The position numbers and the translations under genes are program-made. DNA of 64,000 nt from Haloterrigena sp. KLK7 (GTDB taxonomy: Archaea; Halobacteriota; Halobacteria; Halobacteriales; Natrialbaceae): contig NZ_CP149790.1 in assembly GCF_037914945.1 (NCBI RefSeq), positions 124,001-188,000 of the forward strand, read 5' to 3'. The notes below the pieces were generated by a model. That model was not told the origin of the DNA. It saw nothing but the letters and a program-made list of their open reading frames with translations, and did no database searches. Below, in pieces: positions 1 through 64,000 of this stretch. Within the stretch, counting starts at the first letter, position 1; each line of letters starts with the position of its first letter.

Positions 1-1182
1 GTCCCCGCTGCGGTGGCGGGCGAAGTGGGGGAGATTCGAGCTGTTGCGGAACCGCAGCTCTCGGCGGGGGCGGACGCCGCCGCGGTCGGCCGCGAGCTGG
101 CGGGCCGGTATCCGGGCGACGAGTACACGCTGACCGAGGCCTGCGGGCAGCTCGAGGACCAGGTCGAGAGCGAGGCGCCGATGCCGACGGCGGATCGGCT
201 CGTCCTCGAGCGACAGGGGCGGACCGTCGTCCTGAACGCGCCCTTCGGGCACACGGCCAACGAGACGCTCGGTCGCGTGCTCTCCTCGCTGCTCGGCCAG
301 CGGGCCGGCTCCTCGGTGGGGCTGGAGACCGACCCCTACCGCATCGAACTCGAGGTGCCGAACTCGATCGCGACCAGCGACATCGTGGCGGTGCTCGAGG
401 AGACCGACCCCGGTCACGTCGAGGCGATCGTCGAACTGGGGCTGAAGAACTCCGACGCGCTGGCCTTCCGGCTCGCGCAGGTCTCGGCGAAGTTCGGCGC
501 GCTCAAGCGCTGGCAGAGCAACGGTTCCGGCCGCCTCTCGAACGAGCGACTGCTCGCGGCCCTGGAGGACACGCCGATGTACCAGGAGTCGATCCGCGAG
601 GTGTTCCACGAGGACCTGGACGTCGAGCGGGCGAGCGCGGTCCTCGAGGGGATCCAGTCGGGCGAGATCGAGTTAGTGACCTACCGCGGTCGGACGCCGG
701 TCGGCCAGGGCGGTCGGTCGTCGGGCGGGAAGGAGCTACTGGCGCCCGAGAACGCCGACGCGAGCGTCATCAACACGGTCCGCGAGCGCCTGCAGAACGA
801 CCGGATCATCCTGCTGTGTACCCACTGCAAGGAGTGGAAGGTGAAGACGAAGGTCCGTCGCGTGGCCGACCAGCCCGAGTGCGGGAACTGCGGCTCGACC
901 CGGATCGCGGCGCTGAACCCGTGGGCCGACGAGGTCGTCGACGCGGTCCGTGCCGCCGAGAAGGACGAGGAGCAGGAGAAGATGACCGAGCGCGCCTATC
1001 GGAGCGCGAGTCTCGTCCAGAGCCACGGGAAGCAGGCCGTCATCGCGATGGCGGCCCGCGGCGTCGGCCCGCACAACGCCGCCCAGATCATCAACAAGCT
1101 CCGAGAGGACGAGGACGAGTTCTACCGCGACATCCTCTCGAAGGAACGCGAGTACGCGCGCACCCAGTCGTTCTGGGACTGA
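1..1182 (+). CDS. Lhr-type DEAD/DEAH-box helicase, C-terminal part (5' truncated by window)
   Basis: The reading frame is open from the first base, so this is the last ~393 residues of a longer protein whose helicase core lies outside the window. What is visible is an alpha-helical region followed near the C-terminus by a four-cysteine zinc-binding motif (CTHC followed about 24 residues later by CGNC), then a helical tail. This arrangement is familiar from haloarchaeal large Lhr-type superfamily 2 helicases, which unwind DNA/RNA hybrids in repair. None of the ATPase motifs can be checked here, so the family assignment rests on the C-terminal region alone. The gene ends at TGA 1180-1182 and is followed by a 356-base gap, so it is not obviously in an operon with the next gene. 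Confidence 0.75.
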   Translation, partial: VPAAVAGEVGEIRAVAEPQLSAGADAAAVGRELAGRYPGDEYTLTEACGQLEDQVESEAPMPTADRLVLERQGRTVVLNAPFGHTANETLGRVLSSLLGQRAGSSVGLETDPYRIELEVPNSIATSDIVAVLEETDPGHVEAIVELGLKNSDALAFRLAQVSAKFGALKRWQSNGSGRLSNERLLAALEDTPMYQESIREVFHEDLDVERASAVLEGIQSGEIELVTYRGRTPVGQGGRSSGGKELLAPENADASVINTVRERLQNDRIILLCTHCKEWKVKTKVRRVADQPECGNCGSTRIAALNPWADEVVDAVRAAEKDEEQEKMTERAYRSASLVQSHGKQAVIAMAARGVGPHNAAQIINKLREDEDEFYRDILSKEREYARTQSFWD

Positions 1183-1538
1183 TCGTCTGCGGACGCCGAT
1201 CGGTGGTGGCCGAGAGGAGACAAAACTGGTCACCGACGCCGATAGATCGATGGGTCCGTTGGCGCCGGATTTTCTAGCCCGCGGCCGTGACGGAGTAGTC
1301 GGTAGAGCGACGGCTCTTGCAGCTTCGGTTACTCCGTCTATTCCGTCTCTATTACGACGGTTCTCCCTGCTTGTAATGAATGTCTGTAAGAGAAACAGAA
1401 CGGCTGTCGAGGATTTCCTCGAGTCGCCGATTCGCCGGACGGAACACGACCGATTCCGACGCTAGTCGCTCTACACTGATCAGATGCAGATATTGTAGCC
1501 TTCAGTGAATTATTAGTATACGAGATAGTACGGCCAAT
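1183..1538. other. intergenic region upstream of the large secreted protein
   Basis: No convincing gene is seen. The distal part is more AT-rich (for example around 1505-1525, with TATTAGTATA) and probably contains the promoter of the gene at 1539. Confidence 0.4.
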
Positions 1539-4500
1539 ATGAACGAACCCGTTCAAAAGATATTGTGCGTAGTGTTCTCGATTTTATTGATCACCGGTTC
1601 TATCGGGCCAGTCGTGGCTGCTCCGGGGAATAATACGTTCGGACCGACCGCCGATACCGAGGGGGCGAATCCCGCGTATCAATCGTTTTCCGAAGGCGAG
1701 AGTGAGCCCACTGCGCTCGAACTGAAGTACGCAGCGGTCGCCGAATTGGTGACGCTGCAACCCGCTGATCGCGCCGACGAACGGCGGAAGAACCAGGCCG
1801 GCGAGCGGATCAACGAGACGCTGGACGTCTATGTCGATAGAGACCGCGTCGAGAGTCCGGCTGCGTTCGAAGGTGATGCCGCCGCCGCCTCGCACCTAGC
1901 GGCGCTTGCGGACGCTGATCCAGCGCGGGTCAACGAGACGACGTGGCTGCTCGCGAAGGCGAACGCGCGAACGGCCAACGTCTCGATCACGGACGCGCGA
2001 CGCGCCCTCGATCGATTCGACGACGACCTCGACGATCCCGGTCACCGGAACGCGATCGAGAGCCACCTTCGGAACGCCGAACGCGCCTACGAACGAGGTG
2101 AGACGGCGCTCGAGCGCGACGGAAGCGTCAAACGAACGGCCAAGGACCGCGCACGTGCGATCCGGCAGTTCATGACCGCGTGGCGACAGAGCCAGCAAGC
2201 GCTGGACAAAATCGAGCGGCAAACAACGCCGCGGGTGCGCATCACGACCCGTAACGATCCCGTCCGGAACGGATCGGAATCGACGAACCGCACCATCAGC
2301 GGTACGATCGAGTCGGTCCGGCCGAACGAACTCGAGACCGTGACGGTGACCGTCGAGGGAGGAGGTTCTTCGGTCGAAGTCCAGCCGAGTACCAGTACCG
2401 TGCCGGCGTCGAACGTGACGTTCACGACGAACGTCACGCTCAAAGATCGAGAACAGCGCATTCGGGCGACGCTCGCAGATAACACGAACGAAAAGCGCGG
2501 CCGCGGGCCGCCGAAACACGCGAACGGTCGCTCATCGTCTCCGGACACGTCGCCGACCACCGACGAACTTCTGTTGGACGGCGACGCGCTTCCGGACACG
2601 TACGAGCTCGAGACGGCCGGGACGGATCCGTTAGACCCGGACAGCGATTCCTCGAAGACCGCCGTCGACGAGAACGATAACGGTACGCTCGACGGGCTCG
2701 AGGACTTCGACGGCGATTCTGTCACGACCTACCACGAAGGCCTATTCGGGACCGACCCGTTCAGCGACGATACTGACGACGACGGCCTTCCGGACCGCTA
2801 CGAAATCGAGTACACGAAACTCGACCAGACGCGAGCCGACACGAACGGTGACGGCGTTACCGACGACGAGTGGGACGTCGATAACGACAGCCTGACGACG
2901 CTCGAGGAGTACGAGGCCGGAACGACGCCAACGCAGGCTGACGAAGACCGCGACGATCTCGACGACAGCCGCGAACTCGAGGTCGGCACGAACTCGAGCG
3001 ATCCCGATACGGACGACGACGGTCTCCTCGACGGCGAGGAGGTCACCCTCGGAACAGATCCGCTGGTCGCAGACTCCGACGGCGACGGAGTCCTGGACGG
3101 CAACGCCACGTACACGACACAGACGTCAAACGAATCGCTCGGCGTCAACGTCTCGCTGTCGGGTAACGGTGAGATCGCCAGCGGCGTCACGATCGAAAAC
3201 GGATCACAGGAGCGATTCGAAAGCGAGTCGATCGAATCGGCACGGGTCACGTCCTTCGTCAATCTCGAATCCGAGCAGTCGTTCGAGTCGGCCGACGTCA
3301 CGTTCTCGTACGACGACTCGCAGCTCGGGGAGACGAACGAGTCGGATCTCGTCATCTTCCGCTATAACGAATCGTTGCGGGTGTTCGAGCCGCTGAACAC
3401 GACAGTTGATCAGGAGTCGAACACGGTCACCGGAGAGACCGAACACTTCTCGCGGTTCGTCGTCTTCGACGTGCGCAACTGGGCGTCGAACTTCGTGGCG
3501 GACCGCCCCGAAAACGGGGCTGACGAGGGGGAGATCCAGCCGGTCGACGTGACCATGATCATCGATACGTCGGGCTCGATGAGCTGGAATGATCCAGAGG
3601 AATTCCGCAAGCAGGCCGCCAAGGAATTTGTCGGTGCGTTAGTCGAGGACGACCGGGCAGGTGTGGTCGACTTCGACAACGACGCCTACGTGGCTCAAGA
3701 GCTGACGACTGACTTCGGGCAAGTCAACCTCACAATCGACAACCTCGACGCCAGCGGCGGCACTGACATCGGTGACGGCGTCCGGGAGGCGAACGAGCAC
3801 TTCGAGGAAGCAAGCAACGATTCCCGAGCGCAGTTCGCGATTCTACTGACCGACGGCCAAGGCAGTGGCGGTCGCGCCGAGGCGCGTACGGCAGCCGAAC
3901 GGAATACGACAATCTATACGATCGGCTTCGGTAGCGCAAACGGGAACAAACTCCAGGACATCGCTCGGATTACCGACGGGAACTATACGCACGTCGACAA
4001 TCCGAGCGATCTGCCGAACGTCTTCTCCCGGGTCGCCGACGATATAGGGGCCCAGGATACCGACGGCGACGGTATTCCCGACACCGCCGAGCGGCGTGGC
4101 GTGGTTACCTCGAACGTCGGCATGCTCGAGACTGACCTGTACAGCGCCGACACGGACGGTGACGGACTCGAGGACGGCACTGAACTCGGCGAGGCGATCA
4201 CCGCGGAGGAACTACGAGAACGGAACTTCGACGGGTCCGGTCCACCGGGTCCGGATCCGCAGTATCGGGCGATCGTCGGAACGCTTTCCAGAGCCGGGTA
4301 CGATCTCAGCGAACTCTCCGGATCGATCTATATCGATCCGGTGAGCGATCCGACTCGCGTTCACACCGACGGCGACGGCGTCGACGACTACACGGAGCTT
4401 CGGGAGCCGGTGACGTACGCCCGAACGACGAGTCGCGAGACGACGAAATCGGTCCTCGAGACCGGAGAGGCGACGGCGGAAACCTTCGAAGATGCCTACG

Positions 4501-6620
4501 ACACTGGGCAGTCGACATCCGATCCGTGGGACCGAAATTCGGATTACGACGACCTCAACGACGGTCGTGAGAGGGAGTTAGCGACCGATCCCGAAGACGG
4601 TGACACGGACGGCGACGGAATCTGGGATGACGAAGATACGAACGGTCGGAACGATCCGACGTTGTACGATGTCCACCCACCGGAAATAGAGGTCCACGAT
4701 AGCGGCTGGCGTGTTCCGGAGATGAGTCTCGACGCCACGTACTGGGCGCACGCATCCATCGAAGATGACGCGAGCGTCGACGGAGCCGCGTTCATAAAGG
4801 AAGGGTCCGTCGAAAAACGGTTCTCCGACGTCTCCGGCGTCGAACTGACTCATCGGTTCGAATACACCGATAAGATCTCCAACGTCGGGGATGTTGCGGG
4901 TGCCTTCGGCGACGTGACGCTCGGAACGAGCGTGTCCCTGCGCGCCTCTGATACCAACGGCAATCGACAGCAAGTCGTCGCCGTGCAGCGATCGAACTTC
5001 TACGGTTACATGGCCGGCGAACTCCCGACCGGGTGGGACCTCGCCGACAGAGAGGTCGCTCGAAAGGTCGGTACCGTCTCCGGGTTCTCCGCGAGCATCG
5101 GCGTCGTCTTCCGGGACGCCGAACAGCTCCTACACGATCCCGGCGCGTACATCGACGGCATGCGGGCTATGCTCGAGCTCGTCGCCGAGGCCGATCCCGC
5201 CGTGATCGACACGCTGATCGACAGCTACATTCAGCAGTTCGAGCAGAAACAGGAGCAGAACAATCCGTACGACAAGGGCACGACGAACTACGAACTCTTC
5301 GAGGAGAACTGGTACGAGGGATACGCGCTCGGCTTCCTCTCGAAGCTCGTCGTCAGCGGTGGCTCCTCCGGAGCGAAAAACGCGATCAAGAGCACTGATC
5401 GCGTCGGCGATATCGCGGATCGGCTCTCGGATAGTCGCGCCCTTCGCGCGCTCTCACGGATCGACGGCGCGACCGATGCCGCCAAAGCTCGAGCGACCGC
5501 ACGCCTGCTGCTGGCGACTGACGACGCCGCGGAACCGCTGCTGAGTCAGGGTGAGACCGCCGGACAGGTCTATCGGCTGTGGCGGCTCCAGCGCGGAATG
5601 GATGCCGATGTGGATGCATTGCCGGAAACTAGACAGGGGCAGCTCGGCCGATTCCTGTCTCATACTGGTACCGATGGCCGTCAGGCGTTTGACGACCTCG
5701 CTGCTGTCGATCAGAGTGCTGCCGACACGCTCTTGGAGATCGACGACCCCGCCGTTCACCGCCACTTCGTGAGGGCACAGCAAAGCGGCGAAGCTGATGT
5801 CGACGAACTCTCGAGCGCACTTGGACGCTACGGTGACCTCGATTCCGACGAGCGAGGGTTCGCGAACGGAGTAATCAGAGAAAGCGAAGATGGAACTGAG
5901 CTGCTCAACGCCGACGTCTGCAATAGTCCGTGCCAGGGTACGATCCGCTCGGTCTATCAGTATACCGACGAACCGGACGGACTGAGCGAGAGAGAAGCAA
6001 AGAAACTCCTCAAGGCGTACGATGACGCTGACGAAGTGACCTCCGGCCCCGGCGCGAACCGACCTGGAGAGGTTCAGGGCAAACTCAACGATCTAGATGA
6101 TGACGGCGTCGAGGGGGTCAAACGAACGATGCGCAACGTTCAGGGTAACCGAAAGGGATACAGACAGATCGCCGGCGAAACGGATATCACCGATCGTCTG
6201 GTTCGGGGAGACAACAACCTCGAACCGAGTAACGTCGAAATGCAGCAGAACATCCCCGAAAGCGACGTCCCGGATGTTCTTCGGAAGGATAGCTCCGAAA
6301 TTGACGTGAAAGCCACATCCGAAGTCACGATCGATGGCGAAACGTTCGATTCGCCAGCGATAGAATCGAAGAATCTCGACCACGAAAAGTACAATGACTT
6401 CACTGCGAAACAAGAGATAACCGATCTGGAGGACAAGCTAACTGCTCAAGCGGGTGCAGGAGAGGACACACTCGTTGTCGTGACGACACAGGGCTTCAAA
6501 GACTCACACAGCGAACTGCTGAACGATATTCCCCAAAACGTCAGGCAGAACCTCGATTCGAACGGACTCGATTCGGACGCCACGATTAAAGTCACGACCT
6601 ACGAAGAACTAGGGAACTAG
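1539..6620 (+). CDS. giant secreted VWA / calcium-repeat protein with C-terminal nuclease-like toxin domain (polymorphic toxin candidate)
   Basis: A 1693-aa protein. Residues 1-28 form a Sec signal peptide (hydrophobic core, cleavage near VVAA). A helical region (about 40-230) and a beta domain (about 235-310) follow. Aspartate-rich thrombospondin-3-like repeats (DTDDDGL, DSDGDGV) run from about 345 to 535. A VWA domain at about 670-850 carries the MIDAS motif DTSGSMS near residue 676. More DTDGDG repeats reach about 1050, followed by a helical region and a CxxxC pair (Cys1461, Cys1465). The last ~150 residues contain EID (Asp1589) and, 20 residues on, ESK (Glu1609, Lys1611), the layout of a PD-(D/E)xK nuclease active site. 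There is no PGF-CTERM or C-terminal membrane anchor, so it may be released or held through its repeats. The next gene begins 2 bases after the stop. Archaeal polymorphic toxins with this kind of layout are known as a class. The nuclease assignment is my inference from the motif. Confidence 0.7.
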   Translation: MNEPVQKILCVVFSILLITGSIGPVVAAPGNNTFGPTADTEGANPAYQSFSEGESEPTALELKYAAVAELVTLQPADRADERRKNQAGERINETLDVYVDRDRVESPAAFEGDAAAASHLAALADADPARVNETTWLLAKANARTANVSITDARRALDRFDDDLDDPGHRNAIESHLRNAERAYERGETALERDGSVKRTAKDRARAIRQFMTAWRQSQQALDKIERQTTPRVRITTRNDPVRNGSESTNRTISGTIESVRPNELETVTVTVEGGGSSVEVQPSTSTVPASNVTFTTNVTLKDREQRIRATLADNTNEKRGRGPPKHANGRSSSPDTSPTTDELLLDGDALPDTYELETAGTDPLDPDSDSSKTAVDENDNGTLDGLEDFDGDSVTTYHEGLFGTDPFSDDTDDDGLPDRYEIEYTKLDQTRADTNGDGVTDDEWDVDNDSLTTLEEYEAGTTPTQADEDRDDLDDSRELEVGTNSSDPDTDDDGLLDGEEVTLGTDPLVADSDGDGVLDGNATYTTQTSNESLGVNVSLSGNGEIASGVTIENGSQERFESESIESARVTSFVNLESEQSFESADVTFSYDDSQLGETNESDLVIFRYNESLRVFEPLNTTVDQESNTVTGETEHFSRFVVFDVRNWASNFVADRPENGADEGEIQPVDVTMIIDTSGSMSWNDPEEFRKQAAKEFVGALVEDDRAGVVDFDNDAYVAQELTTDFGQVNLTIDNLDASGGTDIGDGVREANEHFEEASNDSRAQFAILLTDGQGSGGRAEARTAAERNTTIYTIGFGSANGNKLQDIARITDGNYTHVDNPSDLPNVFSRVADDIGAQDTDGDGIPDTAERRGVVTSNVGMLETDLYSADTDGDGLEDGTELGEAITAEELRERNFDGSGPPGPDPQYRAIVGTLSRAGYDLSELSGSIYIDPVSDPTRVHTDGDGVDDYTELREPVTYARTTSRETTKSVLETGEATAETFEDAYDTGQSTSDPWDRNSDYDDLNDGRERELATDPEDGDTDGDGIWDDEDTNGRNDPTLYDVHPPEIEVHDSGWRVPEMSLDATYWAHASIEDDASVDGAAFIKEGSVEKRFSDVSGVELTHRFEYTDKISNVGDVAGAFGDVTLGTSVSLRASDTNGNRQQVVAVQRSNFYGYMAGELPTGWDLADREVARKVGTVSGFSASIGVVFRDAEQLLHDPGAYIDGMRAMLELVAEADPAVIDTLIDSYIQQFEQKQEQNNPYDKGTTNYELFEENWYEGYALGFLSKLVVSGGSSGAKNAIKSTDRVGDIADRLSDSRALRALSRIDGATDAAKARATARLLLATDDAAEPLLSQGETAGQVYRLWRLQRGMDADVDALPETRQGQLGRFLSHTGTDGRQAFDDLAAVDQSAADTLLEIDDPAVHRHFVRAQQSGEADVDELSSALGRYGDLDSDERGFANGVIRESEDGTELLNADVCNSPCQGTIRSVYQYTDEPDGLSEREAKKLLKAYDDADEVTSGPGANRPGEVQGKLNDLDDDGVEGVKRTMRNVQGNRKGYRQIAGETDITDRLVRGDNNLEPSNVEMQQNIPESDVPDVLRKDSSEIDVKATSEVTIDGETFDSPAIESKNLDHEKYNDFTAKQEITDLEDKLTAQAGAGEDTLVVVTTQGFKDSHSELLNDIPQNVRQNLDSNGLDSDATIKVTTYEELGN

Positions 6621-6622
6621 CT

Positions 6623-7807
6623 ATGGCCGAAGGAACTGCAGTCATGGCGTTCTACACGTCTCGATCACGTGATGGGGTCGTCGACGACGCCCTTGCGAGC
6701 AGTACGCAAGCAGGGTTCGAGATCGATGCGGACAGCGAACAAGTCGAGAGCGGGATCGAGAATCAATACCTCGAGTTCGACGGCTACTACGATCGGTGGT
6801 GGTTCAACTTCGCGTTCAATCTGGATGCCGATCGCCCGCCGAGCGAACCGGTGCTCAGCATCGGCTGTGGGCAGCACATCTATCCGGCGAACGCAGCCGA
6901 CGAGGCGGACTACCGAGCGAAGATGGACGGCATCTTCGAACTCCTCTGTCGGCTCGCCGTGACCCTCGATGTCGACTACGCGCCGCTGTTCAATCCGATG
7001 GGGAGACGTGCAGTCCCGGAGCGTCGGCCGATTGCCGAGGCCGTCGAGGAACTCCCCCGGATGGGCGTGTACTCTCGGGAAGTCCTCGACGAGTTGGGCG
7101 GCGTCGCGGCCATGTTCGAGTCGCCGCCGTGGTACACCGCGTCGCTCGAGGACGGCAACACCGTCGTGATCGAGTCCGACACGCCGTGGCTCGAGGGCGG
7201 CTGGCGGCCACCGACAGAAGCCCCGTACCTCGACGATGCTGCCTTCAACGATAGCGATGACTCAGCACCGAACGAGCGCCGTGGGCTCGCAGATCCGTTC
7301 GCTGCCCTCGAGGCGGGCGACATCGGCACCGACCTCTGCGTTCCTCGAGACAAGATCGCACCCGAGTTCCGCAACGAGGACCTCGAGGTAGTCCACATTC
7401 GCGTCGACGAAGAGCGCAACCTTCGACGGCTTGAGGACGGTACGTTCGTCCGGAATGTCGTCGATGATGATCCTGGCGATGACATGGCCGTCATGATGGC
7501 GATGCTCGAGGATATCCCCGCCGACGCGGCTGCGGACGAGCTGATGGTCTCGGCGCTTCTTCACGAGGCTGTTCCGCCGGCGTTCGTCCGACTCGAGGAT
7601 CCCGACGGCGAAACAGTCGTCACGACGGTCGACGCCCTCGGCAGCGACGTAAACAAAGTCGAGTTGCTCATCAGTCTCGGCCGGATCGCTCAGCAGCAGG
7701 GCGTCGATGACGAGGGAATGCAGGAGATGACGCAACTGCTGACGAAACTCGAGCGTCTCGACGACCTCGAGAATATCGAGGGCTATATTCGGGACCGTCT
7801 CACCTGA
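6623..7807 (+). CDS. cytoplasmic partner protein, candidate immunity protein
   Basis: A 394-aa acidic protein without signal peptide or membrane segments, starting 2 bases after the stop of the putative toxin and so almost certainly co-transcribed. The N-terminal ~200 residues are rich in aromatic residues and mixed alpha/beta, with conserved-looking patches such as YYDRWWFNFAF and SIGCGQHIYP. After an acidic linker (about 205-225) comes a second, mostly helical domain of ~170 residues ending in a leucine/aspartate-rich helix. I do not recognise a named family. The inference that it is immunity rests on position, lack of export signal and the toxin-like tail of the neighbour. It is larger than most immunity proteins, so it may carry an additional domain or be a fusion. 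Confidence 0.55.
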   Translation: MAEGTAVMAFYTSRSRDGVVDDALASSTQAGFEIDADSEQVESGIENQYLEFDGYYDRWWFNFAFNLDADRPPSEPVLSIGCGQHIYPANAADEADYRAKMDGIFELLCRLAVTLDVDYAPLFNPMGRRAVPERRPIAEAVEELPRMGVYSREVLDELGGVAAMFESPPWYTASLEDGNTVVIESDTPWLEGGWRPPTEAPYLDDAAFNDSDDSAPNERRGLADPFAALEAGDIGTDLCVPRDKIAPEFRNEDLEVVHIRVDEERNLRRLEDGTFVRNVVDDDPGDDMAVMMAMLEDIPADAAADELMVSALLHEAVPPAFVRLEDPDGETVVTTVDALGSDVNKVELLISLGRIAQQQGVDDEGMQEMTQLLTKLERLDDLENIEGYIRDRLT

Positions 7808-8266
7808 TCAAGCACAGCACGGTTTACTACCGTCACCGTGGTCGTTGGAGATAACGACTTCATCGTAACTGCTCGGCGAGATGGACGAATGAAACCGTCG
7901 TACAGCGCTGAAGTGATCGATGTAGAAGTAGTGTCCGCACTTCCCGACCTGTATTAAAAGAAGCATAGGTCAAGGAAGTCATAGCGACTGCACGTGACTT
8001 TCACGATTCAGTTATCGAGACGAACCCGAGTCTCCGGACACGAGATGTGATGAAGCAGATTCGAGCGGAGATCGAGCGAGCTGAGAAGCTGAGAACGGCC
8101 GACGAGAGGCGTCACAGACTATACCGCTCACCGATCACGGACGTTCCGCTTACGCGCTCGAGACGATCACCGTTCGACCTGAAAATCCGGTTGCGGCCGA
8201 TCGAGCCAACGCGCGCCTCACATCGGTCGTTCCACAGTCCTTATCTGTATCACAACCGAATTCACG
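7808..8266. other. intergenic region with a possible gene remnant and a TATA box
   Basis: The stretch between the immunity candidate and the histidine kinase has no intact gene. A coding-looking fragment lies at 7971-8120 (separate entry). CTTATC at 8240-8245 lies about 22 bases before the kinase start and is probably its TATA box, implying a leaderless transcript. Confidence 0.4.
7971..8120 (+). pseudogene. possible gene fragment (helical, charged peptide)
   Basis: One frame, open from a stop just upstream, encodes a helical charged peptide including the stretches ATARDFHDSVIE and RDVMKQIRAEIERAEKL. It then runs into sequence that no longer looks coding. The composition is protein-like, but there is no good start. 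I do not recognise the parent family. It could be the tail of a decayed gene or chance. Confidence 0.22.
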
Positions 8267-10393
8267 ATGATGGAATCCGGCTCGCCAAGTGCTCCGTCGT
8301 CCGGTGAGGACGGAGACGCTACCGATTCACCCGCCCTCAAGACGGACGGACTGCTCGAGGCGGCCGGTGTCGCCTACTTCCAAGCGACCGCGGCCGGAAC
8401 GATCACCGGTGTCAACGGCGCTTTCATTCGACTGACGGGTTATACGCGGACCGAACTTCGAGACCGGTCGTTCGACGCGCTGCTGGACGACAAAACGTCT
8501 CTGGAGTCGCTCATTGCGACCCTCGACGAGGGAGACCCGTCGCCGGTATCGACGACAGCGTCGATCCGAACGACGACGGAGGTCGTTCCCTGTACCGTTC
8601 ATCTCCAGCGACGATCGCCGGGAGACGGTGCCGACCGAGAATCGGAGATCGTCGGCATCGTCACCCAACGGAGCCCCGAGACCGAGACGCCGTCGGCGGC
8701 GGCGGACACCGAGTCCGGACTCGCCTACGGTCGGACGTTCGAAGCGCTGGCCAACGCGCTCCCCGACGGTATCATCGTCCTCGATACGAACAGCGACATC
8801 CAGTACGCCAACCCCGCCGTCGAACGGATTCTCGGCCACGACCCGGACGAACTCGTCGGCTCGAGCAAGGTCAACATCATCCCGCCGCGGCTGCGACAGG
8901 CCCACCTCGACGCCCTGCAGAACTACCTCGAGACCGGCGAGCGGAACTTGAACTGGACCTACGTGGAGCTGCCCGGACAGCACAAGTCGGGCCACGAGGT
9001 CCCGCTGGGCGTCTCGCTCAACGACTTCACCTACGACGGCGACCGCTACTTCGTCGGGCTCTTCCGGGACATCTCGCCGCGAAAGGAGGCCGAACGGACG
9101 CTCAAGGCCAAGGTCGCCCAGCTCGAGTCGATCGCCTACCTCGGCCGCCACGCGCTCGAGGAGGGCGACGCCGACGACCTCCTCGAGAAGGCCACCGAAC
9201 TGGCCAGCGCGGCCCTCGAGGTCGACTGCTGCGTCGCCTTCGAGTACGACAGCATCGGAACCGCCCCCGGGACGGTCGGATCGGGCGCTCCGACGACCGA
9301 CGTCGGCATCCGGGCGGCCGGCTCCGACGGCGACGCCTTTCGGGTTCGCGCGACCACCGACTGCGACGAGGCCCTGCTCGAACGCGAGTGCGAGCGATCG
9401 GCGTCGACCGAGTCGCTGGCCGGCGCCACGCTCGCGTCGGACGAACCGATCGTCGTCGAGGACGTCGCGACCGACGACCGGATCGACGCGCCCCACCTGT
9501 CCGACGAGGGGATCCACAGCGGGCTCGGCGTGACGATCGGCCCGATCACCGACCCGTGGGGGGTCCTCGTCGCCTACGACGGCCGGAACGGGGAGTTCGC
9601 CGACCACGACGTCGACTTCCTCGAGAGCGCCGCGACGATCATCGCGACCGCGCTCGAACGCCAGGCGTACGAACGCCAACTGAGCGAGACGGTCGACGAG
9701 CTCGAGGCCTCGAACGAACGGCTCGAGCAGTTCGCCTACGCGGCCAGTCACGACCTGCAGGAACCGCTGCGGATGGTCTCGAGCTATCTGGGATTGGTCG
9801 AGAGTCGGTACGCCGACGAGCTCGACGACGACGCGATGGAGTTCATCGAGTTCGCGGTCGACGGCGCCGAGCGCATGCGCGAGATGATCGACGGGTTGCT
9901 CGAGTACTCCCGGATCGACACGCAGGGGGAACCGTTCGAGCCCGTCGATCTCGAGACCGTCCTCGAGGACGTCCTGACGGACCTGCAGATGATGCTCGAG
10001 GAGTCCGACGCGGAGATCACCGCCGAGTCGCTGCCGACCGTCCGCGGCGATCCCACGCAGCTCCGGCAGTTACTGCAGAACCTGCTGTCGAACGCGATCG
10101 AGTACTCGGGGGACGAGCCGCCGCGGGTGCACCTCGCGGCCGAACGGTGTGGCCGAAGGTGGCGGGTCTCGGTCGAAGACGACGGGATCGGGATCGATCC
10201 CGCGGACGCCGACCGGATCTTTCAGGTGTTCCAGCGGCTGCACAGCCGCGAGGAGTACGACGGCACCGGCATCGGGCTGGCGCTCTGTCGGCGCATCGTC
10301 GAGCGCCACGGCGGCGAGATCTGGGTCGACTCCGAACCCGGCGAGGGGGCGACGTTCTCGTTTACGCTGCCTCGAGCCGACGCGGACGCGTAG
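8267..10393 (+). CDS. PAS-PAS-GAF sensor histidine kinase
   Basis: A 708-aa soluble sensor kinase without membrane segments. A PAS domain (about 25-140) is followed by a second PAS (about 165-275, with the typical DGIIVLDTNSDIQYANPA pattern), a GAF domain (about 290-465) and a coiled segment. A HisKA domain follows with the phospho-acceptor in AYAASHDLQEPLRM (about residue 493). The HATPase domain has the N box (LLQNLLSNAIEY), G1 box (DDGIGI) and G2 box (GTGIGLAL). This is a cytoplasmic light/redox/ligand sensor type very common in haloarchaea. It probably signals to a stand-alone receiver such as the one encoded about 3 kb downstream at 13527-13937, although that pairing is only a guess. The start is the first of two ATGs, 22 bases after a CTTATC box. 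Confidence 0.92.
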   Translation: MMESGSPSAPSSGEDGDATDSPALKTDGLLEAAGVAYFQATAAGTITGVNGAFIRLTGYTRTELRDRSFDALLDDKTSLESLIATLDEGDPSPVSTTASIRTTTEVVPCTVHLQRRSPGDGADRESEIVGIVTQRSPETETPSAAADTESGLAYGRTFEALANALPDGIIVLDTNSDIQYANPAVERILGHDPDELVGSSKVNIIPPRLRQAHLDALQNYLETGERNLNWTYVELPGQHKSGHEVPLGVSLNDFTYDGDRYFVGLFRDISPRKEAERTLKAKVAQLESIAYLGRHALEEGDADDLLEKATELASAALEVDCCVAFEYDSIGTAPGTVGSGAPTTDVGIRAAGSDGDAFRVRATTDCDEALLERECERSASTESLAGATLASDEPIVVEDVATDDRIDAPHLSDEGIHSGLGVTIGPITDPWGVLVAYDGRNGEFADHDVDFLESAATIIATALERQAYERQLSETVDELEASNERLEQFAYAASHDLQEPLRMVSSYLGLVESRYADELDDDAMEFIEFAVDGAERMREMIDGLLEYSRIDTQGEPFEPVDLETVLEDVLTDLQMMLEESDAEITAESLPTVRGDPTQLRQLLQNLLSNAIEYSGDEPPRVHLAAERCGRRWRVSVEDDGIGIDPADADRIFQVFQRLHSREEYDGTGIGLALCRRIVERHGGEIWVDSEPGEGATFSFTLPRADADA

Positions 10394-10527
10394 GTCGGCG
10401 GTCGGCCGTCGGCGATTGGTTCTCGGCGATCGACCGGTAGTCGCTATCGGCGATCGGCGCTCGGAACCGGCGAGCGGCCGCCGCTGACACCGTAACGGCC
10501 ATACGAATCGATCTCGTGTATGTCGGT

Positions 10528-11307
10528 ATGAACTTCGCTCCCGGGGCCTGGAAGTACGCGATTCCGGCCCTGCTCGCTGCGCCGTTCGCGTTGCTCTTTA
10601 GCGCGACGGTGAGCCTCATCGCCCTCGCGGTGGGGGCCGGCACGCTCGCGTTCTTCCGCGATCCCGACCGCACCCCGCCGCCGACGGGCGTCGTCTCGCC
10701 GGCCGACGGGACCGTTTCCGTCCTCCGCGAGGAGGGCGACCGGGTCCGACTCGGCGTCTTCATGAACGTCTGGCACGTCCACGTCGTCCGCTCGCCGTTC
10801 GACGCGTCGGTGACCGACGTCGAGCACGTCTCGGGCGCCAATCGGCCGGCGTTCTCGAAGGAGTCCGATCGGAACGAACGGGTCCACGTTCGCTGTGAGA
10901 CCGAGTCGTCGAACCTCCCCGCGTCCGAGAACGGGGAGGGCGACTCGAGTAGCGCGGACGCCGAGGATCCACACTCGAAGCCCGACGAGCCGCACAGCGA
11001 CGCCGAAGTGACGCTGATCGCCGGCGCCTTCGCCCGCCGGATCTTCCCCTACGTCGAACGCGGCGACGGGGTCGAGCGCGGCGAGCGGCTCGGCCACATC
11101 GCGTTCGGGAGTCGGGTCGACGTGCTCTTTCCGCCGGAGGTCGACCTCGAGGATATTTCGGTGGCGAAAGGCGACTCGATGACCGCCGGCGAGACGGTGG
11201 TGCTCGAGTCCGGGCCCGCGGCCGGTGGCGAGATCGATCTCGGTGCCGAGTCCGACGTGGACGTCGGTGGGCTCGAGGACGAGGGCGGCGACGAGTCGCC
11301 CGCCTAG
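10528..11307 (+). CDS. phosphatidylserine (archaetidylserine) decarboxylase
   Basis: A 259-aa protein of the pyruvoyl-dependent phosphatidylserine decarboxylase family. In archaea it converts archaetidylserine to archaetidylethanolamine at the membrane. The N-terminus has two hydrophobic segments (about 6-45) followed by FFRDPDR, the SPADGTV motif and the MNVWHVHVVRSPFDASV motif. The autocatalytic cleavage site is the Gly-Ser of FGSRVD near the C-terminus, where Ser becomes the pyruvoyl group. An insert of ~40 acidic and Ser/Asp-rich residues (about 120-155) separates the two conserved halves and is unusual for the short-form family. I chose ATG 10528. An in-frame GTG at 10516 would add four residues. 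Confidence 0.85.
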   Translation: MNFAPGAWKYAIPALLAAPFALLFSATVSLIALAVGAGTLAFFRDPDRTPPPTGVVSPADGTVSVLREEGDRVRLGVFMNVWHVHVVRSPFDASVTDVEHVSGANRPAFSKESDRNERVHVRCETESSNLPASENGEGDSSSADAEDPHSKPDEPHSDAEVTLIAGAFARRIFPYVERGDGVERGERLGHIAFGSRVDVLFPPEVDLEDISVAKGDSMTAGETVVLESGPAAGGEIDLGAESDVDVGGLEDEGGDESPA

Positions 11308-11413
11308 TTCGCTGTGATTCGCCGGTTCAAACTGCGTAAATAGTCTCAAATCCCGTTTTGCTGCTGATGACAAAGCCTAAGTTGACAATCCTGTTAGGAG
11401 TATCTCAGTAACA

Positions 11414-11521
11414 ATGGGACAATTAGCGCGGAAATTAATGCGGGAAGACGAGAAGGAGAATTACGATGCGTACGTTGCTATGGGAGAAATCCAGTTCGAC
11501 GAAGAACTCTTTCGAGAATAA
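11414..11521 (+). CDS. 35-residue small protein
   Basis: A short frame starting at ATG 11414 encodes a highly charged peptide ending in FDEELFRE. The wobble usage and acidity look haloarchaeal, and the upstream sequence is AT-rich. It is convergent with the Fic gene, 72 bases away stop to stop. No family is recognised. Roles such as a small regulatory protein or an antitoxin-like peptide are only speculation. Confidence 0.4.
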   Translation: MGQLARKLMREDEKENYDAYVAMGEIQFDEELFRE

Positions 11522-11593
11522 TAGTCCTTCTACTACTGGATACAAGACCGGATATTTCCACGCAAGCGCTTCGTAGGGAACACAGAGTACGTT

Positions 11594-12817
11594 TCACGAA
11601 CTGGTCTCGGAATTCGTTTCAGAGATGAGTTCTCCCGGTGACGGTATTTCGCTCACAGATTTGTTTAGTACGTCGAGGACCTCCTCCGCCTGGAACTCAC
11701 GGTATCGCTCTTTTCCCGTCGTCTCTCGGATTATCCCGTCGCTCTCTAACCGGTCGATGGCGCTGTTCGTGGCAGGGTAGCTTCTATCGATCAACTCGGC
11801 GGCTCTCGAGACGGTGAAGACGGGTTCCTCGAAGATCGCATCGATGAGCTCCGTGACGGAGGGGCGTGCATCTCGATACTGGCGTTCGTACTGGTCTCGG
11901 AGATTCAAGATCAGCTTCGCTCGACTAAACGCCTCGTCGGCTTGTTCCCTGATCCCCCGCAAAAAGAACAGCAGCCAGTCTTCCCAGCGGTCCTCTTCGC
12001 TGACCGCCAGCAGTAAGTCGGTGTACTCGTCCCTGTTTCGTCGAATGTAGGAACTCAGGTAGAACAGCGGATACATCAGTATGTCCGCGGCGAGTAGCAT
12101 CAGGACGATGAGCAACCGACCGACGCGGCCGTTCCCGTCCAGAAACGGGTGTATCGTTTCGATCTGGTAGTGGAGGACGCCGATATCGATCAGATCGGGA
12201 TATTCGCCCGCCGACTGCATATACTCCTCGAAGTTCTCCATTTTTCCGGTGGCGATTTCCGGTTTCGGCGGGACGAACCGTATCTGTCGACCGAAATTGA
12301 GATCCTCCTCGATCCAGACGTACTGATCCCGATACTCGCCCGGGCGGGGATCTTCGTCGTCCGTTCGTCCCGATTCCATCAGCGACTCATGTAACGACTT
12401 GAGAAGTTCGTTCGAGAGATGCTCCCGCGAGCGACCGCTTTCACGGAGCTCGTCGGCCGCTTCCTGTAGCGCACGCACGTAATTCCGAGCTTCTCGCACG
12501 TCCTTCGAGTCTGCGTCCTTCCGCAGCATATCCGAGACGGTGACCTGCGTCCCTTCGACCTGCGACGATTGCTCCGCCTCCTTGAAGACGAACAATCCGA
12601 GTGCCGTGTCGGGATTCTCAATTTCACTGAGAAACCCGTCCAGCCGTCCCAATGAGTGCATCGCACGGCCGTGTGCCCGAACCACGTCTGCCGAAAGCTC
12701 GAGTTCCGGAGGGAGATCGTTCGGGAGATAGAACTTCGCCGCGGGAAGCTTGGCCGCGCTGTCGGCGGGTAAGTACTTCCCGGGCGCGGGCTCGTCCACG
12801 AGATAGCCCTCTTTCAT
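11594..12817 (-). CDS. Fic family protein with N-terminal inhibitory motif and C-terminal winged helix
   Basis: A 407-aa Fic/DOC protein. The Fic active-site motif HPFLDGNGRVGR is complete (His223 to Arg234), predicting transfer of AMP or a similar group to a hydroxyl side chain of a target protein. The inhibitory motif S-x3-E-G is present at Ser84-Gly89, which places it in the self-inhibited class with an N-terminal inhibitory helix. Residues about 320-395 form a winged helix (VSRAAELIDRSYPATNSAIDRL), probably for DNA binding. This Fic/wHTH fusion is common in archaea and bacteria. It appears monocistronic. The target is unknown. Confidence 0.9.
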   Translation of the reverse strand: MKEGYLVDEPAPGKYLPADSAAKLPAAKFYLPNDLPPELELSADVVRAHGRAMHSLGRLDGFLSEIENPDTALGLFVFKEAEQSSQVEGTQVTVSDMLRKDADSKDVREARNYVRALQEAADELRESGRSREHLSNELLKSLHESLMESGRTDDEDPRPGEYRDQYVWIEEDLNFGRQIRFVPPKPEIATGKMENFEEYMQSAGEYPDLIDIGVLHYQIETIHPFLDGNGRVGRLLIVLMLLAADILMYPLFYLSSYIRRNRDEYTDLLLAVSEEDRWEDWLLFFLRGIREQADEAFSRAKLILNLRDQYERQYRDARPSVTELIDAIFEEPVFTVSRAAELIDRSYPATNSAIDRLESDGIIRETTGKERYREFQAEEVLDVLNKSVSEIPSPGELISETNSETSS

Positions 12818-13152
12818 TAGGACAGTTCAGGGCCGATATAGTGAAAAGGATTCCGGGATTCGTTACATTAGATGGCGGGAGACCCCGCTGAGTAAAGGCT
12901 GTACTCGAGTGCTTACTTGAGCGGGCGGCTCTCGAGGCTGCGGTAACGCTGTGGGCTGTGGCTTAATCGAGAGGGTGAGTTCTGGATCTAAGAAAAGGAT
13001 ACGCTCGATTCGTTAATTGAGAGACCGAATCCAAACGCTAAGTAAAGGCTGTGTTCGAGGGGGTAACTGAGTGAACGGCTCAGACTGTCTCTGGATAATG
13101 CCGGTGAGAGAGTACTAACAGTCGACGTAGCGGGAACTCAGATGGGGGACAC
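12818..13152. other. intergenic region with a diverged tandem duplication
   Basis: This region lies upstream of both the Fic gene and the small antitoxin-like gene. It contains two diverged copies of a ~90-base unit (separate entry) and no open reading frame of note. Confidence 0.5.
12842..13080. repeat. imperfect direct repeat, two ~90-base copies offset by ~150 bases
   Basis: Copy 1 (about 12842-12930) and copy 2 (about 12991-13080) share GAAAAGGAT, GATTCGTTA, GAGACC and an identical AGTAAAGGCTGT (12891 and 13041). The shared tail pattern is GAGTG/GAGTGAACGGCT-like. The spacing between matching words is 149-150 bases. The element is noncoding and sits between divergent-looking genes. It could be a duplicated regulatory segment or decayed mobile DNA. 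Confidence 0.55.
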
Positions 13153-13344
13153 ATGGGATCGGGGGACGAGCAGGTTCGAGTCAGTGACCGCGTGAAACGC
13201 GAACTCGGGCGGCGAACACGAGCGACCGAGAGCTACAACAACGTCCTCGAACGGATATCGGAAGATACCGGGGACGATTTCGCCGATGGATTCGGGATTC
13301 TCTCGGGCGAACAGGCCGATCGCCTCGGTGGGCAGCGCAACTGA
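13153..13344 (+). CDS. small antitoxin-like protein (DUF7557-type)
   Basis: A 63-aa protein with the N-terminal pattern QVRVSDRVKRELGRR, followed by a helical part ending in an acidic tail. This layout (a strand, then a helix with a charged ERL-type repeat) resembles haloarchaeal small proteins of the DUF7557/VapB-like group, often found next to PIN-domain toxins. No intact toxin follows. The downstream bases instead belong to a decayed reverse-strand gene and a response regulator. A second fragment of the same family lies at 14652-14696. The function as antitoxin is inferred from the family pattern only. Confidence 0.6.
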   Translation: MGSGDEQVRVSDRVKRELGRRTRATESYNNVLERISEDTGDDFADGFGILSGEQADRLGGQRN

Positions 13345-13347
13345 CAG

Positions 13348-13526
13348 CTACGCTCGTCCGATGTCGAGCGACGAGTGACCGATCGGGGTGTCGACGTCGA
13401 TTTTGCTATCGGTCTCGAGATACCAACCCAACGCGTTGATTTCGTCCTCCAGTCCGACTTCACCCCCCTGATCTCGGCGTCGGCCGCGTCGATTGCGGTC
13501 GCTCTCTGGGCGAGGAATTCGTCGAT
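13348..13526 (-). pseudogene. frameshifted C-terminal gene fragment
   Basis: Directly after the response regulator stop, the same reverse-strand frame continues with IDEFLAQRATAIDAADAEIRG. A single frameshift near 13463 then continues it as VGLEDEINALGWYLETDSKID, ending at a stop at 13348-13350. The two pieces together look like one helical protein end broken by an indel. The parent family is not clear. A helical tail of a larger enzyme such as a restriction/methylase protein is possible. There is no start codon, so it is called a remnant. Confidence 0.4.
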
Positions 13527-13937
13527 TTACAGCGCTTCGATACGCGACCGGACGAGGGCCATGAATTCGTCGGGATCGGCCGGTTTGGTGAAAAAGTCGT
13601 TCGCGTCGAGCTCGTCCGGCTCGAGAGAGACGTATTCCTCGGGCACGCTGGTCAAGACGGTCACTCGAAGGTGTTCCAGTTCGGGATCGCTTCGAATTTC
13701 GTCGAGGACCTGCGTGCCGTCTACTTGCGGCAGGTTCAGGTCGAGCAGCACGATGTCCGGGCGCGGAACGTCCGCGAATTCGTCCCGTCGGTGGAGGAAG
13801 TCGAGCGCTTCCCGCCCGTCTCTCGCGATATGAAGGGTACTGTCGGTCCCTTGGAGCGCCTCTTCGACCAGCCGAACGTCGCCGGGATTGTCTTCGACCA
13901 AGAGAATCTCCGCGCTCTCCGCAGCCCCTTCACCCAT
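13527..13937 (-). CDS. stand-alone response regulator receiver protein (Rcp1-like)
   Basis: A 136-aa single-domain receiver without output domain. It shows the acidic pocket (VEDNPGD), the phospho-acceptor Asp in VLLDLNLPQVDG, the conserved Thr region (VTVLTSV) and the Lys of FFTKPAD. The sequence is the cyanobacterial Rcp1-like type that is widespread in haloarchaea and usually works with PAS/GAF histidine kinases. No kinase is adjacent. The nearest is at 8267-10393. The ATG at 13937 follows a short untranslated stretch, and a degenerate gene fragment trails the stop. Confidence 0.9.
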   Translation of the reverse strand: MGEGAAESAEILLVEDNPGDVRLVEEALQGTDSTLHIARDGREALDFLHRRDEFADVPRPDIVLLDLNLPQVDGTQVLDEIRSDPELEHLRVTVLTSVPEEYVSLEPDELDANDFFTKPADPDEFMALVRSRIEAL

Positions 13938-14356
13938 GTCACCGGGTTCGGGCTATACGGCCAAAAGGACGCCTCTCGGTTCGCTCGAGTTCGTCTGCGT
14001 TTCAGCGCTCCATCCCAGTTTAGCGGAATTTCTCGTTTTCCTGTCTCACAAGTTTTCTTAGCGCTCCTGTAACGCCCGTTCGTACCGCCATCTCTGGGGC
14101 GGTATCGGCCGGAACGAGCTGTAGGGACTCCGTTTCGACGTCCCGCCAGACGAGTGGATCCTGCTAGTTGGATGTATTGGGGACTCGACAACTGTAGTTG
14201 TCAAATACGCCTCGAGGGGTATCAGTGAAGTCGTAGCCGTGAGCGTATGCGACATCTACGAGACGACCGACTGATCGTCTACGCACTGTCATTGCTCGCT
14301 CGGGAGTAGACCAGGACGGAGAACGAAGACTGGGCCGTGTCGCCGAGAGTCGTTGC
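13938..14356. other. non-coding or decayed sequence
   Basis: No intact gene is seen. Short reverse-strand stretches around 14160-14280 look weakly protein-like but lack start and continuity. This stretch belongs to a patch of decayed small genes. Confidence 0.35.
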
Positions 14357-14557
14357 TCACTCTGCGTTAGCGAGGAGACGAGGGTCGAAAACGTACCAGA
14401 CGATCGTCGTCGGGAGTCCAAATAGCAACGCTCTCGAGACGCTCGGAGAGCCGAATATCATGCCCACAAGTAGGAAGGCCATCGTGCCCGATACCCCCAT
14501 GAGTAACGCGACCTGTAGTCGAGAGAGGTTGTCGACCATCGTATTTCGCTGCTTCAT
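14357..14557 (-). CDS. small two-segment membrane protein
   Basis: A 66-aa protein with two hydrophobic segments (about residues 15-33 and 40-58) separated by a short SPSVSR loop. It ends in a short charged tail. The start ATG is preceded by AAAAGTATATG-like AT-rich sequence that could be a promoter. There is an internal ATG at residue 7. The gene stands alone between decayed sequences. No family is recognised, and membrane location is the only supported inference. Confidence 0.5.
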   Translation of the reverse strand: MKQRNTMVDNLSRLQVALLMGVSGTMAFLLVGMIFGSPSVSRALLFGLPTTIVWYVFDPRLLANAE

Positions 14558-14651
14558 ATACTTTTCAATGGATTGTAATACTATCGACTACGTTCCCGAA
14601 TCAAAAGCCGAAGTAGCGTCAACACTGCTGTCAACACACGGGCGCCGCAAA

Positions 14652-14696
14652 CGACAGATCCGAATCAGCGACCGCGTGAAACGCGAACTTGATCGA
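14652..14696 (+). pseudogene. fragment of a DUF7557-like antitoxin gene
   Basis: Bases 14652-14696 encode RQIRISDRVKREL, which closely matches QVRVSDRVKREL of the intact gene at 13153-13344, including identical DNA over GACCGCGTGAAACGCGAACT. The frame runs into unrelated sequence immediately afterwards. It is a duplicated, truncated copy. Confidence 0.55.
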
Positions 14697-14772
14697 CCGT
14701 CACTCGTCCTCGCTTGTCCACTTTGAGCGTAAGTTCCTCGCCGGCGCCCGCCTCAAACGAGCCGTTTCCCAT
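14694..14772 (-). pseudogene. fragment resembling an AbrB/MazE-type antitoxin N-terminus
   Basis: On the reverse strand an ATG at 14772 begins a frame containing LTLKVDKRGRVTV, the hallmark beginning of AbrB/SpoVT swapped-hairpin antitoxins. The frame then runs directly into the DUF7557-like fragment. It is too short to be functional, and the family call rests on this motif only. Confidence 0.4.
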
Positions 14773-15196
14773 TTGTGATTACCGTATTCCCACTACTACG
14801 CTGACACCAATGGCCCTTACGTCCCTTTTTAACGCGGGTGACTGGAGATCGTGGCTTGAGGGTCGTTTCTGCAGTCCGTACTTGTCGTTCTGTTTGGTCA
14901 GGTGCGCGTTCGGATTGTTGTCTAATTATATATAAATAAAGCAATATAATTTTGGTTATCGGAATGACAGACTACCCATTTAATCGCTGGGTGTCGCCAA
15001 GGCAACAGTGCCAAAAAATTACAGCGTCTCACCCCCATCTCCGCACGTAGAACTCCAGTTGAAGCACACGAAATGGTGGTTAGATCGAAAGCATGAGATT
15101 AGTCATCTTACTTCCACTGTACGTGCCGTCAAGTATCCTGCTAAGTATGTATCTTGTGTGAAAGCAGGGAGAAATAGAATCACTAACTGGTTTTAT

Positions 15197-15967
15197 TTAG
15201 AACCCTGCTTTTTCTAATTGTATCTTATCACCTCTCATCTCAAACCTTACTTTTGAGGAATCCCACTCCTTGATCTCTTTAACTATCCCTTTTATTTCCC
15301 CCTCGTATTTTGTCGTGGACATCATCGTCTTTGACGATCTACTTTCGTTAGGGATGCCTTTGGATTCGTTATATATTTTCAGTGCTCTAATTGAGGGGCT
15401 ATCATCAATCCATTTCTGTATTTTAACAAGATCATCCTGCTCTACCAACATGGCTTCTTCAAACCAAACCTCTACTTCTTTCGTTGGCTTTTCGTTACCA
15501 TATGCAATTACACCGTCTCCGCCCCATTTCTCGACATTCAGCATCGCAAGGTCTGCTTTTTCAGTGATCTCACCTTCGTTTGCTCCATCTTCGGGTAACG
15601 TAGCTACACCAATACTGGCGGTGACAACCTGACCTTCCGGTCGGAGCGAACGTAACTTTTTAAGAAACTCTTCCATCACCTCTACCGCTGATTCCTTATC
15701 TTCATCAGGTAAGACCATCAAAAACTCGTCACCCTGTCCGTATTCCCGATTGAATTCCCATTTAGAATCCGAAAACCTTCTACCGAATTTAACGACTTCT
15801 TCTATTATTTTATCGCCGAAGGTGTGGCCGTGTTCGTTATTGATCTCAGAGAAGCCGTCTAAGTCAATGTAACCGTAAGAAACAACGTTATGTTCATCTA
15901 CCATGAGTATGCCAAACAAGTCATTGAGATTACTTAATATTTTGGTTGCATATAGAGAAAAACTCAA
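15197..15967 (-). CDS. GGDEF-domain nucleotide cyclase with ~100-residue C-terminal extension
   Basis: About 256 aa. The GGDEF fold is clear: the metal-binding segment YIDLDGFSEINNEHGHTFGD (Asp35, Asp37), the signature QGDEF at 78-82 in place of GGDEF, TASIGVA, and the closing ADLAMLNVEKWGGDG. No RxxD inhibitory site precedes the signature. Such domains make c-di-GMP or other (oligo)nucleotides, and the replaced first glycine occurs in active enzymes of the family. The C-terminal ~100 residues match nothing I recognise. The start is uncertain. TTG 15967 is used here, and the frame stays open up to about 16033 without an ATG. The gene lies 62 bases downstream of the SLATT-like gene in the same orientation and in AT-rich DNA unlike its surroundings. 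Signalling to the SLATT protein is inferred. Confidence 0.8.
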   Translation of the reverse strand: MSFSLYATKILSNLNDLFGILMVDEHNVVSYGYIDLDGFSEINNEHGHTFGDKIIEEVVKFGRRFSDSKWEFNREYGQGDEFLMVLPDEDKESAVEVMEEFLKKLRSLRPEGQVVTASIGVATLPEDGANEGEITEKADLAMLNVEKWGGDGVIAYGNEKPTKEVEVWFEEAMLVEQDDLVKIQKWIDDSPSIRALKIYNESKGIPNESRSSKTMMSTTKYEGEIKGIVKEIKEWDSSKVRFEMRGDKIQLEKAGF

Positions 15968-16029
15968 CAGTAGGCTGATTTCATCCTTTGAGTGACTCTT
16001 AGCTACGAGTACTGCAAAATTGTAAATAT

Positions 16030-16800
16030 TTATTTAGTTTTATCTTGTACAAATTCCTTGAATGAAGGTTGGCTAGAGTCTTTTACACTTTCCCAGGGGA
16101 CAAGTTTCTTATATTTATCTTTCCATTTCATCAATCTATACCAATGCCCTCCCAGTTGGGGTGTTGACTGGTTTAACCGGTGCCTCCTATCTTGTAATGT
16201 GTTGAACTCCTCCTGAAGATCCTGAATTGATACATCTGGGTCTGTTAATCTTTGACATATAAAATAATCAACTTCATCTGTGAGTTCCTGCAGTTCTTGA
16301 CCTGCATTATAATAATCTCTCGATCTCAGTTTTGGTCCATAAAACGAACTCAATAGTGAGCCTATCAAAATTATCAAAGCTAAGTCAGTAGGTGATAATG
16401 CTGAAAATGGTCTAAATAGTGCGAAGTCGGGAGTTCCTTCTCTGGTTGTAATATACAGCAAGATAGAACCTATAAAGACAATGAATATGTCGAGTGCCCA
16501 TCCAAAGCGACCTACCCATTCTGCTGCAACATAATTCCGTTTGTATGTGTAAAATAAACCCCATTTCACTGAGCCAGCCTGATCGTAAAGTTGCTTACGT
16601 AACTGATAGTCCCGTTGACCGAATCGATCTTTTACGTCATCTGTCATTGGAATGCATGTTAATAGACTAGATTGATAGTGATTTTCATCCACTTCTTGAG
16701 ACTGTCTTCGCTTCCATACTCCTCTACTAGCCCCCTCCGATTGCACGTCTACAAAGCCGGTTTCCCGAATATGCACACGAGGTGGATTTTTTGTGTTCAT
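16030..16800 (-). CDS. SLATT-like two-transmembrane effector
   Basis: A 256-aa protein with two membrane helices (about 101-118 and 137-155). They are flanked by a basic/aromatic helix before (YTYKRNYVAAEWVGRFGW) and a long helical segment after (RSRDYYNAGQELQELTDEVD). This is the architecture of SLATT domains, predicted pore-forming effectors in nucleotide-activated conflict systems. The C-terminal part is charged and cytoplasmic. ATG 16800 has a GAGAGGA Shine-Dalgarno-like sequence just upstream and is preferred. An internal ATG at 16647 would give a 205-aa protein closer to the usual size. Downstream, in the same direction, is the GGDEF gene. I infer a membrane effector opened or inhibited by the cyclase product. 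The family call is by architecture and patchy similarity, not by search. Confidence 0.65.
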   Translation of the reverse strand: MNTKNPPRVHIRETGFVDVQSEGASRGVWKRRQSQEVDENHYQSSLLTCIPMTDDVKDRFGQRDYQLRKQLYDQAGSVKWGLFYTYKRNYVAAEWVGRFGWALDIFIVFIGSILLYITTREGTPDFALFRPFSALSPTDLALIILIGSLLSSFYGPKLRSRDYYNAGQELQELTDEVDYFICQRLTDPDVSIQDLQEEFNTLQDRRHRLNQSTPQLGGHWYRLMKWKDKYKKLVPWESVKDSSQPSFKEFVQDKTK

Positions 16801-16962
16801 ATTCCTCTCTGTCGTTTATAACGGGTAGTGAAGCCTCTCTAACCGCTTCCACCACTTAGAATTATAGTAAATATTACCGATACATTCGAAACGAGTGAGT
16901 TTGTGTTCACAAATCGGTTCTGAAGTGAAGAGATAGAATCTCAATCATCAGACGGTCAGTCG
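16801..16962. promoter_or_regulatory. promoter region of the SLATT/GGDEF pair
   Basis: This AT-rich gap between the upstream PhiH1-like regulator and the SLATT gene contains TATAGTAAATATTA-like sequence (about 16863-16877). It is the likely promoter of the pair and a plausible binding place for the adjacent regulator. Confidence 0.35.
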
Positions 16963-17259
16963 CTATGAAGTCTTGGTAGTCGCCTCGAGTTCATCAGCAT
17001 CGAGCTCTTCGTCGAGAAACGCACGGCCGGTATCAGTGAGTCGATAGAGCCCCTGTGCGATCCGCTCGACGAGTCCGTATTCCGCGAGTTCAGAGAGCCG
17101 AATACTGGCGTGGCCACGAGAGCAGACGTCGAAGTTCTCCACTGCTTGTGGAGTGAGATTTCCTTCGTCACGCATCGTCTCTAGGATGCGTTCGTCGACT
17201 GGGCGCATCCAGTCGGCTCGTTGTCGTACCACGTTTCTACAGGCAGGATTCGTGAGCAT
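16963..17259 (-). CDS. PhiH1-repressor-like winged-helix regulator
   Basis: A 98-aa protein whose winged helix shows the haloarchaeal PhiH1-repressor pattern: ADWMRPVDERILETMRDEG, then NLTPQAV, then a recognition segment HASIRLSELAEYGLVERI, then GLYRLTDTGRAFLDEEL. These proteins are DNA-binding repressors found in virus, plasmid and defence contexts. It lies immediately upstream of the SLATT/GGDEF pair and on the same strand, 162 bases away, and so may control it. Its GC content is closer to the chromosome than that of the two island genes, so it may pre-date the insertion. A start at the internal Met of WMRPVD is possible. Confidence 0.8.
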   Translation of the reverse strand: MLTNPACRNVVRQRADWMRPVDERILETMRDEGNLTPQAVENFDVCSRGHASIRLSELAEYGLVERIAQGLYRLTDTGRAFLDEELDADELEATTKTS

Positions 17260-17645
17260 AGATTTACCGATATATACGATATGATAGCGGATTCGTCTGA
17301 TCTAGTAGCAAACTGTATTATTCTGACTGCGAATTGTAGGAAAAGTATTTGTAATGGGAGTCTCCATATATAATTGATCCGCCCCTTTCGGACTGAAAGG
17401 TCCGACGTGTTGGAGCACGCCGGGGGTCGGGTCATCCTCACCACGAGGTTTCCGACCATGCGAAACGAACGCTCGAGGGGTCAAAGAGATTACCCCATAG
17501 ACGACGGAACAGCTGGCCGTTCGGACGGCCACGACGAGACGCGAGCCGCTGCCTTTCACTGTCACTGCGCACGCGCGAGGGATCGGACTTCTTCTCGAGC
17601 AGCCACTCGAGACCCGACCACCCACAAACGGCGAGGTGACCGTTG
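17260..17645. other. intergenic region with a possible structured RNA
   Basis: No clear protein gene is seen. TATATAAT at 17367-17374 is followed by hairpin-forming sequence (next entry). Confidence 0.4.
17384..17460 (+). ncRNA. candidate structured RNA or leader
   Basis: A TATATAAT box at 17367-17374 precedes two adjacent hairpins. The first pairs TCGGAC with GTCCGA around the loop TGAAAG (17388-17405). The second pairs CGTG with CACG around TTGGAG (17406-17419). A G-rich stretch follows. No frame across it looks like a protein. A transcript starting ~25 bases after the box would contain most of these elements. Family unknown. Confidence 0.25.
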
Positions 17646-17906
17646 ATGGCTGACGAGCCGCGGGTCGCGACCGAGCGCGAGCGCCTCGAGACCATGCTCA
17701 TCCGACAGTATATAGAGCGCCTCGAGGCGCTCGACGCGGAGACCGAACGGCTCCTCGAGTCGATCGCGGCGACGGAGTCCTTCGACGAGCCGACGCGGGC
17801 ACGGGCGCGGCGTCACTTGCGCGAGATCCGAGCCCAGCTCCACGCGCTGTTGCTCGTGCTTCGGGATCACCCCCACGCCACCGACGAGCTGCGGGACTCG
17901 ACCTGA
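17646..17906 (+). CDS. small helical coiled-coil protein
   Basis: An 86-aa, fully helical, Glu/Arg-rich protein (ERERLETMLIRQYIERLEAL and similar heptads) without membrane segment. ATG 17646 is preferred, although an in-frame TTG at 17643 is possible. It lies 76 bases upstream of another coiled-coil gene in the same orientation. This suggests a shared unit or at least related structural roles. Function unknown. Confidence 0.55.
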   Translation: MADEPRVATERERLETMLIRQYIERLEALDAETERLLESIAATESFDEPTRARARRHLREIRAQLHALLLVLRDHPHATDELRDST

Positions 17907-17982
17907 GAGCGGCGCCGCCGGCCACGCGTCGCTCGAGCCGTCGTATCGCCGTCCGACTATCCAGCCCACACCAGACAGTTCA

Positions 17983-19023
17983 ATGCCATCGTCAGCACCC
18001 GACACGGACGCATCGCCGTCGACCGATTCCGGCCGGACAGCCCAGCCCAGCGAGTTCGAACGACTCCGCGACCGCCTCGAGTCCCTCGAGGCCGACCTCG
18101 AGCGCAAGGACGACCGCATCGCGGCCCTCGAGCGCGACCGCGATCGACTCGCCGAGACCGTCGCCGACCTCGAGGAGCGGAACGCGGCCCTCGAAGCGCG
18201 CACCGATGACCTCGAGGCGCACACCAGCGACCTCGAGAACGAGGCCGAGCGACTCGAGACGCGCACCGCGGCCCTCGAGGACGAGGCCACCGCTCTCGAG
18301 TCCGAGACCGCCGAACTCGAGAGCCTCGCCGAAGCGGCGCTCAAGAAGGCCAACGCCAACAAGGAGCGCATCGCGGAGCTCCAGTCCCGCGAACTCGAGA
18401 AGGGCGCCCACCTCGAGACCGAGCACGTCGACGAACGCGAGGTCACCGTCGCCGACGGCCGCCTCGAGCGCATCGCGAAGGACGACGGGAACGCCTACTA
18501 CCGCCTCCCGGAGAGCGCCGACCCGCTCGAGCGCGGCGGCGACGTCTCGCTGGCCTTCGGCGACCTGCTCCCGATCCAGCAGCTCGCGCGGATGGACGAC
18601 GATCGCCGCCGCGCCGCGGCGAACGCGCTGCCCACCAGACTGGCCGCGAAACTCTGGCGGGCCCGAACCGACTCGAGCGTCGGCGACGATCCGTGGGAGC
18701 GCGGCTGCAAGGACGTCGACGCGTACGTCAAAGCGAGCGACCTCAAACACTGGATCCGCCGCCGGGAGCCGGGGATCAGCGACAGCTACGCGAAGAAGCT
18801 CGTCTCGAGGACGATCGACGCCCTCCTGGACCTCTCGAAGAACCGGCTCGCGGTGCGCCGGCAGACCGAACGCAAGAACGGCCTCGAGTACACCGAACGG
18901 CGGGTGATCGTCCCCGCGGACGCGTCGATCCCCGGCGCGGCGAGCGGAGCGGAGCCGAGCGATCCGAACCCGGAGCCGGACCGCCCCCGCTCGGACCCGG
19001 AGACAACTGACGTCCACGGCTAG
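17983..19023 (+). CDS. long coiled-coil protein with C-terminal helical DNA-binding-like domain
   Basis: A 346-aa protein. After a disordered Ser/Thr/Asp start, residues ~25-150 form an almost perfect coiled coil with repeated LE/AALE heptads. Residues ~155-310 form a conserved-looking globular part (GNAYYRLPESADPLERGG, then KDVDAYVKASDLKHWIRRRE, then KKLVSRTIDALLDLS) that resembles a winged-helix-type fold. The tail is Pro/Asp-rich. Proteins of this layout are common on haloarchaeal chromosomes and plasmids but have no assigned function that I know. DNA binding is possible, not shown. Confidence 0.75.
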   Translation: MPSSAPDTDASPSTDSGRTAQPSEFERLRDRLESLEADLERKDDRIAALERDRDRLAETVADLEERNAALEARTDDLEAHTSDLENEAERLETRTAALEDEATALESETAELESLAEAALKKANANKERIAELQSRELEKGAHLETEHVDEREVTVADGRLERIAKDDGNAYYRLPESADPLERGGDVSLAFGDLLPIQQLARMDDDRRRAAANALPTRLAAKLWRARTDSSVGDDPWERGCKDVDAYVKASDLKHWIRRREPGISDSYAKKLVSRTIDALLDLSKNRLAVRRQTERKNGLEYTERRVIVPADASIPGAASGAEPSDPNPEPDRPRSDPETTDVHG

Positions 19024-19405
19024 GCCTGTCCACGCGGTCACTCCCTCCCTCGAGCGCGAGCGATCGCGCCGCCGACCGGACCTCGAGACGGTCTCACCGA
19101 CATCACGACACAGCCGCCGCGGGTGTTCGCTTGGGTTCGGTAGCCGTACGGCCGTCCCTCGAGCGGTCGTCGGCGGTCGAATTCGGGGACGCTCGAGCGA
19201 GCGTGACCGTAGACAACAGCTGTCCACGGAGCGATCCGGCTGGCGAGCTACCGTTCTGGGATGGCAGACGATAAGCGCGGTCGAGACGAGCGAGCACACG
19301 ACGCTGAAAGCAAGCATGACCGATACGCGCGGGATCTTCCCTTGCGAGAGGCGTCTCGTTTGGACCTGCTATGGGCTTTATTGTGTTCCCAGTGAAACCA
19401 CCGGT
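19024..19405. other. intergenic region
   Basis: No gene is recognised. GCTTTATTGTG near 19374-19384 lies about 22 bases before the next start and is its likely TATA box. Confidence 0.35.
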
Positions 19406-19879
19406 ATGGCGCTCGATATCGAGGTCCCGGAACCACCGGACCTCTCGAACCGAGGAATGCCACGCGAGTTCGAGTGGCGAGAAGAGACGCTCGGGTCGGA
19501 GGACTTCTACCGCGAGGACATCGAAGACCTGCTCCAGGAGGGGGCGTGGTCGGAGGGATTCAACGAGTGGAGCGAGTACACGAATCTCGATGAAGAGCAC
19601 GTTCGAATCGTCAGCGACCTCGGCCTGTTCCGAGCGTTCGACTTCTACTGGGACCCGACCGAAGACCGCCTTCGCTTCGACGCCCCAACGATTTCGGACG
19701 ACTGGCGGGAGCGAAACGCGACCGAGTCGCTCGATTCGAGCACGGTTTCGCTTATCGACAATGAGTTAGACGATCTCGGCCGATCGGTACAGGAGGAACT
19801 GGAGGACTACCTCGATCGGAACGACGAAGCGTCCGACTACGGGTGGGGTGAGGAAACGTACGGGAAACGCGATGAGTGA
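19406..19879 (+). CDS. acidic hypothetical protein
   Basis: A 157-aa, strongly acidic soluble protein (regions such as LGSEDFYREDIEDLLQEGAW and FRAFDFYWDPTEDRLRFDAP). No signal peptide or membrane segment is present. ATG 19406 was chosen over upstream in-frame starts because it sits ~22 bases after a TTTATT box and begins a well-formed protein. I do not recognise the family. It is convergent with the esterase gene downstream. Confidence 0.55.
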   Translation: MALDIEVPEPPDLSNRGMPREFEWREETLGSEDFYREDIEDLLQEGAWSEGFNEWSEYTNLDEEHVRIVSDLGLFRAFDFYWDPTEDRLRFDAPTISDDWRERNATESLDSSTVSLIDNELDDLGRSVQEELEDYLDRNDEASDYGWGEETYGKRDE

Positions 19880-19959
19880 TTCCAGTCACCGGCCCGTTCG
19901 ACGGCGTCCGAGAGACGGATTTTCTCTGTAATTCGTCTCCCGCGGATCGCGGCGGTCCG

Positions 19960-20973
19960 TCACTCGATCGTGCGCTCGAGGAACCGCTCGATCGCTTCCG
20001 GTCCCGCCGGGGGAGTTCCCTCGATGAGAGCGGTCGCGGAGCCGCCCTCCTCGAGGTGGACGGTCTCGGTGATCGACTGCGCGGGCGTCGGATCCGCGGT
20101 CAGCAGTTCCATCGCCACCCGTTCCGACTCGATCTCCTCGACGCCGCCGGTCACCCAGACGTGGTTGCGGTCGTGCAGTTCGTACAGCGCCGCGTCGACG
20201 CCGGCCTCGTCCAGCGCGTCGAACAGGACGCGGCTGTGTTCGATCGAAACCACCGCGTCGTCGCGACCGTGCATGGCGAGGACCGGCGGCGTCTCCGCGG
20301 AGACGTGGGTCACCGGACTCGCTTGCGCGAACGCGGCCTCGCGCTCCGATTTCGGGCCGCCGATGAGGAGCGAGGCGGGATCGGTCGGGTCGTCCGGGAC
20401 CAGCGTGAGATCCGCGACGCCGTACCAGTCGACGACCGCCTGGACGGCGCCCGACTCGTCGGGGGCGACCGCCTTCTCGAGGTCCGTCTCGGAGAAGACG
20501 TCCCCCGCGAGCGCTTCGACGTCGTCGACGACGCCCGCGAGGAGGGCCAGGTGACCGCCGGCCGACGCGCCCCACGCCGCGACGTTCGTCGCGTCGTATC
20601 CGTACTCGTCGGCGTTCGCCCGCAACCACCTGATCGCCGCCTTCACGTCGACGAGCTGGTCTGGGAAGACGCCCCGCGGCGTGTCGTTCGCCGGGTCGAT
20701 CGGGAAGTCGACGCCGTCCTCGAGGGCGTCGGGAATCGCGGCCAATCGGTAGCTCACGCTGGCGATCGCACACTCCCACTCGGCCGCGTACCGTTCCGGC
20801 TCCGGAACGTTGTCGCGGGTCTCGGCGACCCAGCCGCCGCCGTGGACGTAGACGACCAGCGGCGGATCGTCGACCGCGGGGACGAACAGATCGAGCCCTA
20901 ACTCGCCGGCGTCGCGCGTCGCGTACGTCACGTCCTCGTGGACTTCGACGTCGATGTCGGTATCCGCACTCAT
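19960..20973 (-). CDS. alpha/beta-hydrolase (carboxylesterase/lipase, BD-FAE-like)
   Basis: A 337-aa alpha/beta-hydrolase. The oxyanion motif HGGGW is near residue 45, the nucleophile elbow GASAGG near 135-140, the acid in HGRDDAVV and the histidine in HDRNHVW. It therefore has a complete catalytic triad for ester hydrolysis. It lacks a signal peptide and is probably cytoplasmic. The start at 20973 (MSADTDID) is preferred over upstream in-frame ATGs, because the upstream extension is Arg/Ser-rich and non-conserved in style. It is divergent from the small gene at 21132. The substrate is not predictable. Confidence 0.88.
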   Translation of the reverse strand: MSADTDIDVEVHEDVTYATRDAGELGLDLFVPAVDDPPLVVYVHGGGWVAETRDNVPEPERYAAEWECAIASVSYRLAAIPDALEDGVDFPIDPANDTPRGVFPDQLVDVKAAIRWLRANADEYGYDATNVAAWGASAGGHLALLAGVVDDVEALAGDVFSETDLEKAVAPDESGAVQAVVDWYGVADLTLVPDDPTDPASLLIGGPKSEREAAFAQASPVTHVSAETPPVLAMHGRDDAVVSIEHSRVLFDALDEAGVDAALYELHDRNHVWVTGGVEEIESERVAMELLTADPTPAQSITETVHLEEGGSATALIEGTPPAGPEAIERFLERTIE

Positions 20974-21131
20974 CCTGACTTCGGCTCGATACCATAGTAT
21001 CATCACTGTAACGATTCCCACCCAGTAGCGGCGCGTCGCCGCGGCTTCGGACGGGCACGAAGAGACGAAAGCCGCTCTCCCACCCGAAACCACCGCCCAG
21101 CTATATTTGCTTGGACGGCGTCCATACGAGT

Positions 21132-21302
21132 ATGTATCGCGCAATCCTGCCCGAGGGCCAGATCCAGTGCGAGCGGTACGAACACACCGAGAACGGCGTC
21201 GAACTCTACGACGAGGATGACGAATTCGTCGCGTTCGTGCCGTACGCGAACCTCCACGCCCTGGAGGACTTCCATCCCGAAGAAGAGCGGTCGATCATGT
21301 AG
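21132..21302 (+). CDS. small conserved-type acidic protein
   Basis: A 56-aa protein beginning MYRAILPEGQIQCERYE and ending near EERSIM. Composition and the alternating strand pattern look like a small beta-rich haloarchaeal protein. The ATG lies 24 bases after TATATTTG (21102-21109), fitting a leaderless transcript. Its stop overlaps the 3' end of the convergent TFB gene by 8 bases. Function unknown. Confidence 0.65.
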   Translation: MYRAILPEGQIQCERYEHTENGVELYDEDDEFVAFVPYANLHALEDFHPEEERSIM

Positions 21303-22251
21303 TCGCCGGCTGCTGGTCGATCGCCTCGAGCTGCTCCCGATACCGATTCCGCACCGTCACCACGGTCGTCTGTGCGGTGTCGGCGACGGCGCGCTGGGGG
21401 ATCGTCTCGTCGCAGAGGAGGCCGGCCGCGTAGATGGCGGCGGCGGCGAAGCCGGTCGGCGACTTCCCCGAGTGCAGGCCCTGTTCGGTCGTCTGGTCGA
21501 TGATCTCGACGGCCTTCGTCTCGACGTCCTTGCCGACGTCGAGTTCCGAACAGAAGCGAGGGACGAACTGGCGCGGATTCGTCGGCTCCAGATTGATGTC
21601 GAGTTCGTCGGCGATATACCGATACGTGCGGCCGATCTCCCGCTGGTCGACCCGCGAGACGGAGGTGACTTCCTCTAAGCTCCGCGGAATGTCCTCCTTC
21701 CGGCAGGCCGTGTACAGCGCGCTCGTGGCGACGCCCTCGATCGATCGGCCGCGGATGAGATCCTGCTCGAGCGCGCGCCGGTAGATGACGCTCGCGGTCT
21801 CCTTGACGGGCTTTGGAACCCCTAACGCACTGACCATCCGGTCGATCTCCGAGAGCGCGTACTTGAGATTGCGTTCGCCGGCGTTTTTCGTGCGAATGCG
21901 CTCCTGCCAGACGCGGAGGCGGTGGAGCTGGCCCTGCTTCTCGGCCGACATCGAGTGGCCGTTGGCGTCCTTGTTGCGCCAGTCGATGGTCGTCGTCAGC
22001 CCTCGGTCGTGCATCGACTGGGTCAGCGGTGCGCCGACGCGGGAGAGTTCGTCGTGCTCCTGGGCGTTGAACGCTCGCCACTCGGGGCCGTAATCGATCG
22101 GATCTTCGGTCAGAACGAGCCCGCACTCCTCGCAGACTCGCTCGCCGCGGTCCGGGTCGTGGACGATCGTATCCGTTTCGCAATCCGGACATAGACCGGT
22201 CTCTGTCTCCGTTGATTCGCTCGTGGTGTGATCGATGATGGACCGCGTCAT
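21295..22251 (-). CDS. tfb: transcription initiation factor IIB (TFB)
   Basis: A 318-aa archaeal TFB. The N-terminal zinc ribbon has CPDC near residue 21 and CEEC near 41. The B-reader/linker follows (YGPEWRAF, then RVGAPLTQSMHDRGL), and two cyclin-like repeats make up the remainder (for example SALYTACR and AAAIYAAGLL). It recruits RNA polymerase to TBP-bound promoters and binds the BRE. Haloarchaea encode several TFBs, and which paralog this is cannot be told. The start MTRSIID at 22251 gives the normal length. An in-frame upstream extension is non-typical. The 3' end overlaps the convergent small gene. Confidence 0.95.
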   Translation of the reverse strand: MTRSIIDHTTSESTETETGLCPDCETDTIVHDPDRGERVCEECGLVLTEDPIDYGPEWRAFNAQEHDELSRVGAPLTQSMHDRGLTTTIDWRNKDANGHSMSAEKQGQLHRLRVWQERIRTKNAGERNLKYALSEIDRMVSALGVPKPVKETASVIYRRALEQDLIRGRSIEGVATSALYTACRKEDIPRSLEEVTSVSRVDQREIGRTYRYIADELDINLEPTNPRQFVPRFCSELDVGKDVETKAVEIIDQTTEQGLHSGKSPTGFAAAAIYAAGLLCDETIPQRAVADTAQTTVVTVRNRYREQLEAIDQQPATT

Positions 22252-22999
22252 CAGTAGTTGAGGAATCGGTGCCGGCACTGTAAGGGGTTCACATGGTTTC
22301 GCGGGAAACGCCGACTTACCGCTCGGCCGTTCTCCGGCGCGAGAGAGAAGATGAGAGAACCGACACGTCGCCGCCGACGCTGTGTGAGACGTCGATCGAG
22401 TCGTGCCGTGACCGTGTCCCATCGGTCGCTTTCGGGCGAAGCGCCGTCGGTAGCGCCGTCGCCCTACCATGTTCATAGTGAGCGCGCCACATGAATTGTG
22501 GCCATCGTTCTCTGACACGCCGGACGTAAACCGCGTGTTCATCGCGTAAATCTGGCTTTCGGCGGCGAACTGTCGTTCGCCTTTATGTCGCCGGCACCTA
22601 ACGTTTCGAACCAGTGTCGTGTCTCAGTTCAGCCCATCGATCATCTCCACGCCCTTGCTCCCGTAACGGGAGCGCGTGTACGCGTCGGATACAGTCGAAC
22701 AATCGTCCAATACTGATCCCGTCGCGCGATTCTCGAAATCGGCCGACGTCGGATCGGTGTCCGCCGCCGTCTGCGGGATCCGGAAGTCGTCCCATACCCG
22801 CTTTGCAGCCGGTGCGAAACGTGGCCGTCCTTAAGAGTGTCACTATTGGTGTACAACTTGGTGTGTCAATCGTGACTGCGACTTGCCGATCGAGCGGACA
22901 ACGGCTCCCGTCGATTCGACAGTTTGGCAGCCGTTTCGTGCGCGGTAGCTCGTGTGAACCGGGCCGGAGTACGACCCTACCGTCCGGAGGGCGATCGTA
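22252..22999. other. long intergenic region between divergent genes
   Basis: About 750 bases separate the TFB and DUF7344 genes. It has several frames without protein-like character and no tRNA-like fold I can see. It probably holds the promoters of both genes. GGAGGG at 22986-22991 may serve as ribosome binding site for the gene at 23000. Confidence 0.4.
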
Positions 23000-23596
23000 A
23001 TGTCGTCGATCGATACGTCGCTCCCCGACGAGATCGCCTCGGTCGCCGACTCGGATGAGGAGCAACGACTGTCGAAGGACGTCATTTTCGAGCTCCTGAA
23101 GAATCGACGGCGGCGAGAAGTCCTCGCGTACTTACTCGAGGCCGACGATACGGTCACCCTCGGCGAACTCGCCGAACAGATCGCGGCCTGGGAGAACGAT
23201 ACCGAAGTCAGCGCGCTCAGCTCCGATCAGCGCAAGCGCGTGTACGTCGCGCTTTACCAGACCCATCTGCCGAAGATGGACGACGCCGGTATCGTCGAGT
23301 ACGATCAGGATCGGGGGCTGATCTCCCTGGCGGACAACGCCGACCTGCTGATGATGTATCTGGACACGGATACGCACCAGCAGGACCGGTGGGACCGATG
23401 GTACGCCGCCCTGAGCGTCGTCGGCGCGGCGCTCGTCTCCGGGGCGTTCCTCAGCGTTCCGCCGCTGTCGGCCGTCCCGACGCTCGGCATCGCCGGCGTC
23501 GTCGTCGTCGCTTTCTTCGCCCTCTCGGTCGCACACGCGGTGTCGAATCGGCGACGCGAACGGAACGTCGACGGCAAGTTATCGCGGATCGAGTGA
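23000..23596 (+). CDS. DUF7344 winged-helix protein with two membrane segments
   Basis: A 198-aa protein. Residues ~25-110 form the haloarchaeal DUF7344 winged helix (FELLKNRRRREVLAYLLE, then TLGELAEQIAAWEN, then KRVYVALYQTHLPKMDDAG). Two membrane helices follow (about 133-152 and 155-176), then a basic cytoplasmic tail. It is a probable membrane-tethered transcription regulator. Promoter target unknown. It stands alone and precedes the cell-surface island. Confidence 0.85.
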   Translation: MSSIDTSLPDEIASVADSDEEQRLSKDVIFELLKNRRRREVLAYLLEADDTVTLGELAEQIAAWENDTEVSALSSDQRKRVYVALYQTHLPKMDDAGIVEYDQDRGLISLADNADLLMMYLDTDTHQQDRWDRWYAALSVVGAALVSGAFLSVPPLSAVPTLGIAGVVVVAFFALSVAHAVSNRRRERNVDGKLSRIE

Positions 23597-24295
23597 CTGT
23601 TCCTTCGGGAGTGGATCGACGACTCTCTCGAGGCGTCGATGGCTGCGGTCTCTCGAGAGCGGCGAGTAGATTACTCGCGGATGAAGGTAAGAAGGACTTT
23701 TATTCACGGCTCTCGAACGGACGAGTGGCTCCCGACGACCGTCACCCGTACCGGAGCAGTTCGCGTGCCAGCATCTGTTTCCGACGCAGGCGCGGGAGCC
23801 ATTTCCTACCGAACCTGAGTGACAGTCACAACCACGCCGCCAGACCTGCACGGCAGTCACGAGTTCTCGTCGCGCGATTCCCGCGGACGTCGCGACCGAC
23901 CGGAGCGACGCGGACGTCGATCGCAGCGACCGGCGAGTGACGGAATCGCTCCGTACAGGTTTCGGAAACAGCATCGTGAGTTCCGTCCGCGGCCGACGGT
24001 CGCGTCGATCGCCACGAGGTCAGGGGGCGCGTCCAACGTATCCTCCGATTCCGTTCGTCGCTCGAACCGCGTCGACTCCAGCACTCCCCGCCAGTCGATG
24101 ATCTCCGCATCCGGATCGGACCGTCGTCTCGACCGAGAACCGAGCGATCGCCTCGAGTCCGCTGGGTATCTGATAGTCTAGATTCTATTAGAACGGTATA
24201 CAATCGCAGAAACGATCTCGCCGAAACTACATTCTGAACTTTCGAAGGGAGGTGGCGAGAATGCTTATGGTGTCTGTATCTGATAGTCAGTCCGT
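23597..24295. other. intergenic region before the surface island
   Basis: No gene is supported. GCTTATGG at 24263-24270 lies 25 bases before the next start codon and is its likely TATA box. Confidence 0.4.
24263..24270 (+). promoter_or_regulatory. TATA-type box of beta-helix gene
   Basis: GCTTATGG lies 25 bases before ATG 24296. The same kind of box at the same distance precedes the four related genes starting at 28280, 29858, 34609 and 49565. The spacing implies leaderless transcripts. Confidence 0.5.
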
Positions 24296-26152
24296 ATGGC
24301 ACGCGATAAGCCCGGCTTACCCGACGAGAACTCCGGGACGGACGGGTCCGAAGACGGTGAACAGGGGGGTAACGCTCCGTTACTCGACAGGCGATCGTAT
24401 CTGAAACTGGCCGGGACCGCGTCAGGGGCCGGCGCGGCGATCATCGGCGCCACCCCGAGCGGCGCGGCCGCGAGCGAGTACGACGTGATCGAAGCGGACA
24501 ATTCGCTCTATCGACTGGACGACGGCGAGGTCTTCGAGAACAAGATCATCGATTTCAGTAACGGCAACTACTTCATGCTGTACGGCCGCGAGTCGACGAA
24601 CTGGACCATCCGAAACGTCGGCTTCAGAGGCGCCCACCGACGCGACCGGCACGCGATCGTGGTCGCGGACGTCGGCGGCAACACGTCCACTATCGAGAAC
24701 GTCTACATGGGCGACGGGTGTGTCCGACCGAGCAGCTACCGCTCCCACGGCCAGTGTGCGATCTGGGTCGCTCCCGAGCACGACGGCCACATCGACATCA
24801 AGAACTGTAACGTCCAGAACTGGCCGAACAACGGGATCTACGCCTCCGCACCCGGATACAACGGCCGGGGCGGGACGGTCCACATCGACGACTGCTACGC
24901 CGCGAACAACTACGTCTCGAGCTACCGACTCGGTTCGGACGGATCGAAGTGTACGAACTCCGTCGCGTACAACGACGGGAACGGACGCTACGACGGCCGC
25001 TGTTTCTGGGGCTGGAATCCCGGCGAAATCACGGTCAGCGACTGCGACTTCTCCTCGGGATCGTACCCCGACGCGATCCACCTCGGCCGAAGCGGCGAAC
25101 GGACCGACGTCGTGATCGAGGCCACGCGGTACGACGGGCTCAGCGAGCGCGGCGACGTGAACGTCTCGTGGGGCGCCACCGATGGGTCCAGTCCCGACCT
25201 GTCGATGCCCGACGGCGTCCCGACCACGGCGGAGGAAGCCGCCGGCGCCACTGGCAGCAGTGCGGACGGGCGTTCGCGCGGGGACCACGAGGACCTGCAG
25301 TACACGTACGAGTTCGTCGCCGAGGGCGAGTCCGAGCCGACCGACTACTACTTCGAGGTCGAGGCGGCCCCCGTCGAACCGTCGACGTACAACGGCGCGA
25401 CGATCGAGGACGACTCCATGTGGATCAGCGACGACGGCACCCGCGCCGCCGGCCGCGTCGTCGACGGGCGCCACGCCTGGGAGTTCGACTCGCTGCTGGT
25501 CGACGTCACCGTCGAGGGGCCGGCCGACCCGTTCGTCGACGACAGCCCGTCGCACCTCGGTCGGTATCCGCGACCGGGCGCGACCGGCGACGACTGGAAG
25601 GGCGACATGCCCTGGCACGACGACGGACTCGACCGGACGATTCTGATCGACGGCATCGGGACGATCGGGAAGAGCCGCTACGAGTTCACGGTGACCGGCG
25701 ACGTCGAGGCCGCGACCTATCGAGGCGCGTCGATCAACGGCGACGACGAGATCGACGGCGGGGACGTCGTCGGCTCCGTCGGTGGCTGGCGCGACGCCTT
25801 CCGCTTCGGCGGCGACCTCGAGTCGCTGTCCATTGACGGCGACGCGCGCGTGTTGGTCGACGACGAGCAGGTCGATCCGGCCGACTACGGCGACGCGCTC
25901 GAGCACGTCCTGACCGTCGTCGGGAACGGTTCGGCGGCGTCGTACGAAGTCAGCGTCAGCGGCGAGATCGAGCCGATCGCCTGGGACGGCTTCGGCGACC
26001 GCGTCACCGTGACGTCGGGAACCGCCGAGAGCACCATCGAGTCCGGCGTCCAGCGGTATCGCTACGCCGGTTCGGTGACGGACCTGTCGTTCGAGTCGGG
26101 ATCGGCCCACGTCTACGCCGACCGCGACCGAATCACGCCGGACGACTTCTGA
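24296..26152 (+). CDS. Tat-exported right-handed beta-helix protein with C-terminal beta modules
   Basis: A 618-aa protein. The twin-arginine signal DRRSYLKLAG (Arg32-Arg33) follows an acidic N-terminus and precedes a hydrophobic stretch ending near residue 58. Residues ~62-310 repeat short strand turns (IRNVGFRG, IENVYMGDG, IKNCNVQNW, IDDCYAANNY, VSDCDFSSG), as in pectate-lyase-like parallel beta-helices that bind or cleave polysaccharides. After a linker ending TAEEAAG, two to three beta-sandwich modules follow (about 340-430, 445-530, 535-618), one with the hallmark QVDPADYG. These modules recur in paralogs at 26484 and 49565 and alone at 34280. No lyase catalytic residues are evident. A surface or extracellular-matrix role is inferred. 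Confidence 0.82.
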   Translation: MARDKPGLPDENSGTDGSEDGEQGGNAPLLDRRSYLKLAGTASGAGAAIIGATPSGAAASEYDVIEADNSLYRLDDGEVFENKIIDFSNGNYFMLYGRESTNWTIRNVGFRGAHRRDRHAIVVADVGGNTSTIENVYMGDGCVRPSSYRSHGQCAIWVAPEHDGHIDIKNCNVQNWPNNGIYASAPGYNGRGGTVHIDDCYAANNYVSSYRLGSDGSKCTNSVAYNDGNGRYDGRCFWGWNPGEITVSDCDFSSGSYPDAIHLGRSGERTDVVIEATRYDGLSERGDVNVSWGATDGSSPDLSMPDGVPTTAEEAAGATGSSADGRSRGDHEDLQYTYEFVAEGESEPTDYYFEVEAAPVEPSTYNGATIEDDSMWISDDGTRAAGRVVDGRHAWEFDSLLVDVTVEGPADPFVDDSPSHLGRYPRPGATGDDWKGDMPWHDDGLDRTILIDGIGTIGKSRYEFTVTGDVEAATYRGASINGDDEIDGGDVVGSVGGWRDAFRFGGDLESLSIDGDARVLVDDEQVDPADYGDALEHVLTVVGNGSAASYEVSVSGEIEPIAWDGFGDRVTVTSGTAESTIESGVQRYRYAGSVTDLSFESGSAHVYADRDRITPDDF

Positions 26153-26483
26153 ACGCGGGGAAGACGGCCGCTCGGACGCCGTGAATCGCGTTCACGCGAC
26201 GACCCCTCTCCACGGTGACGAACCCCGTCCGCGGCGAGTCGGGTCGGCAACCGCCCGGTTCGCGCCCGTCCGATCGCGGATCGATACCGATCACGACCGT
26301 CGTTCTCGCTATTGCAGTGACTCGAGACGGGCCGTCCGTTCGACGCGTCGACTCCGATAGCGCTCGGCGTCGAGTCGTTAGTTCGGTCCGGCGCCGTCAC
26401 ACCGTTCGGGAGCCGTCTCTCCGTCCGAAGCCGTCGCTCGAGGGTCGAACGTCGCGAAAAGTGAGCGGAGAGCGATCTCGCAG
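26153..26483. other. intergenic region between convergent beta-helix genes
   Basis: No gene is seen. Both flanking genes end here. Confidence 0.35.
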
Positions 26484-28280
26484 TTACTGGTCGCGGGCGT
26501 TGTACTGGACGTCGACGGTCGCGTGACCGCGCAGCGTGAAGTCCTCGATGTCGCCGTCGAACCAGTAGGCGTCGACCCAGTCGCCGGCGACGCCGCGAAC
26601 GGTCCGCTCCTCGATCACGTCGTCCTCGTCGATCGTGGCCTCGTCGTAAGTGGCCTTGACGACCGCGCCGCCGGCCTCGAAGGAGTAGGCGCTCGGCTCG
26701 TCGGCGTCCGTTCCGTCGACGACCAGCGCGTGGGGGAGCAGTTCGTAGTCGCCGTAGTCGGCCGGGTCGACGGCTTCGCCGTCGACGCTGACGTCGGCCG
26801 CGCCGTTGACGATCGTCACGTCGATCACCGCGCCCGAGAACCGGAACGTCCGACTCCCGTCGGTGACCGAACTCTGGACGGTCGATCCCGAGATCGTCGT
26901 CACGTCGTCGTCTCCCTCGAGTTCGATCTCGCCGTCGACCGAGAGCTCGAAACTCGTCGGCACGCCGCGGCCCGCGACCTCGAGGACGTGGGGGAGTTCC
27001 TCGCCGTAGTCGGCGGGATCGACCGCCTCGCCGTCGACCAGGACCGTTCCCGGCCCGTCGACGGTGAGTTGCTCGAGGCTGCCGTCGAACCGGAAGGCGT
27101 CCTTCCAGTCGGCGACGACGCCGTGGACCCGCCCGTCCGTGATCTCGTCGTTCGCGTCGATCGACGCGCCCTCGGCGTTCGCCGCCTCGACCTCGCCGTC
27201 GACGGTGAACTCGTATCGCGTCACGTCCGACGCGTCGCCGTCGAGGAGCACGAGGTGGGGAAGCTGCTCGTCGTCCGCGCTTTCGGCGGCCGATCCGCTG
27301 CTCGAGGCGCTTCCCGAACCGCCCGACGCGGCCGCTTTGGCCGTCGTGGGCACGCCGTCGGGAATCGAGAGATCGGGATCGTTCGAGACGTCGTCGCCCA
27401 CGGTGACGGTCGAGCCGCTCGCCCGGTGGATGGTGCCGCGGTAGGCGCCGCTCTCGAAGGTGGCCCGACCGGCCGAGCCGTTGGCGCCGGCGACCATCGC
27501 GTAGGGGTAGGGACCGTCGGCGAAGTGCGAGTCGCGGATCGTGACGTTCCCGCCCGACCAGACCCAGACGGGGCGGCCGTTGGTCTCGGTGTAGCCGCCG
27601 TAGCCGCGGCCGTAGTCGGTGGTGTCGTTGTACGCGACGCAGTTCTCGATCACGTCGTCGCCGCTCGCACAGCGGAACGTCGTGACGCCGTTGTTCTTGC
27701 CGAAGCAGGTGTCGAAGTGGACGCTGCTCGGTCCGGACGCGGTGTTGGAACAGTAGAAGGCGTTGTTCGGGAAGCCCTGCACGTTACACCGGCGGAACGT
27801 CAGGTTCGCCTGGCTCTGCTTGTGCATGAAGACCGCGCCGGGTCCGTGGACGAAGTCCGAACCGTCCTTGGTCGCGCCGTCGCCCATGTAGATGTTCTCG
27901 AAGAGGACGTCTCCGCGGTCGGCCTTGATCGAGATCAGAAACTGGTCGCCGCGGTAGAGCCCCTCGAATCCGATGTTTCGGATGACGGAGTTTGCTCCCT
28001 CGACGAGCAGCAGAAAGCCGTTCCCGGTCGTGAGGTCGATCAGCTTGTTCTCGAACGTCTCGCCGCGGCCGACCCGAACGACCTGTCCGTTCGCGCGGAT
28101 GACCTCGTAGTCCTCCGCGGCGCCGACGCTCGTTCCGAACGCCGCTGCGGCCGCCGTCGTCGCACCGGCGAGTTTCATGTACGATCGCCGGTGGAGCAAT
28201 CCACTCGTTCCGCTGTCGGTCGTCGGCGTGTCCTCGCCGACGCACCGATCGTCGTCCGCTACCGAAGAGTCGCGTGCCAT
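26484..28280 (-). CDS. Tat-exported right-handed beta-helix protein, paralog
   Basis: A 598-aa paralog of the gene at 24296, arranged convergently. The twin-arginine motif HRRSYMKLAG is at residues 30-39. A beta-helix occupies about 65-300 (IRNIGFEG, FENIYMGDG, FRRCNVQGF, IENCVAYND, IRDSHFADG). After an SGGSGSASSSGS linker come three C-terminal beta modules, two ending in AVDPADYG. The second contains GRGVPTSFELSVDGEIE, which closely matches the stand-alone protein at 34280. The start MARDSS at 28280 lies 25 bases after GTTTATGG (28306-28313, reverse). Localisation outside the cell is well supported. Enzyme activity is not. Confidence 0.82.
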   Translation of the reverse strand: MARDSSVADDDRCVGEDTPTTDSGTSGLLHRRSYMKLAGATTAAAAAFGTSVGAAEDYEVIRANGQVVRVGRGETFENKLIDLTTGNGFLLLVEGANSVIRNIGFEGLYRGDQFLISIKADRGDVLFENIYMGDGATKDGSDFVHGPGAVFMHKQSQANLTFRRCNVQGFPNNAFYCSNTASGPSSVHFDTCFGKNNGVTTFRCASGDDVIENCVAYNDTTDYGRGYGGYTETNGRPVWVWSGGNVTIRDSHFADGPYPYAMVAGANGSAGRATFESGAYRGTIHRASGSTVTVGDDVSNDPDLSIPDGVPTTAKAAASGGSGSASSSGSAAESADDEQLPHLVLLDGDASDVTRYEFTVDGEVEAANAEGASIDANDEITDGRVHGVVADWKDAFRFDGSLEQLTVDGPGTVLVDGEAVDPADYGEELPHVLEVAGRGVPTSFELSVDGEIELEGDDDVTTISGSTVQSSVTDGSRTFRFSGAVIDVTIVNGAADVSVDGEAVDPADYGDYELLPHALVVDGTDADEPSAYSFEAGGAVVKATYDEATIDEDDVIEERTVRGVAGDWVDAYWFDGDIEDFTLRGHATVDVQYNARDQ

Positions 28281-28916
28281 GCAATCGGGTAATCTGATAC
28301 TACCACCATAAACTTTCTCCTCCATTATACTTAAAATTTACAGACGATAGTTATTTCGAGAGTATAAAAGTACGAAACTACTGAAAATATGGCGCGAAAT
28401 ATTGTATTATCAGTATTCGAGATAGAACGCGCGATAATAGCGTATTACCCGCGTTGCAGCAGTTCTCCACCGCCTTTGACCCGCCCTCGGAGGGATCTCA
28501 GTGCCGAGTAATACCGTATTACCGGCCGGTTTCGGCCGTTCGGTGATAGATAGCCGCCCCGAGCCACCGGCGGAATCGCTGGGTCGGGTTCGGGGGCCGT
28601 CTCAATTCCACTGCTCAGTGCCAGTTCGAGCCGACGTCTCAGCATCGACTGCCCGTCGACTCGCGTCGGTCGGTGGTGCGGCGTCGAACTCGCGCGAGAA
28701 CGGTCTGGAAACGGCCGATCGAACGTGAATATGCGACGAACCGTCGAATCGGCGGGGAAAATCGAGGTGAGTGGAGGGAGGCGTCAGCGGGTGGGGGCTG
28801 CGTCGGCGGAGGGGCCGCGTCAGCGGGGGGAGGGTGCGTCAGCGGGGACGGCGGCGGTAGCGAACCGATCGCGGCGGCGATCGGGGAGGGGGCTGTCGAA
28901 TCGCGTCAGCGGGGAA
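28281..28916. other. intergenic region with AT-rich promoter and a small repeat
   Basis: The first ~160 bases are AT-rich and contain the promoter of the 28280 gene (GTTTATGG at 28306-28313 on the reverse strand). The far end carries five copies of a 10-base word (next entry). No gene is seen. Confidence 0.45.
28781..28912. repeat. short interspersed repeat GCGTC(A/G)GCGG
   Basis: Five copies start at 28781, 28800, 28817, 28836 and 28903, spaced 17-19 bases apart except the last. The repeat lies just downstream of the 3' end of the beta-helix gene (reverse strand). It may be a slippage-prone minisatellite. No function is evident. Confidence 0.6.
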
Positions 28917-29858
28917 TCAGTTGGAACCGGAGGCCGCTTCTTCGGCGCTGGTCGGGGTGCCCTTCGGGATGAATGCCGTGGGGTCGGTGCCCGAGTCGCC
29001 CTCGAGTCGGACGTTCGAGCCGGCGTGCTCGGCGATGCCGGCCTGGTCGTCGTAATCGGTGTCCCGGAGGACGACTTCGGTGCCCTTGCCGTTGGCGCCG
29101 GCGGCGATCGCGGTGTTGTGACCGTTCATCGAGATCTGGCAGTTCTCGACCTCGATCGCGCCGGGCGCCCAGGCCCAGATACCGCGGCCGGCGTAGCCCT
29201 CGTCGTCGACGAGGACGCTGGAGTTCGTCACCTTGCTCCCCTCGGTCGCGAGACGGAAGTGGGAGACGTAACAGTTGGCGGCGAAACAGCGGTCGATGTG
29301 GATCGTCCCGCCGGCGCCGCTCCCGGGCGCGGAGCCGTAGACCGCGTTGTCCGCGAAGCCCTGAATGTTGACGTTCTTCATGTCGATGTGACCGGCGTGG
29401 TCGGGGTTGGCCCAGAAGGCCGTCTGTCCGTGACCGCTCGAGCTGCCGTTGCGCTCGTCGGAGCCGTCGCCGAGGTAGACGTTCTCGATGGTGCTCGAGC
29501 CGCCGGCGTCGGAGATGCCGAACATCGAGGAGCCGGTGCCGGAGGTGTTGCGGCCCTTGACGCCGACGTTTCGGATCGTCCAGTCGCTGCCTTCGGTGAC
29601 GACGACGACGTCCTGACCGTTCGTCAGGTCGATCAGTTTGTTCTCCCAGGTCTCACCGTCACCGACGGTGATCGTCTGACCGCTGGCTTCGATAACCTCG
29701 TAGTCGCCTTGAGCGGCAGCCGTGCCGGCCGCGCCGAACGACGTCACCGCGGCCGCGGCCGCGGCGACCGAGCGCACGTAGTTGCGGCGGCTTAATCCGT
29801 CGTTACGGCCTGTGGTCGGCGTGGTGTCCGTCTCGGACGTACGGGGGTTCTGCGCCAT
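28917..29858 (-). CDS. Tat-exported beta-helix protein, short paralog without C-terminal modules
   Basis: A 313-aa protein with a twin-arginine signal LSRRNYVRSVAA (Arg24-Arg25) and then a single beta-helix domain (about 50-300) with turns such as IRNVGVKG, IENVYLGDG, MKNVNIQGF, IDRCFAANC and VENCQISMNG. It lacks the beta-sandwich repeats found in its larger paralogs and ends right after the PTSAEEAAS segment that elsewhere leads into those repeats. The start at 29858 lies 25 bases after GTTTATGA. It is probably the basic form of the family. Confidence 0.82.
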   Translation of the reverse strand: MAQNPRTSETDTTPTTGRNDGLSRRNYVRSVAAAAAAVTSFGAAGTAAAQGDYEVIEASGQTITVGDGETWENKLIDLTNGQDVVVVTEGSDWTIRNVGVKGRNTSGTGSSMFGISDAGGSSTIENVYLGDGSDERNGSSSGHGQTAFWANPDHAGHIDMKNVNIQGFADNAVYGSAPGSGAGGTIHIDRCFAANCYVSHFRLATEGSKVTNSSVLVDDEGYAGRGIWAWAPGAIEVENCQISMNGHNTAIAAGANGKGTEVVLRDTDYDDQAGIAEHAGSNVRLEGDSGTDPTAFIPKGTPTSAEEAASGSN

Positions 29859-30656
29859 ACACTTGCGTAACCTGGCCTTGCACTCATAAACTTTTCCTTG
29901 AGAATATGGATTAATTTTACAGAATATATTTCTAACTCTGACGAAAAGGACACAATATATGTACATTCATTCAAGAACTTATGAACAACGGGGAGACGAA
30001 ATACCGCCGAGTAACCGAGTTTTAGCGCGTAAATACGCGGTTACCACCGGGAAGAGCCGCTGTAGCGGCCGGCTCGTGAAATCGAGATCTGATCGGGGCT
30101 CGTGGGAGTGGAGACGAATCACCGCGACCGTTTCTCGGTTATTCGGCCGTTCATGTTCGACAAATTTCATCTCGCGTCCCGACGCGACCGTGGGTCGGTG
30201 CTACCAGTTCTAGGGACGGTCGGTATCGAGGGGTCATTCGGACCAGCGACGGGGCGACCGTCCACGGATTCGAACTGCGGACGCGTCCTCGAGACCACCG
30301 GCCGCGAATCGACCGGGTGGACGGCGCCTGGTCCGCCGAGATGAGAGTCGAACGGGGTCGGGGTGGACGACGACCGCCCGCGCGTCAGCGTCGGATCCGT
30401 TCCGGACCCGGCTCCTTCCAGTCGGCGAGCGTCGTCGGTCCCGCCCAGCGCCTGATAGAGTGCGGAGACGGTTGCGCGAGCGACGAGCCGCGACGGAGAT
30501 GACGAACTGCGTCGACGGAGCGTTACCGAGCCGATCGTCTATAGTGAACTAACGCGCGCGAGGGAAGCGGTGAGTAGCGACCGACCGAGCGTCGAACCCG
30601 CGGCCCGGTTCGATCCGCGACCGTTCCGGCGTGAACGGTTCGCCGAACGGCGTCGG
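29859..30656. other. long intergenic region
   Basis: About 800 bases. The first ~100 are AT-rich promoter DNA of the 29858 gene (GTTTATGA box, 29884-29891 reverse). The remainder has no protein-like frame and no RNA gene I can identify. Confidence 0.4.
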
Positions 30657-32453
30657 CTACTCCTCGTCCGCGCCGGCGACGGTGTACATCCGGAACTCGT
30701 CGTTCGAGATCACCTTGTTGGCGCTCGAGTCGGTCTCGAGGTCCTCGAGGGACTCCTCGCTGTAATCGAGTTCCTGGTAGACCTCGATCTCCCGAGTGAT
30801 GTCGTACTCGGTGACGATGAAGTAGTAGCCGACGTCGTGGTACGCCTCCTCGTACTCACCCGCGTTGAACGCCGCTGGATCGACCGTTCCGCTCTCAGAC
30901 GACGCTCCGGAGAGGGTGTCATCGCCCCCGAGGCCGTTGACCGCGTGATCGTACCGGAAGGGGTTAAAGCCCAGTCCGACGAGCGGTCGATCGTCGTCCG
31001 TGTGGGTTACCGCGGATTCGTAGCCGCTGAACGTCTCGTCGGTCACGTGTTGGGTGGGGTTGTAGATGATCGGCGAAGCGAACACCGTCATCAGCCCGAG
31101 CACGAGACAGCCGCCGAGGAGGACCGCCGCGACGGCGCTGGCGCCCGGTCGCGTGATGACTCCCGAGAGCGCGCCGACGCCGTGAGCCAAGGCGATGCCC
31201 GCGAGCACCGTCAGCAGGACGGCGATGAAGCCGACCTGACGGAACGCCATCGTCGGCGTCCCGACGAAGTAGACGAAGAACAGCCCGGTCAGCGGGAACA
31301 GCGCGAGCGAGAGGTAGTTGACCTGAGACCGCGTCTCCGGATCGAGCGCGGTTCGGCCGAGCCACATCAGCAATATGAAGACGCCGACGACGAGCGCGAT
31401 GATCGCCAGCTCGAGGAACATCGTGACGAACAGTTCGGTGATACTGCCGCCGATCTCCTGGAGGGAGGACTCCCGCTGCCCGACCTCGGCGCCGCCGCCG
31501 ATGTCCTCCTCGAAGACGCCGATGATGAGGCCGGCGAACGCGTCCCGGAACCGCTCGTTGCTCACGGCCCAGATGGTGAAGATGGCACCGAGAACGACCG
31601 TGTGTGCGTACATCGTGGGATGATCGAGGACGGGATGGTCGTCGTACTGCCGTCGGATGAGATACTGGATGCCGGCGATCGAACCGACCAGCACGATGAC
31701 GCCGATCATGTGCTGGGGATGGACCAGCAGGAGACCGATCCCCGCCAGGTAAACCAGGAGGCTGAACGGCGACAGTCCCAGCGGAAGCCGTTCGATCGTC
31801 GCCCGTCGGCGGAGGTACGCGACGAACGCGAAGACGACGACCGGCACCAGGAAGAGGGCGTTCGAGTTCGTGTGCACGCCCATGTGCGTCCCGACGTTGT
31901 TGATCGGTAACACCATCCACGAGATGATCGCCGCGATTCCGATCGCCAGTCCGTCGTCGGCGATCTCTCGGACGATCAGTGGGACGAAGATCAGGAACGG
32001 GACGAACAGGACGACGACGCTGAACAGGAGCCCGCGCTCGATCGGGACTCCGCCGACGACGTGGAAGGCCGCTCCGATCGTGTGGACGGCGGGATAGAAC
32101 AGTTCGTGGGGCGCCAGCTGCCCCGTGACGATGTCCCGCGTCCAGCCGAGATGCGTGAGCGCGTCGCCCATCCCCATGAAGTGGTAGTTCCTGACCACCG
32201 GGAGACTGACGATCGACGTGACCGTCGTCCCGCCGAGCGCGATCCCCAGCGCCTGTTGGCGGCCGCGACAGACCACCGCCGTACTGACGCCGACGGCGAG
32301 CGCGATCGCGAATCCGATCCAGGTGATCGTCGGCGTCCCCGCGTATATCGACGGCTCGTAGCTCGTCGCCGGATTCGCCCTCGCGACGAGTATCGCGACC
32401 GCGACCGCGAGGAAGCCGCCGGCGACGATGCCGTTGAACGTCGCCCGCTTCAT
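30657..32453 (-). CDS. polytopic GT-C-like membrane protein
   Basis: A 598-aa protein with roughly 12 hydrophobic segments and a soluble C-terminal domain of ~120 residues. A loop after the third segment carries GMGDALTHLGWTRDI, then LFYPAVHT. The paralog at 47097 has GAGDALTHLGWIRGI and LRYPAIHT at the same place. An acidic residue in the first extracytoplasmic loop is typical of GT-C glycosyltransferases using lipid-linked sugars, but the motif here is not a textbook one. Alternatives are a polysaccharide polymerase (Wzy-like) or a transporter. It has a TATAACAA box (near CATAACAA) 75 bases upstream of its start. Confidence 0.75.
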   Translation of the reverse strand: MKRATFNGIVAGGFLAVAVAILVARANPATSYEPSIYAGTPTITWIGFAIALAVGVSTAVVCRGRQQALGIALGGTTVTSIVSLPVVRNYHFMGMGDALTHLGWTRDIVTGQLAPHELFYPAVHTIGAAFHVVGGVPIERGLLFSVVVLFVPFLIFVPLIVREIADDGLAIGIAAIISWMVLPINNVGTHMGVHTNSNALFLVPVVVFAFVAYLRRRATIERLPLGLSPFSLLVYLAGIGLLLVHPQHMIGVIVLVGSIAGIQYLIRRQYDDHPVLDHPTMYAHTVVLGAIFTIWAVSNERFRDAFAGLIIGVFEEDIGGGAEVGQRESSLQEIGGSITELFVTMFLELAIIALVVGVFILLMWLGRTALDPETRSQVNYLSLALFPLTGLFFVYFVGTPTMAFRQVGFIAVLLTVLAGIALAHGVGALSGVITRPGASAVAAVLLGGCLVLGLMTVFASPIIYNPTQHVTDETFSGYESAVTHTDDDRPLVGLGFNPFRYDHAVNGLGGDDTLSGASSESGTVDPAAFNAGEYEEAYHDVGYYFIVTEYDITREIEVYQELDYSEESLEDLETDSSANKVISNDEFRMYTVAGADEE

Positions 32454-32834
32454 ACTCGCTCGAGACGGAATCGGTCCGGTCCAATGTCGATACGCATGTG
32501 TTGGCCGAAGGGTGTTCGATAGCGCGGTTTGTTATATAGATCCTATCCGATCAGACGGGCTGAATGTGGGTATAACGTACCTTTCACAGCCGATTTCGGC
32601 GATTCGGGACGTCGTCGGTCATCGACCGGTCCTCCGGCGGTGCTCGCAGCCACACCGTTCGCCCGGCGTGCGATCGTCGGGTGTAAGCGGACCTTATCGA
32701 TCGGGAGCCGTCGATACGCGGTTCGATCGCTCGTTCGGGACGAGCAACGGTTCTGATGGTTTTTGTACCCGTTCGTACTCGGTCGAGTCGACAGCGAACA
32801 GCACGCAGCGGTGCCGGCTCGACTCTCATACGCT
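32454..32834. other. intergenic region between divergent genes
   Basis: This region contains the TATAACAA near-match at 32529-32536 (reverse) and no gene. Confidence 0.4.
32529..32536 (-). promoter_or_regulatory. near match to CATAACAA motif
   Basis: Reads TATAACAA on the reverse strand, 75 bases before the start of the membrane protein at 32453. It differs by one base from the motif shared by nine genes in this island. Confidence 0.35.
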
Positions 32835-34142
32835 ATGTCATCCATCGTCATCGACTCCATCCAGACCGACGGTACGACCCTCGAGGCGGACGTTCGAACG
32901 TCCGGCGACCTCGAGCGGTTCTTCACTACCGAACCGTTCCGAACCGAGTACGACGTCCCGATCGCGGACGTCCCCGATGGAGTGCTCGCCGTCCCCGTCC
33001 TCGCCCAGGTCTGTCCGGTGGCGTGGGCCAACGGAGCTGACGTCTACGTCGACGAGGTCGACGCCGCCTTCGCCGCGGCGTTGCAGGACGTCGAGGCGTC
33101 GCTCCGGGAGATGCACGACTTCCTCGAGGGCGGGACCCTCTACGCGAAGGAGACGATCGACCCCGAGCCCGAGGCCGGCGGCGAGAGCGGCCTGCTCTTC
33201 ACCGGCGGCGTCGACTCGACGTGTTCGTACGTCCGCCACCGCGATGAGGAACCGACGCTGATCAGCATCCGCGGCTGGACGATCACTCCCGACTCGGCCG
33301 ACGACGAGAAGTGGGCCGCCCTCCGCGAGCGCGTCTCGTCGTTCGCCGACGACCGCGGTCTCGAGACGGCCTTCGTCGAGTCGAACATGCTCTCGTTCCT
33401 CGATCATCCCATGCTGCTGGCCCACTACAAGCGCCACGTCGACGGCGCCTGGTACAGCTCAGTCGGCCACGGGCTCGGCCTGCTCGGGCTCTGCGCTCCG
33501 ATGGCCTACGCGCGGGGAGTGGAGGACCTCTACGTCGCCGCGACCCACTGGGAGGGGATCGACCTCGAGTGGGGGTCCCGTCCCGACATCGACGACCACG
33601 TCCGGTGGGCGGGGACGCGGTGTCACCACGACGGCTACGAGCTGACGCGTCAGGAGCGGGTCGACGCCATCGCCGACTACGTCCGCGAAGCGGAGCCGGA
33701 CCTCCAGCTACAGACCTGCAACGACCGCATGGACGGCAACTGCGGCGAGTGCGAGAAGTGCTACCGGACGGCCGTCGGCCTGCGACTCTCGGGACTCGAG
33801 CCGACCGACCACGGCTACCCCTTCGACGACGAGGACTACCGCGAGATCCGGACCGCCCTCGAGGAGGGTCGGTGGGTGCTCGGACAGGACGAGAAGTACA
33901 TGTGGGAAGATATCCGCGAGCGCGCACGCGAGACGGGCCCGTCCTCACCGGCCGAGGCGGCCTTCTTCGCGTGGCTCGACGAGGTCGATCTCGACGAACT
34001 CGTCTCCGAGTCCGAACCGCCGCTGTCCCATCGGCTCCTCCGTGCCGGCGCCCGAAACGCCCCGGCCAGCGTCTACAACGCCGTCTATCCCGCCTGGACG
34101 ACGGCGAAGTCCGGCCTTCGCCGCGTTCGACCCGGCCGATAG
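32835..34142 (+). CDS. QueC-like PP-loop enzyme
   Basis: A 435-aa protein with an N-terminal ~110-residue domain and then an N-type ATP pyrophosphatase domain. The PP-loop is TGGVDST (123-129). The cysteine set Cys295, Cys303, Cys306, Cys309 (TCN...CGECEKC) matches the zinc site of QueC. QueC makes the nitrile of 7-cyano-7-deazaguanine, but this protein is about twice as long and lies among surface-sugar genes. An amide- or amidine-forming role on a sugar or other metabolite, using ATP activation, is therefore a reasonable alternative. ATG 32835 starts a protein with a normal N-terminus. Confidence 0.75.
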   Translation: MSSIVIDSIQTDGTTLEADVRTSGDLERFFTTEPFRTEYDVPIADVPDGVLAVPVLAQVCPVAWANGADVYVDEVDAAFAAALQDVEASLREMHDFLEGGTLYAKETIDPEPEAGGESGLLFTGGVDSTCSYVRHRDEEPTLISIRGWTITPDSADDEKWAALRERVSSFADDRGLETAFVESNMLSFLDHPMLLAHYKRHVDGAWYSSVGHGLGLLGLCAPMAYARGVEDLYVAATHWEGIDLEWGSRPDIDDHVRWAGTRCHHDGYELTRQERVDAIADYVREAEPDLQLQTCNDRMDGNCGECEKCYRTAVGLRLSGLEPTDHGYPFDDEDYREIRTALEEGRWVLGQDEKYMWEDIRERARETGPSSPAEAAFFAWLDEVDLDELVSESEPPLSHRLLRAGARNAPASVYNAVYPAWTTAKSGLRRVRPGR

Positions 34143-34279
34143 CGGGGACGCGGGGACGGACCGATTCGCGAGAGCGCCGTCGCTACCGATCGGATTCGAT
34201 CACCGGGACACGTCACGGCGGTCGCTGTGGAACCGTATCGACGGCCGCAGAAACAGCACCCCTACCCCGGTTCGGTGAA

Positions 34280-34609
34280 TTACCGCTGGGGAACGCCGTA
34301 ATCGATGTGCACGTCGGGGACGCTCGACGATTCCGGCACCGCGTTTCCGTTCCAGTCGACGACGTGGACGTTGGTCACCTGTCCGTCGAATCGGAACCGC
34401 TGGATACCGACGTCGATCGTCCCTTCAGCGACGCTCCCGGAGACGATCGTCGCTTCCGCGACGGGATCGGCCGCGTCCATCTCGATCTCACCGTCGACGG
34501 TGATCTCGAAACTCGAGGGGACGCCCCGACCGACGATGGTCACGAGGTTCGGGAGTGGTTCCGCGTCTGTACTGGCAGCTTTGTCCTGTACCGGAGTGTC
34601 ACGTGCCAT
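34280..34609 (-). CDS. stand-alone beta-sandwich module protein
   Basis: A 109-aa protein consisting of a short polar N-terminus starting MARD and one copy of the beta module that occurs in tandem in the exported beta-helix proteins. The stretch GRGVPSSFEITVDGEIE matches GRGVPTSFELSVDGEIE of the 26484 protein, and the C-terminus HIDYGVPQR resembles the ends of the larger paralogs. The Tat signal and beta-helix are missing, so it may be an internal deletion product of such a gene. It keeps its own GCTTATAC box (34633-34640 reverse) 23 bases before the start and may be expressed, presumably in the cytoplasm. Confidence 0.65.
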   Translation of the reverse strand: MARDTPVQDKAASTDAEPLPNLVTIVGRGVPSSFEITVDGEIEMDAADPVAEATIVSGSVAEGTIDVGIQRFRFDGQVTNVHVVDWNGNAVPESSSVPDVHIDYGVPQR

Positions 34610-34941
34610 ACTTCGTTAACCCGACCTTCACGGTATAAGCTTTCTTGTCGAATGAACGGTAGCTTTTCGAGAAATACAGCCCGACGGATATCGGTTGGAC
34701 ACCGAATCACCGCGATTTCGTTCAGGATTTCCCGAACGAGCGGTCGCGGATCGCCGCGGCGTTGGCGTCGACTCGAGTTCGGTCGCCGCGACTGCGTCGT
34801 TCGCCGCGACCGCGTAGCGAGACGAGCAGTTCGTCGCTCGAGGCGCGGCCGTCTCCACGCGGTGCCGGCCGAACGAGGCGTCTGTCGACGCTTTCCGTTG
34901 CGCGCGTGCGCTCGCTCAGCGCGGTGGACTCTGGGAACCGG
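34610..34941. other. intergenic region
   Basis: Contains the promoter of the 34609 gene and no recognisable gene. Confidence 0.35.
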
Positions 34942-36186
34942 TCAGGACGTGTCCAGATCGAGCCGCGAGAGCGTCCAATCGTCGACTGCCGTCTCCTCGA
35001 TCGCGTCGGCGCCGCCGAGGTCGCGAGCGAGCAGCGTCCGCGCGCTCGGTCGAATCAACGTCGAGAGCGGGAAGCGCGTGTCGGGGTAGAACCGGTACTG
35101 GATCGGCGACGGCAGCGTCTCCCCGAAGGCGGTGACGTAGTGGCTGTCCGGCCGGTCCGCGAGGACCGCCGCCAGCAGGCGATCGATCGCCGTCGCCTCG
35201 GCCTCGATCTCCCGCGGCAGGGTATCGACGATTCGCAGGTGTTCGTCGACGGCCGAGCAGAGCAGCGCGGCGACGGGCGTCTCTCCGTCCCGTACCGCGA
35301 CGTACGCCGTGTAGGTGCGGGCGGGGTTCGCACACCGCCATCGGTAGAACTCGGCGGTTCGATTCGTGTGGATCCCCGACGGAATCGATCGCCGGTAGAT
35401 CGACTCGAGGACGTCCGCGGGCGGCGTCTCGTACCGGACGACGTCGAACTCCCCGTCGGAGTCGGTGACCAGACGGTCGCCCGCCCGCTGCGAACTCGTG
35501 ATCACGTCGGCGAGCGCGTCCGCGACGCTCGTCTCGGCGTCGTCGGACGGAGCGCGGTCGCCGGGCGGATCGCGGTCCGCGCCCGAGCCGAACTCGCCGT
35601 CGACGACCCACTCGTCGCCGCCTACGCTCCGATCGAAGCCGTCGAGCGCCGGGGCGCCGTCGCTTCCATCGCGATCGTCCTCGTCGTCGGTCAACGCCTT
35701 GACGCTCCCGATGGGGTCCTGCGGTCGGTAGTACACCGGGACCGTCCCGATCTCCCGCCAGCCGTGTTTGAGGTTGCCCGGCTTGGAGTTCTCGTTCGGG
35801 AAGTTGAAACAGAGCGCCGGCGGTCGATCGGTGCCGGCGTATCGCTCGAGGGCGTACTCGTTCATGCGGCTGAACAGCCCCTGGTTCCGGTACTCCGGGT
35901 GGACCATCGTATCGCAGGGCTGGAACGCGATCCGCTCGGTCCCATCGATGCGCAGTTCCTGGGCGAAAAACGCCCGACAGCCGACGAGATCGCCCTCGCT
36001 CTCGGCGACGACGATCGGAACGTGGTCGGCGTAGGGATTGTCCTCGTACTTCCAGCGAAACCAGTCGACGCTTCGGTCGCGGCCGAACACCTGCTCGTAC
36101 AGCGACAACAGTTCGGTCCGATCGCTGTGTTCGAACGGACGGACCGTACACGGAGACCGCGTGGACGTCGATGTGGGATTACTCAT
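34942..36186 (-). CDS. GNAT-family N-acetyltransferase
   Basis: A 414-aa protein. The N-terminal ~150 residues form a GNAT domain with the acetyl-CoA-binding pattern VHPEYRNQGLFSRMNEYAL and a preceding strand VVAESEGDLVGCRAFF. An acidic, low-complexity insert (about 175-245) leads to a second acyltransferase-like half containing EFYRWRCANPARTYTAYVAVRDGET. The double layout resembles enzymes that acylate amino sugars or sugar nucleotides in surface-polymer clusters. It is a single gene, divergent from the formyltransferase gene. The substrate is unknown. Confidence 0.75.
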   Translation of the reverse strand: MSNPTSTSTRSPCTVRPFEHSDRTELLSLYEQVFGRDRSVDWFRWKYEDNPYADHVPIVVAESEGDLVGCRAFFAQELRIDGTERIAFQPCDTMVHPEYRNQGLFSRMNEYALERYAGTDRPPALCFNFPNENSKPGNLKHGWREIGTVPVYYRPQDPIGSVKALTDDEDDRDGSDGAPALDGFDRSVGGDEWVVDGEFGSGADRDPPGDRAPSDDAETSVADALADVITSSQRAGDRLVTDSDGEFDVVRYETPPADVLESIYRRSIPSGIHTNRTAEFYRWRCANPARTYTAYVAVRDGETPVAALLCSAVDEHLRIVDTLPREIEAEATAIDRLLAAVLADRPDSHYVTAFGETLPSPIQYRFYPDTRFPLSTLIRPSARTLLARDLGGADAIEETAVDDWTLSRLDLDTS

Positions 36187-36605
36187 GGACGGAGCGGACT
36201 GCAGCGTACTTCAACGATCAGTCGAATCTGACTTTATCGTACCTATCAAAAGGGATTGAGCCTGTATACGCCGAACCGCTCCGGTGACGTCCATAGCGGG
36301 GATCGATACCGTCCCGCCCTCGAGTGTGTCGTTCGAACTGTATCAGCCGACGCCACGGAATCACCGTGTCGGTCGTTCTAACCGTACCCTACCCGAATCC
36401 GATCCGGTAGTCCGGACTCGGCCGTCCGAACGCTCACAGTCGATGCGTCGGGTTCGTTGCGCTGACGGGCGGTCCGCGGTCCGTCTACGGCGACCATACT
36501 AAAGACGCGTCTCGGAATACGATCGGCCAGCAATGGTAGTCACGACAACTGACGGCATCGCGTTCGGCCCGTCGGCACCGACCGACGGCGCCGCCACCGA
36601 GCGCC
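36187..36605. other. intergenic region between divergent genes
   Basis: Promoter region for the GNAT and formyltransferase genes. CCATACTAAAG at 36494-36504 vaguely resembles the CATAACAA motif. No gene is seen. Confidence 0.35.
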
Positions 36606-37436
36606 ATGAGTGACGACGGCCTCTCGATCGGACTCCTCCTCGCCGAACCGGCGATGGAGCGATGGGCCCTCGAGGCCGTCGAGCGGGCCCGTCGGGACGC
36701 CGACGCCTCGGTCGATTTCGTGGTCCTGCCCGCCGACGAGGACAGCGCAGACGCTGACGGTCCGATCGATGCGATGGAGCGATACGTCACGTCCGCGCTC
36801 GAGTACGGCGCGTGGACGCCCGTGCTGGGCTGGCACCGGCTGGTGAACACGCCGGAGCACTACGAGAAGGTGCCGATCGACGACCTCGAGTGGATCGACG
36901 ACGCGGAGGTCGTCCGCGCGCGTCCGGAGCCCGCCGACGATTTCGGACAGCGGCTTCCGGCCTCGGTCGTCGATCGCATCGAGTCGGCCGGCATCGATCT
37001 CCTGTTCCGGCGCGGGTTCGGGATCCTCAAGGGCGACGTGCTGACGGCGCCGACCCACGGCGTCCTGAGCTACCACCACGGCAACGTCAGGGACTACCGG
37101 GGTCGCCCCCCCGGCGTCTGGGAGTACGCGAACGACGAACGGTCGGCCGGGATCACGCTCCAGCGACTGACGCCGACCCTCGACGGCGGGGAGATCGTCG
37201 TCGAGAAGACGGTCGACATCGGCGACTGTCGGACGTGGCAGGCGGTCGAAGATCGACTGTTCGAGCGCTCGACGGAGATGCTGGCGACCGCCTGTACCCG
37301 ACTCGAGGACCCGTCGTTCGAGACGACGAAACCGGACGATCTCGGGCCGCTGTACACGTGTCCGGACGCGCTCGAGACGGTACAGATCGAACTCAAGAAT
37401 TCCAAAGGGAAGCTGCTGAACAACATTTCCGGCTAG
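36606..37436 (+). CDS. formyltransferase-family enzyme (sugar N-formyltransferase-like)
   Basis: A 276-aa protein with the methionyl-tRNA formyltransferase fold. The core motif reads LSYHHGNVRDYRGRPPGVWE (about 158-177), followed by AGITLQRLTPTLDGGEIV. These correspond to the substrate- and folate-binding segments, and His is in place. The family adds formyl groups from 10-formyl-tetrahydrofolate. Outside the tRNA enzyme, members in surface-glycan clusters formylate amino sugars. Its location among sugar-modifying genes favours that role (inference). It lacks the C-terminal domain of the tRNA enzyme. A low-complexity repeat follows its stop. Confidence 0.8.
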   Translation: MSDDGLSIGLLLAEPAMERWALEAVERARRDADASVDFVVLPADEDSADADGPIDAMERYVTSALEYGAWTPVLGWHRLVNTPEHYEKVPIDDLEWIDDAEVVRARPEPADDFGQRLPASVVDRIESAGIDLLFRRGFGILKGDVLTAPTHGVLSYHHGNVRDYRGRPPGVWEYANDERSAGITLQRLTPTLDGGEIVVEKTVDIGDCRTWQAVEDRLFERSTEMLATACTRLEDPSFETTKPDDLGPLYTCPDALETVQIELKNSKGKLLNNISG

Positions 37437-37461
37437 CGCGGTTCGCGCTCGCTTCGTTTTC

Positions 37462-37536
37462 GTTCGCTTCGACGACCGTTTGTTCTGTCCTCGCTCGCTT
37501 CGACGATCGTTCGCTCCGTCCTCGTTCGCTCCCCTC
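37462..37536. repeat. 31-base tandem repeat
   Basis: Units at 37462-37492 and 37493-37523 follow the pattern G-Y-TCGCTTCGACGA-Y-CGTT with the same TCCTC ending. A third partial unit (GTTCGCTCC) starts at 37524. It lies just after the formyltransferase stop in a pyrimidine-rich stretch. Confidence 0.6.
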
Positions 37537-37702
37537 TTCTCGGTTCCGAGCGTTCGCTCACGCTCCGTCGACTCGACGCCCGTCCTCGCGAGGAGACTCT
37601 CGTTTCACCGCCCGATCCGGCGACGTGTCGCTCGGTCCGAGTCGGGGTCCGTATCGCTCGAATCGATCGTCCGCACCGGTGCCGCTTCGGTCGTCGATTC
37701 GG

Positions 37703-39316
37703 TCACTCGAGGTAGCCGAGGTCCGCCAGCCGCTTCTCGACCCCCTCGTCGGCCGTCTCGACCGACCGATCGGCGTCGAGTCGGGGATAGGATCGCGTGC
37801 CGGCCGGCTCGACACAGGGGAGCGGTTCGCCGTCCATCCGCTCGTCGTACGGGACGCCGAGCGTCGACAGGACGGTCGGCGCGACGTCGAAGAGGTGGGC
37901 GCTTCCGACGCCGGCGGCGGGGTCGATCGCCTCACCGCGGGCCGCGATCGTCCCGTCGCGTTTGTGGTTCCACGGTTCGCTCGGCGGCCCGAACTGCTCG
38001 TCGAGCAGGGTCGCCGACAGGAAGTGATCGAAGTCGGCCGGGACGGTCACGACGTCGACGGCGTCCTCGATCTCGGGGCCGTGAAAGACTTCCTCCCGCG
38101 GTCGGACCGCCTCGAAGACGGGCTCGCCGTCGGGGGTCGTCACCGAGCGCAGTTCGTCGATGAGCCGAGCCCGGACCTCCTCGTATCGCTCGGGCGGGAC
38201 GACGCCGTCGGGCTCGCGACCCTCGAGGTTGATGCGAACGCCGAGTTCGATTCGCGAGCGCACGTACGCGGCCGATTCGGGGAAGTCGACCTGCTCTGCG
38301 CCCGCGTTGACGAGCCCGTTCGGGACGCGGGCCGCGACGAGGTCGGCGATCCCGAGCCGCTCGAGGACGCCACCGATCCGCTGGCTCGTGAGCCCGAATC
38401 CGGCGGCGGTCGCCATCGCCCGTTCGGCGACGCCGGGGTCGTAGCTCGTGTCGTCCCGACCTCGCTTGAGGTTCCCGTCGCGAACCGTCGCCCACGTCGG
38501 CATGCCGTCTCCGCCGCGCTCGGTCGCGACGAACCCCTCCTCGCGGAGAAACTCGTTGGCTCGAAACTCCACGCCGTCGTACGGTCCCATCCCGTGGTCG
38601 CTGGCGATAATCACGTTCTCCGGATCGTGGGCCTCGATGATCTCCCGGAGCTCTCGGTCGACCGCGCGGTAGATCGAGCGGATCGCTTCCTCGTCGTTCG
38701 GCCGCTCGTGGAAGATCGAGTCCGTCGCCTGGAACTCGACGAACCCGAACTCGGGGTCGTCTCGGTCGGCCAGGTAGCGAAACGCCTCCCCGCGCATCCG
38801 CACGCAGTCGCTGTAGGCCCGCCCCAGATCGTCGACGTCCTCGTCGGGATAGACGCGGTACTCCCCGATCTCTTCCCGGACCTCCTCGAGTAGCCCGTCG
38901 GGATGGCAGTCGGGGTCTTCTGGCGCGGTATAGCCGGGGATCAACGTGCCGTCGAACTCCCGGGGCGGGTGCGTGACGGGGACGTTGACGACCGCGCTCG
39001 TGATTCCGTGGCGGTCGAGCAGTTCCCACAGCGACCGCTCGCGGACGTCGGTAGCGTTGACCACGTCCCAGTCGTAGCCCTCGAACCGCAGGAATCCGTA
39101 AACGCCGTGTTTACCGGGGTTCATCCCCGTGTACAGCGACGGCCACGCGGAGGCCGTCCACGGCGGGATCTGTGACTCGAGCGGGCCGCTCGTCCCGGTC
39201 CGGTAGATCGACTCCAGCGTCGGCACCTCGCCGTCGTCGAACAGCGGCGACAGGACCCGATCGCAGGCCGCGTCGATGCCGACCAACAGCGTTTGGAGTG
39301 AGGATCGGTCCTTCAT
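37703..39316 (-). CDS. alkaline-phosphatase superfamily phosphodiesterase/phosphatase
   Basis: A 537-aa protein of the type I phosphodiesterase / nucleotide pyrophosphatase group. The metal-binding start LLVGIDAACDRVL and the nucleophile region WTASAWPSLYTGMNPGKHG, with Ser or Thr at the active site, are present. So are TDSIFHE and the metal ligands of IIASDHGMGPYDGVEF. There is no signal peptide, so it is cytoplasmic or recognised in another way. The C-terminus ends LADLGYLE, which is matched by LKGLGYME in the paralog at 61466. ATG 39316 is used. CATAACGA lies 26 bases upstream. Substrate unknown. A lipid- or nucleotide-linked sugar phosphate is plausible. Confidence 0.82.
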   Translation of the reverse strand: MKDRSSLQTLLVGIDAACDRVLSPLFDDGEVPTLESIYRTGTSGPLESQIPPWTASAWPSLYTGMNPGKHGVYGFLRFEGYDWDVVNATDVRERSLWELLDRHGITSAVVNVPVTHPPREFDGTLIPGYTAPEDPDCHPDGLLEEVREEIGEYRVYPDEDVDDLGRAYSDCVRMRGEAFRYLADRDDPEFGFVEFQATDSIFHERPNDEEAIRSIYRAVDRELREIIEAHDPENVIIASDHGMGPYDGVEFRANEFLREEGFVATERGGDGMPTWATVRDGNLKRGRDDTSYDPGVAERAMATAAGFGLTSQRIGGVLERLGIADLVAARVPNGLVNAGAEQVDFPESAAYVRSRIELGVRINLEGREPDGVVPPERYEEVRARLIDELRSVTTPDGEPVFEAVRPREEVFHGPEIEDAVDVVTVPADFDHFLSATLLDEQFGPPSEPWNHKRDGTIAARGEAIDPAAGVGSAHLFDVAPTVLSTLGVPYDERMDGEPLPCVEPAGTRSYPRLDADRSVETADEGVEKRLADLGYLE

Positions 39317-39342
39317 AGGGCTGGCTCCGTCCCGTTTACCCT

Positions 39343-39350
39343 TCGTTATG
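39343..39350 (-). promoter_or_regulatory. near match to CATAACAA motif
   Basis: Reads CATAACGA on the reverse strand, 26 bases before the start at 39316. One mismatch to the shared motif. Confidence 0.4.
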
Positions 39351-39535
39351 GAGAAAATTATCGCCGACAATATCTCACTTTCCGAACACGGTTCGGTCGG
39401 CTTCGACGCCGAAACCCGAACGGAGCCGACGTCCCGGATACATAGCTCCGTACCGACGCCAGAATAGGATCTCGTCTCTCACTTCGACTACCTGAACCGG
39501 AGTCGGCCGATCCGGACGCCACCGCCCGTCGCGGA

Positions 39536-40546
39536 CTACTTGACGCTATCGTACAGCGAGGCGATCGTTCGCATTCCCCAGCTCCCGTACTCGAGGCTGT
39601 AGTAGGTCCGCAGCTCGGGGTTGAACTTCGCCTTGTACCGGTTGATACGACGGGTCTCGGCGCCGACGAGATCGTACGTCTCGAGTCCGTTCTCGAGGCC
39701 GTCCTCCATGATCGCCCAGTCGAGCAGGTCGTTGGTCGGCACGTCGACGTCGGCGTCGGTCCGGACGCCGCCCATCCATCGGCCCACGGTGTCGCCGTAC
39801 TCCAGCGCGAGGATGCCACCGACGAACTCGCCGTCGACGCTCAGCGTATACGGTTTGACGCGGCCGTTCTCCGACCGGTCGGCGAGATCGAGGACGAACT
39901 CGACCGGCACATCGAAGTCGATCCCCTGGGACTCGTACCGGTTCTCGACCTGCTCGTGGATCCGTCGAATCTCCGCGGGACCGCCGACCTCGATCTCGTA
40001 GGCGTCCTCGTCGGCGTTGCGGATGTTGCTCCGCGCGTCGCTGCTGAACGTCATCAGCAGCTCTTCCTCGTCGGGCGTGAGATCGACGCCGTAGGTGTAC
40101 TCCGGCGTCGCGTCGAACTCCTGCCACTTGAACGGCCGCGAGTCCTCGAGGGCCGGCGACGTGCGGACGTGGCCGTACTTGGGATCCAGTTCGGACTCGA
40201 TCCACTCGAAGCACCCGTCCATGAAACGCTGTCGACGCCGCTCGCGCTTCCGTTGTTTCAGCTTGCCCATGTTCAGGAAGGCCGGACCGAGATAGGGGAC
40301 CCGGAGGCTCGGCGGCGGCGAGAACGCCGTCGTCACGAACTGCTTGTCGATCTCGAAGACCGGGAAGAGCCCGACCGGCTCCTGTCCCTTGAACCCGATC
40401 AGCGGGTGTACCGCCGCGTCCGAGTGCTCGGCCTGGACCCGCAGCGCCTCGAGCTCGTGACACAGGGTCCCCTGGGGAGACTGGTCGACGTAGCCGTTCC
40501 ACCGCTCGAGGTCGTCGTCCGTCGCGATACGGACGTCGATGCTCAT
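39536..40546 (-). CDS. FemAB/GNAT-like acyltransferase
   Basis: A 336-aa protein with the tandem-GNAT fold of the FemAB-like family. A first half contains LCHELEALRVQAEH, then the loop PYLGPAFLNMGKLKQRKRE. A second half contains VDGEFVGGILALEYGDTVGRWMGG, then NDLLDWAIMEDGLE, and ends with RYKAKFNPELRTYYSLEYG. In bacteria this fold transfers amino acids to peptidoglycan precursors. Archaea lack peptidoglycan, so a sugar or lipid-linked precursor is the likely acceptor (inference). A paralog lies at 55741-56778. Start MSIDVRI at 40546. An upstream in-frame ATG adds 25 non-conserved-looking residues. Confidence 0.8.
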   Translation of the reverse strand: MSIDVRIATDDDLERWNGYVDQSPQGTLCHELEALRVQAEHSDAAVHPLIGFKGQEPVGLFPVFEIDKQFVTTAFSPPPSLRVPYLGPAFLNMGKLKQRKRERRRQRFMDGCFEWIESELDPKYGHVRTSPALEDSRPFKWQEFDATPEYTYGVDLTPDEEELLMTFSSDARSNIRNADEDAYEIEVGGPAEIRRIHEQVENRYESQGIDFDVPVEFVLDLADRSENGRVKPYTLSVDGEFVGGILALEYGDTVGRWMGGVRTDADVDVPTNDLLDWAIMEDGLENGLETYDLVGAETRRINRYKAKFNPELRTYYSLEYGSWGMRTIASLYDSVK

Positions 40547-40883
40547 GGGTTCGACCCTCCGGTTCCGGTCGCCGGACTCGATTCGCTGGGTACGCGTCTC
40601 ATGAGCGATGACTCTCTTCATGGCTACTTTGTAAGCATCCTATTACGGTCTCTCCGGCCCGCAGTTCGCCCGTCCTATCCGTTCTCGAGACGAGTGAGTT
40701 CCGCGGTCGTCGGTTCCGTCGATACGCGCCCGTCCGCCGCTCGACCGGTAATCGACTCGGAGATCCCAACCGCCCGGACCGAGGCGTCGTGGGCGGTCAT
40801 CGTCCGGTCCGCGGCGACCGCTCGCTGCGCCCCGTTCGGTCGGGACGATTCGTTCCGCATTCCCTGACTCTCGTTATCTGACC

Positions 40884-40891
40884 AATAACAA
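40884..40891 (+). promoter_or_regulatory. near match to CATAACAA motif
   Basis: Reads AATAACAA followed by TGG, 39 bases before ATG 40931. Confidence 0.4.
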
Positions 40892-40930
40892 TGGCTGGAT
40901 CAACCGAGTCACCGATAAGCAGGAAGTACA

Positions 40931-42682
40931 ATGAAAGGACTTCCGTTTCAGCCGTTCGCGGTGATCCGACGGCAGAGCAAGCGCCTCGCCGCGGACGTTC
41001 CGTGGGACCTGATCGGCGTCGTCTGCTTTGCCGCCGCCGCGACCGCTCTCATTACGATACTCGACGTCTCGTCGCCGCTGGTGCGGGCAGCGGTCGGAAT
41101 CCCGCTGTTATTTCTCGCCCCCGGCTACGTGACCGTATCGGCGCTGTTTCCGCGCGCGACGACCGCTCGCGGGTCGAGTGTCGACACGCGAATCCCGGTT
41201 CGGCAATCGCGGGAACTGACCGACGTCGAGCGCGCGGCGCTCTCGTTCGGAATCAGTTTCGCGCTCCTGCCGCTACTGGGACTGGCGATCATCACGTCCT
41301 CGTGGGCCCTCTCCGGCTCGGTCGTCGCGTTCTTCGTCACCTGTTTCGTCGCGGTCGGCGCCGCCGTCGCGACCGTCCGGCGGCTGCTCGCCCCCGAGTC
41401 CGAACGGTATCGGGTCGGGTTTCGCTCCCAGTTCGCGGCGGCTCGGGCCGCCCTGTTCGACGGCGAATCGACGCTCCACGCCGCCGTCAACGTCGCGCTC
41501 GTACTCAGTATGATCGTCGCGGTGACGGCCGTCGGGTACGGGCTCGTCTCCCCTCAGCAGGCCGAGCAGTACACGGACCTGCAACTGCTCACCGAAAACG
41601 AGTCGGGAGAGCTCGTCGCGTCGGGCTATCCCGAGGATCTCGAATCCGGCGACGCGGTTCCGCTGGTCGTCGCTCTCGACAACCGGGAGGGCGAGGCCAT
41701 GAACTACACGGTCGTCGTCCAGCAACAGCGAGTCGAGGACGGCGAGGTGGTCGAACGGACCGAGTTACAGCGGTTCGACACCGCGGTCGACGACGGCGAG
41801 ACCGCAGAAGAGGAGGTAACGCTCAGACCGACGGCGACCGGCGACGACGTTCGGATCTCCGTACTGGTGTTTACCGAGGACGTCCCGGAAACGCCGACCT
41901 ACGACGACGCCTACCGGCACGGTCACATCTGGACCACCGCGACCGCGGATTCGGACGTCGGCGCCGACACCGACCTCGAGTCCGGTGACGGTGAGAACGA
42001 GTCCGATGGCGGAGACGAGAACGAGTCCGATGGCGGAGACGAGAACGAGTCCGATGGCGGAGACGAGAACGAGTCCGATGGCGGAGACGAGAACGAGTCC
42101 GATGGCGGGAACGGAACCGACGCCGGAGACGAGAACGAGACTGACGACGCCGATGAGGACGGCGGCGACGATCCGTTCGACTTCGGTGACGGTGACGATG
42201 GTCCGTTCGACTTCGGCGACGGATCCGGGGACGCCGACAACGGGTCGGACAACGGATCTGACGGAGACGGCGACACTGACGGCAGTTTGGACAACGAATC
42301 TAGCGGAGATGGCGGTAGCGACGACGGATCTGGCGGCGGCGGAGACGGAGGTAGCGATGACGGATCCGGCGATGGCGGAGATGGCGGTAGCGACGACGGA
42401 TCTGGCGATGGCGGAGATGGTGGTAGCGACGACGGATCTGGCGATGGCGGAGATGGTGGTAGCGATGACGGATCTGGTGATGGCGGAGATGGCGGTAGCG
42501 ATGACGGATCCGGCGATGGCGGAGATGGCGGTAGCGATGACGGAGATGGCGGCGGCGGAGATGGCGGTAGCGATGACGGGTCCGGCGGCGATGGAGGTGG
42601 CGGCGATGGAGGTGGCGACGACGGATCCGGTGACGGTTCCACTGACGGGGACGATGGGACGAGTAACGAAACCGATGGGTGA
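40931..42682 (+). CDS. DUF1616-type membrane protein with long acidic repeat tail
   Basis: A 583-aa protein. The first ~200 residues carry four or five membrane helices with the DUF1616 pattern ([16 protein letters not shown], then [22 protein letters not shown]). An extracellular beta domain follows (about 205-345: [16 protein letters not shown], then [11 protein letters not shown]). The rest (about 350-583) is pure low complexity: five GDENESDG units, then many copies of a [12 protein letters not shown] unit. The tail should be disordered and highly negative outside the cell, perhaps acting as a spacer or calcium-binding surface. DUF1616 genes are often found near archaeal glycosylation genes. 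AATAACAA precedes the start by 39 bases. Confidence 0.82.
41992..42111 (+). repeat. 24-base tandem repeat, five units, inside the DUF1616 gene
   Basis: Near-identical units start at 41992, 42016, 42040, 42064 and 42088, each encoding ENESDGGD in one phase. The DNA is almost unchanged between units, which points to recent slippage or recombination. Confidence 0.85.
42314..42601 (+). repeat. 36-base tandem repeat, eight units, inside the DUF1616 gene
   Basis: Units start with GGTAGCGA at 42314 and every 36 bases up to 42566. They encode a Gly-Ser-Asp-Asp-Gly-Ser-Gly-type repeat with silent variation between copies. Confidence 0.8.
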
Positions 42683-43076
42683 TCGCGTTCGGTAGCGAAT
42701 CGGCGTTCGGTTTCGAGTCAGTACCGATCGTTCTCGAGCCGCGAGGGCAGACTCAGGCACTATCGATGACCCAGCGGAGAGTCGCTTCGACCAGCAGTCG
42801 CGACTCGCGTGGGGCACTGCGACGGGCGGTCGCCCCGGAGTCCGTCGCCGGCCTCACTCGAGGCTAGTCGGTCGCGAGTCGACCGTCGCTAGCCGCCCCC
42901 TTACTGCGCTCCATTGCTACGGGACGCCCCGATAGTTGCTCCTCGACCCCGCCGGTCGCGAACCGCTCTCAGGCTCCGAAACCGGTGGAGAGACGGTTAA
43001 TTGCCTCCATAACAATGACTCTCCGAGTGACTGTTTTCGGTACGGACTATTCGACTACCTACGCACCTCAGAACAC
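42683..43076. other. intergenic region
   Basis: No gene is seen. It contains the exact CATAACAA motif at 43008-43015. Confidence 0.4.
43008..43015 (+). promoter_or_regulatory. CATAACAA motif
   Basis: An exact copy in the direction of transcription, 61 bases before the start at 43077. Confidence 0.55.
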
Positions 43077-44201
43077 ATGTCACCAATCGATAAGATTCCC
43101 GCGATCGGAACGGATTCAGTCACCACCGCGCTCGTAGTGATCGCCCTGATTACGGCCGGAGCGACGGTCGGTACCGGCTCCGTTGCGGCCCAATCCGCAC
43201 AGTCGGGCGGGGACGAATACGCGGTCGTACAGGACGGTGAGTGTTTCACCATCGAAGCGTTCGGCGACGGCTCACAGTCAGTCGAGGAGTTCTACGACTA
43301 CCGAACCCCGGAGACCGAGCCCAGCTCGTATCTGTACGGATCCTTCGGAACGCAAGAGCTCCAGGAGGACGATACGAGCAATCTCTTCCTGTACAACGGC
43401 AGTGAGGGCACCAGTCTCGTGGTCGTCCACGATCAGGTCGAGGGGAACTCGTCGGGCGCCGCCGTGACGATGCAGTTCGACGGGTTGCCCGAGGACGGCG
43501 AGTGGGCCGTCGAGGACGACAATTACAGCGAGCACCTCGGTGACGGTCCCTTCGACGAATTCGAACGCGACGGCACGTCGAGTCGCGCCACCTGGGTCTA
43601 CACCGACAACCGATCTGACGGCGGTGCGTTCCGCGGCCTCGAGGGCGATACCAACGTGACGATCGATCCCGCGTTCAACGACGACGCCGACTTCCGGCTG
43701 TACGAGGGCCAGATCACCGAGTGGAGGGCGCTCTCACCGACCGACGATGGGTACGAGGAAACGTCGCTCGACATGGACGAGCCGGTCGAGATCCGGTCCG
43801 GTTCGTGTACGTCCGTTACGGCGACCGACCTGGAGACGGACGAATCGGTGTCGGCGGGCGACGACCTCGGGATCGAAGCCACCGTCGAGAACGACGGCGC
43901 TATGAACGGGACGTTCGAGGTCCCGATCACCGTCGACGGCGAGGTCGTCGACGAACGCGAGGTGACCCTCGAACCCGGTGAAACGACGACGGTATCGACG
44001 ACGGTGACCCTCGAGGAAGCGGGAACGTACACCGTCGGCGTCGCGGGCGAGACGACCGAGGTGACCGTCGACGGCGAGGGCGGATTGGACGTCGACGGCG
44101 AGGGCGGATTGGACGAGGAACTGCCCGGATTCGGCATCGGTAGTACCATCGCGGCGCTGGCGACACTGCTCGCGCTCTCGCTCGCACGGTATCGACGGTA
44201 G
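43077..44201 (+). CDS. secreted PGF-CTERM surface protein (first of tandem pair)
   Basis: A 374-aa protein. The N-terminus has a signal-peptide-like hydrophobic stretch (TALVVIALITAGATVGTGSVAA). A novel beta-rich domain with EYAVVQDGECFTIEAFGDG and VEEFYDYRTPETEPSS spans about 45-245. Two cysteines (ECF and SGSCTS) could form a disulphide. A CARDB-like beta-sandwich follows (about 250-335: ESVSAGDDLGIEATVENDG, then EVTLEPGETTTVSTTV). The C-terminus carries the archaeosortase A signal LPGFGIGS, a membrane helix and an RYRR tail. It should therefore be cleaved and lipid-anchored on the cell surface. A close paralog follows at 44602. Confidence 0.85.
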   Translation: MSPIDKIPAIGTDSVTTALVVIALITAGATVGTGSVAAQSAQSGGDEYAVVQDGECFTIEAFGDGSQSVEEFYDYRTPETEPSSYLYGSFGTQELQEDDTSNLFLYNGSEGTSLVVVHDQVEGNSSGAAVTMQFDGLPEDGEWAVEDDNYSEHLGDGPFDEFERDGTSSRATWVYTDNRSDGGAFRGLEGDTNVTIDPAFNDDADFRLYEGQITEWRALSPTDDGYEETSLDMDEPVEIRSGSCTSVTATDLETDESVSAGDDLGIEATVENDGAMNGTFEVPITVDGEVVDEREVTLEPGETTTVSTTVTLEEAGTYTVGVAGETTEVTVDGEGGLDVDGEGGLDEELPGFGIGSTIAALATLLALSLARYRR

Positions 44202-44601
44202 CGGTCCGCGATAGGAGGTCTCGTCTCCGCGTTCCGACTCGACTCGAATCCCGTTCTTCGACGTCGGTGCGGGAGTTCGACCGTCGACGGCTCGCCGGTT
44301 CTCGCTCGAGTCGCCCGGATCGACGATCCGTATCGCTTGCTCCGTTCCTCCCGTCGAATGGGCCGACTAATTCGCGGCGGGAACCACAGACGGGCTCCCG
44401 TTCGGACTCTCACCGCGGTTTTCACCGAGGACAGCAGCACCTCGCGAATACCGGTACCGTAACGGAAACACGACATTAAATTCAGCCCGTACTATTCTCA
44501 CGCATACAAGTAATATATATCATATATTGGGTAGAATACCCGAGCGAGAAATACTGTCATAACAATCTACGTGATCCACATCGGCAGGGCTGTAGCGAAC
44601 G
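44202..44601. other. intergenic region between tandem paralogs
   Basis: No gene is seen. AT-rich near 44500-44530 with the near-palindrome AATATATATCATATATT. It contains the CATAACAA motif at 44558-44565. Confidence 0.4.
44558..44565 (+). promoter_or_regulatory. CATAACAA motif
   Basis: An exact copy in the direction of transcription, 36 bases before ATG 44602. Confidence 0.6.
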
Positions 44602-45663
44602 ATGACACAGGACGATACTCTCGTACGGAAGTCGGTTCTCACGACGGTCGTTGTGGTTATCGCGTTCACGCTCGCCGCGCCGTTCGGCACGGCGACGGTC
44701 GGAGCGACCACCACGCCACCGTCAGATACGGACGAATACGCGGTCGTACAGGGTGACGAATGTTATACGATCAAACCGATCGGTGACGGCCACCTGACTG
44801 CCGAGGAGTTCTACGACTACCGGGACCCGGATACGGAGCCGAGTTCGCACTCGTATAGTTCACACGGGACGCGGCATCTTCAGGAGAACGACGCCAGTCT
44901 CCTCTTCCTGCACGAGGGGGGTGACGGCCTCAGTCTCGGCGTCGTCCACGACCGGCACGGCGGCGGCTCGGAGGGCGGTGCGGCGACGATGACCTTCACT
45001 GACCTCCCCGAAAACGGCGAGTGGGTCGTCGAGGACGACGCCTACGCCGACCGCGACGACGAGTTCAGCCATCGGAACGGCTCGAGTCGCATCACGTGGG
45101 TCTACGGTGCAAACCGGACCGACGGCGGCGTGTTCAACGGCGGCCTGGACGACGAGTTCTCGATCACGATTCAGCCCCGGTTCAACGAGGATGCCGCTTT
45201 CCAGCAGTACGACGGCGAACTCACCGATTGGCAGGTGATCTCGGGCAACAGCACCGGACACGAGCGAATCTCGCTTAACATGAACCAGCCGATCGAGATC
45301 CGGTCCGGCGGCTGCACCTCGTACGCGGTCTCGGAGCTCGACATCGACGAGTCGGTGACTACCGGCGAGTCGACCGCGGTCGAAGCGACCGTCGAGAACA
45401 ACGGCGTGTACGCCGAGACGTTTACCGTCCCGATCACCGTCGACGGTGAAGTCGTCGACGAACAGGAGGTGACCCTCGAACCCGGCGAGACGGCGACCGT
45501 GTCCTCGTCCGTGACTCTCGAGGAAGCGGGAACGCACACCGTCGGCGTGGCGAACGAAACGATGGACGTGACTGCGGATGATGGCGAGCAACTGCCCGGA
45601 TTCGGCGTCGGCGTGGCGCTGGCGGCACTACTGATCGCATTCGTCGCTCGCGTCCGCCCGTAA
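44602..45663 (+). CDS. secreted PGF-CTERM surface protein (second of tandem pair)
   Basis: A 353-aa paralog of the preceding protein, with clear similarity over the whole length: EYAVVQGDECYTIKPIGDG, EEFYDYRDPDTEPSS, IEIRSGGCTS and the CARDB-like part EVTLEPGETATVSSSVTLE. Signal peptide near residues 11-34 and C-terminal LPGFGVGV plus helix and a short basic tail, so it is also a predicted archaeosortase substrate. Both cysteine positions are kept. The two genes have separate upstream motifs, so a recent duplication including the promoter is likely. Confidence 0.85.
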   Translation: MTQDDTLVRKSVLTTVVVVIAFTLAAPFGTATVGATTTPPSDTDEYAVVQGDECYTIKPIGDGHLTAEEFYDYRDPDTEPSSHSYSSHGTRHLQENDASLLFLHEGGDGLSLGVVHDRHGGGSEGGAATMTFTDLPENGEWVVEDDAYADRDDEFSHRNGSSRITWVYGANRTDGGVFNGGLDDEFSITIQPRFNEDAAFQQYDGELTDWQVISGNSTGHERISLNMNQPIEIRSGGCTSYAVSELDIDESVTTGESTAVEATVENNGVYAETFTVPITVDGEVVDEQEVTLEPGETATVSSSVTLEEAGTHTVGVANETMDVTADDGEQLPGFGVGVALAALLIAFVARVRP

Positions 45664-45955
45664 CGGAGCGCCTTTTCTCTCCGCTCGAGTTTCGAAGACG
45701 ATTACAGTCGAAGCAGGGCGAACGCCTCCGAGTTCAGTCATGGGATGAATCCCGTGACCGCTATTATCAGTGGTACTACGCTCTCCGGTACCGAGTTCCG
45801 GACAAGGACGTCCGAGACCGCTGTCCGGAACGACTTCAGCCGTGGGAGAAGTCCCGCGTCCGATTGCTCCGCAAAAGCGCTCACCGAGACGGTAGCGTCC
45901 CGATAGAACAACGAAACCGTTCGCCCGATCGCACTCGAGCGGCGCCCGAGCCGTC
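45664..45955. other. convergent intergenic region with hairpin array
   Basis: Lies between the 3' ends of the PGF-CTERM gene and the GT4 gene. It holds three hairpins (next entry) and no gene. Confidence 0.5.
45731..45861. other. three-hairpin element (possible decayed IS200/IS605-type end or structured RNA)
   Basis: Two similar 30-base segments, 45731-45760 and 45832-45861, each form a hairpin: CATGGGAT/ATCCCGTG (45739-45756) and CGTGGGA/TCCCGCG (45841-45858). Between them lies a perfect 10-base inverted repeat GTTCCGGACA / TGTCCGGAAC (45795-45804 and 45822-45831). Short imperfect hairpins of this kind resemble ends of IS200/IS605 elements, but no transposase is present. It could also be a structured transcript end. 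Confidence 0.4.
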
Positions 45956-46885
45956 CTAGTCAGCCCGGCCGGCGACGTCCCGATAGACGTCGTGTATCCG
46001 ATCGGCCATCCGGTCCGTGCTGATCTCGTCGGCGTGGTCGCGCCCGTTCGAGCGCTCCCCTCGGTTGAGAATCGCGCTGAGCGCGAGTCGGAGCTCCCGG
46101 TCGTTCCGACAGACCTCCGACGGCGTCACGCCCTCGAGACGCTCCCGGACGTCCCCGACGTCGACGGAGACGACGGGCAGGTTGCAGGCCATCGCCTCCT
46201 TGACCACGTTCGGCGACCCCTCGCGTTCGGAGGTCAACAGGAGACAGTCGGCGGCGTTCATGTACAGCGGCATCTCTTCGTGTGGAACGTCCCGGGCCGT
46301 CCGGAGGTACACCGGCTCCGAGACGTCCTCGCGGACGTCCTCGACGATCCGTTCCGCGCGCGGGTAGTTCTTCACCGTGCGTTCGGCCTTGTACGGGAAG
46401 AGGACGTGCTTCGCGTCCGGCTCCCAGCCGAGCCGATCGATCGCCTCGGACCGGGCCATCGGCTCGAACAGATCGAGGTCGATCCCGTGGGGAATCACGT
46501 GGCAGTCCGCTCCGAGGTCGCGTTTCATCCCTTCGGACATGACGATCGTCGCGTCGCAGAAGTTCGCACAGAACTCGCTGATCCATCCGAGGTCGCCGTC
46601 CAGGTCCGTCCCCCACAGCGACAGCACGACGGGGAGCCGCGGTTGTGCCAGCGCGAACGGTGCCGTGAGGCCGTAGTTGGCGTGAACGAGATCGTACGAC
46701 CCGAGCGATTCCTTCAGTACGGTCGGGTGAAAGCGCAGGTAATCGATCACCGAGCGGCTCGAGTCCGCCGTTACCGTTCCCGGTACCGAGACCGTCGTAC
46801 ACTCCACGCCGCGATCCTCGAGGGCCTCGACCTGGAGCTCGAACGGCGGCGAGTTCTCCTTCGATGTCAGGTTCAGAACGTTCAT
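45956..46885 (-). CDS. GT4-family glycosyltransferase
   Basis: A 309-aa GT-B glycosyltransferase. The N-terminal half includes YDLVHANYGLTAPFAL and LSLWGTDLDGD. The linker VIPHGIDLDLFEP and the nucleotide-sugar site TSEREGSPNVVKEAMACNLP (E-x7-E) are typical of family GT4. It would add a sugar from a nucleotide donor on the cytoplasmic face, here to a surface polysaccharide or lipid-linked glycan. The protein is short for the family (usually 350-400). Start MNVLNLTSK at 46885. CATAACAA lies 43 bases upstream. Confidence 0.9.
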   Translation of the reverse strand: MNVLNLTSKENSPPFELQVEALEDRGVECTTVSVPGTVTADSSRSVIDYLRFHPTVLKESLGSYDLVHANYGLTAPFALAQPRLPVVLSLWGTDLDGDLGWISEFCANFCDATIVMSEGMKRDLGADCHVIPHGIDLDLFEPMARSEAIDRLGWEPDAKHVLFPYKAERTVKNYPRAERIVEDVREDVSEPVYLRTARDVPHEEMPLYMNAADCLLLTSEREGSPNVVKEAMACNLPVVSVDVGDVRERLEGVTPSEVCRNDRELRLALSAILNRGERSNGRDHADEISTDRMADRIHDVYRDVAGRAD

Positions 46886-46928
46886 CGTCCTCTGAGAGTC
46901 TCTCTTCGAAATACGCGGACCGGACGGT

Positions 46929-46936
46929 TTGTTATG
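46929..46936 (-). promoter_or_regulatory. CATAACAA motif
   Basis: An exact copy on the reverse strand, 43 bases before the GT4 start at 46885. Confidence 0.6.
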
Positions 46937-47057
46937 TCGCGACTGAGAGCGGCCGCCGGTCGCGGTCGTCGTCGACCGACGACCGTCACCGAACCGGCGT
47001 CGAACGGCGGCCGTCGGTCGAGCCGGATATCTGGTGACTAGAGACATTCATCGGCGC

Positions 47058-47065
47058 CATAACAA
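47058..47065 (+). promoter_or_regulatory. CATAACAA motif
   Basis: An exact copy, 31 bases before ATG 47097. Together with the copy at 46929 it serves a divergent gene pair. Confidence 0.6.
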
Positions 47066-47096
47066 GGTGCGTACGAGTGGTGGTCTCGGCCGATCA

Positions 47097-48902
47097 ATGG
47101 CACACGCGCGTTCGCGCCCGATAGCGTTGGAAGACAGCGGACTGCTCGCGATCGGCTTTCTCGCCCTCGCCGGAGCCGTTCTCGCGGCCCACTCGTCGCC
47201 GGCCACGGGGTACGAGCTCTCGCTGTACTCGGGGACACCACTGTCGTTCTGGCTGCTGTTCGGCTGCGCCGTCTCGATCGCGCTGGCCGTCGGGTTCCGG
47301 GCGGCCACCGTCTGGAGCCGGCGGATCGCGCTCGTTCTCACCGGCGGCGCGCTCGCGGTCTTCGTCGGCCTCCCGATCCTCCGCGGCTATCGGTTTTACG
47401 GGGCCGGTGACGCGCTCACGCACCTCGGATGGATACGCGGAATCAAGTGGGGGACGTTCGAGCCGCTCGAGTTGCGGTATCCGGCGATACACACGGTTTC
47501 GAATCTCATCTCGGTCACGCTCGGGATCGACCTCGCGCAGGCGTCGCTGCTGCTGATCGTTCTCCTGTCGTGTCTGTTCGCCCTCTTCGTGGCGCTCGCG
47601 ACGTCGGTCCTGTTCGAGAATCGGTTCAGCGCGGTAGCCGGTGCCTTCGGGGCGTTTCTCCTGTTGCCGGTCACGAATCTCAGTACGTTCATCGTCCTGC
47701 ACGCGATGACGCAGGCGATCCTGTTCTCGTCGGTCTCGGTCTATCTGCTCCTGAAGTACGTCCGGAACGATCACTCGCCCGACGGGTCTTCCGGCGTCGG
47801 GTGGCTGCTCGCGATCACGTCGGTGGCGATGGTCGTCTACCACCCCCAGCTCGCGGCGCACTTCCTGGTGATGTTCATCGGGATCGTCGCGGTCCAGTAT
47901 CTGTACCGACGGTATCGTCCCGACCACCCGATCGCGGAGCATCAGTCGATCGTCGGACAGAGCGTCGTGCTCCTCACCGCCTTTCTCGTCTGGATCGCGA
48001 ACCACGGCTTCTTCGGCGACGTCGTCGGATACGCCATCTCGAGCGCGGCGGCGTACTTCTTCGGGGGCGGAGACGCCGCGTCGTCCGTCGACTCCCAGAG
48101 CTCGTCGCTCAGCGAGATCGGCGCCACGCTCCTCGAGATGGTCGTGAAACTGCTCGGGCCGAGTCTGCTCTTCGGCCTCCTCGCGTCGCTCCTCGTGCTG
48201 GCGGCGCTCCTGAACGACGACCTCACTCGCCGGACCGACGGCGTGCTCCCGTACTTCGTCGTCAGTATGATCGGCCTCGCGGGCCTCTTCGGACTGTACT
48301 TCTTCGGCTCGTACTCGGCGATGTACTTCCGCGTCTTCGGGCTGATGATGCTGTTGACCACGATCGCGGGGGCGGCCGCGATCGCGTACGGGATGCAGTC
48401 CGTTTCCGAGAACTACTCGATGACCGCCGTCTACAGCGTCGTGGTCGTCGGCTTCGGAGTCGTGTTACTGCTCTCGTTGCTGGTCGTGTACCCGTCGCCG
48501 TTTATCTATCAGGCCTCGCCGCACATCACCGACGCGTCGCTCGAAGGTCACGAGACCATGTTCGAGCACAACGACGAGGAGGTTCCGTTCGTCGGTATCC
48601 GCTCGGGGCCGCATCGCTACGAGGACGTCACGCACGCGAAGTACGATCGCACGCTTCCATATGCCGGCATTTCGGGCGAGGAGATCGAGGAGGGAATATC
48701 ACGACAGTACGAGAGCGACAGATATCTCACGGTGACGCAGTCCGACCGGGAACGAGAGGTGGTCTCGTATAAGGAGCTGCGGTACACGGAGGACCAACTC
48801 GAGTCGATCTCGTCCCAGCCCGGCGTCAATCGGGTCCAGTCGAACGGCGAGTTCGAGCTGTACTACGTCCACGGGACGGCCAACGGCTCCTCGGACAGCT
48901 AG
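47097..48902 (+). CDS. polytopic GT-C-like membrane protein, paralog of the 30657 gene
   Basis: A 601-aa protein with ~12 membrane segments and a C-terminal soluble domain. It shares with the protein at 30657-32453 the opening ATGYELSLYSGTP (there ATSYEPSIYAGTP), the loop GAGDALTHLGWIRGI, RYPAIHTVSN, and the start of the soluble domain (ITDASLEGHETM and TDETFSGYESA). The two are clearly paralogs of one family. Function as glycosyltransferase, polymerase or ligase of the surface polymer is inferred from the topology and cluster. ATG 47097 is preferred to an upstream in-frame ATG because of the motif position. Confidence 0.75.
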   Translation: MAHARSRPIALEDSGLLAIGFLALAGAVLAAHSSPATGYELSLYSGTPLSFWLLFGCAVSIALAVGFRAATVWSRRIALVLTGGALAVFVGLPILRGYRFYGAGDALTHLGWIRGIKWGTFEPLELRYPAIHTVSNLISVTLGIDLAQASLLLIVLLSCLFALFVALATSVLFENRFSAVAGAFGAFLLLPVTNLSTFIVLHAMTQAILFSSVSVYLLLKYVRNDHSPDGSSGVGWLLAITSVAMVVYHPQLAAHFLVMFIGIVAVQYLYRRYRPDHPIAEHQSIVGQSVVLLTAFLVWIANHGFFGDVVGYAISSAAAYFFGGGDAASSVDSQSSSLSEIGATLLEMVVKLLGPSLLFGLLASLLVLAALLNDDLTRRTDGVLPYFVVSMIGLAGLFGLYFFGSYSAMYFRVFGLMMLLTTIAGAAAIAYGMQSVSENYSMTAVYSVVVVGFGVVLLLSLLVVYPSPFIYQASPHITDASLEGHETMFEHNDEEVPFVGIRSGPHRYEDVTHAKYDRTLPYAGISGEEIEEGISRQYESDRYLTVTQSDREREVVSYKELRYTEDQLESISSQPGVNRVQSNGEFELYYVHGTANGSSDS

Positions 48903-49564
48903 ACGGGGCCACCGCGCGCGTTTCCGCGACCGACGCGGCGGTGACTGCGCTTCGAACGACCTCGTTCTCTCGGACTCGAGTCCGTCGTGGCCGGCGGTCG
49001 AACCGATACGGCGGACTCGCGACGCTGACTCGCCCGTCCGATGGCGTCGGCTCCTCGGTCTCGTCACGTGATGCTCTAGCCTGGTGCCGCCTCCGATCGC
49101 CCGACTGCAGCGTCGCGCGACATCCCGGTGCTGCGGGACGATCGGGTCGCCGCCTCGCGGGCGCCCGACGCGACTCGGTGGACGGGCGCTGGGCGTCCCG
49201 ATCGGTTCGACGGCCGTTCGCGACCCGCGCGGGTGAGGCGGCATCGTCGCGCGTCCACTGCACCGTCGTACCGACCGTCGTCGACTCGCGGTCGACGGTC
49301 GGGCACACTCGGTCCGAGTCCGTTCCCGGATCCTGACTGTCGACGTTTCGTGACGCTGGGAACCGGATCTCTGCCCCGAAGGAACGGCGAGCGGTCGCCG
49401 GTCGATCGCGATCCCGACACGCTCTAGTTTCTGTGATTGTATTATGTTCGTGCCTATCCATTCAGGGAATCTTGATGTATGCGGAATACCCATTCACAGA
49501 AAATTATATTTCCCGGAAACGAGACGGAAAACTTATAATGGTTAACTTCAGCTTAACGTGATAC
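48903..49564. other. intergenic region
   Basis: About 660 bases without a supported gene. AT-rich toward the 3' end, where ACTTATAAT (49531-49539) lies 25 bases before the next start. Confidence 0.4.
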
Positions 49565-51895
49565 ATGGCACGCGAACCTGAAGATCAGGGAATCTTAAAT
49601 TCCACTGACAAGAGAACTACTGGTGCGGAAGACGACGGTAAGAGTCCGTTACTGGACCGACGGTCGTATCTCAAACTGACTGGAGCGACCGCCGCCTCGG
49701 CCGTGGCGGCGACCGGCATGACCAGCGCGGCTAACGACTACGACGTGATCGAAGTCGGCGCCGGCGAGACGTTCCGGAAGGACCTCTCCAGCGGCGAGAC
49801 GTGGGAGAACGTCCTCATCGACATTACGGCGCAGGGCGCCAGCTACCGAATCACGGCGACGGCCGACAACTGGGCGATCCGGAACGTCGGTATCCGCGGG
49901 CAACTCGACTCGACGCCCGGTTCGCAGAACTTCGTCGTCTCCGTCCCCAGCAGCGGTGCGAGCGGTCTCATCGAGAACGTCTACCTGCCGGGAACGTCGT
50001 ACTCGCGGTCCACGTCGCCGTTCCCCTCGGGGATCTACGTGCACTTCAACCACGCGGGCGACCTCGAGGTCAGGAACTACTACGCCGCGAACCTCCCCTC
50101 GCACGGGATCTACGGGAGCGACCCCGGGAATCGGAACAACAACGGGAACGGCGGAACGGTTCGTATCCACGATTCGTACGTCGCGGACACCGAAAACTCC
50201 GGGTTCCGTATCGGATCGGACGGTTCGTACGTCGACAACTGCGTCTCGTTCAGGACCGTCCGCGGCCTGTGGTCGCGGTGGGCGAACACCGAGGCCCGCG
50301 GCTGTGACTTCGGCGACAACAACACCGACATCGTCGTCGGGCAGTCGGGCTACAGCCAGTCGTCGACGGTCACCCTCGACGGAACCACGTGCTTCGGGTC
50401 GGTCATCGAGGCCAACGGGAGTCTGAACGGGAGTTCGGCCGGCACTCCGGAGGAGCGAATCCCTGAGGGTTGTCCCGAGACGGCGGAAGCGGCGGCGAGC
50501 GGCGGCCAACCCGTGAACCTCGAGGACCTCCCCGAAAACACGCTGACGATCACCGGACAGGGCGAACCGACGAAGTATCACTTCGAGACCTCCGGCGAGC
50601 TCGCGCAAAATCCCGAGCGCGGCGATCTGCAGCGCCACGACGCCATCGACGGCACGACCGCCAGCGGCTGGGTGACGCGAACGAACAACGTCGACGGCTA
50701 CCGGTTCGACGGCGAACTGGTCGACCTCGGCTTCGATCAGGGCGTGGCGACCGTCACAGTCAACGGTCAGGAGGTCGATCCCGCCGACTACGGCGTCGAC
50801 GCCAGCGAAGCCGATTCGGAGCCCGAGGCCGATCACACGCTGACGATCACTGGCCAGGGCGAACCGACGAGGTATCACTTCGAGACCTCCGGCACGATCG
50901 AACGCAATCCCGAGCGCGGCGACCTGCAGCGCCACGACACCATCGACGACACGACCGCCAGCGGCTGGGTGACGCGAACGAACAACGTCGACGGCTACCG
51001 GTTCGACGGCGACCTGCTCGAGGTCGGCTTCGAGCAGGGCGCGGCGACCGTCGAACTCGACGGCGAGGAGATCGATCCCGCCGACTACAACGGAGAAGCG
51101 GCGCTCGACAACCTCCTGCTGGTCGACGGCGTCGGCACCTCCGGCGGCACGCGCTACGAGTTCGCCGTGAGCGGTGCGGCCGAGAAGTCCGACGAGAAGG
51201 GTGCGACGATCGACGACGCGGACGTCATCGACAGCGGCACCGTCACGGGCTCCGTCGCCGGCTGGCGCGACGCCTTCCGCTTTAGCGGTGACCTCGAGGA
51301 TCTCACCGTCGACGGTTCGGCGCGCGTCTACGTCAACGGCGAGCAGGTCGATCCGAGCGACTACGGCGCGGAGCGACCCCACGTGCTGACCGTCGTCGGC
51401 AACGGTTCGCCCGCGAACTACGAGGTGACCGTCGACGGGACGATCGATAAAGCGCTCGGCGACGGTTCCGACGAGACCGCGATCCGCTCGGAGACCGTGG
51501 CCGAGGGCTCGATCGAACGCGGCGTCCAGCGGTTCCGGTTCTCCGGGACGATCAGCGACTTCACGTTCGTCGAGGGCTCGGCGCACGTCTACGTCGACGC
51601 GGAGCGTCTCGATCCGGACGAGATCGGTGACGCCGATCTGCTGCCGCACGCGATCGTTATCGACGGCACCGAGGCCGACGGCGAGTCGACGTACTCGTTC
51701 GAAATCACCGGTGACGTGATCGCGTCGAACTACCGCGACGCCACGGTCGACGAGGACGACGCCATCGAGGGGACGTCCGTCACTGCCGCCGTCGACAGCG
51801 GACTGGACGCCTACTGGTTCGACGGTGATATCGTCGACTTCCGCCTCGCCGGCGACGCCGATGTCGACGTCGAGTACGACGTTCGCAGCCAGTAA
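49565..51895 (+). CDS. Tat-exported beta-helix protein with five or six C-terminal beta modules
   Basis: A 776-aa protein, the largest of the family. Twin-arginine signal DRRSYLKLTG (Arg32-Arg33). Beta-helix about 60-300 (IRNVGIRG, IENVYLPG, VRNYYAANL, IHDSYVAD, ARGCDFGDN), then a TAEAAASGG linker. Then five to six beta-sandwich modules follow. The first two (about 320-410 and 420-510) are nearly identical, both containing GDLQRHD and TASGWVTRTNNVDGY. Several modules end in VDPADYG-type motifs, and the C-terminus is VEYDVRSQ. The number of modules differs between paralogs (0, 1, 2-3, 3 and 5-6), which suggests variable-length stalks or binding units. Expected to be extracellular. Ligand unknown. 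Confidence 0.82.
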   Translation: MAREPEDQGILNSTDKRTTGAEDDGKSPLLDRRSYLKLTGATAASAVAATGMTSAANDYDVIEVGAGETFRKDLSSGETWENVLIDITAQGASYRITATADNWAIRNVGIRGQLDSTPGSQNFVVSVPSSGASGLIENVYLPGTSYSRSTSPFPSGIYVHFNHAGDLEVRNYYAANLPSHGIYGSDPGNRNNNGNGGTVRIHDSYVADTENSGFRIGSDGSYVDNCVSFRTVRGLWSRWANTEARGCDFGDNNTDIVVGQSGYSQSSTVTLDGTTCFGSVIEANGSLNGSSAGTPEERIPEGCPETAEAAASGGQPVNLEDLPENTLTITGQGEPTKYHFETSGELAQNPERGDLQRHDAIDGTTASGWVTRTNNVDGYRFDGELVDLGFDQGVATVTVNGQEVDPADYGVDASEADSEPEADHTLTITGQGEPTRYHFETSGTIERNPERGDLQRHDTIDDTTASGWVTRTNNVDGYRFDGDLLEVGFEQGAATVELDGEEIDPADYNGEAALDNLLLVDGVGTSGGTRYEFAVSGAAEKSDEKGATIDDADVIDSGTVTGSVAGWRDAFRFSGDLEDLTVDGSARVYVNGEQVDPSDYGAERPHVLTVVGNGSPANYEVTVDGTIDKALGDGSDETAIRSETVAEGSIERGVQRFRFSGTISDFTFVEGSAHVYVDAERLDPDEIGDADLLPHAIVIDGTEADGESTYSFEITGDVIASNYRDATVDEDDAIEGTSVTAAVDSGLDAYWFDGDIVDFRLAGDADVDVEYDVRSQ
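50540..51090 (+). repeat. near-identical tandem DNA repeat, 297-base period, inside the beta-helix gene
   Basis: The segment 50540-50790 recurs at 50837-51087 with long identical stretches (for example around CTGGGTGACGCGAACGAAC). Similarity at DNA level, including wobble positions, is much higher than to the other modules, so this is a recent duplication or gene conversion. Confidence 0.8.
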
Positions 51896-51983
51896 CTGTC
51901 CGGCGACGGGTTGCGACTGTTTTACGGCTCCGATCGACGAGGTTATGCACCGAATTCCGGCGGTGCCGCGGCGTAACATCGTC

Positions 51984-51991
51984 CATTACAA
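51984..51991 (+). promoter_or_regulatory. near match to CATAACAA motif
   Basis: Reads CATTACAA, 27 bases before ATG 52019. One mismatch. Confidence 0.4.
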
Positions 51992-52018
51992 TGCCGCGCA
52001 TCGGCGTCACATCCGTCG

Positions 52019-53809
52019 ATGACTGGTATTGTCGGCGGGACGGCGTCGAAACCGACGATCGACGGGATGCTCGACTCGCTCTATCGAGAGGACTGGTATT
52101 CCCTCGAGCGTCGTTCGTCGGACGCGTTCGGTCTCGGCGTCGCTCACCACGGTCGAAAGGATCCTCAGAGCGGGACGATTCACTGCGGCGACCGCGTTCT
52201 CGGAGCGATTTACGGCGTCGTCTCCAACGCGGCGGCCCTCCCGTGGACGTCGGCCGAACTGCTGCGCGGCGTCGTCGACTCGCCCGATGCAGTCCTTCCG
52301 AAACTCGAGGGACCGTTCCTCATCGCGGCGATGGACCGCGAGACGGGGACGATCCGCGTCGCGACCGACAAGGCCGGGAGCCGGCCGTGTTACTACACCG
52401 ACGGCGATGGATTTCACTTCGGCTCCGAACTCAAGCCGCTGCTCGAGGGCGTTTCCTCGCCGACGGTCGACCGCCAAGCGGTGAGCGACCTGTTACTGCT
52501 GGGGACGGTGATCGGCGAGAAGACGATCCTCGAGGACGTCGCCAACCTCCCGCCTGCGACGTATCTCACCTACGCCGACGGGACGGTCGAGACGACGCGC
52601 TACTGGACCCCCGAGGCTCGGGAGGATCGCGGCGAGGAGTACGTCCGCGGATGGATTCGCCGATTCGAGGACGCGATGGACGATCTGATCGGGACCGTCG
52701 ACGGTCCGACCGGGCTCTGGCTGTCCGGCGGGCTGGACAGCCGGGTCGCCGGCGCGACGCTGCGGCGCCTCGACGCCGACTTCGAGACGCTCACCTACGA
52801 CAACGGGCTCCAGGGGGACAACGAGGTCGCGCCGCGCGTCGCCGACCGCCTCAGCGTCCGACACCGACAGATCACGGACGGGATGGGATCGCCCGACGAG
52901 TTCATCGAGAGCATCGAGCGCTGCGTCGACTGTAACGACGCGATGCAGTCGTGGGCGTACGTCCCGGCGCTGTCGTTCATGTTCCACGGCCTCGCGGACA
53001 CCGCCGACGTCGTCATGGAGGGCGGCACGTTCCTCGGCGAAGACGTCTGGTCGCACTACCTCGAGAACGACGTCTCGCCGGAAGAGACGCTGTACCGCAA
53101 GCGAAAGCAGCTCTCGGCGGAACGGGTCGCCTCGATCGTTCCGGCGATCGACGATCCGCGCCGGTCCCTTCGCGCGGAGGCCGCCCGGACCAGCGGCGAC
53201 GACGACGCGCGCCGCTCGTGCGACGCCATGCGCCGGTTCTACTCGTACCTCCACCGCCGCAGTAACGTGATCCAGCGCAGCCAGGTCGGTACGCGGTCGA
53301 TCAGCGACGGCGCGGTGCTGTCCCACGCGGTCGATATGCCCGCCGAACTCCGGATGCAGACCGTCCCGGGGACCGATGGCCGGGTACCGCTCGGCGTTCC
53401 GCCGATCAAACTGCACGTCACTCGGGCGCTCGACATGGGGCTCGACGAGATCGAATACGAGCGGACCGGCGTCGCGCCGGCGCGGTCGTACTGGCTCCAC
53501 GCCGCCGGCTTCGTGGGTAAACAACTCGCGAACCGCTTCACCGACGACTCGCCCGGGCCCTACGTCGCCCGCTACCGGCGAAACGAGCGAATTCGGTCGT
53601 TCATCGACGGCCTCGTCGACGACGCTCGCGACCGGCCGTTCTTCGACGGCGACGAACTCCTCGAGCTTCGAGAACAGCTCTCCGCCGGTGAGTCGGCCAA
53701 TTTGACGCCGCTGGCGGCGGTGGTCGGGCTCGAACTCTGGCTCCAGCGCCACGTCGACCCGCTCGAGCGCTCCGCGGCGTCGCAGTCGGTCCCTGCATCG
53801 ACCCGGTGA
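52019..53809 (+). CDS. asparagine-synthase-like amidotransferase lacking the catalytic Cys2
   Basis: A 596-aa protein with the two-domain layout of AsnB-type enzymes. The N-terminal glutaminase-like domain keeps the fold (LEGPFLIAAMDRETGTIRVATDKAG, then FHFGSELKPLL) but begins Met-Thr-Gly instead of Met-Cys-Gly, so it cannot use the usual N-terminal cysteine nucleophile. The C-terminal ATP-binding domain has the PP-loop SGGLDS (236-241). Homologs of this kind in surface-polymer clusters amidate sugar carboxylates or act with free ammonia. It may also be a non-amidating ligase. Single gene, with CATTACAA 27 bases upstream. Confidence 0.82.
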   Translation: MTGIVGGTASKPTIDGMLDSLYREDWYSLERRSSDAFGLGVAHHGRKDPQSGTIHCGDRVLGAIYGVVSNAAALPWTSAELLRGVVDSPDAVLPKLEGPFLIAAMDRETGTIRVATDKAGSRPCYYTDGDGFHFGSELKPLLEGVSSPTVDRQAVSDLLLLGTVIGEKTILEDVANLPPATYLTYADGTVETTRYWTPEAREDRGEEYVRGWIRRFEDAMDDLIGTVDGPTGLWLSGGLDSRVAGATLRRLDADFETLTYDNGLQGDNEVAPRVADRLSVRHRQITDGMGSPDEFIESIERCVDCNDAMQSWAYVPALSFMFHGLADTADVVMEGGTFLGEDVWSHYLENDVSPEETLYRKRKQLSAERVASIVPAIDDPRRSLRAEAARTSGDDDARRSCDAMRRFYSYLHRRSNVIQRSQVGTRSISDGAVLSHAVDMPAELRMQTVPGTDGRVPLGVPPIKLHVTRALDMGLDEIEYERTGVAPARSYWLHAAGFVGKQLANRFTDDSPGPYVARYRRNERIRSFIDGLVDDARDRPFFDGDELLELREQLSAGESANLTPLAAVVGLELWLQRHVDPLERSAASQSVPASTR

Positions 53810-53891
53810 GCGCCGGGTTCTCCGCCGATCGTAGGACCCCGCTACGGTTCCACATCTGGCCGGTAACGAGGCTGTAGGGATTAAATAGGGC

Positions 53892-53899
53892 CATAACAA
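53892..53899 (+). promoter_or_regulatory. CATAACAA motif
   Basis: An exact copy, 127 bases before the flippase start. This is the longest distance among the exact copies and suggests a leader or a different promoter arrangement. Confidence 0.5.
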
Positions 53900-54026
53900 T
53901 GCGTCGTACGGGCCTTCCTTGCGATAGAGATAATGAGACAGCCGCATCATCGACGTTCTCGCGCACGGTCCTCGCGCATCGCTCGTCGACGGAACCCGTT
54001 CGAAGACCGTCGCCTCCAGGCACTCA

Positions 54027-55496
54027 ATGTCCGTCACTGAGAAGATCGCCGCCGGGGTCAAGGTGACGTTCCTCTCCCGCGCGGTGAACATGGGCGTCAA
54101 CGGCCTCCTCATCTTTCTCCTCTCGAGCGTATTGCTCGACCCCGGCGGCTACGGGCTGCTCTTCCTCGCCATCTCGATCATCGGCGTGGCCCAACTGTTC
54201 GGCGATCTCGGCCTCGCGCGGTCCGCGGCGCGGTACATCGCCGAGTTCAAGGAGTCGGACCCGAGCCAGGTACCCCACGTCCTCTCGATCTCGCTGCGGT
54301 ATCGGCTGCTCCTGATCGGAGGAACCGTGCTGGCGATCGTCCTCACGCGAGACGTCATCGCGAGCACGCTCGACGAACCCCGTATCGGAACGCTGCTACT
54401 CATCGGGGCGGGGCTGCTCGCGTTCAGGTCGCTGCACACGTTCAATACCGTCGCCTTCCAGGGGTTCAACGCCGTGGAGTACAGCGCGGTCGTCAATATC
54501 GTCAACTACCTCGGACGGCTCGCGCTCGTCGTCGGGTTCGTCGTGCTCGGGTGGGGCGTCGCCGGCGCGCTGCTCGGCTACGTGGTCGGGGCGGCCATCG
54601 CGACCGTCCTCGGGCTGTTCCTCCTGTACACGCGGTTCTACCGCGAGCACGAGGTCAGCGACGCGCCCGAGGCGGGGCTTCGACGCCGCATTCTCGAGTA
54701 CAGCGTTCCCCTGACGGTCTCGCGGAGCGCGGGCATCATCGCCGCACGGATCGACACCATTCTGATCGGGTTCTTCATGAACCCGGTCGCCGTGGGGTTC
54801 TACACGCTGGGGAAGCAGATCTCGGAGTTCGTGCTGGCGCCAGCGGGCTCGATCGGATTCGCCGTCTCGCCGACGTTCGGGGAGGACAAGGCAAACGACG
54901 AACTGGACCGCGCCGCGCGGCTCTACGAGACGACGGTTCAGTACGTCCTCCTGCTGTACGTCCCCGCGACGATCGGCATCCTCGTGATCGCGGAACCGGC
55001 CATCCTGCTGGTGTTCGGCCAGGAGTACGCCGGCGCGGTGCCCGTGGTTCAGGTCCTCGCGCTCTTCGTCTTCGTCCAGTCGATCACGCTCGTCACGACC
55101 GACGTGCTCGACTTCCTCGGCCGGGCCCGGACGCGGGCGATCGCGAAGGGTCTCAGCTCGATCGCCAACTTCGGACTGAACATCGTCCTCATCCCGATCT
55201 ACGGCGTCACCGGCGCGGCCGGGGCGACGGTGGCGACCTACAGCGCTTACGCCCTGGCCAACCTCTACATCGTTCACTCCGAACTCGATCTCCGGATCGG
55301 CCACATCCTCCGGATCGTCGCCGGTACGACCGCGATCTCGGCCGTGATGGGCGTGTGCGTCGTGATGCTGGCACCGCACGTCGGCGGTCTCGCCTCGCTG
55401 GTCGGCGTGATCCTCCTCGGCGCCGCGGTCTGGGCGGGCCTGGCGACGGCCAGCGGGCTCCTCGATCCCGAGGAAACCCTCTCGATGTTGACTTGA
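54027..55496 (+). CDS. Wzx-type polysaccharide flippase
   Basis: A 489-aa integral membrane protein with 12-14 predicted helices and no large soluble domain. It has the MOP-superfamily polysaccharide-transporter pattern: LFLAISIIGVAQLFGDLGLARSAARY, then RIDTILIGFFMNPVAVGFYTLGKQ, then DVLDFLGRARTRAIAKGLSSIANFGLNIVLIPIYG. It would flip lipid-linked sugar units across the membrane for surface polysaccharide or glycoprotein assembly. Single gene in the middle of the cluster, fitting a central role. No polymerase of the classic Wzy family is recognised beside it. One of the two polytopic paralogs may fill that role. Confidence 0.9.
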   Translation: MSVTEKIAAGVKVTFLSRAVNMGVNGLLIFLLSSVLLDPGGYGLLFLAISIIGVAQLFGDLGLARSAARYIAEFKESDPSQVPHVLSISLRYRLLLIGGTVLAIVLTRDVIASTLDEPRIGTLLLIGAGLLAFRSLHTFNTVAFQGFNAVEYSAVVNIVNYLGRLALVVGFVVLGWGVAGALLGYVVGAAIATVLGLFLLYTRFYREHEVSDAPEAGLRRRILEYSVPLTVSRSAGIIAARIDTILIGFFMNPVAVGFYTLGKQISEFVLAPAGSIGFAVSPTFGEDKANDELDRAARLYETTVQYVLLLYVPATIGILVIAEPAILLVFGQEYAGAVPVVQVLALFVFVQSITLVTTDVLDFLGRARTRAIAKGLSSIANFGLNIVLIPIYGVTGAAGATVATYSAYALANLYIVHSELDLRIGHILRIVAGTTAISAVMGVCVVMLAPHVGGLASLVGVILLGAAVWAGLATASGLLDPEETLSMLT

Positions 55497-55740
55497 CCGT
55501 CGACGAGCGGGCGGTCAGCAGTCACCTGTTCGGTCCGTCGCCCGAACGTACCGCGATGTCTCCCCGCGAGGTGGCCGTCCTTGCGGGTTCCGCTCGTCTA
55601 GTCTGCCGCGACGACAACGCTGCCGCCGATAGGCGGACACGGGCGTCAGACGAGTCTCGAACTGAAACGGCGTAGTCCGGCCGCGAAACGACGACGTCTA
55701 TCCACGAACGTCGGACTGCAGAAGAATCGATCCCACACCG

Positions 55741-56778
55741 TTAGTTGCCCAGCGAACTGGCCTTGCTCAGCGATCCGGCCAGCTTCTGGTAGGTCGACTT
55801 CGCGAGTTCCATCTCGAGGCCGGACGACTCGACCACGTAGTACTGGCGCAGGTCGCTGTTGAACTTGGCCTTGTACTCACAGAGCCGTTCGGTGTTCGCG
55901 CCGACGAGATCGTAGCCGGTGACCGACTCGAGTTCCGGGTCGGTGAGGACGTCCTCCATGATGACCCGGTGGAGCAGGCTGTTGACGCTGACGCCCTCGT
56001 AGGTCTCGGTGACGCCGCCCTGCCAGAAGTACGCCTGGTCGGGGCCGTAGAGCACGACGACGCCGCTCTTGTACCGGCCGTCCGGCGTTCGCGCGACGTA
56101 CACGCGCCACAGCTCGTCGGGGAGCGACGTGAGGAGGTCGCGCAGGAACGACCGCGAGATCGGCGGCGAATCGTCGTGTGCGCGGTACTGTTCGACGACG
56201 TCCTCGTAGATCCGCAGCGCCGAGTCGATCCCCTCCGTCTCGATCGAGAGATCCAGCTCGTCGAGTTTGCGCATCTCTCGCCGGAGGCTCTTGCTGAACC
56301 CCTTCATGACGGCCTCCATGGTCGTGTTCTCCAGGTCGACCAGGTAGGTGAACCGCGGCTCCAGCGAGAAGTCGTTCCAGCCGAACGGCCGGGGATCGGT
56401 GTACTCGAGGGGCGTGGTCATCCGGAACAGCGTCGTCCGATTGTCGACGTCGGTGTCGTCGATGACGGCCTCGGCCAGCTCGCGGTTAATCCGCTCTCGC
56501 TTTCGCCGCTTCGGGCTGTTCGGGTCGACGATCGGGCCGAGTCGGGGCACGCTGAACGAGATCGGCGGCGAGAGTACCGTCCGTCCGATCGGTCGATCGG
56601 TGACGAAGGCCGGAAAGAGGCCGACAGACTGCTGGCCCTTGTAGGCGCCGTACAGTCGCAGTTCGGCGTTCGTGTGGTCTTCGAGCACCGAGAGCGCCTC
56701 GGGTTCGTGAAACACTTCGTATCCGGACGCGGGGAGCGCGTCGCGCCACTCCTCGAGCCCGATACGGTTGACGTCCAT
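55741..56778 (-). CDS. FemAB/GNAT-like acyltransferase, paralog
   Basis: A 345-aa paralog of the 39536-40546 protein. Shared landmarks are VGLFPAFVTDRPIGRTVLSP, VPRLGPIVDPNSPKRRKRERI, the middle FTYLVDLENTTMEAVMKGFSKS, YDLVGANTERLCEYKAKFNSDLRQYYVVE, and the overall length. A cytoplasmic enzyme with no signal peptide. It probably transfers an acyl or aminoacyl group to a glycan precursor. The substrate specificity of the two copies cannot be predicted. CATAACAA lies 29 bases upstream of ATG 56778. Confidence 0.8.
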   Translation of the reverse strand: MDVNRIGLEEWRDALPASGYEVFHEPEALSVLEDHTNAELRLYGAYKGQQSVGLFPAFVTDRPIGRTVLSPPISFSVPRLGPIVDPNSPKRRKRERINRELAEAVIDDTDVDNRTTLFRMTTPLEYTDPRPFGWNDFSLEPRFTYLVDLENTTMEAVMKGFSKSLRREMRKLDELDLSIETEGIDSALRIYEDVVEQYRAHDDSPPISRSFLRDLLTSLPDELWRVYVARTPDGRYKSGVVVLYGPDQAYFWQGGVTETYEGVSVNSLLHRVIMEDVLTDPELESVTGYDLVGANTERLCEYKAKFNSDLRQYYVVESSGLEMELAKSTYQKLAGSLSKASSLGN

Positions 56779-56807
56779 ACTACTTTCGCGTGTGTCAACG
56801 AGAGTCC

Positions 56808-56815
56808 TTGTTATG
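56808..56815 (-). promoter_or_regulatory. CATAACAA motif
   Basis: An exact copy on the reverse strand, 29 bases before the start at 56778. Confidence 0.6.
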
Positions 56816-56987
56816 CGCTCGTTACGCCTGCGGTGAGAGTCTTCGGTTCCGACCGGATGACGGACGAACGAGGCCGTTCTCCGACCCGGATGCGTCGACC
56901 GATGTGGGGGTCCGAACTGCTGCTCGGCGCCGCATCTCGGTACGACGATTCGGCCGGTAGGACGCCGGAAGCTATCGGTACGAGGAA

Positions 56988-56995
56988 CATAACAA
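56988..56995 (+). promoter_or_regulatory. CATAACAA motif
   Basis: An exact copy, 47 bases before ATG 57043. Confidence 0.6.
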
Positions 56996-57042
56996 ACTCC
57001 GACACTTGTCTACGTTCCGTTTAGAAGAGGGTTCAATTCAAG

Positions 57043-58158
57043 ATGAAATACCTGTTTTTCACGAATACGCCGGCCCACGTGCATCTGTATAAACACGCCG
57101 TCCAACAGCTCCGCAACCGAGGACACGAGGTACTCGTCCTCGCCCGGGACTACACCTGTACGGTCGATCTGCTCGAGTGGTACGACCTGCCCTACGAGAT
57201 CTACGGCTACTGCGATACGTCGAAGGGCTCGCTGTTGAGCCGCCTGCCCGTCCACTACGTTCGCGCCATCCGGCACGCTCGCCGGTTCGATCCCGATCTC
57301 GTCTTCGGAATGGGCGGCTACGCGGCGCACACGGGTGCCGTGGTTCGAGCGCCGACCGTCCTGCTCATCGACTCCGAGCCGGCGTCGTTCGACCACACGA
57401 TCTCGACCCCGTTCGCGCGCACTATCCTGACGCCGGACACGTTCCGGAAGGACCTCGGCGAGGATCACTACACGTTCCCCGGATTCAAGGAGTGCGCGTA
57501 TCTCCATCCGGAGATCTACTCGCCGAACCTGTCGATCCGGGACCAGCTCGGCGTCGACGACGACCCGTACGTGATCCTCCGTCTCAACGCCTTCGGCTCG
57601 CAACACGACGTCGGCAAGGACGGCCTCACGAACGAGGACTGTCGGCGTCTCGTCAGGGAACTCAGCGACGACGCGACCGTCCTCGTCTCCGACGAGGGCA
57701 GCGGCGTCGACCTCGCGGGGCTCCCGGCACAGGAGTTCGACCTCCACCCCGCCCTGATGCACGACGCCCTCGCCGAAGCGAAGCTCCTGATCGCCGACAC
57801 GCAGACGATGGTCACCGAGGCCGCGCTGCTCGGCACCCCGGCGATCCGGTCGAACTCGTTCGTCGGGGACGACGACATGGGGAACTTCCTCGAACTCGAG
57901 GAGCAGGAACTGATCTACAACGTCGCCGAGTTCGAGGGCATCCTCGAACTGGCGACGACGGTGCTTCGCGACGACAGTATCGAAGAAACGTGGCAACGCC
58001 GTCGCCGCGAGTTCCTCTCGGACAAGGTGAACCTCACCGACGTGATCGTCGACGTCGCGACGTCCCGCGGCTGCGTTACCGGCCTCGAGTCGGTACACGA
58101 GTTCGATCACAAGCCGGTCGCAGACTCGAAGCCGCCCGTCCACGTGGGTAGCGATTGA
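57043..58158 (+). CDS. DUF354 family GT-B-like protein
   Basis: A 371-aa cytoplasmic protein of the archaeal DUF354 group: the opening MKYLFFTNTPAHVHLYKHAV, FDPDLVFGMGGYAAHTGAV, then IDSEPASFDH. The C-terminal half has LLIADTQTMVTEAALLGTPAIRSNS, a conserved pattern similar to the donor site of UDP-GlcNAc 2-epimerase and GT-B glycosyltransferases. Members sit in archaeal glycan clusters and are thought to be glycosyltransferases, with little direct proof. Single gene, transcribed away from the FemAB-like gene. Confidence 0.85.
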   Translation: MKYLFFTNTPAHVHLYKHAVQQLRNRGHEVLVLARDYTCTVDLLEWYDLPYEIYGYCDTSKGSLLSRLPVHYVRAIRHARRFDPDLVFGMGGYAAHTGAVVRAPTVLLIDSEPASFDHTISTPFARTILTPDTFRKDLGEDHYTFPGFKECAYLHPEIYSPNLSIRDQLGVDDDPYVILRLNAFGSQHDVGKDGLTNEDCRRLVRELSDDATVLVSDEGSGVDLAGLPAQEFDLHPALMHDALAEAKLLIADTQTMVTEAALLGTPAIRSNSFVGDDDMGNFLELEEQELIYNVAEFEGILELATTVLRDDSIEETWQRRRREFLSDKVNLTDVIVDVATSRGCVTGLESVHEFDHKPVADSKPPVHVGSD

Positions 58159-58462
58159 CGCCCCTCGCTCGAGCGTTCGGGCGCCGCTCGAGAGAACCCT
58201 CTCCGCCCCTCGTCCTCGACGGTCGCGTCGGTATTGACCCGTGAGACGCGACCGAACGGTCACTGACTGCGGTTTCGGATCGCGTCGATACGCGTCTCGA
58301 ATTCCGTTTTCTCTCGAATCCGATTCGGATCGGTCGACAGAAGCTCGATAGCCGCTCGCTCCGCTCGCTCGCCGGCGGCGGTTCGTCCCCGCTCGAGTCG
58401 CTCGGACGCGATCGGACCGGTCGTTCGGTGACGGTCGTCGATCGCGATCGACCCGCTCCGAC

Positions 58463-59431
58463 TCAGTCGCCGGGCCCCGACACGCTCGACGCCGAGTGCA
58501 GCGACGATCCGGAGTCCGTCGAGCGATCGCGTTGCAGCGCCGCACAGAGGTCTCGAGGCGGGCCGACCCATGCGTCGTGATCGAGCGCCCACTCGACGAG
58601 CCACCGATAGAGCCGCCGGTAGCCCGGGAACTCCCGTTCGTTGAAGTACCGCGGATGCCAGAGCACGGTCATCACGGCGTCGTTGGCCGCGGCTTCGCGC
58701 AAGAGCCGCTCGCACGTCTGTCGGGCGGCCTCGAACTCGGCGTCCGGATCGGGCAGCGCCTGCTCCATGATCGTCAGCGGAAAGACCAGGAACTCGTCGT
58801 CGAACGGTCGCGCGGGCCGGTAGCCGTCCTGGAAGCCACAGCGCGTGCTCGAGCCGAGACTCGCGTCGTACTCGAGACCGATCGTTCGGTGATACTCCCA
58901 CGTCTCGGGGATCGTCAGGTTCAGGTAGTGTTGCCGACCCCCGCTCACGGGGTGGCCGAGCACGTCCTCGAGGACCGCTTTCTCCTCGTGGAGTCGCTCC
59001 GGATCGTCCGCGGAGTGATAGGAGCCGTGCAGACCGACCTCCCAGCCGCCGGCGTCGAGATCGCGGATGACGTCGACGATTTCGGGATCGGTGACGTCGT
59101 ACCGGCCCAGATGCTGGACCCAGTTCGCCGGCGAGAGCCAGTCCCGAACCGGTCGATCGGCCAGCAGGTGCTGTTCGTTGAGAAAGTAAAACGCCGATCG
59201 GACGCCCAGCTCGTCCTCGAGCGACGAGATCTCCTCGAACTGCCAATAGGGGTTGTCGTCCGAGAGGGCAGTTCGGAGGTGATATCGCGGTCGCTCCTGT
59301 GCGGCGTAGTAGAACGACCGGAAGCCCTTGTACGGTCGATCGACGTCGTGGGTCAGACAGAGCGCGAACTCCGCGTCGTCGGGGAGCGGAGCGCGCTCGC
59401 GCGGGAAGTCATCGTCGTTCTGGTCGGTCAT
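58463..59431 (-). CDS. polysaccharide deacetylase-like (NodB-type) protein
   Basis: A 322-aa protein of the carbohydrate esterase 4 fold. The first metal motif LTHDVDRPYKG is near residue 27, and the H-x3-H motif GLHGSYHSA is about residue 155. TVLWHPRYF is near the end. Such enzymes remove N-acetyl groups from sugar polymers. The lack of a signal peptide suggests a cytoplasmic precursor as substrate, as in other archaeal glycan clusters. It lies 43 bases downstream of the UDP-GlcNAc 2-epimerase gene on the same strand, so the two very probably form an operon. The tail is Ser/Asp-rich. Confidence 0.85.
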   Translation of the reverse strand: MTDQNDDDFPRERAPLPDDAEFALCLTHDVDRPYKGFRSFYYAAQERPRYHLRTALSDDNPYWQFEEISSLEDELGVRSAFYFLNEQHLLADRPVRDWLSPANWVQHLGRYDVTDPEIVDVIRDLDAGGWEVGLHGSYHSADDPERLHEEKAVLEDVLGHPVSGGRQHYLNLTIPETWEYHRTIGLEYDASLGSSTRCGFQDGYRPARPFDDEFLVFPLTIMEQALPDPDAEFEAARQTCERLLREAAANDAVMTVLWHPRYFNEREFPGYRRLYRWLVEWALDHDAWVGPPRDLCAALQRDRSTDSGSSLHSASSVSGPGD

Positions 59432-59474
59432 TGGATATCCGTGGTGTCGCTATCGCGGTCCGCGATCGGCGACG

Positions 59475-60542
59475 TCATCCGTCGCGATCGACCGCTCGTT
59501 CGAGGTGGCTGACGATTCGAGACGCCGCGTTCCCGGTTCCGTAGAGATCGGGTTTGGACGCCGGGTCGTCGGCGTTTCGAACGGCCTCGACGATTCGGTC
59601 CGTCTCGGCACCGACGAGCACGTTCCAGCCGGCGTCGACCGTCTCGATCCACTCGGTCGTTTCGCGAAGGGTCACGCAGGGGGTGTCCAGATAGAACGCC
59701 TCTTTCTGGACGCCCCCGGAGTCCGTCGCGACGCAGTCCGCGCCCTCGATGAGTTTGATGAACTGCCCGTACCCGACGGGGTCGACGACGTCGATCTCCT
59801 CGGTCGCCCGCTCCCAGAGGTCGTTCTCCCGTAGCGCCTCGACCGTTCGGGGGTGGGCCGGGAAGATGACCGGCTTCGAGAGCCGCGCGAACGCGTCGAT
59901 GATCCCCTCGAGCCGGTCCGGATCGTCAGTGTTCTTCGCGCGGTGGACCGTCGCGAGGACGTACTCCTCGGGAACGGTGAGGCCGTCGAACTCGACGTCG
60001 TCGAGCCCGTCGCGGATCTGCAGGAGCGTGTCGTACATCACGTCGCCCGCGGCGTGGACGTCCTCCGAGATCCCCTCACCCTCGAGGGTCTCCGTCGCGT
60101 TCCGTCCCGGCGCGAACAGCAGGTCCGAGGAGTGATCGGTGAGTTTCCGGTTGACCTCTTCGGGCATCGACCAGTCGCCCGACCGGAGTCCCGCCTCGAC
60201 GTGGGCCAGCAGCGGCGACGTCTTCGCGGCCACGAGCGCGCCCGCGAGCGTCGAGTTGGTATCGCCGTAGACGAGCACGACGTCCGGCGAGCGCTCCTCG
60301 ACGAGCCGTTCTAACTCGGTCATCATCTCGGCGGTCTGGCCGGCGTGGGACCCGGAGCCGACGCCGAGCTGGGCGTCCGGCTCTGGGAGCTCGAGCTCGT
60401 CGAAGAAGATCTCGGAGAGCTCGTGGTCGTAGTGTTGGCCGGTGTGAACGAGGTACTCGTCGTGGTCGCGCCGCAGTTCCTGCGAGACGGCGGCCGCCTT
60501 GATGAACTGGGGTCGGGCGCCGACGACCGAGAGGACGTTCAT
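59475..60542 (-). CDS. wecB: UDP-N-acetylglucosamine 2-epimerase (non-hydrolysing)
   Basis: A 355-aa enzyme interconverting UDP-GlcNAc and UDP-ManNAc. Typical elements are VVGARPQFIKAAAVSQEL, HTGQHYD, VLVYGDTNSTLAGALVAAK, HVEAGLRSGD (His and Glu at the active site), VHRAKNTD and ATDSGGVQKEAFYLDTPCVTLRETTEW. The length is normal for the family. It provides ManNAc-type donors for surface glycans. The first gene of a two-gene unit with the deacetylase that follows. Confidence 0.95.
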   Translation of the reverse strand: MNVLSVVGARPQFIKAAAVSQELRRDHDEYLVHTGQHYDHELSEIFFDELELPEPDAQLGVGSGSHAGQTAEMMTELERLVEERSPDVVLVYGDTNSTLAGALVAAKTSPLLAHVEAGLRSGDWSMPEEVNRKLTDHSSDLLFAPGRNATETLEGEGISEDVHAAGDVMYDTLLQIRDGLDDVEFDGLTVPEEYVLATVHRAKNTDDPDRLEGIIDAFARLSKPVIFPAHPRTVEALRENDLWERATEEIDVVDPVGYGQFIKLIEGADCVATDSGGVQKEAFYLDTPCVTLRETTEWIETVDAGWNVLVGAETDRIVEAVRNADDPASKPDLYGTGNAASRIVSHLERAVDRDG

Positions 60543-60907
60543 CGGGCGGTCACCTCGCTCGCTCGAGCGACGGCGGCTCGGCGACCGCGGTCGGACGCTC
60601 GGTCCTCCCGTCGTGACCGACGATCGGTAGCCGGTATCGATCGGGCATCCTCGTCGCCGCGCTTCGCTTCGGTGTCAGTCGAGCCGGGACCGCTACTGGT
60701 CTGCGTCATGAGTTGGTTGACTGTTCCGATCACACCGCAGATACGACATTAGTAAATAATCTCGTAACGGAGAGTCTCCGAACCCTATAGATCGCGGTTT
60801 GGAGACGAACGCGGGGCGATTCCGACAGGACACCCGTCCGTTCGGACGGGGCGACCGGGACGACGGTCTCCGCCGCCGCCACGCGACACCGCTCCGGTCG
60901 GTCCGAT
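60543..60907. other. intergenic region upstream of the epimerase operon
   Basis: No gene is seen. A short AT-rich run (ATTAGTAAATAATCTCG, around 60748-60765) may be promoter DNA. No CATAACAA motif is present. Confidence 0.35.
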
Positions 60908-61258
60908 TCACTGGTCCGTTATGCGCGGCATACGGAACAGGGGATCGACGTACCGCTTCACCGCCGTCTCGAGCCGACGCCGGAGCCGGCGCGCTCGACC
61001 GGCGGACGCGGTCGCGTCGTCGTAGCTGACGGTCGCGGTCGCGTCGTCGCGGGTGACGGTCCCGGTCGCGGACGACGCGGATCGGTCGGTTCGTCGGGTC
61101 TCGGTCGACGAGAGCAACAGGCCGACGAGCGTGTTCGCGCTGATCGCCGCGCTCGCGACGCCGATCAGTACCGCGGATCGGTCGGTCGGGTCCGCTCGAG
61201 CGCGCCCGGTCTGATCACTGGCCGTCGGTCGTTCAGGGTCGGGCCGAACTCCCAGCAT
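60908..61258 (-). CDS. possible small single-pass membrane protein
   Basis: A 116-aa frame starting MLGVRPDPERPT with one hydrophobic segment (VLIGVASAAISANTLVGLLL, about 29-48), then a Ser/Thr/Asp-rich stretch and a basic helical tail. The middle DNA has repeated GACGGT / GTCGCG words. It has haloarchaeal composition but no recognised family, and coding status is only moderately supported. It sits between two surface-glycan genes. Confidence 0.4.
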   Translation of the reverse strand: MLGVRPDPERPTASDQTGRARADPTDRSAVLIGVASAAISANTLVGLLLSSTETRRTDRSASSATGTVTRDDATATVSYDDATASAGRARRLRRRLETAVKRYVDPLFRMPRITDQ

Positions 61259-61465
61259 TGGTACGAATACCCGAATTTCAGTCCCGCTCTTAATTATACA
61301 CTCCTTCACACGAGAGAACCGAACCTTACAGTGTCCCGAACGATCCGATCCGTTCCGTTCCGACCCGTTACGTTCGGCGGATCGGCGTCGACTTCGTCCT
61401 CGATCGGCGGCCCGGTGTGACCTCCCGAGCGGATCGCCCCGCCCGGTCCGATCGGCTGCCGATCG

Positions 61466-63058
61466 TCACTCCATGTACCCGAGTCCCTTCAGCCGGTCTT
61501 CGACGTCGTCGAAGTCATCGTCGACGTCGCCGTCGCGGTCCGCTTTCGAGACGCCGGTCCGTTCGACCTTCGTCGATGCGGGGTTCGCGTCCTCGTCGAA
61601 GGCGTCGAAGAGGACGCGGCCGTCGGCGTTCTTCGGCACGGGTTCGCCGATTCCGTGGAGCAGAGTCGGTGCGATGTCGACGACGCGAGCGCCCCGTAGC
61701 GTCGCGCCGGCGTCGATAGAGGGGCCGCGACAGAGAACGATTCCCTCCGCGCGGTGGCTCGCGTCGTAATTGCCGGTGTCTCCGGTCGCCGTCTCGGTGA
61801 GCGCGTTGCGCGACTCGTAGACGCCCCGGCCCTTGACGATCAGATCGGGCGCCGCGTCGTCGGTCGGGAACAGTTCGTCGCCGTCGAACACGTTCAGCAT
61901 CCGATCGCCGTCGTCGTCGGTGACGGACTCGAAGAGATCGGTGAGCTCCGCCTTGAGCTCCGGGATCTGGCTCGGATCGACGACGCCCTTCTCGAAGCGC
62001 TCGGTGTCGTTGACGTACAGGCAGCCGGGGCCGTGGACGAACGCGACGGTTCGGTCGTAATCGACGTCGTAGAGGGCGTGCTCGCCGGGAATCTGCTCGG
62101 CGACCGTGTCGACGATCGACCGCGGGAGCGTCGAGACGATCTTCTCTTCGGAGATTCCGACCCGCCTGAGGGCGTCCGTGATGCGTTCCCGGGAGATCCC
62201 CAGGCTCGCGAGCGCGCCGCGGGTGCCCTCGTCCTCCTGTTCGAAGAGGTACCCGTCCCGCTCCAAGATGTGGTTAACGTAGACCAGTTCCTCGATCGGT
62301 CCGAACCCGTGGTCGGAGACGACGTAGAGGTCGGCCTCGTGTTCGTCGGTGTACTCCATCACCTCGCCGAGGATCGCGTCGAGTTTCTTGTAGTGGGCCA
62401 GCAACCGATCCATGTCCCAGATGAGGTGCTGGAAGCGGTCGGGAGCGGTGAAGACGAAGAAGAACAGCCGCCAGTCGTCGCTGGCGCGGTCCATCTGGAG
62501 GTGCATCAGATCGCGTCGCGTCTCGAGCATCTCGTCGACGGCCACCTCGAACTCGTCGAGTCGGTCGGCGTAGTCGGGGTAGTCGAGGCTGATCTCATAC
62601 TCGGGGATCCGCGATTCGATCTCGTCCCCGAGGTCGGGCGGATGGGTGTACTCCTTGTCCGTCGAGGGCGTCATCATGCCGGTGACCATCGTGCCGTCGA
62701 TCTCCTGGGCCGGATACGTCATCGGGACGTTGCCGACGTGGGCCGGCGTGACTTGCTCCCAGAGAGTCGGCTGCTGGATGTCGTGGCTGGTGTACATCTC
62801 GTGGGTGTAGTCCGACGAGAGATTCTGGAAGCCGTAGACGCCGTGTTTGTCCGGCCAGACCCCGGTCGCGATCGACGGCCACGCCAGCGGTGTCGTCGCG
62901 GGCTGGGTGCTCTCGAGGGTTCCGGCGGCGCCCTCCTCGCGCATTCGGGCGAAGTTCGGGAGCTCGCCCTCGTCGCTCCATTGGTCGATGAGTCTCCACG
63001 GCACGCCGTCGAACCCGAGCACGAACGCGCGCTCGGCTGTCGGGGAAGGGCTGCTCAT
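61466..63058 (-). CDS. alkaline-phosphatase superfamily phosphodiesterase/phosphatase, second copy
   Basis: A 530-aa protein. The metal-binding start VLGFDGVPWRLI, the nucleophile region ATTPLAWPSIATGVWPDKHG (Thr), TAPDRFQHLIWD, VVSDHGFGPIEE and SHRAEGIVLCRGPSI are in the order expected for the nucleotide pyrophosphatase group. The C-terminus ends VEDRLKGLGYME, matching the end of the 37703 paralog. No signal peptide is present. CATAACAA lies 59 bases upstream of ATG 63058. It may release phosphate or cleave diphosphate-linked sugar intermediates. This is inferred from the setting. Confidence 0.85.
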   Translation of the reverse strand: MSSPSPTAERAFVLGFDGVPWRLIDQWSDEGELPNFARMREEGAAGTLESTQPATTPLAWPSIATGVWPDKHGVYGFQNLSSDYTHEMYTSHDIQQPTLWEQVTPAHVGNVPMTYPAQEIDGTMVTGMMTPSTDKEYTHPPDLGDEIESRIPEYEISLDYPDYADRLDEFEVAVDEMLETRRDLMHLQMDRASDDWRLFFFVFTAPDRFQHLIWDMDRLLAHYKKLDAILGEVMEYTDEHEADLYVVSDHGFGPIEELVYVNHILERDGYLFEQEDEGTRGALASLGISRERITDALRRVGISEEKIVSTLPRSIVDTVAEQIPGEHALYDVDYDRTVAFVHGPGCLYVNDTERFEKGVVDPSQIPELKAELTDLFESVTDDDGDRMLNVFDGDELFPTDDAAPDLIVKGRGVYESRNALTETATGDTGNYDASHRAEGIVLCRGPSIDAGATLRGARVVDIAPTLLHGIGEPVPKNADGRVLFDAFDEDANPASTKVERTGVSKADRDGDVDDDFDDVEDRLKGLGYME

Positions 63059-63117
63059 GATTGGATAGGTGTGGCGTCGGAGACGCCTGCTGTCCTGGAA
63101 GTGACGCGATCAGTGCT

Positions 63118-63125
63118 TTGTTATG
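63118..63125 (-). promoter_or_regulatory. CATAACAA motif
   Basis: An exact copy on the reverse strand, 59 bases before the start at 63058. Confidence 0.6.
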
Positions 63126-63284
63126 GGGAGATTTCACCGTTATTCGGGCTAATACTCGGGTAATACGGTCGGTGTGCTGTCGAATTTTCCGGTATCGGGT
63201 TCGATATTAGCCTCTCACATGTGGATTGTGTACTCTGACCATACACGCGTCGTTATGCTCCGTCGCGGTGCGAACAGGTGATCC

Positions 63285-63292
63285 ATAACAAA
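63285..63292 (+). promoter_or_regulatory. CATAACAA motif
   Basis: An exact copy, 50-62 bases before the possible GTG starts of the last gene. Confidence 0.55.
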
Positions 63293-63354
63293 ACGGTTCG
63301 TTCATCAGGAATCGTATATGAGACGCATCCGAGTGGCCGCTGGTGGTGGGTGTC

Positions 63355-64000
63355 GTGGGTAGCGTCGTCGTCTCCCTCGACGCCGAGCTCGGTTGGGGCT
63401 TCCACGATCTCCCGGACCCGCCGGCCGACCGCGTCGAGTCCGGCCGCCGCGGCTGGTCGGTAATGCTCGAGTTGCTCGACGAGTTCGACGTTCCGGCGAC
63501 GTGGGCCGTCGTCGGCCACCTCATGCTCGAGTCCTGCGACGGCGCCCACGAGGGACATCCCGCGCCGCCGGGCTGGTTCGACCGCGAACGCGGCGCGTGG
63601 GCCGACCGCGAGGACCTCCGGTTCGGGCCCGACCTCGTCGACGGCGTCCTCGAGGCCGACGTCGACCACGAACTCGCCAGCCACACCTTCTCGCACGTCC
63701 TCTTCGGGGATCCGAAGACGGATCGGGAACTCGCCGCCGCGGAGCTCGATCGGGCCACCGAAATCGCCGCCGAGTGGGGCGAATCGATCGACTCGTTCAT
63801 CTATCCGCGCAACGACGTCGGTCACCGGGACGTGCTGGCCGAGTACGACGTCTCGGCGTACCGCGGTCGGTCGCCGACCCGGGACGGCGTTCGCGGCGTC
63901 TTCGACTCGACGGTCCGCGACCAGTCGCTGGTGACCGACCCCCGGACCGACGAGTACGGGCTGGTCAACGTGCCGGCCTCGCTGTTCCTCTTCGGCTTCG
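63355..64000 (+). CDS. polysaccharide deacetylase-like protein (3' truncated by window)
   Basis: An open frame to the window end, ~215 residues. NodB-type features are VVVSLDAELGWGF at the N-terminus (metal-binding Asp) and DVPATWAVVGHLML. The H-x3-H motif is HELASHTFSHVLFG, and IYPRNDVGHRDVLAEY is typical of the archaeal short group. GTG at 63355 is chosen. GTG at 63346 or 63343 is also possible, and there is no ATG. It is unrelated in detail to the deacetylase-like gene at 58463, so the cluster has two enzymes of this fold. Confidence 0.82.
   Translation, partial: MGSVVVSLDAELGWGFHDLPDPPADRVESGRRGWSVMLELLDEFDVPATWAVVGHLMLESCDGAHEGHPAPPGWFDRERGAWADREDLRFGPDLVDGVLEADVDHELASHTFSHVLFGDPKTDRELAAAELDRATEIAAEWGESIDSFIYPRNDVGHRDVLAEYDVSAYRGRSPTRDGVRGVFDSTVRDQSLVTDPRTDEYGLVNVPASLFLFGF

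Follow-up and report, generated by a model that had tools for sequence, protein, structure and literature searches.

A repeat-built acidic tail with N-glycosylation sequons on a predicted DUF1616 membrane protein of Haloterrigena sp. KLK7

The closest described counterparts of the protein analyzed here are members of arCOG02884, the DUF1616 family, such as HVO_2173 in H. volcanii and MMP0360. In the available parts of PMC5898192 and PMC6393860, these proteins are described as consisting of a transmembrane (TM) region and an extracellular Ig-like domain, and arCOG02884 is assigned, from gene neighborhoods other than the one presented here, to a predicted secretion or remodelling complex; the neighborhood proposed for this complex includes arCOG01314 (DUF4350), a MoxR ATPase, and a vWA protein (PMC5898192). 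An N-glycosylated member of the family is known: according to the available part of PMC8241124, HVO_2173 carries four AglB-type N-glycosites (83 spectra), and the hvo_2160 to hvo_2173 cluster, to which it belongs, encodes five N-glycoproteins of unknown function.

Two further kinds of surface proteins offer partial likenesses. Staphylococcal SD-repeat proteins (ClfA/Sdr) also contain an in-frame minisatellite coding for an acidic, disordered surface repeat, and their SD stalks sit between the ligand domain and a C-terminal wall anchor; no sequence relation is claimed. The haloarchaeal S-layer glycoprotein and PGF-CTERM proteins are extracellular, acidic, and N-glycosylated by AglB, with a low-complexity segment before a C-terminal anchor. 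The copy number of SD repeats has been reported to be unstable (PMC3324548, available in part).

The gene described here lies in a 64,000-nt stretch of contig NZ_CP149790.1 (hereafter, the window; Table 1). Its product is consistent with the description of arCOG02884 and adds to it a long repeat tail with an array of sequons; five TM segments are predicted, as compared to two or four in the available part of PMC5898192. In contrast to the SD-repeat MSCRAMMs, the repeat is archaeal, carries candidate N-glycan acceptor sites, and represents the free end beyond the ectodomain rather than a stalk before a wall anchor, since the tail is the last element and no TM segment follows it (the protein terminates in NETDG directly before the stop codon). 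While the predicted extracellular position, the acidity, and the AglB-type sequons are shared with the S-layer glycoprotein and PGF-CTERM proteins, no anchor follows the tail here. In the literature searched, repeat tails of DUF1616 proteins were not the subject of any paper.

Table 1. Features of the DUF1616 locus, in window coordinates.
Feature	Coordinates	Strand	Details and evidence
Type I phosphodiesterase/nucleotide pyrophosphatase family gene, conserved neighbor	37703..39370	-	Pfam, relatives
FemAB/GNAT-like gene, divergent, conserved beside DUF1616	39536..40621	-	Pfam, relatives
DUF1616 (PF07760) membrane protein gene	40931..42682	+	583 aa, ATG start; Pfam match
DUF1616 domain match, five predicted TM helices and ectodomain	41018..41935	+	Pfam, hydropathy, model
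Predicted extracellular beta-sandwich, CARDB/FnIII-like, residues 216-338	41576..41944	+	AlphaFold, Foldseek
Predicted disordered acidic C-terminal tail, residues 346-583	41966..42679	+	Composition, charges, model
24-bp array, x4.8, unit ENESDGGD with one NES sequon	41993..42108	+	TRF, 100% matches
30-bp array, x2.2, PFDFGDG at residues 415-421 and 425-431	42158..42222	+	TRF
36-bp array, x7.9, 12-residue unit without Asn	42303..42587	+	TRF, 89% matches
15-bp array, x2.8, Gly/Asp	42584..42625	+	TRF
CARDB-domain protein, likely secreted, encoded downstream on the same strand	42936..44201	+	Pfam, tblastn
Paralogous CARDB protein with PGF-CTERM sorting signal	44602..45663	+	Pfam
Glycosyltransferase group 1 gene	45956..47047	-	Pfam

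Architecture of the protein and its repeat tail

A reading of the window from its sequence only had recognized the protein as DUF1616, and the Pfam profile search confirmed this assignment (PF07760, residues 30-335, E = 3.1e-94; 316 bits against a curated cut-off of 31.6, covering profile positions 1-306 of 307). Hydropathy and the helices of the structural model place TM segments near residues 25-45, 49-72, 98-122, 129-153, and 181-206. Loops 74-103 and 149-183, like the N-terminus, carry positive charges, which places these parts inside and thus suggests that the C-terminus is outside the cell. In an AlphaFold model built with a 27-row alignment, both the helical part and the beta-sandwich are confident, and the tail block has a pLDDT of ~37-52. 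The sandwich follows TM5 directly, and hydropathy, charges, model, and fold matches together give the arCOG02884-type layout, i.e., a TM region followed by a predicted extracellular Ig-like domain. In structure searches, the sandwich matched the CARDB domain of PF1109 (Foldseek TMt 0.65-0.69) as well as other fibronectin-like folds (rows near Z 10-12); this fold is common, and the model-based match says little about function. A sigma-70 type scan is uninformative for archaea.

Residues 347-583 (237 residues) contain 90 Gly, 72 Asp, 30 Ser, 16 Glu, 11 Asn, and 7 Thr, with 4 Phe, 3 Ala, 2 Leu, and 2 Pro as minor residues; residues 346-583 include 89 Asp or Glu and no Lys or Arg. The extremely acidic Gly/Asp/Ser/Glu/Asn repeat tail described in the sequence-only reading, there with 230 residues and here with ~240 aa, is thus present, as are its five 24-base and eight 36-base units, which correspond to the x4.8 and x7.9 arrays (TRF scores of 444 and 232 were obtained, against a threshold of 50). 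Its description of these arrays as almost perfect holds for the 24-bp array, in which four 24-mers are identical and the fifth presents two base differences when read unit by unit, but not for the 36-bp array (89% matches), and the two different arrays that it named are accompanied by two more short ones (30-bp and 15-bp). In the 4.64-Mb genome, the back-translated pattern of the 24-bp unit occurs only at the four array copies, indicating that this array was not borrowed from another gene; sharing of the array with other genes was therefore rejected. The 36-bp unit (at most two mismatches) occurs at 18 genomic places, including 10 in the tail and eight scattered single copies on other contigs.

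The extended negative chain outside the cell that had been envisaged for this tail agrees with the five predicted TM helices, the positive-inside loops, and the low pLDDT of the tail. A function in spacing the protein from the membrane was rejected; the ectodomain (residues 216-338) follows TM5, and the tail, as a free end beyond the ectodomain, cannot space the ectodomain from the membrane.

Sequons and turnover of the tail

The N-glycosylation sequons and a short hydrophobic motif were overlooked in the earlier reading. All 11 Asn in the tail (N356, 364, 372, 380, 388, 394, 402, 437, 441, 455, and 579) are in N-X-S/T sequons, as compared to 1.7 expected from shuffles; the sequons of the first array are copies of one sequon, and with the arrays collapsed eight of eight Asn are in sequons (1.25 expected). 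Across 28 tails (tails of at least 25 aa, with the window arrays collapsed and the duplicates L002, L034, and L091 and shorter tails omitted), 43 of 51 Asn were found in sequon context, whereas the corresponding D-X-S/T context accounts for 87 of 798 Asp (Fisher 3e-30, a nominal value since the rows are related). The tails of Natrinema salsiterrestre and Natrinema hispanicum are among those with sequons. The ectodomain presents two further sequons (N223 and N258, two of its three Asn). By comparison, sequons account for only 9/97 Asn in nine window proteins that match intracellular or transmembrane families, from which their location was inferred (AlkP 1/11, GNAT 0/11, GT4 1/13, TFB 0/12, flippase 0/11, epimerase 2/9, second GNAT 2/10, second AlkP 2/10, and third GNAT 1/10); the values for the two CARDB proteins are 7/12 and 4/12, and that for an unassigned protein at 24296 is 4/26. 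A homologue of STT3/AglB is present in the genome, and the protein thus combines, as an N-glycosylated surface protein would, sequons above chance on the predicted outer side with an available oligosaccharyltransferase. Judged from the sequence, the first array is likely to represent an N-glycan ladder with one site per eight residues. The larger, 36-bp array contains no Asn, however, and Asn is also absent from many acidic tails (e.g., L037-L039, L046, and L062), so glycosylation does not explain every tail.

A constant tail in relatives, which the sequence-only reading had named as the finding that would speak against it, was not observed; tail length and sequence vary between related species, the genome sets containing one genome per species, such that all comparisons are between species. 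While 123 of 125 family genomes presented a DUF1616-like match, the best matches in the remaining five genomes of this genus are at most 40% identical, and the nearest orthologues (50-59% identical) are from other genera, including some named Natrinema, Natronorubrum, and Halosolutus. In a plasmid collection, the best match was a DUF1616 gene of Halosolutus gelatinilyticus (71% DNA identity over 49%), and no same-species record was found. Among the relatives read, some orthologues have no tail (0 aa), and the longest tail measures 156 aa. In a set of 56 orthologues, from which more distant DUF1616 proteins (L082-L086, L089, L090, and L092-L096), weaker matches of genus-mates (L006-L028), and duplicates were excluded, a tail of at least 40 aa is present in 18, with at least nine changes of this trait on the tree; most of these orthologues lack a long tail, suggesting that it is dispensable for the core function.

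Tails of 156 and 4 aa were found among orthologues with 74-75% core identity, and differences in length are also seen at closer range. Of nine close pairs, with cores 87-95% identical and both tails at least 25 aa, eight differ in tail length (46/55, 122/107, 56/36, 36/29, 56/29, 59/36, 59/29, and 59/56 aa), although six of the nine come from a single group of four Natrialba-like rows; when independent groups are counted, three out of four vary. The pair of equal length (85/85 aa; 90% core identity), which comes closest to a within-species comparison, consists of two proteins from genomes both named Natrinema hispanicum, with substitutions between their tails; aligned tail parts of close pairs are 51-83% identical. 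Counting the window protein, 24 tails measure at least 40 aa; TRF arrays, with different units, were identified in 19 of them, and 10 of the 24 contain an array with a score of at least 100. Two Halovivax-type tails (L079 and L081) present a conserved basic/hydrophobic end, AGFDGDIGLRLLGR, unlike the other, acidic ends.

These observations suggest that the tail is a disordered, polyanionic surface chain on the DUF1616 protein, built by slippage and open to glycosylation, a reading to which we give slightly better than even credence. The same turnover would also be compatible with a neutral filler, i.e., acidic sequence made by slippage at a tolerant C-terminus, negative as haloarchaeal surface proteins must be and without specific function; neither the length nor the sequence of the tail is conserved, close orthologues may have or lack one, and the arrays are recent and species-specific. 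Such a filler would not be expected, however, to place Asn in sequons far above chance when Asp of the same tails is not so placed, to retain a hydrophobic motif in tails that are otherwise unalignable, or to maintain the reading frame and the near-absence of Lys and Arg; we consider this explanation doubtful, though far from negligible.

The hydrophobic motif and the gene neighborhood

Of the 23 tails that are at least 50 aa long, nine contain the motif [FL][DE]x[ILVF]F[GD] (0.009 expected). Because this pattern was drafted from those 23 tails, it was later checked on 40 newly fetched loci, selected because their open frames were long or their rank was high; here, two of five tails of at least 50 aa contained the motif (0.011 expected). 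Both motif-bearing check tails are in family f1, one of the five tails (L167) is not acidic, and no acidic tail of at least 50 aa was found outside f1 among the 40 loci. In a third check tail (L199), a near form is present at the extreme C-terminal end, which reads LDDLIGSLFGDDEDD; in L082, L089, and L090, the motif is also located near the protein end. The strict DNA pattern DPFDx[FILMV]F[GDE]D matched four places in the 125 genomes, all in DUF1616 tails by coordinates, and its reversed control matched none in these genomes. The window protein contains the related PFDFGDG twice, which is found nowhere else in its own genome; judging by these letters, the window copy is diverged and duplicated, and the exact motif of the relatives is absent. 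Testing the motif by local hydrophobic excess gave weak results, with 7 of 23 tails reaching p under 0.05. No description of this recurring motif was found in the literature searched.

The recurrence of the motif in both sets of tails, as well as the confinement of its strict form to the DUF1616 gene in 125 genomes, would fit a docking arm: the tail would chiefly hold out the motif for a partner belonging to an envelope or secretion complex, and the repeats would only set its reach; the complex proposed for arCOG02884 in the available part of PMC5898192 points in the same direction. However, the motif is absent from many tails (e.g., L045, L046, and L039) and altered in the window, and the partner is a candidate only, making this explanation rather unlikely in our view.

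The region around the DUF1616 gene contains glycan-synthesis genes, including the FemAB/GNAT-like and phosphodiesterase-family genes, a GT4 glycosyltransferase gene, an asparagine-synthase-like gene, and genes for a Wzx-like flippase and a UDP-GlcNAc 2-epimerase, instead of the DUF4350 (arCOG01314), MoxR ATPase, and vWA genes, none of which were found by Pfam among 30 window protein queries. The divergent GNAT and phosphodiesterase genes adjoin DUF1616 at an identity of at least 65% in 11 of 14 orthologous regions (L097 and L100-L112; the exceptions are L100, L103, and L111), and CARDB homologues are located nearby in 7 of 14. The two tandem CARDB paralogues in the window (42936-45663) are 57% identical; the first, which has a C-terminus of a similar LPGFG type and a small 24-bp array (x2.1, 44066-44115), probably starts at the ATG at 43078. 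In the 56-row set, a long tail was present in 10 of 12 orthologues with a strong CARDB neighbor and in 8 of 44 without (raw Fisher 6e-5), but this association was not significant in a sign test that took the tree into account, where starred branches gave only four independent pairs, and is retained as a lead only. A strong CARDB neighbor was also found beside 9 of 10 sequon-bearing tails, with too few independent pairs on the tree.

A second, tailless DUF1616 gene (L003, G000:C4:64265-65173) is located on the same 212-kb contig, ~100 kb away, and many relatives contain two DUF1616 genes ~30-40 kb apart that flank a glycan gene region. Also in the window, a 297-bp unit (x1.9, 89% matches) is present at 50538-51088 within a 776-aa ORF, and four Pfam-poor proteins (24296, 26484, 28917, and 49565; 24296-29966 and 49565-51895), gave tblastn matches at shared positions in related loci, which makes them look like a repeated family.

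A bolder proposal is that Natrialbaceae-type DUF1616 proteins have repeatedly gained slippage-tuned N-glycan-ladder tails, with an embedded hydrophobic docking motif that recruits the adjacent CARDB glycoproteins, and would thus act as length-variable, mucin-like organizers of a coat set by repeat number; we regard this proposal as speculative and rather improbable.

Cation binding and the proposed role of the tail

Calcium binding had also been suggested for this tail. In a search for calcium-loop motifs, the array-collapsed tail presented two EF-hand/dockerin-like loops (0.79 expected, p 0.18), one RTX-like loop (2.27 expected), and no TSP3-like loop (0.42 expected); binding through dedicated loops is thus not borne out, and the many acidic residues might bind cations unspecifically. 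A polyanionic brush that binds calcium or magnesium, bridging the S-layer or holding divalent cations, would be in line with 90 Asp and Glu and no Lys or Arg in a tail of 243 residues, but known loop motifs are not above chance and any such polyanionic chain would bind cations unspecifically in brine; we consider a brush of this kind unlikely. Repeat arrays are prone to assembly error and a single genome of the species was seen, but a miscount of repeats by the assembly, like a cytoplasmic tail resulting from inverted topology, appears very unlikely. Analogous tails are present in independent genomes, the positive charges are in loops that place the C-terminus outside, and HVO_2173 is N-glycosylated (PMC8241124, available in part).

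In the glycosylatable surface chain that we favor, five TM helices would hold a CARDB/fibronectin-like ectodomain against the membrane, with a free, disordered, polyanionic tail of ~240 residues outside the cell. The arrays and the comparison between species suggest that replication slippage of in-frame repeats lengthens and shortens this tail, and the sequons suggest that the tail may serve as an acceptor for N-glycans from the AglB oligosaccharyltransferase at up to 11 sites, with five acceptor sites eight residues apart in the first array. The mid-tail motif (PFDFGDG twice in the window; PFDxxFGDD-like in relatives) would be a likely docking site for a partner, and the adjacent CARDB proteins might, tentatively, be candidates for this role. 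The result would be an archaeal mucin- or SD-repeat-like, sugar-bearing chain in a family thought to be part of an envelope or secretion complex.

The tail therefore resembles, as far as sequence comparison can tell, a rapidly evolving surface chain that bears sugars; a spacer or a dedicated binder of calcium would be a poorer description. While a repeat-built acidic surface tail is of a known kind, the contrast between Asn and Asp in sequon context and the recurrent motif add interest. If the tail does carry glycans, a single gene would allow a haloarchaeon to alter the number of its surface glycans through simple repeat slippage, in parallel to some bacteria that vary their repeat-bearing surface proteins; this would also offer a handle on what the widespread DUF1616 family does, and on the recurring hydrophobic motif.
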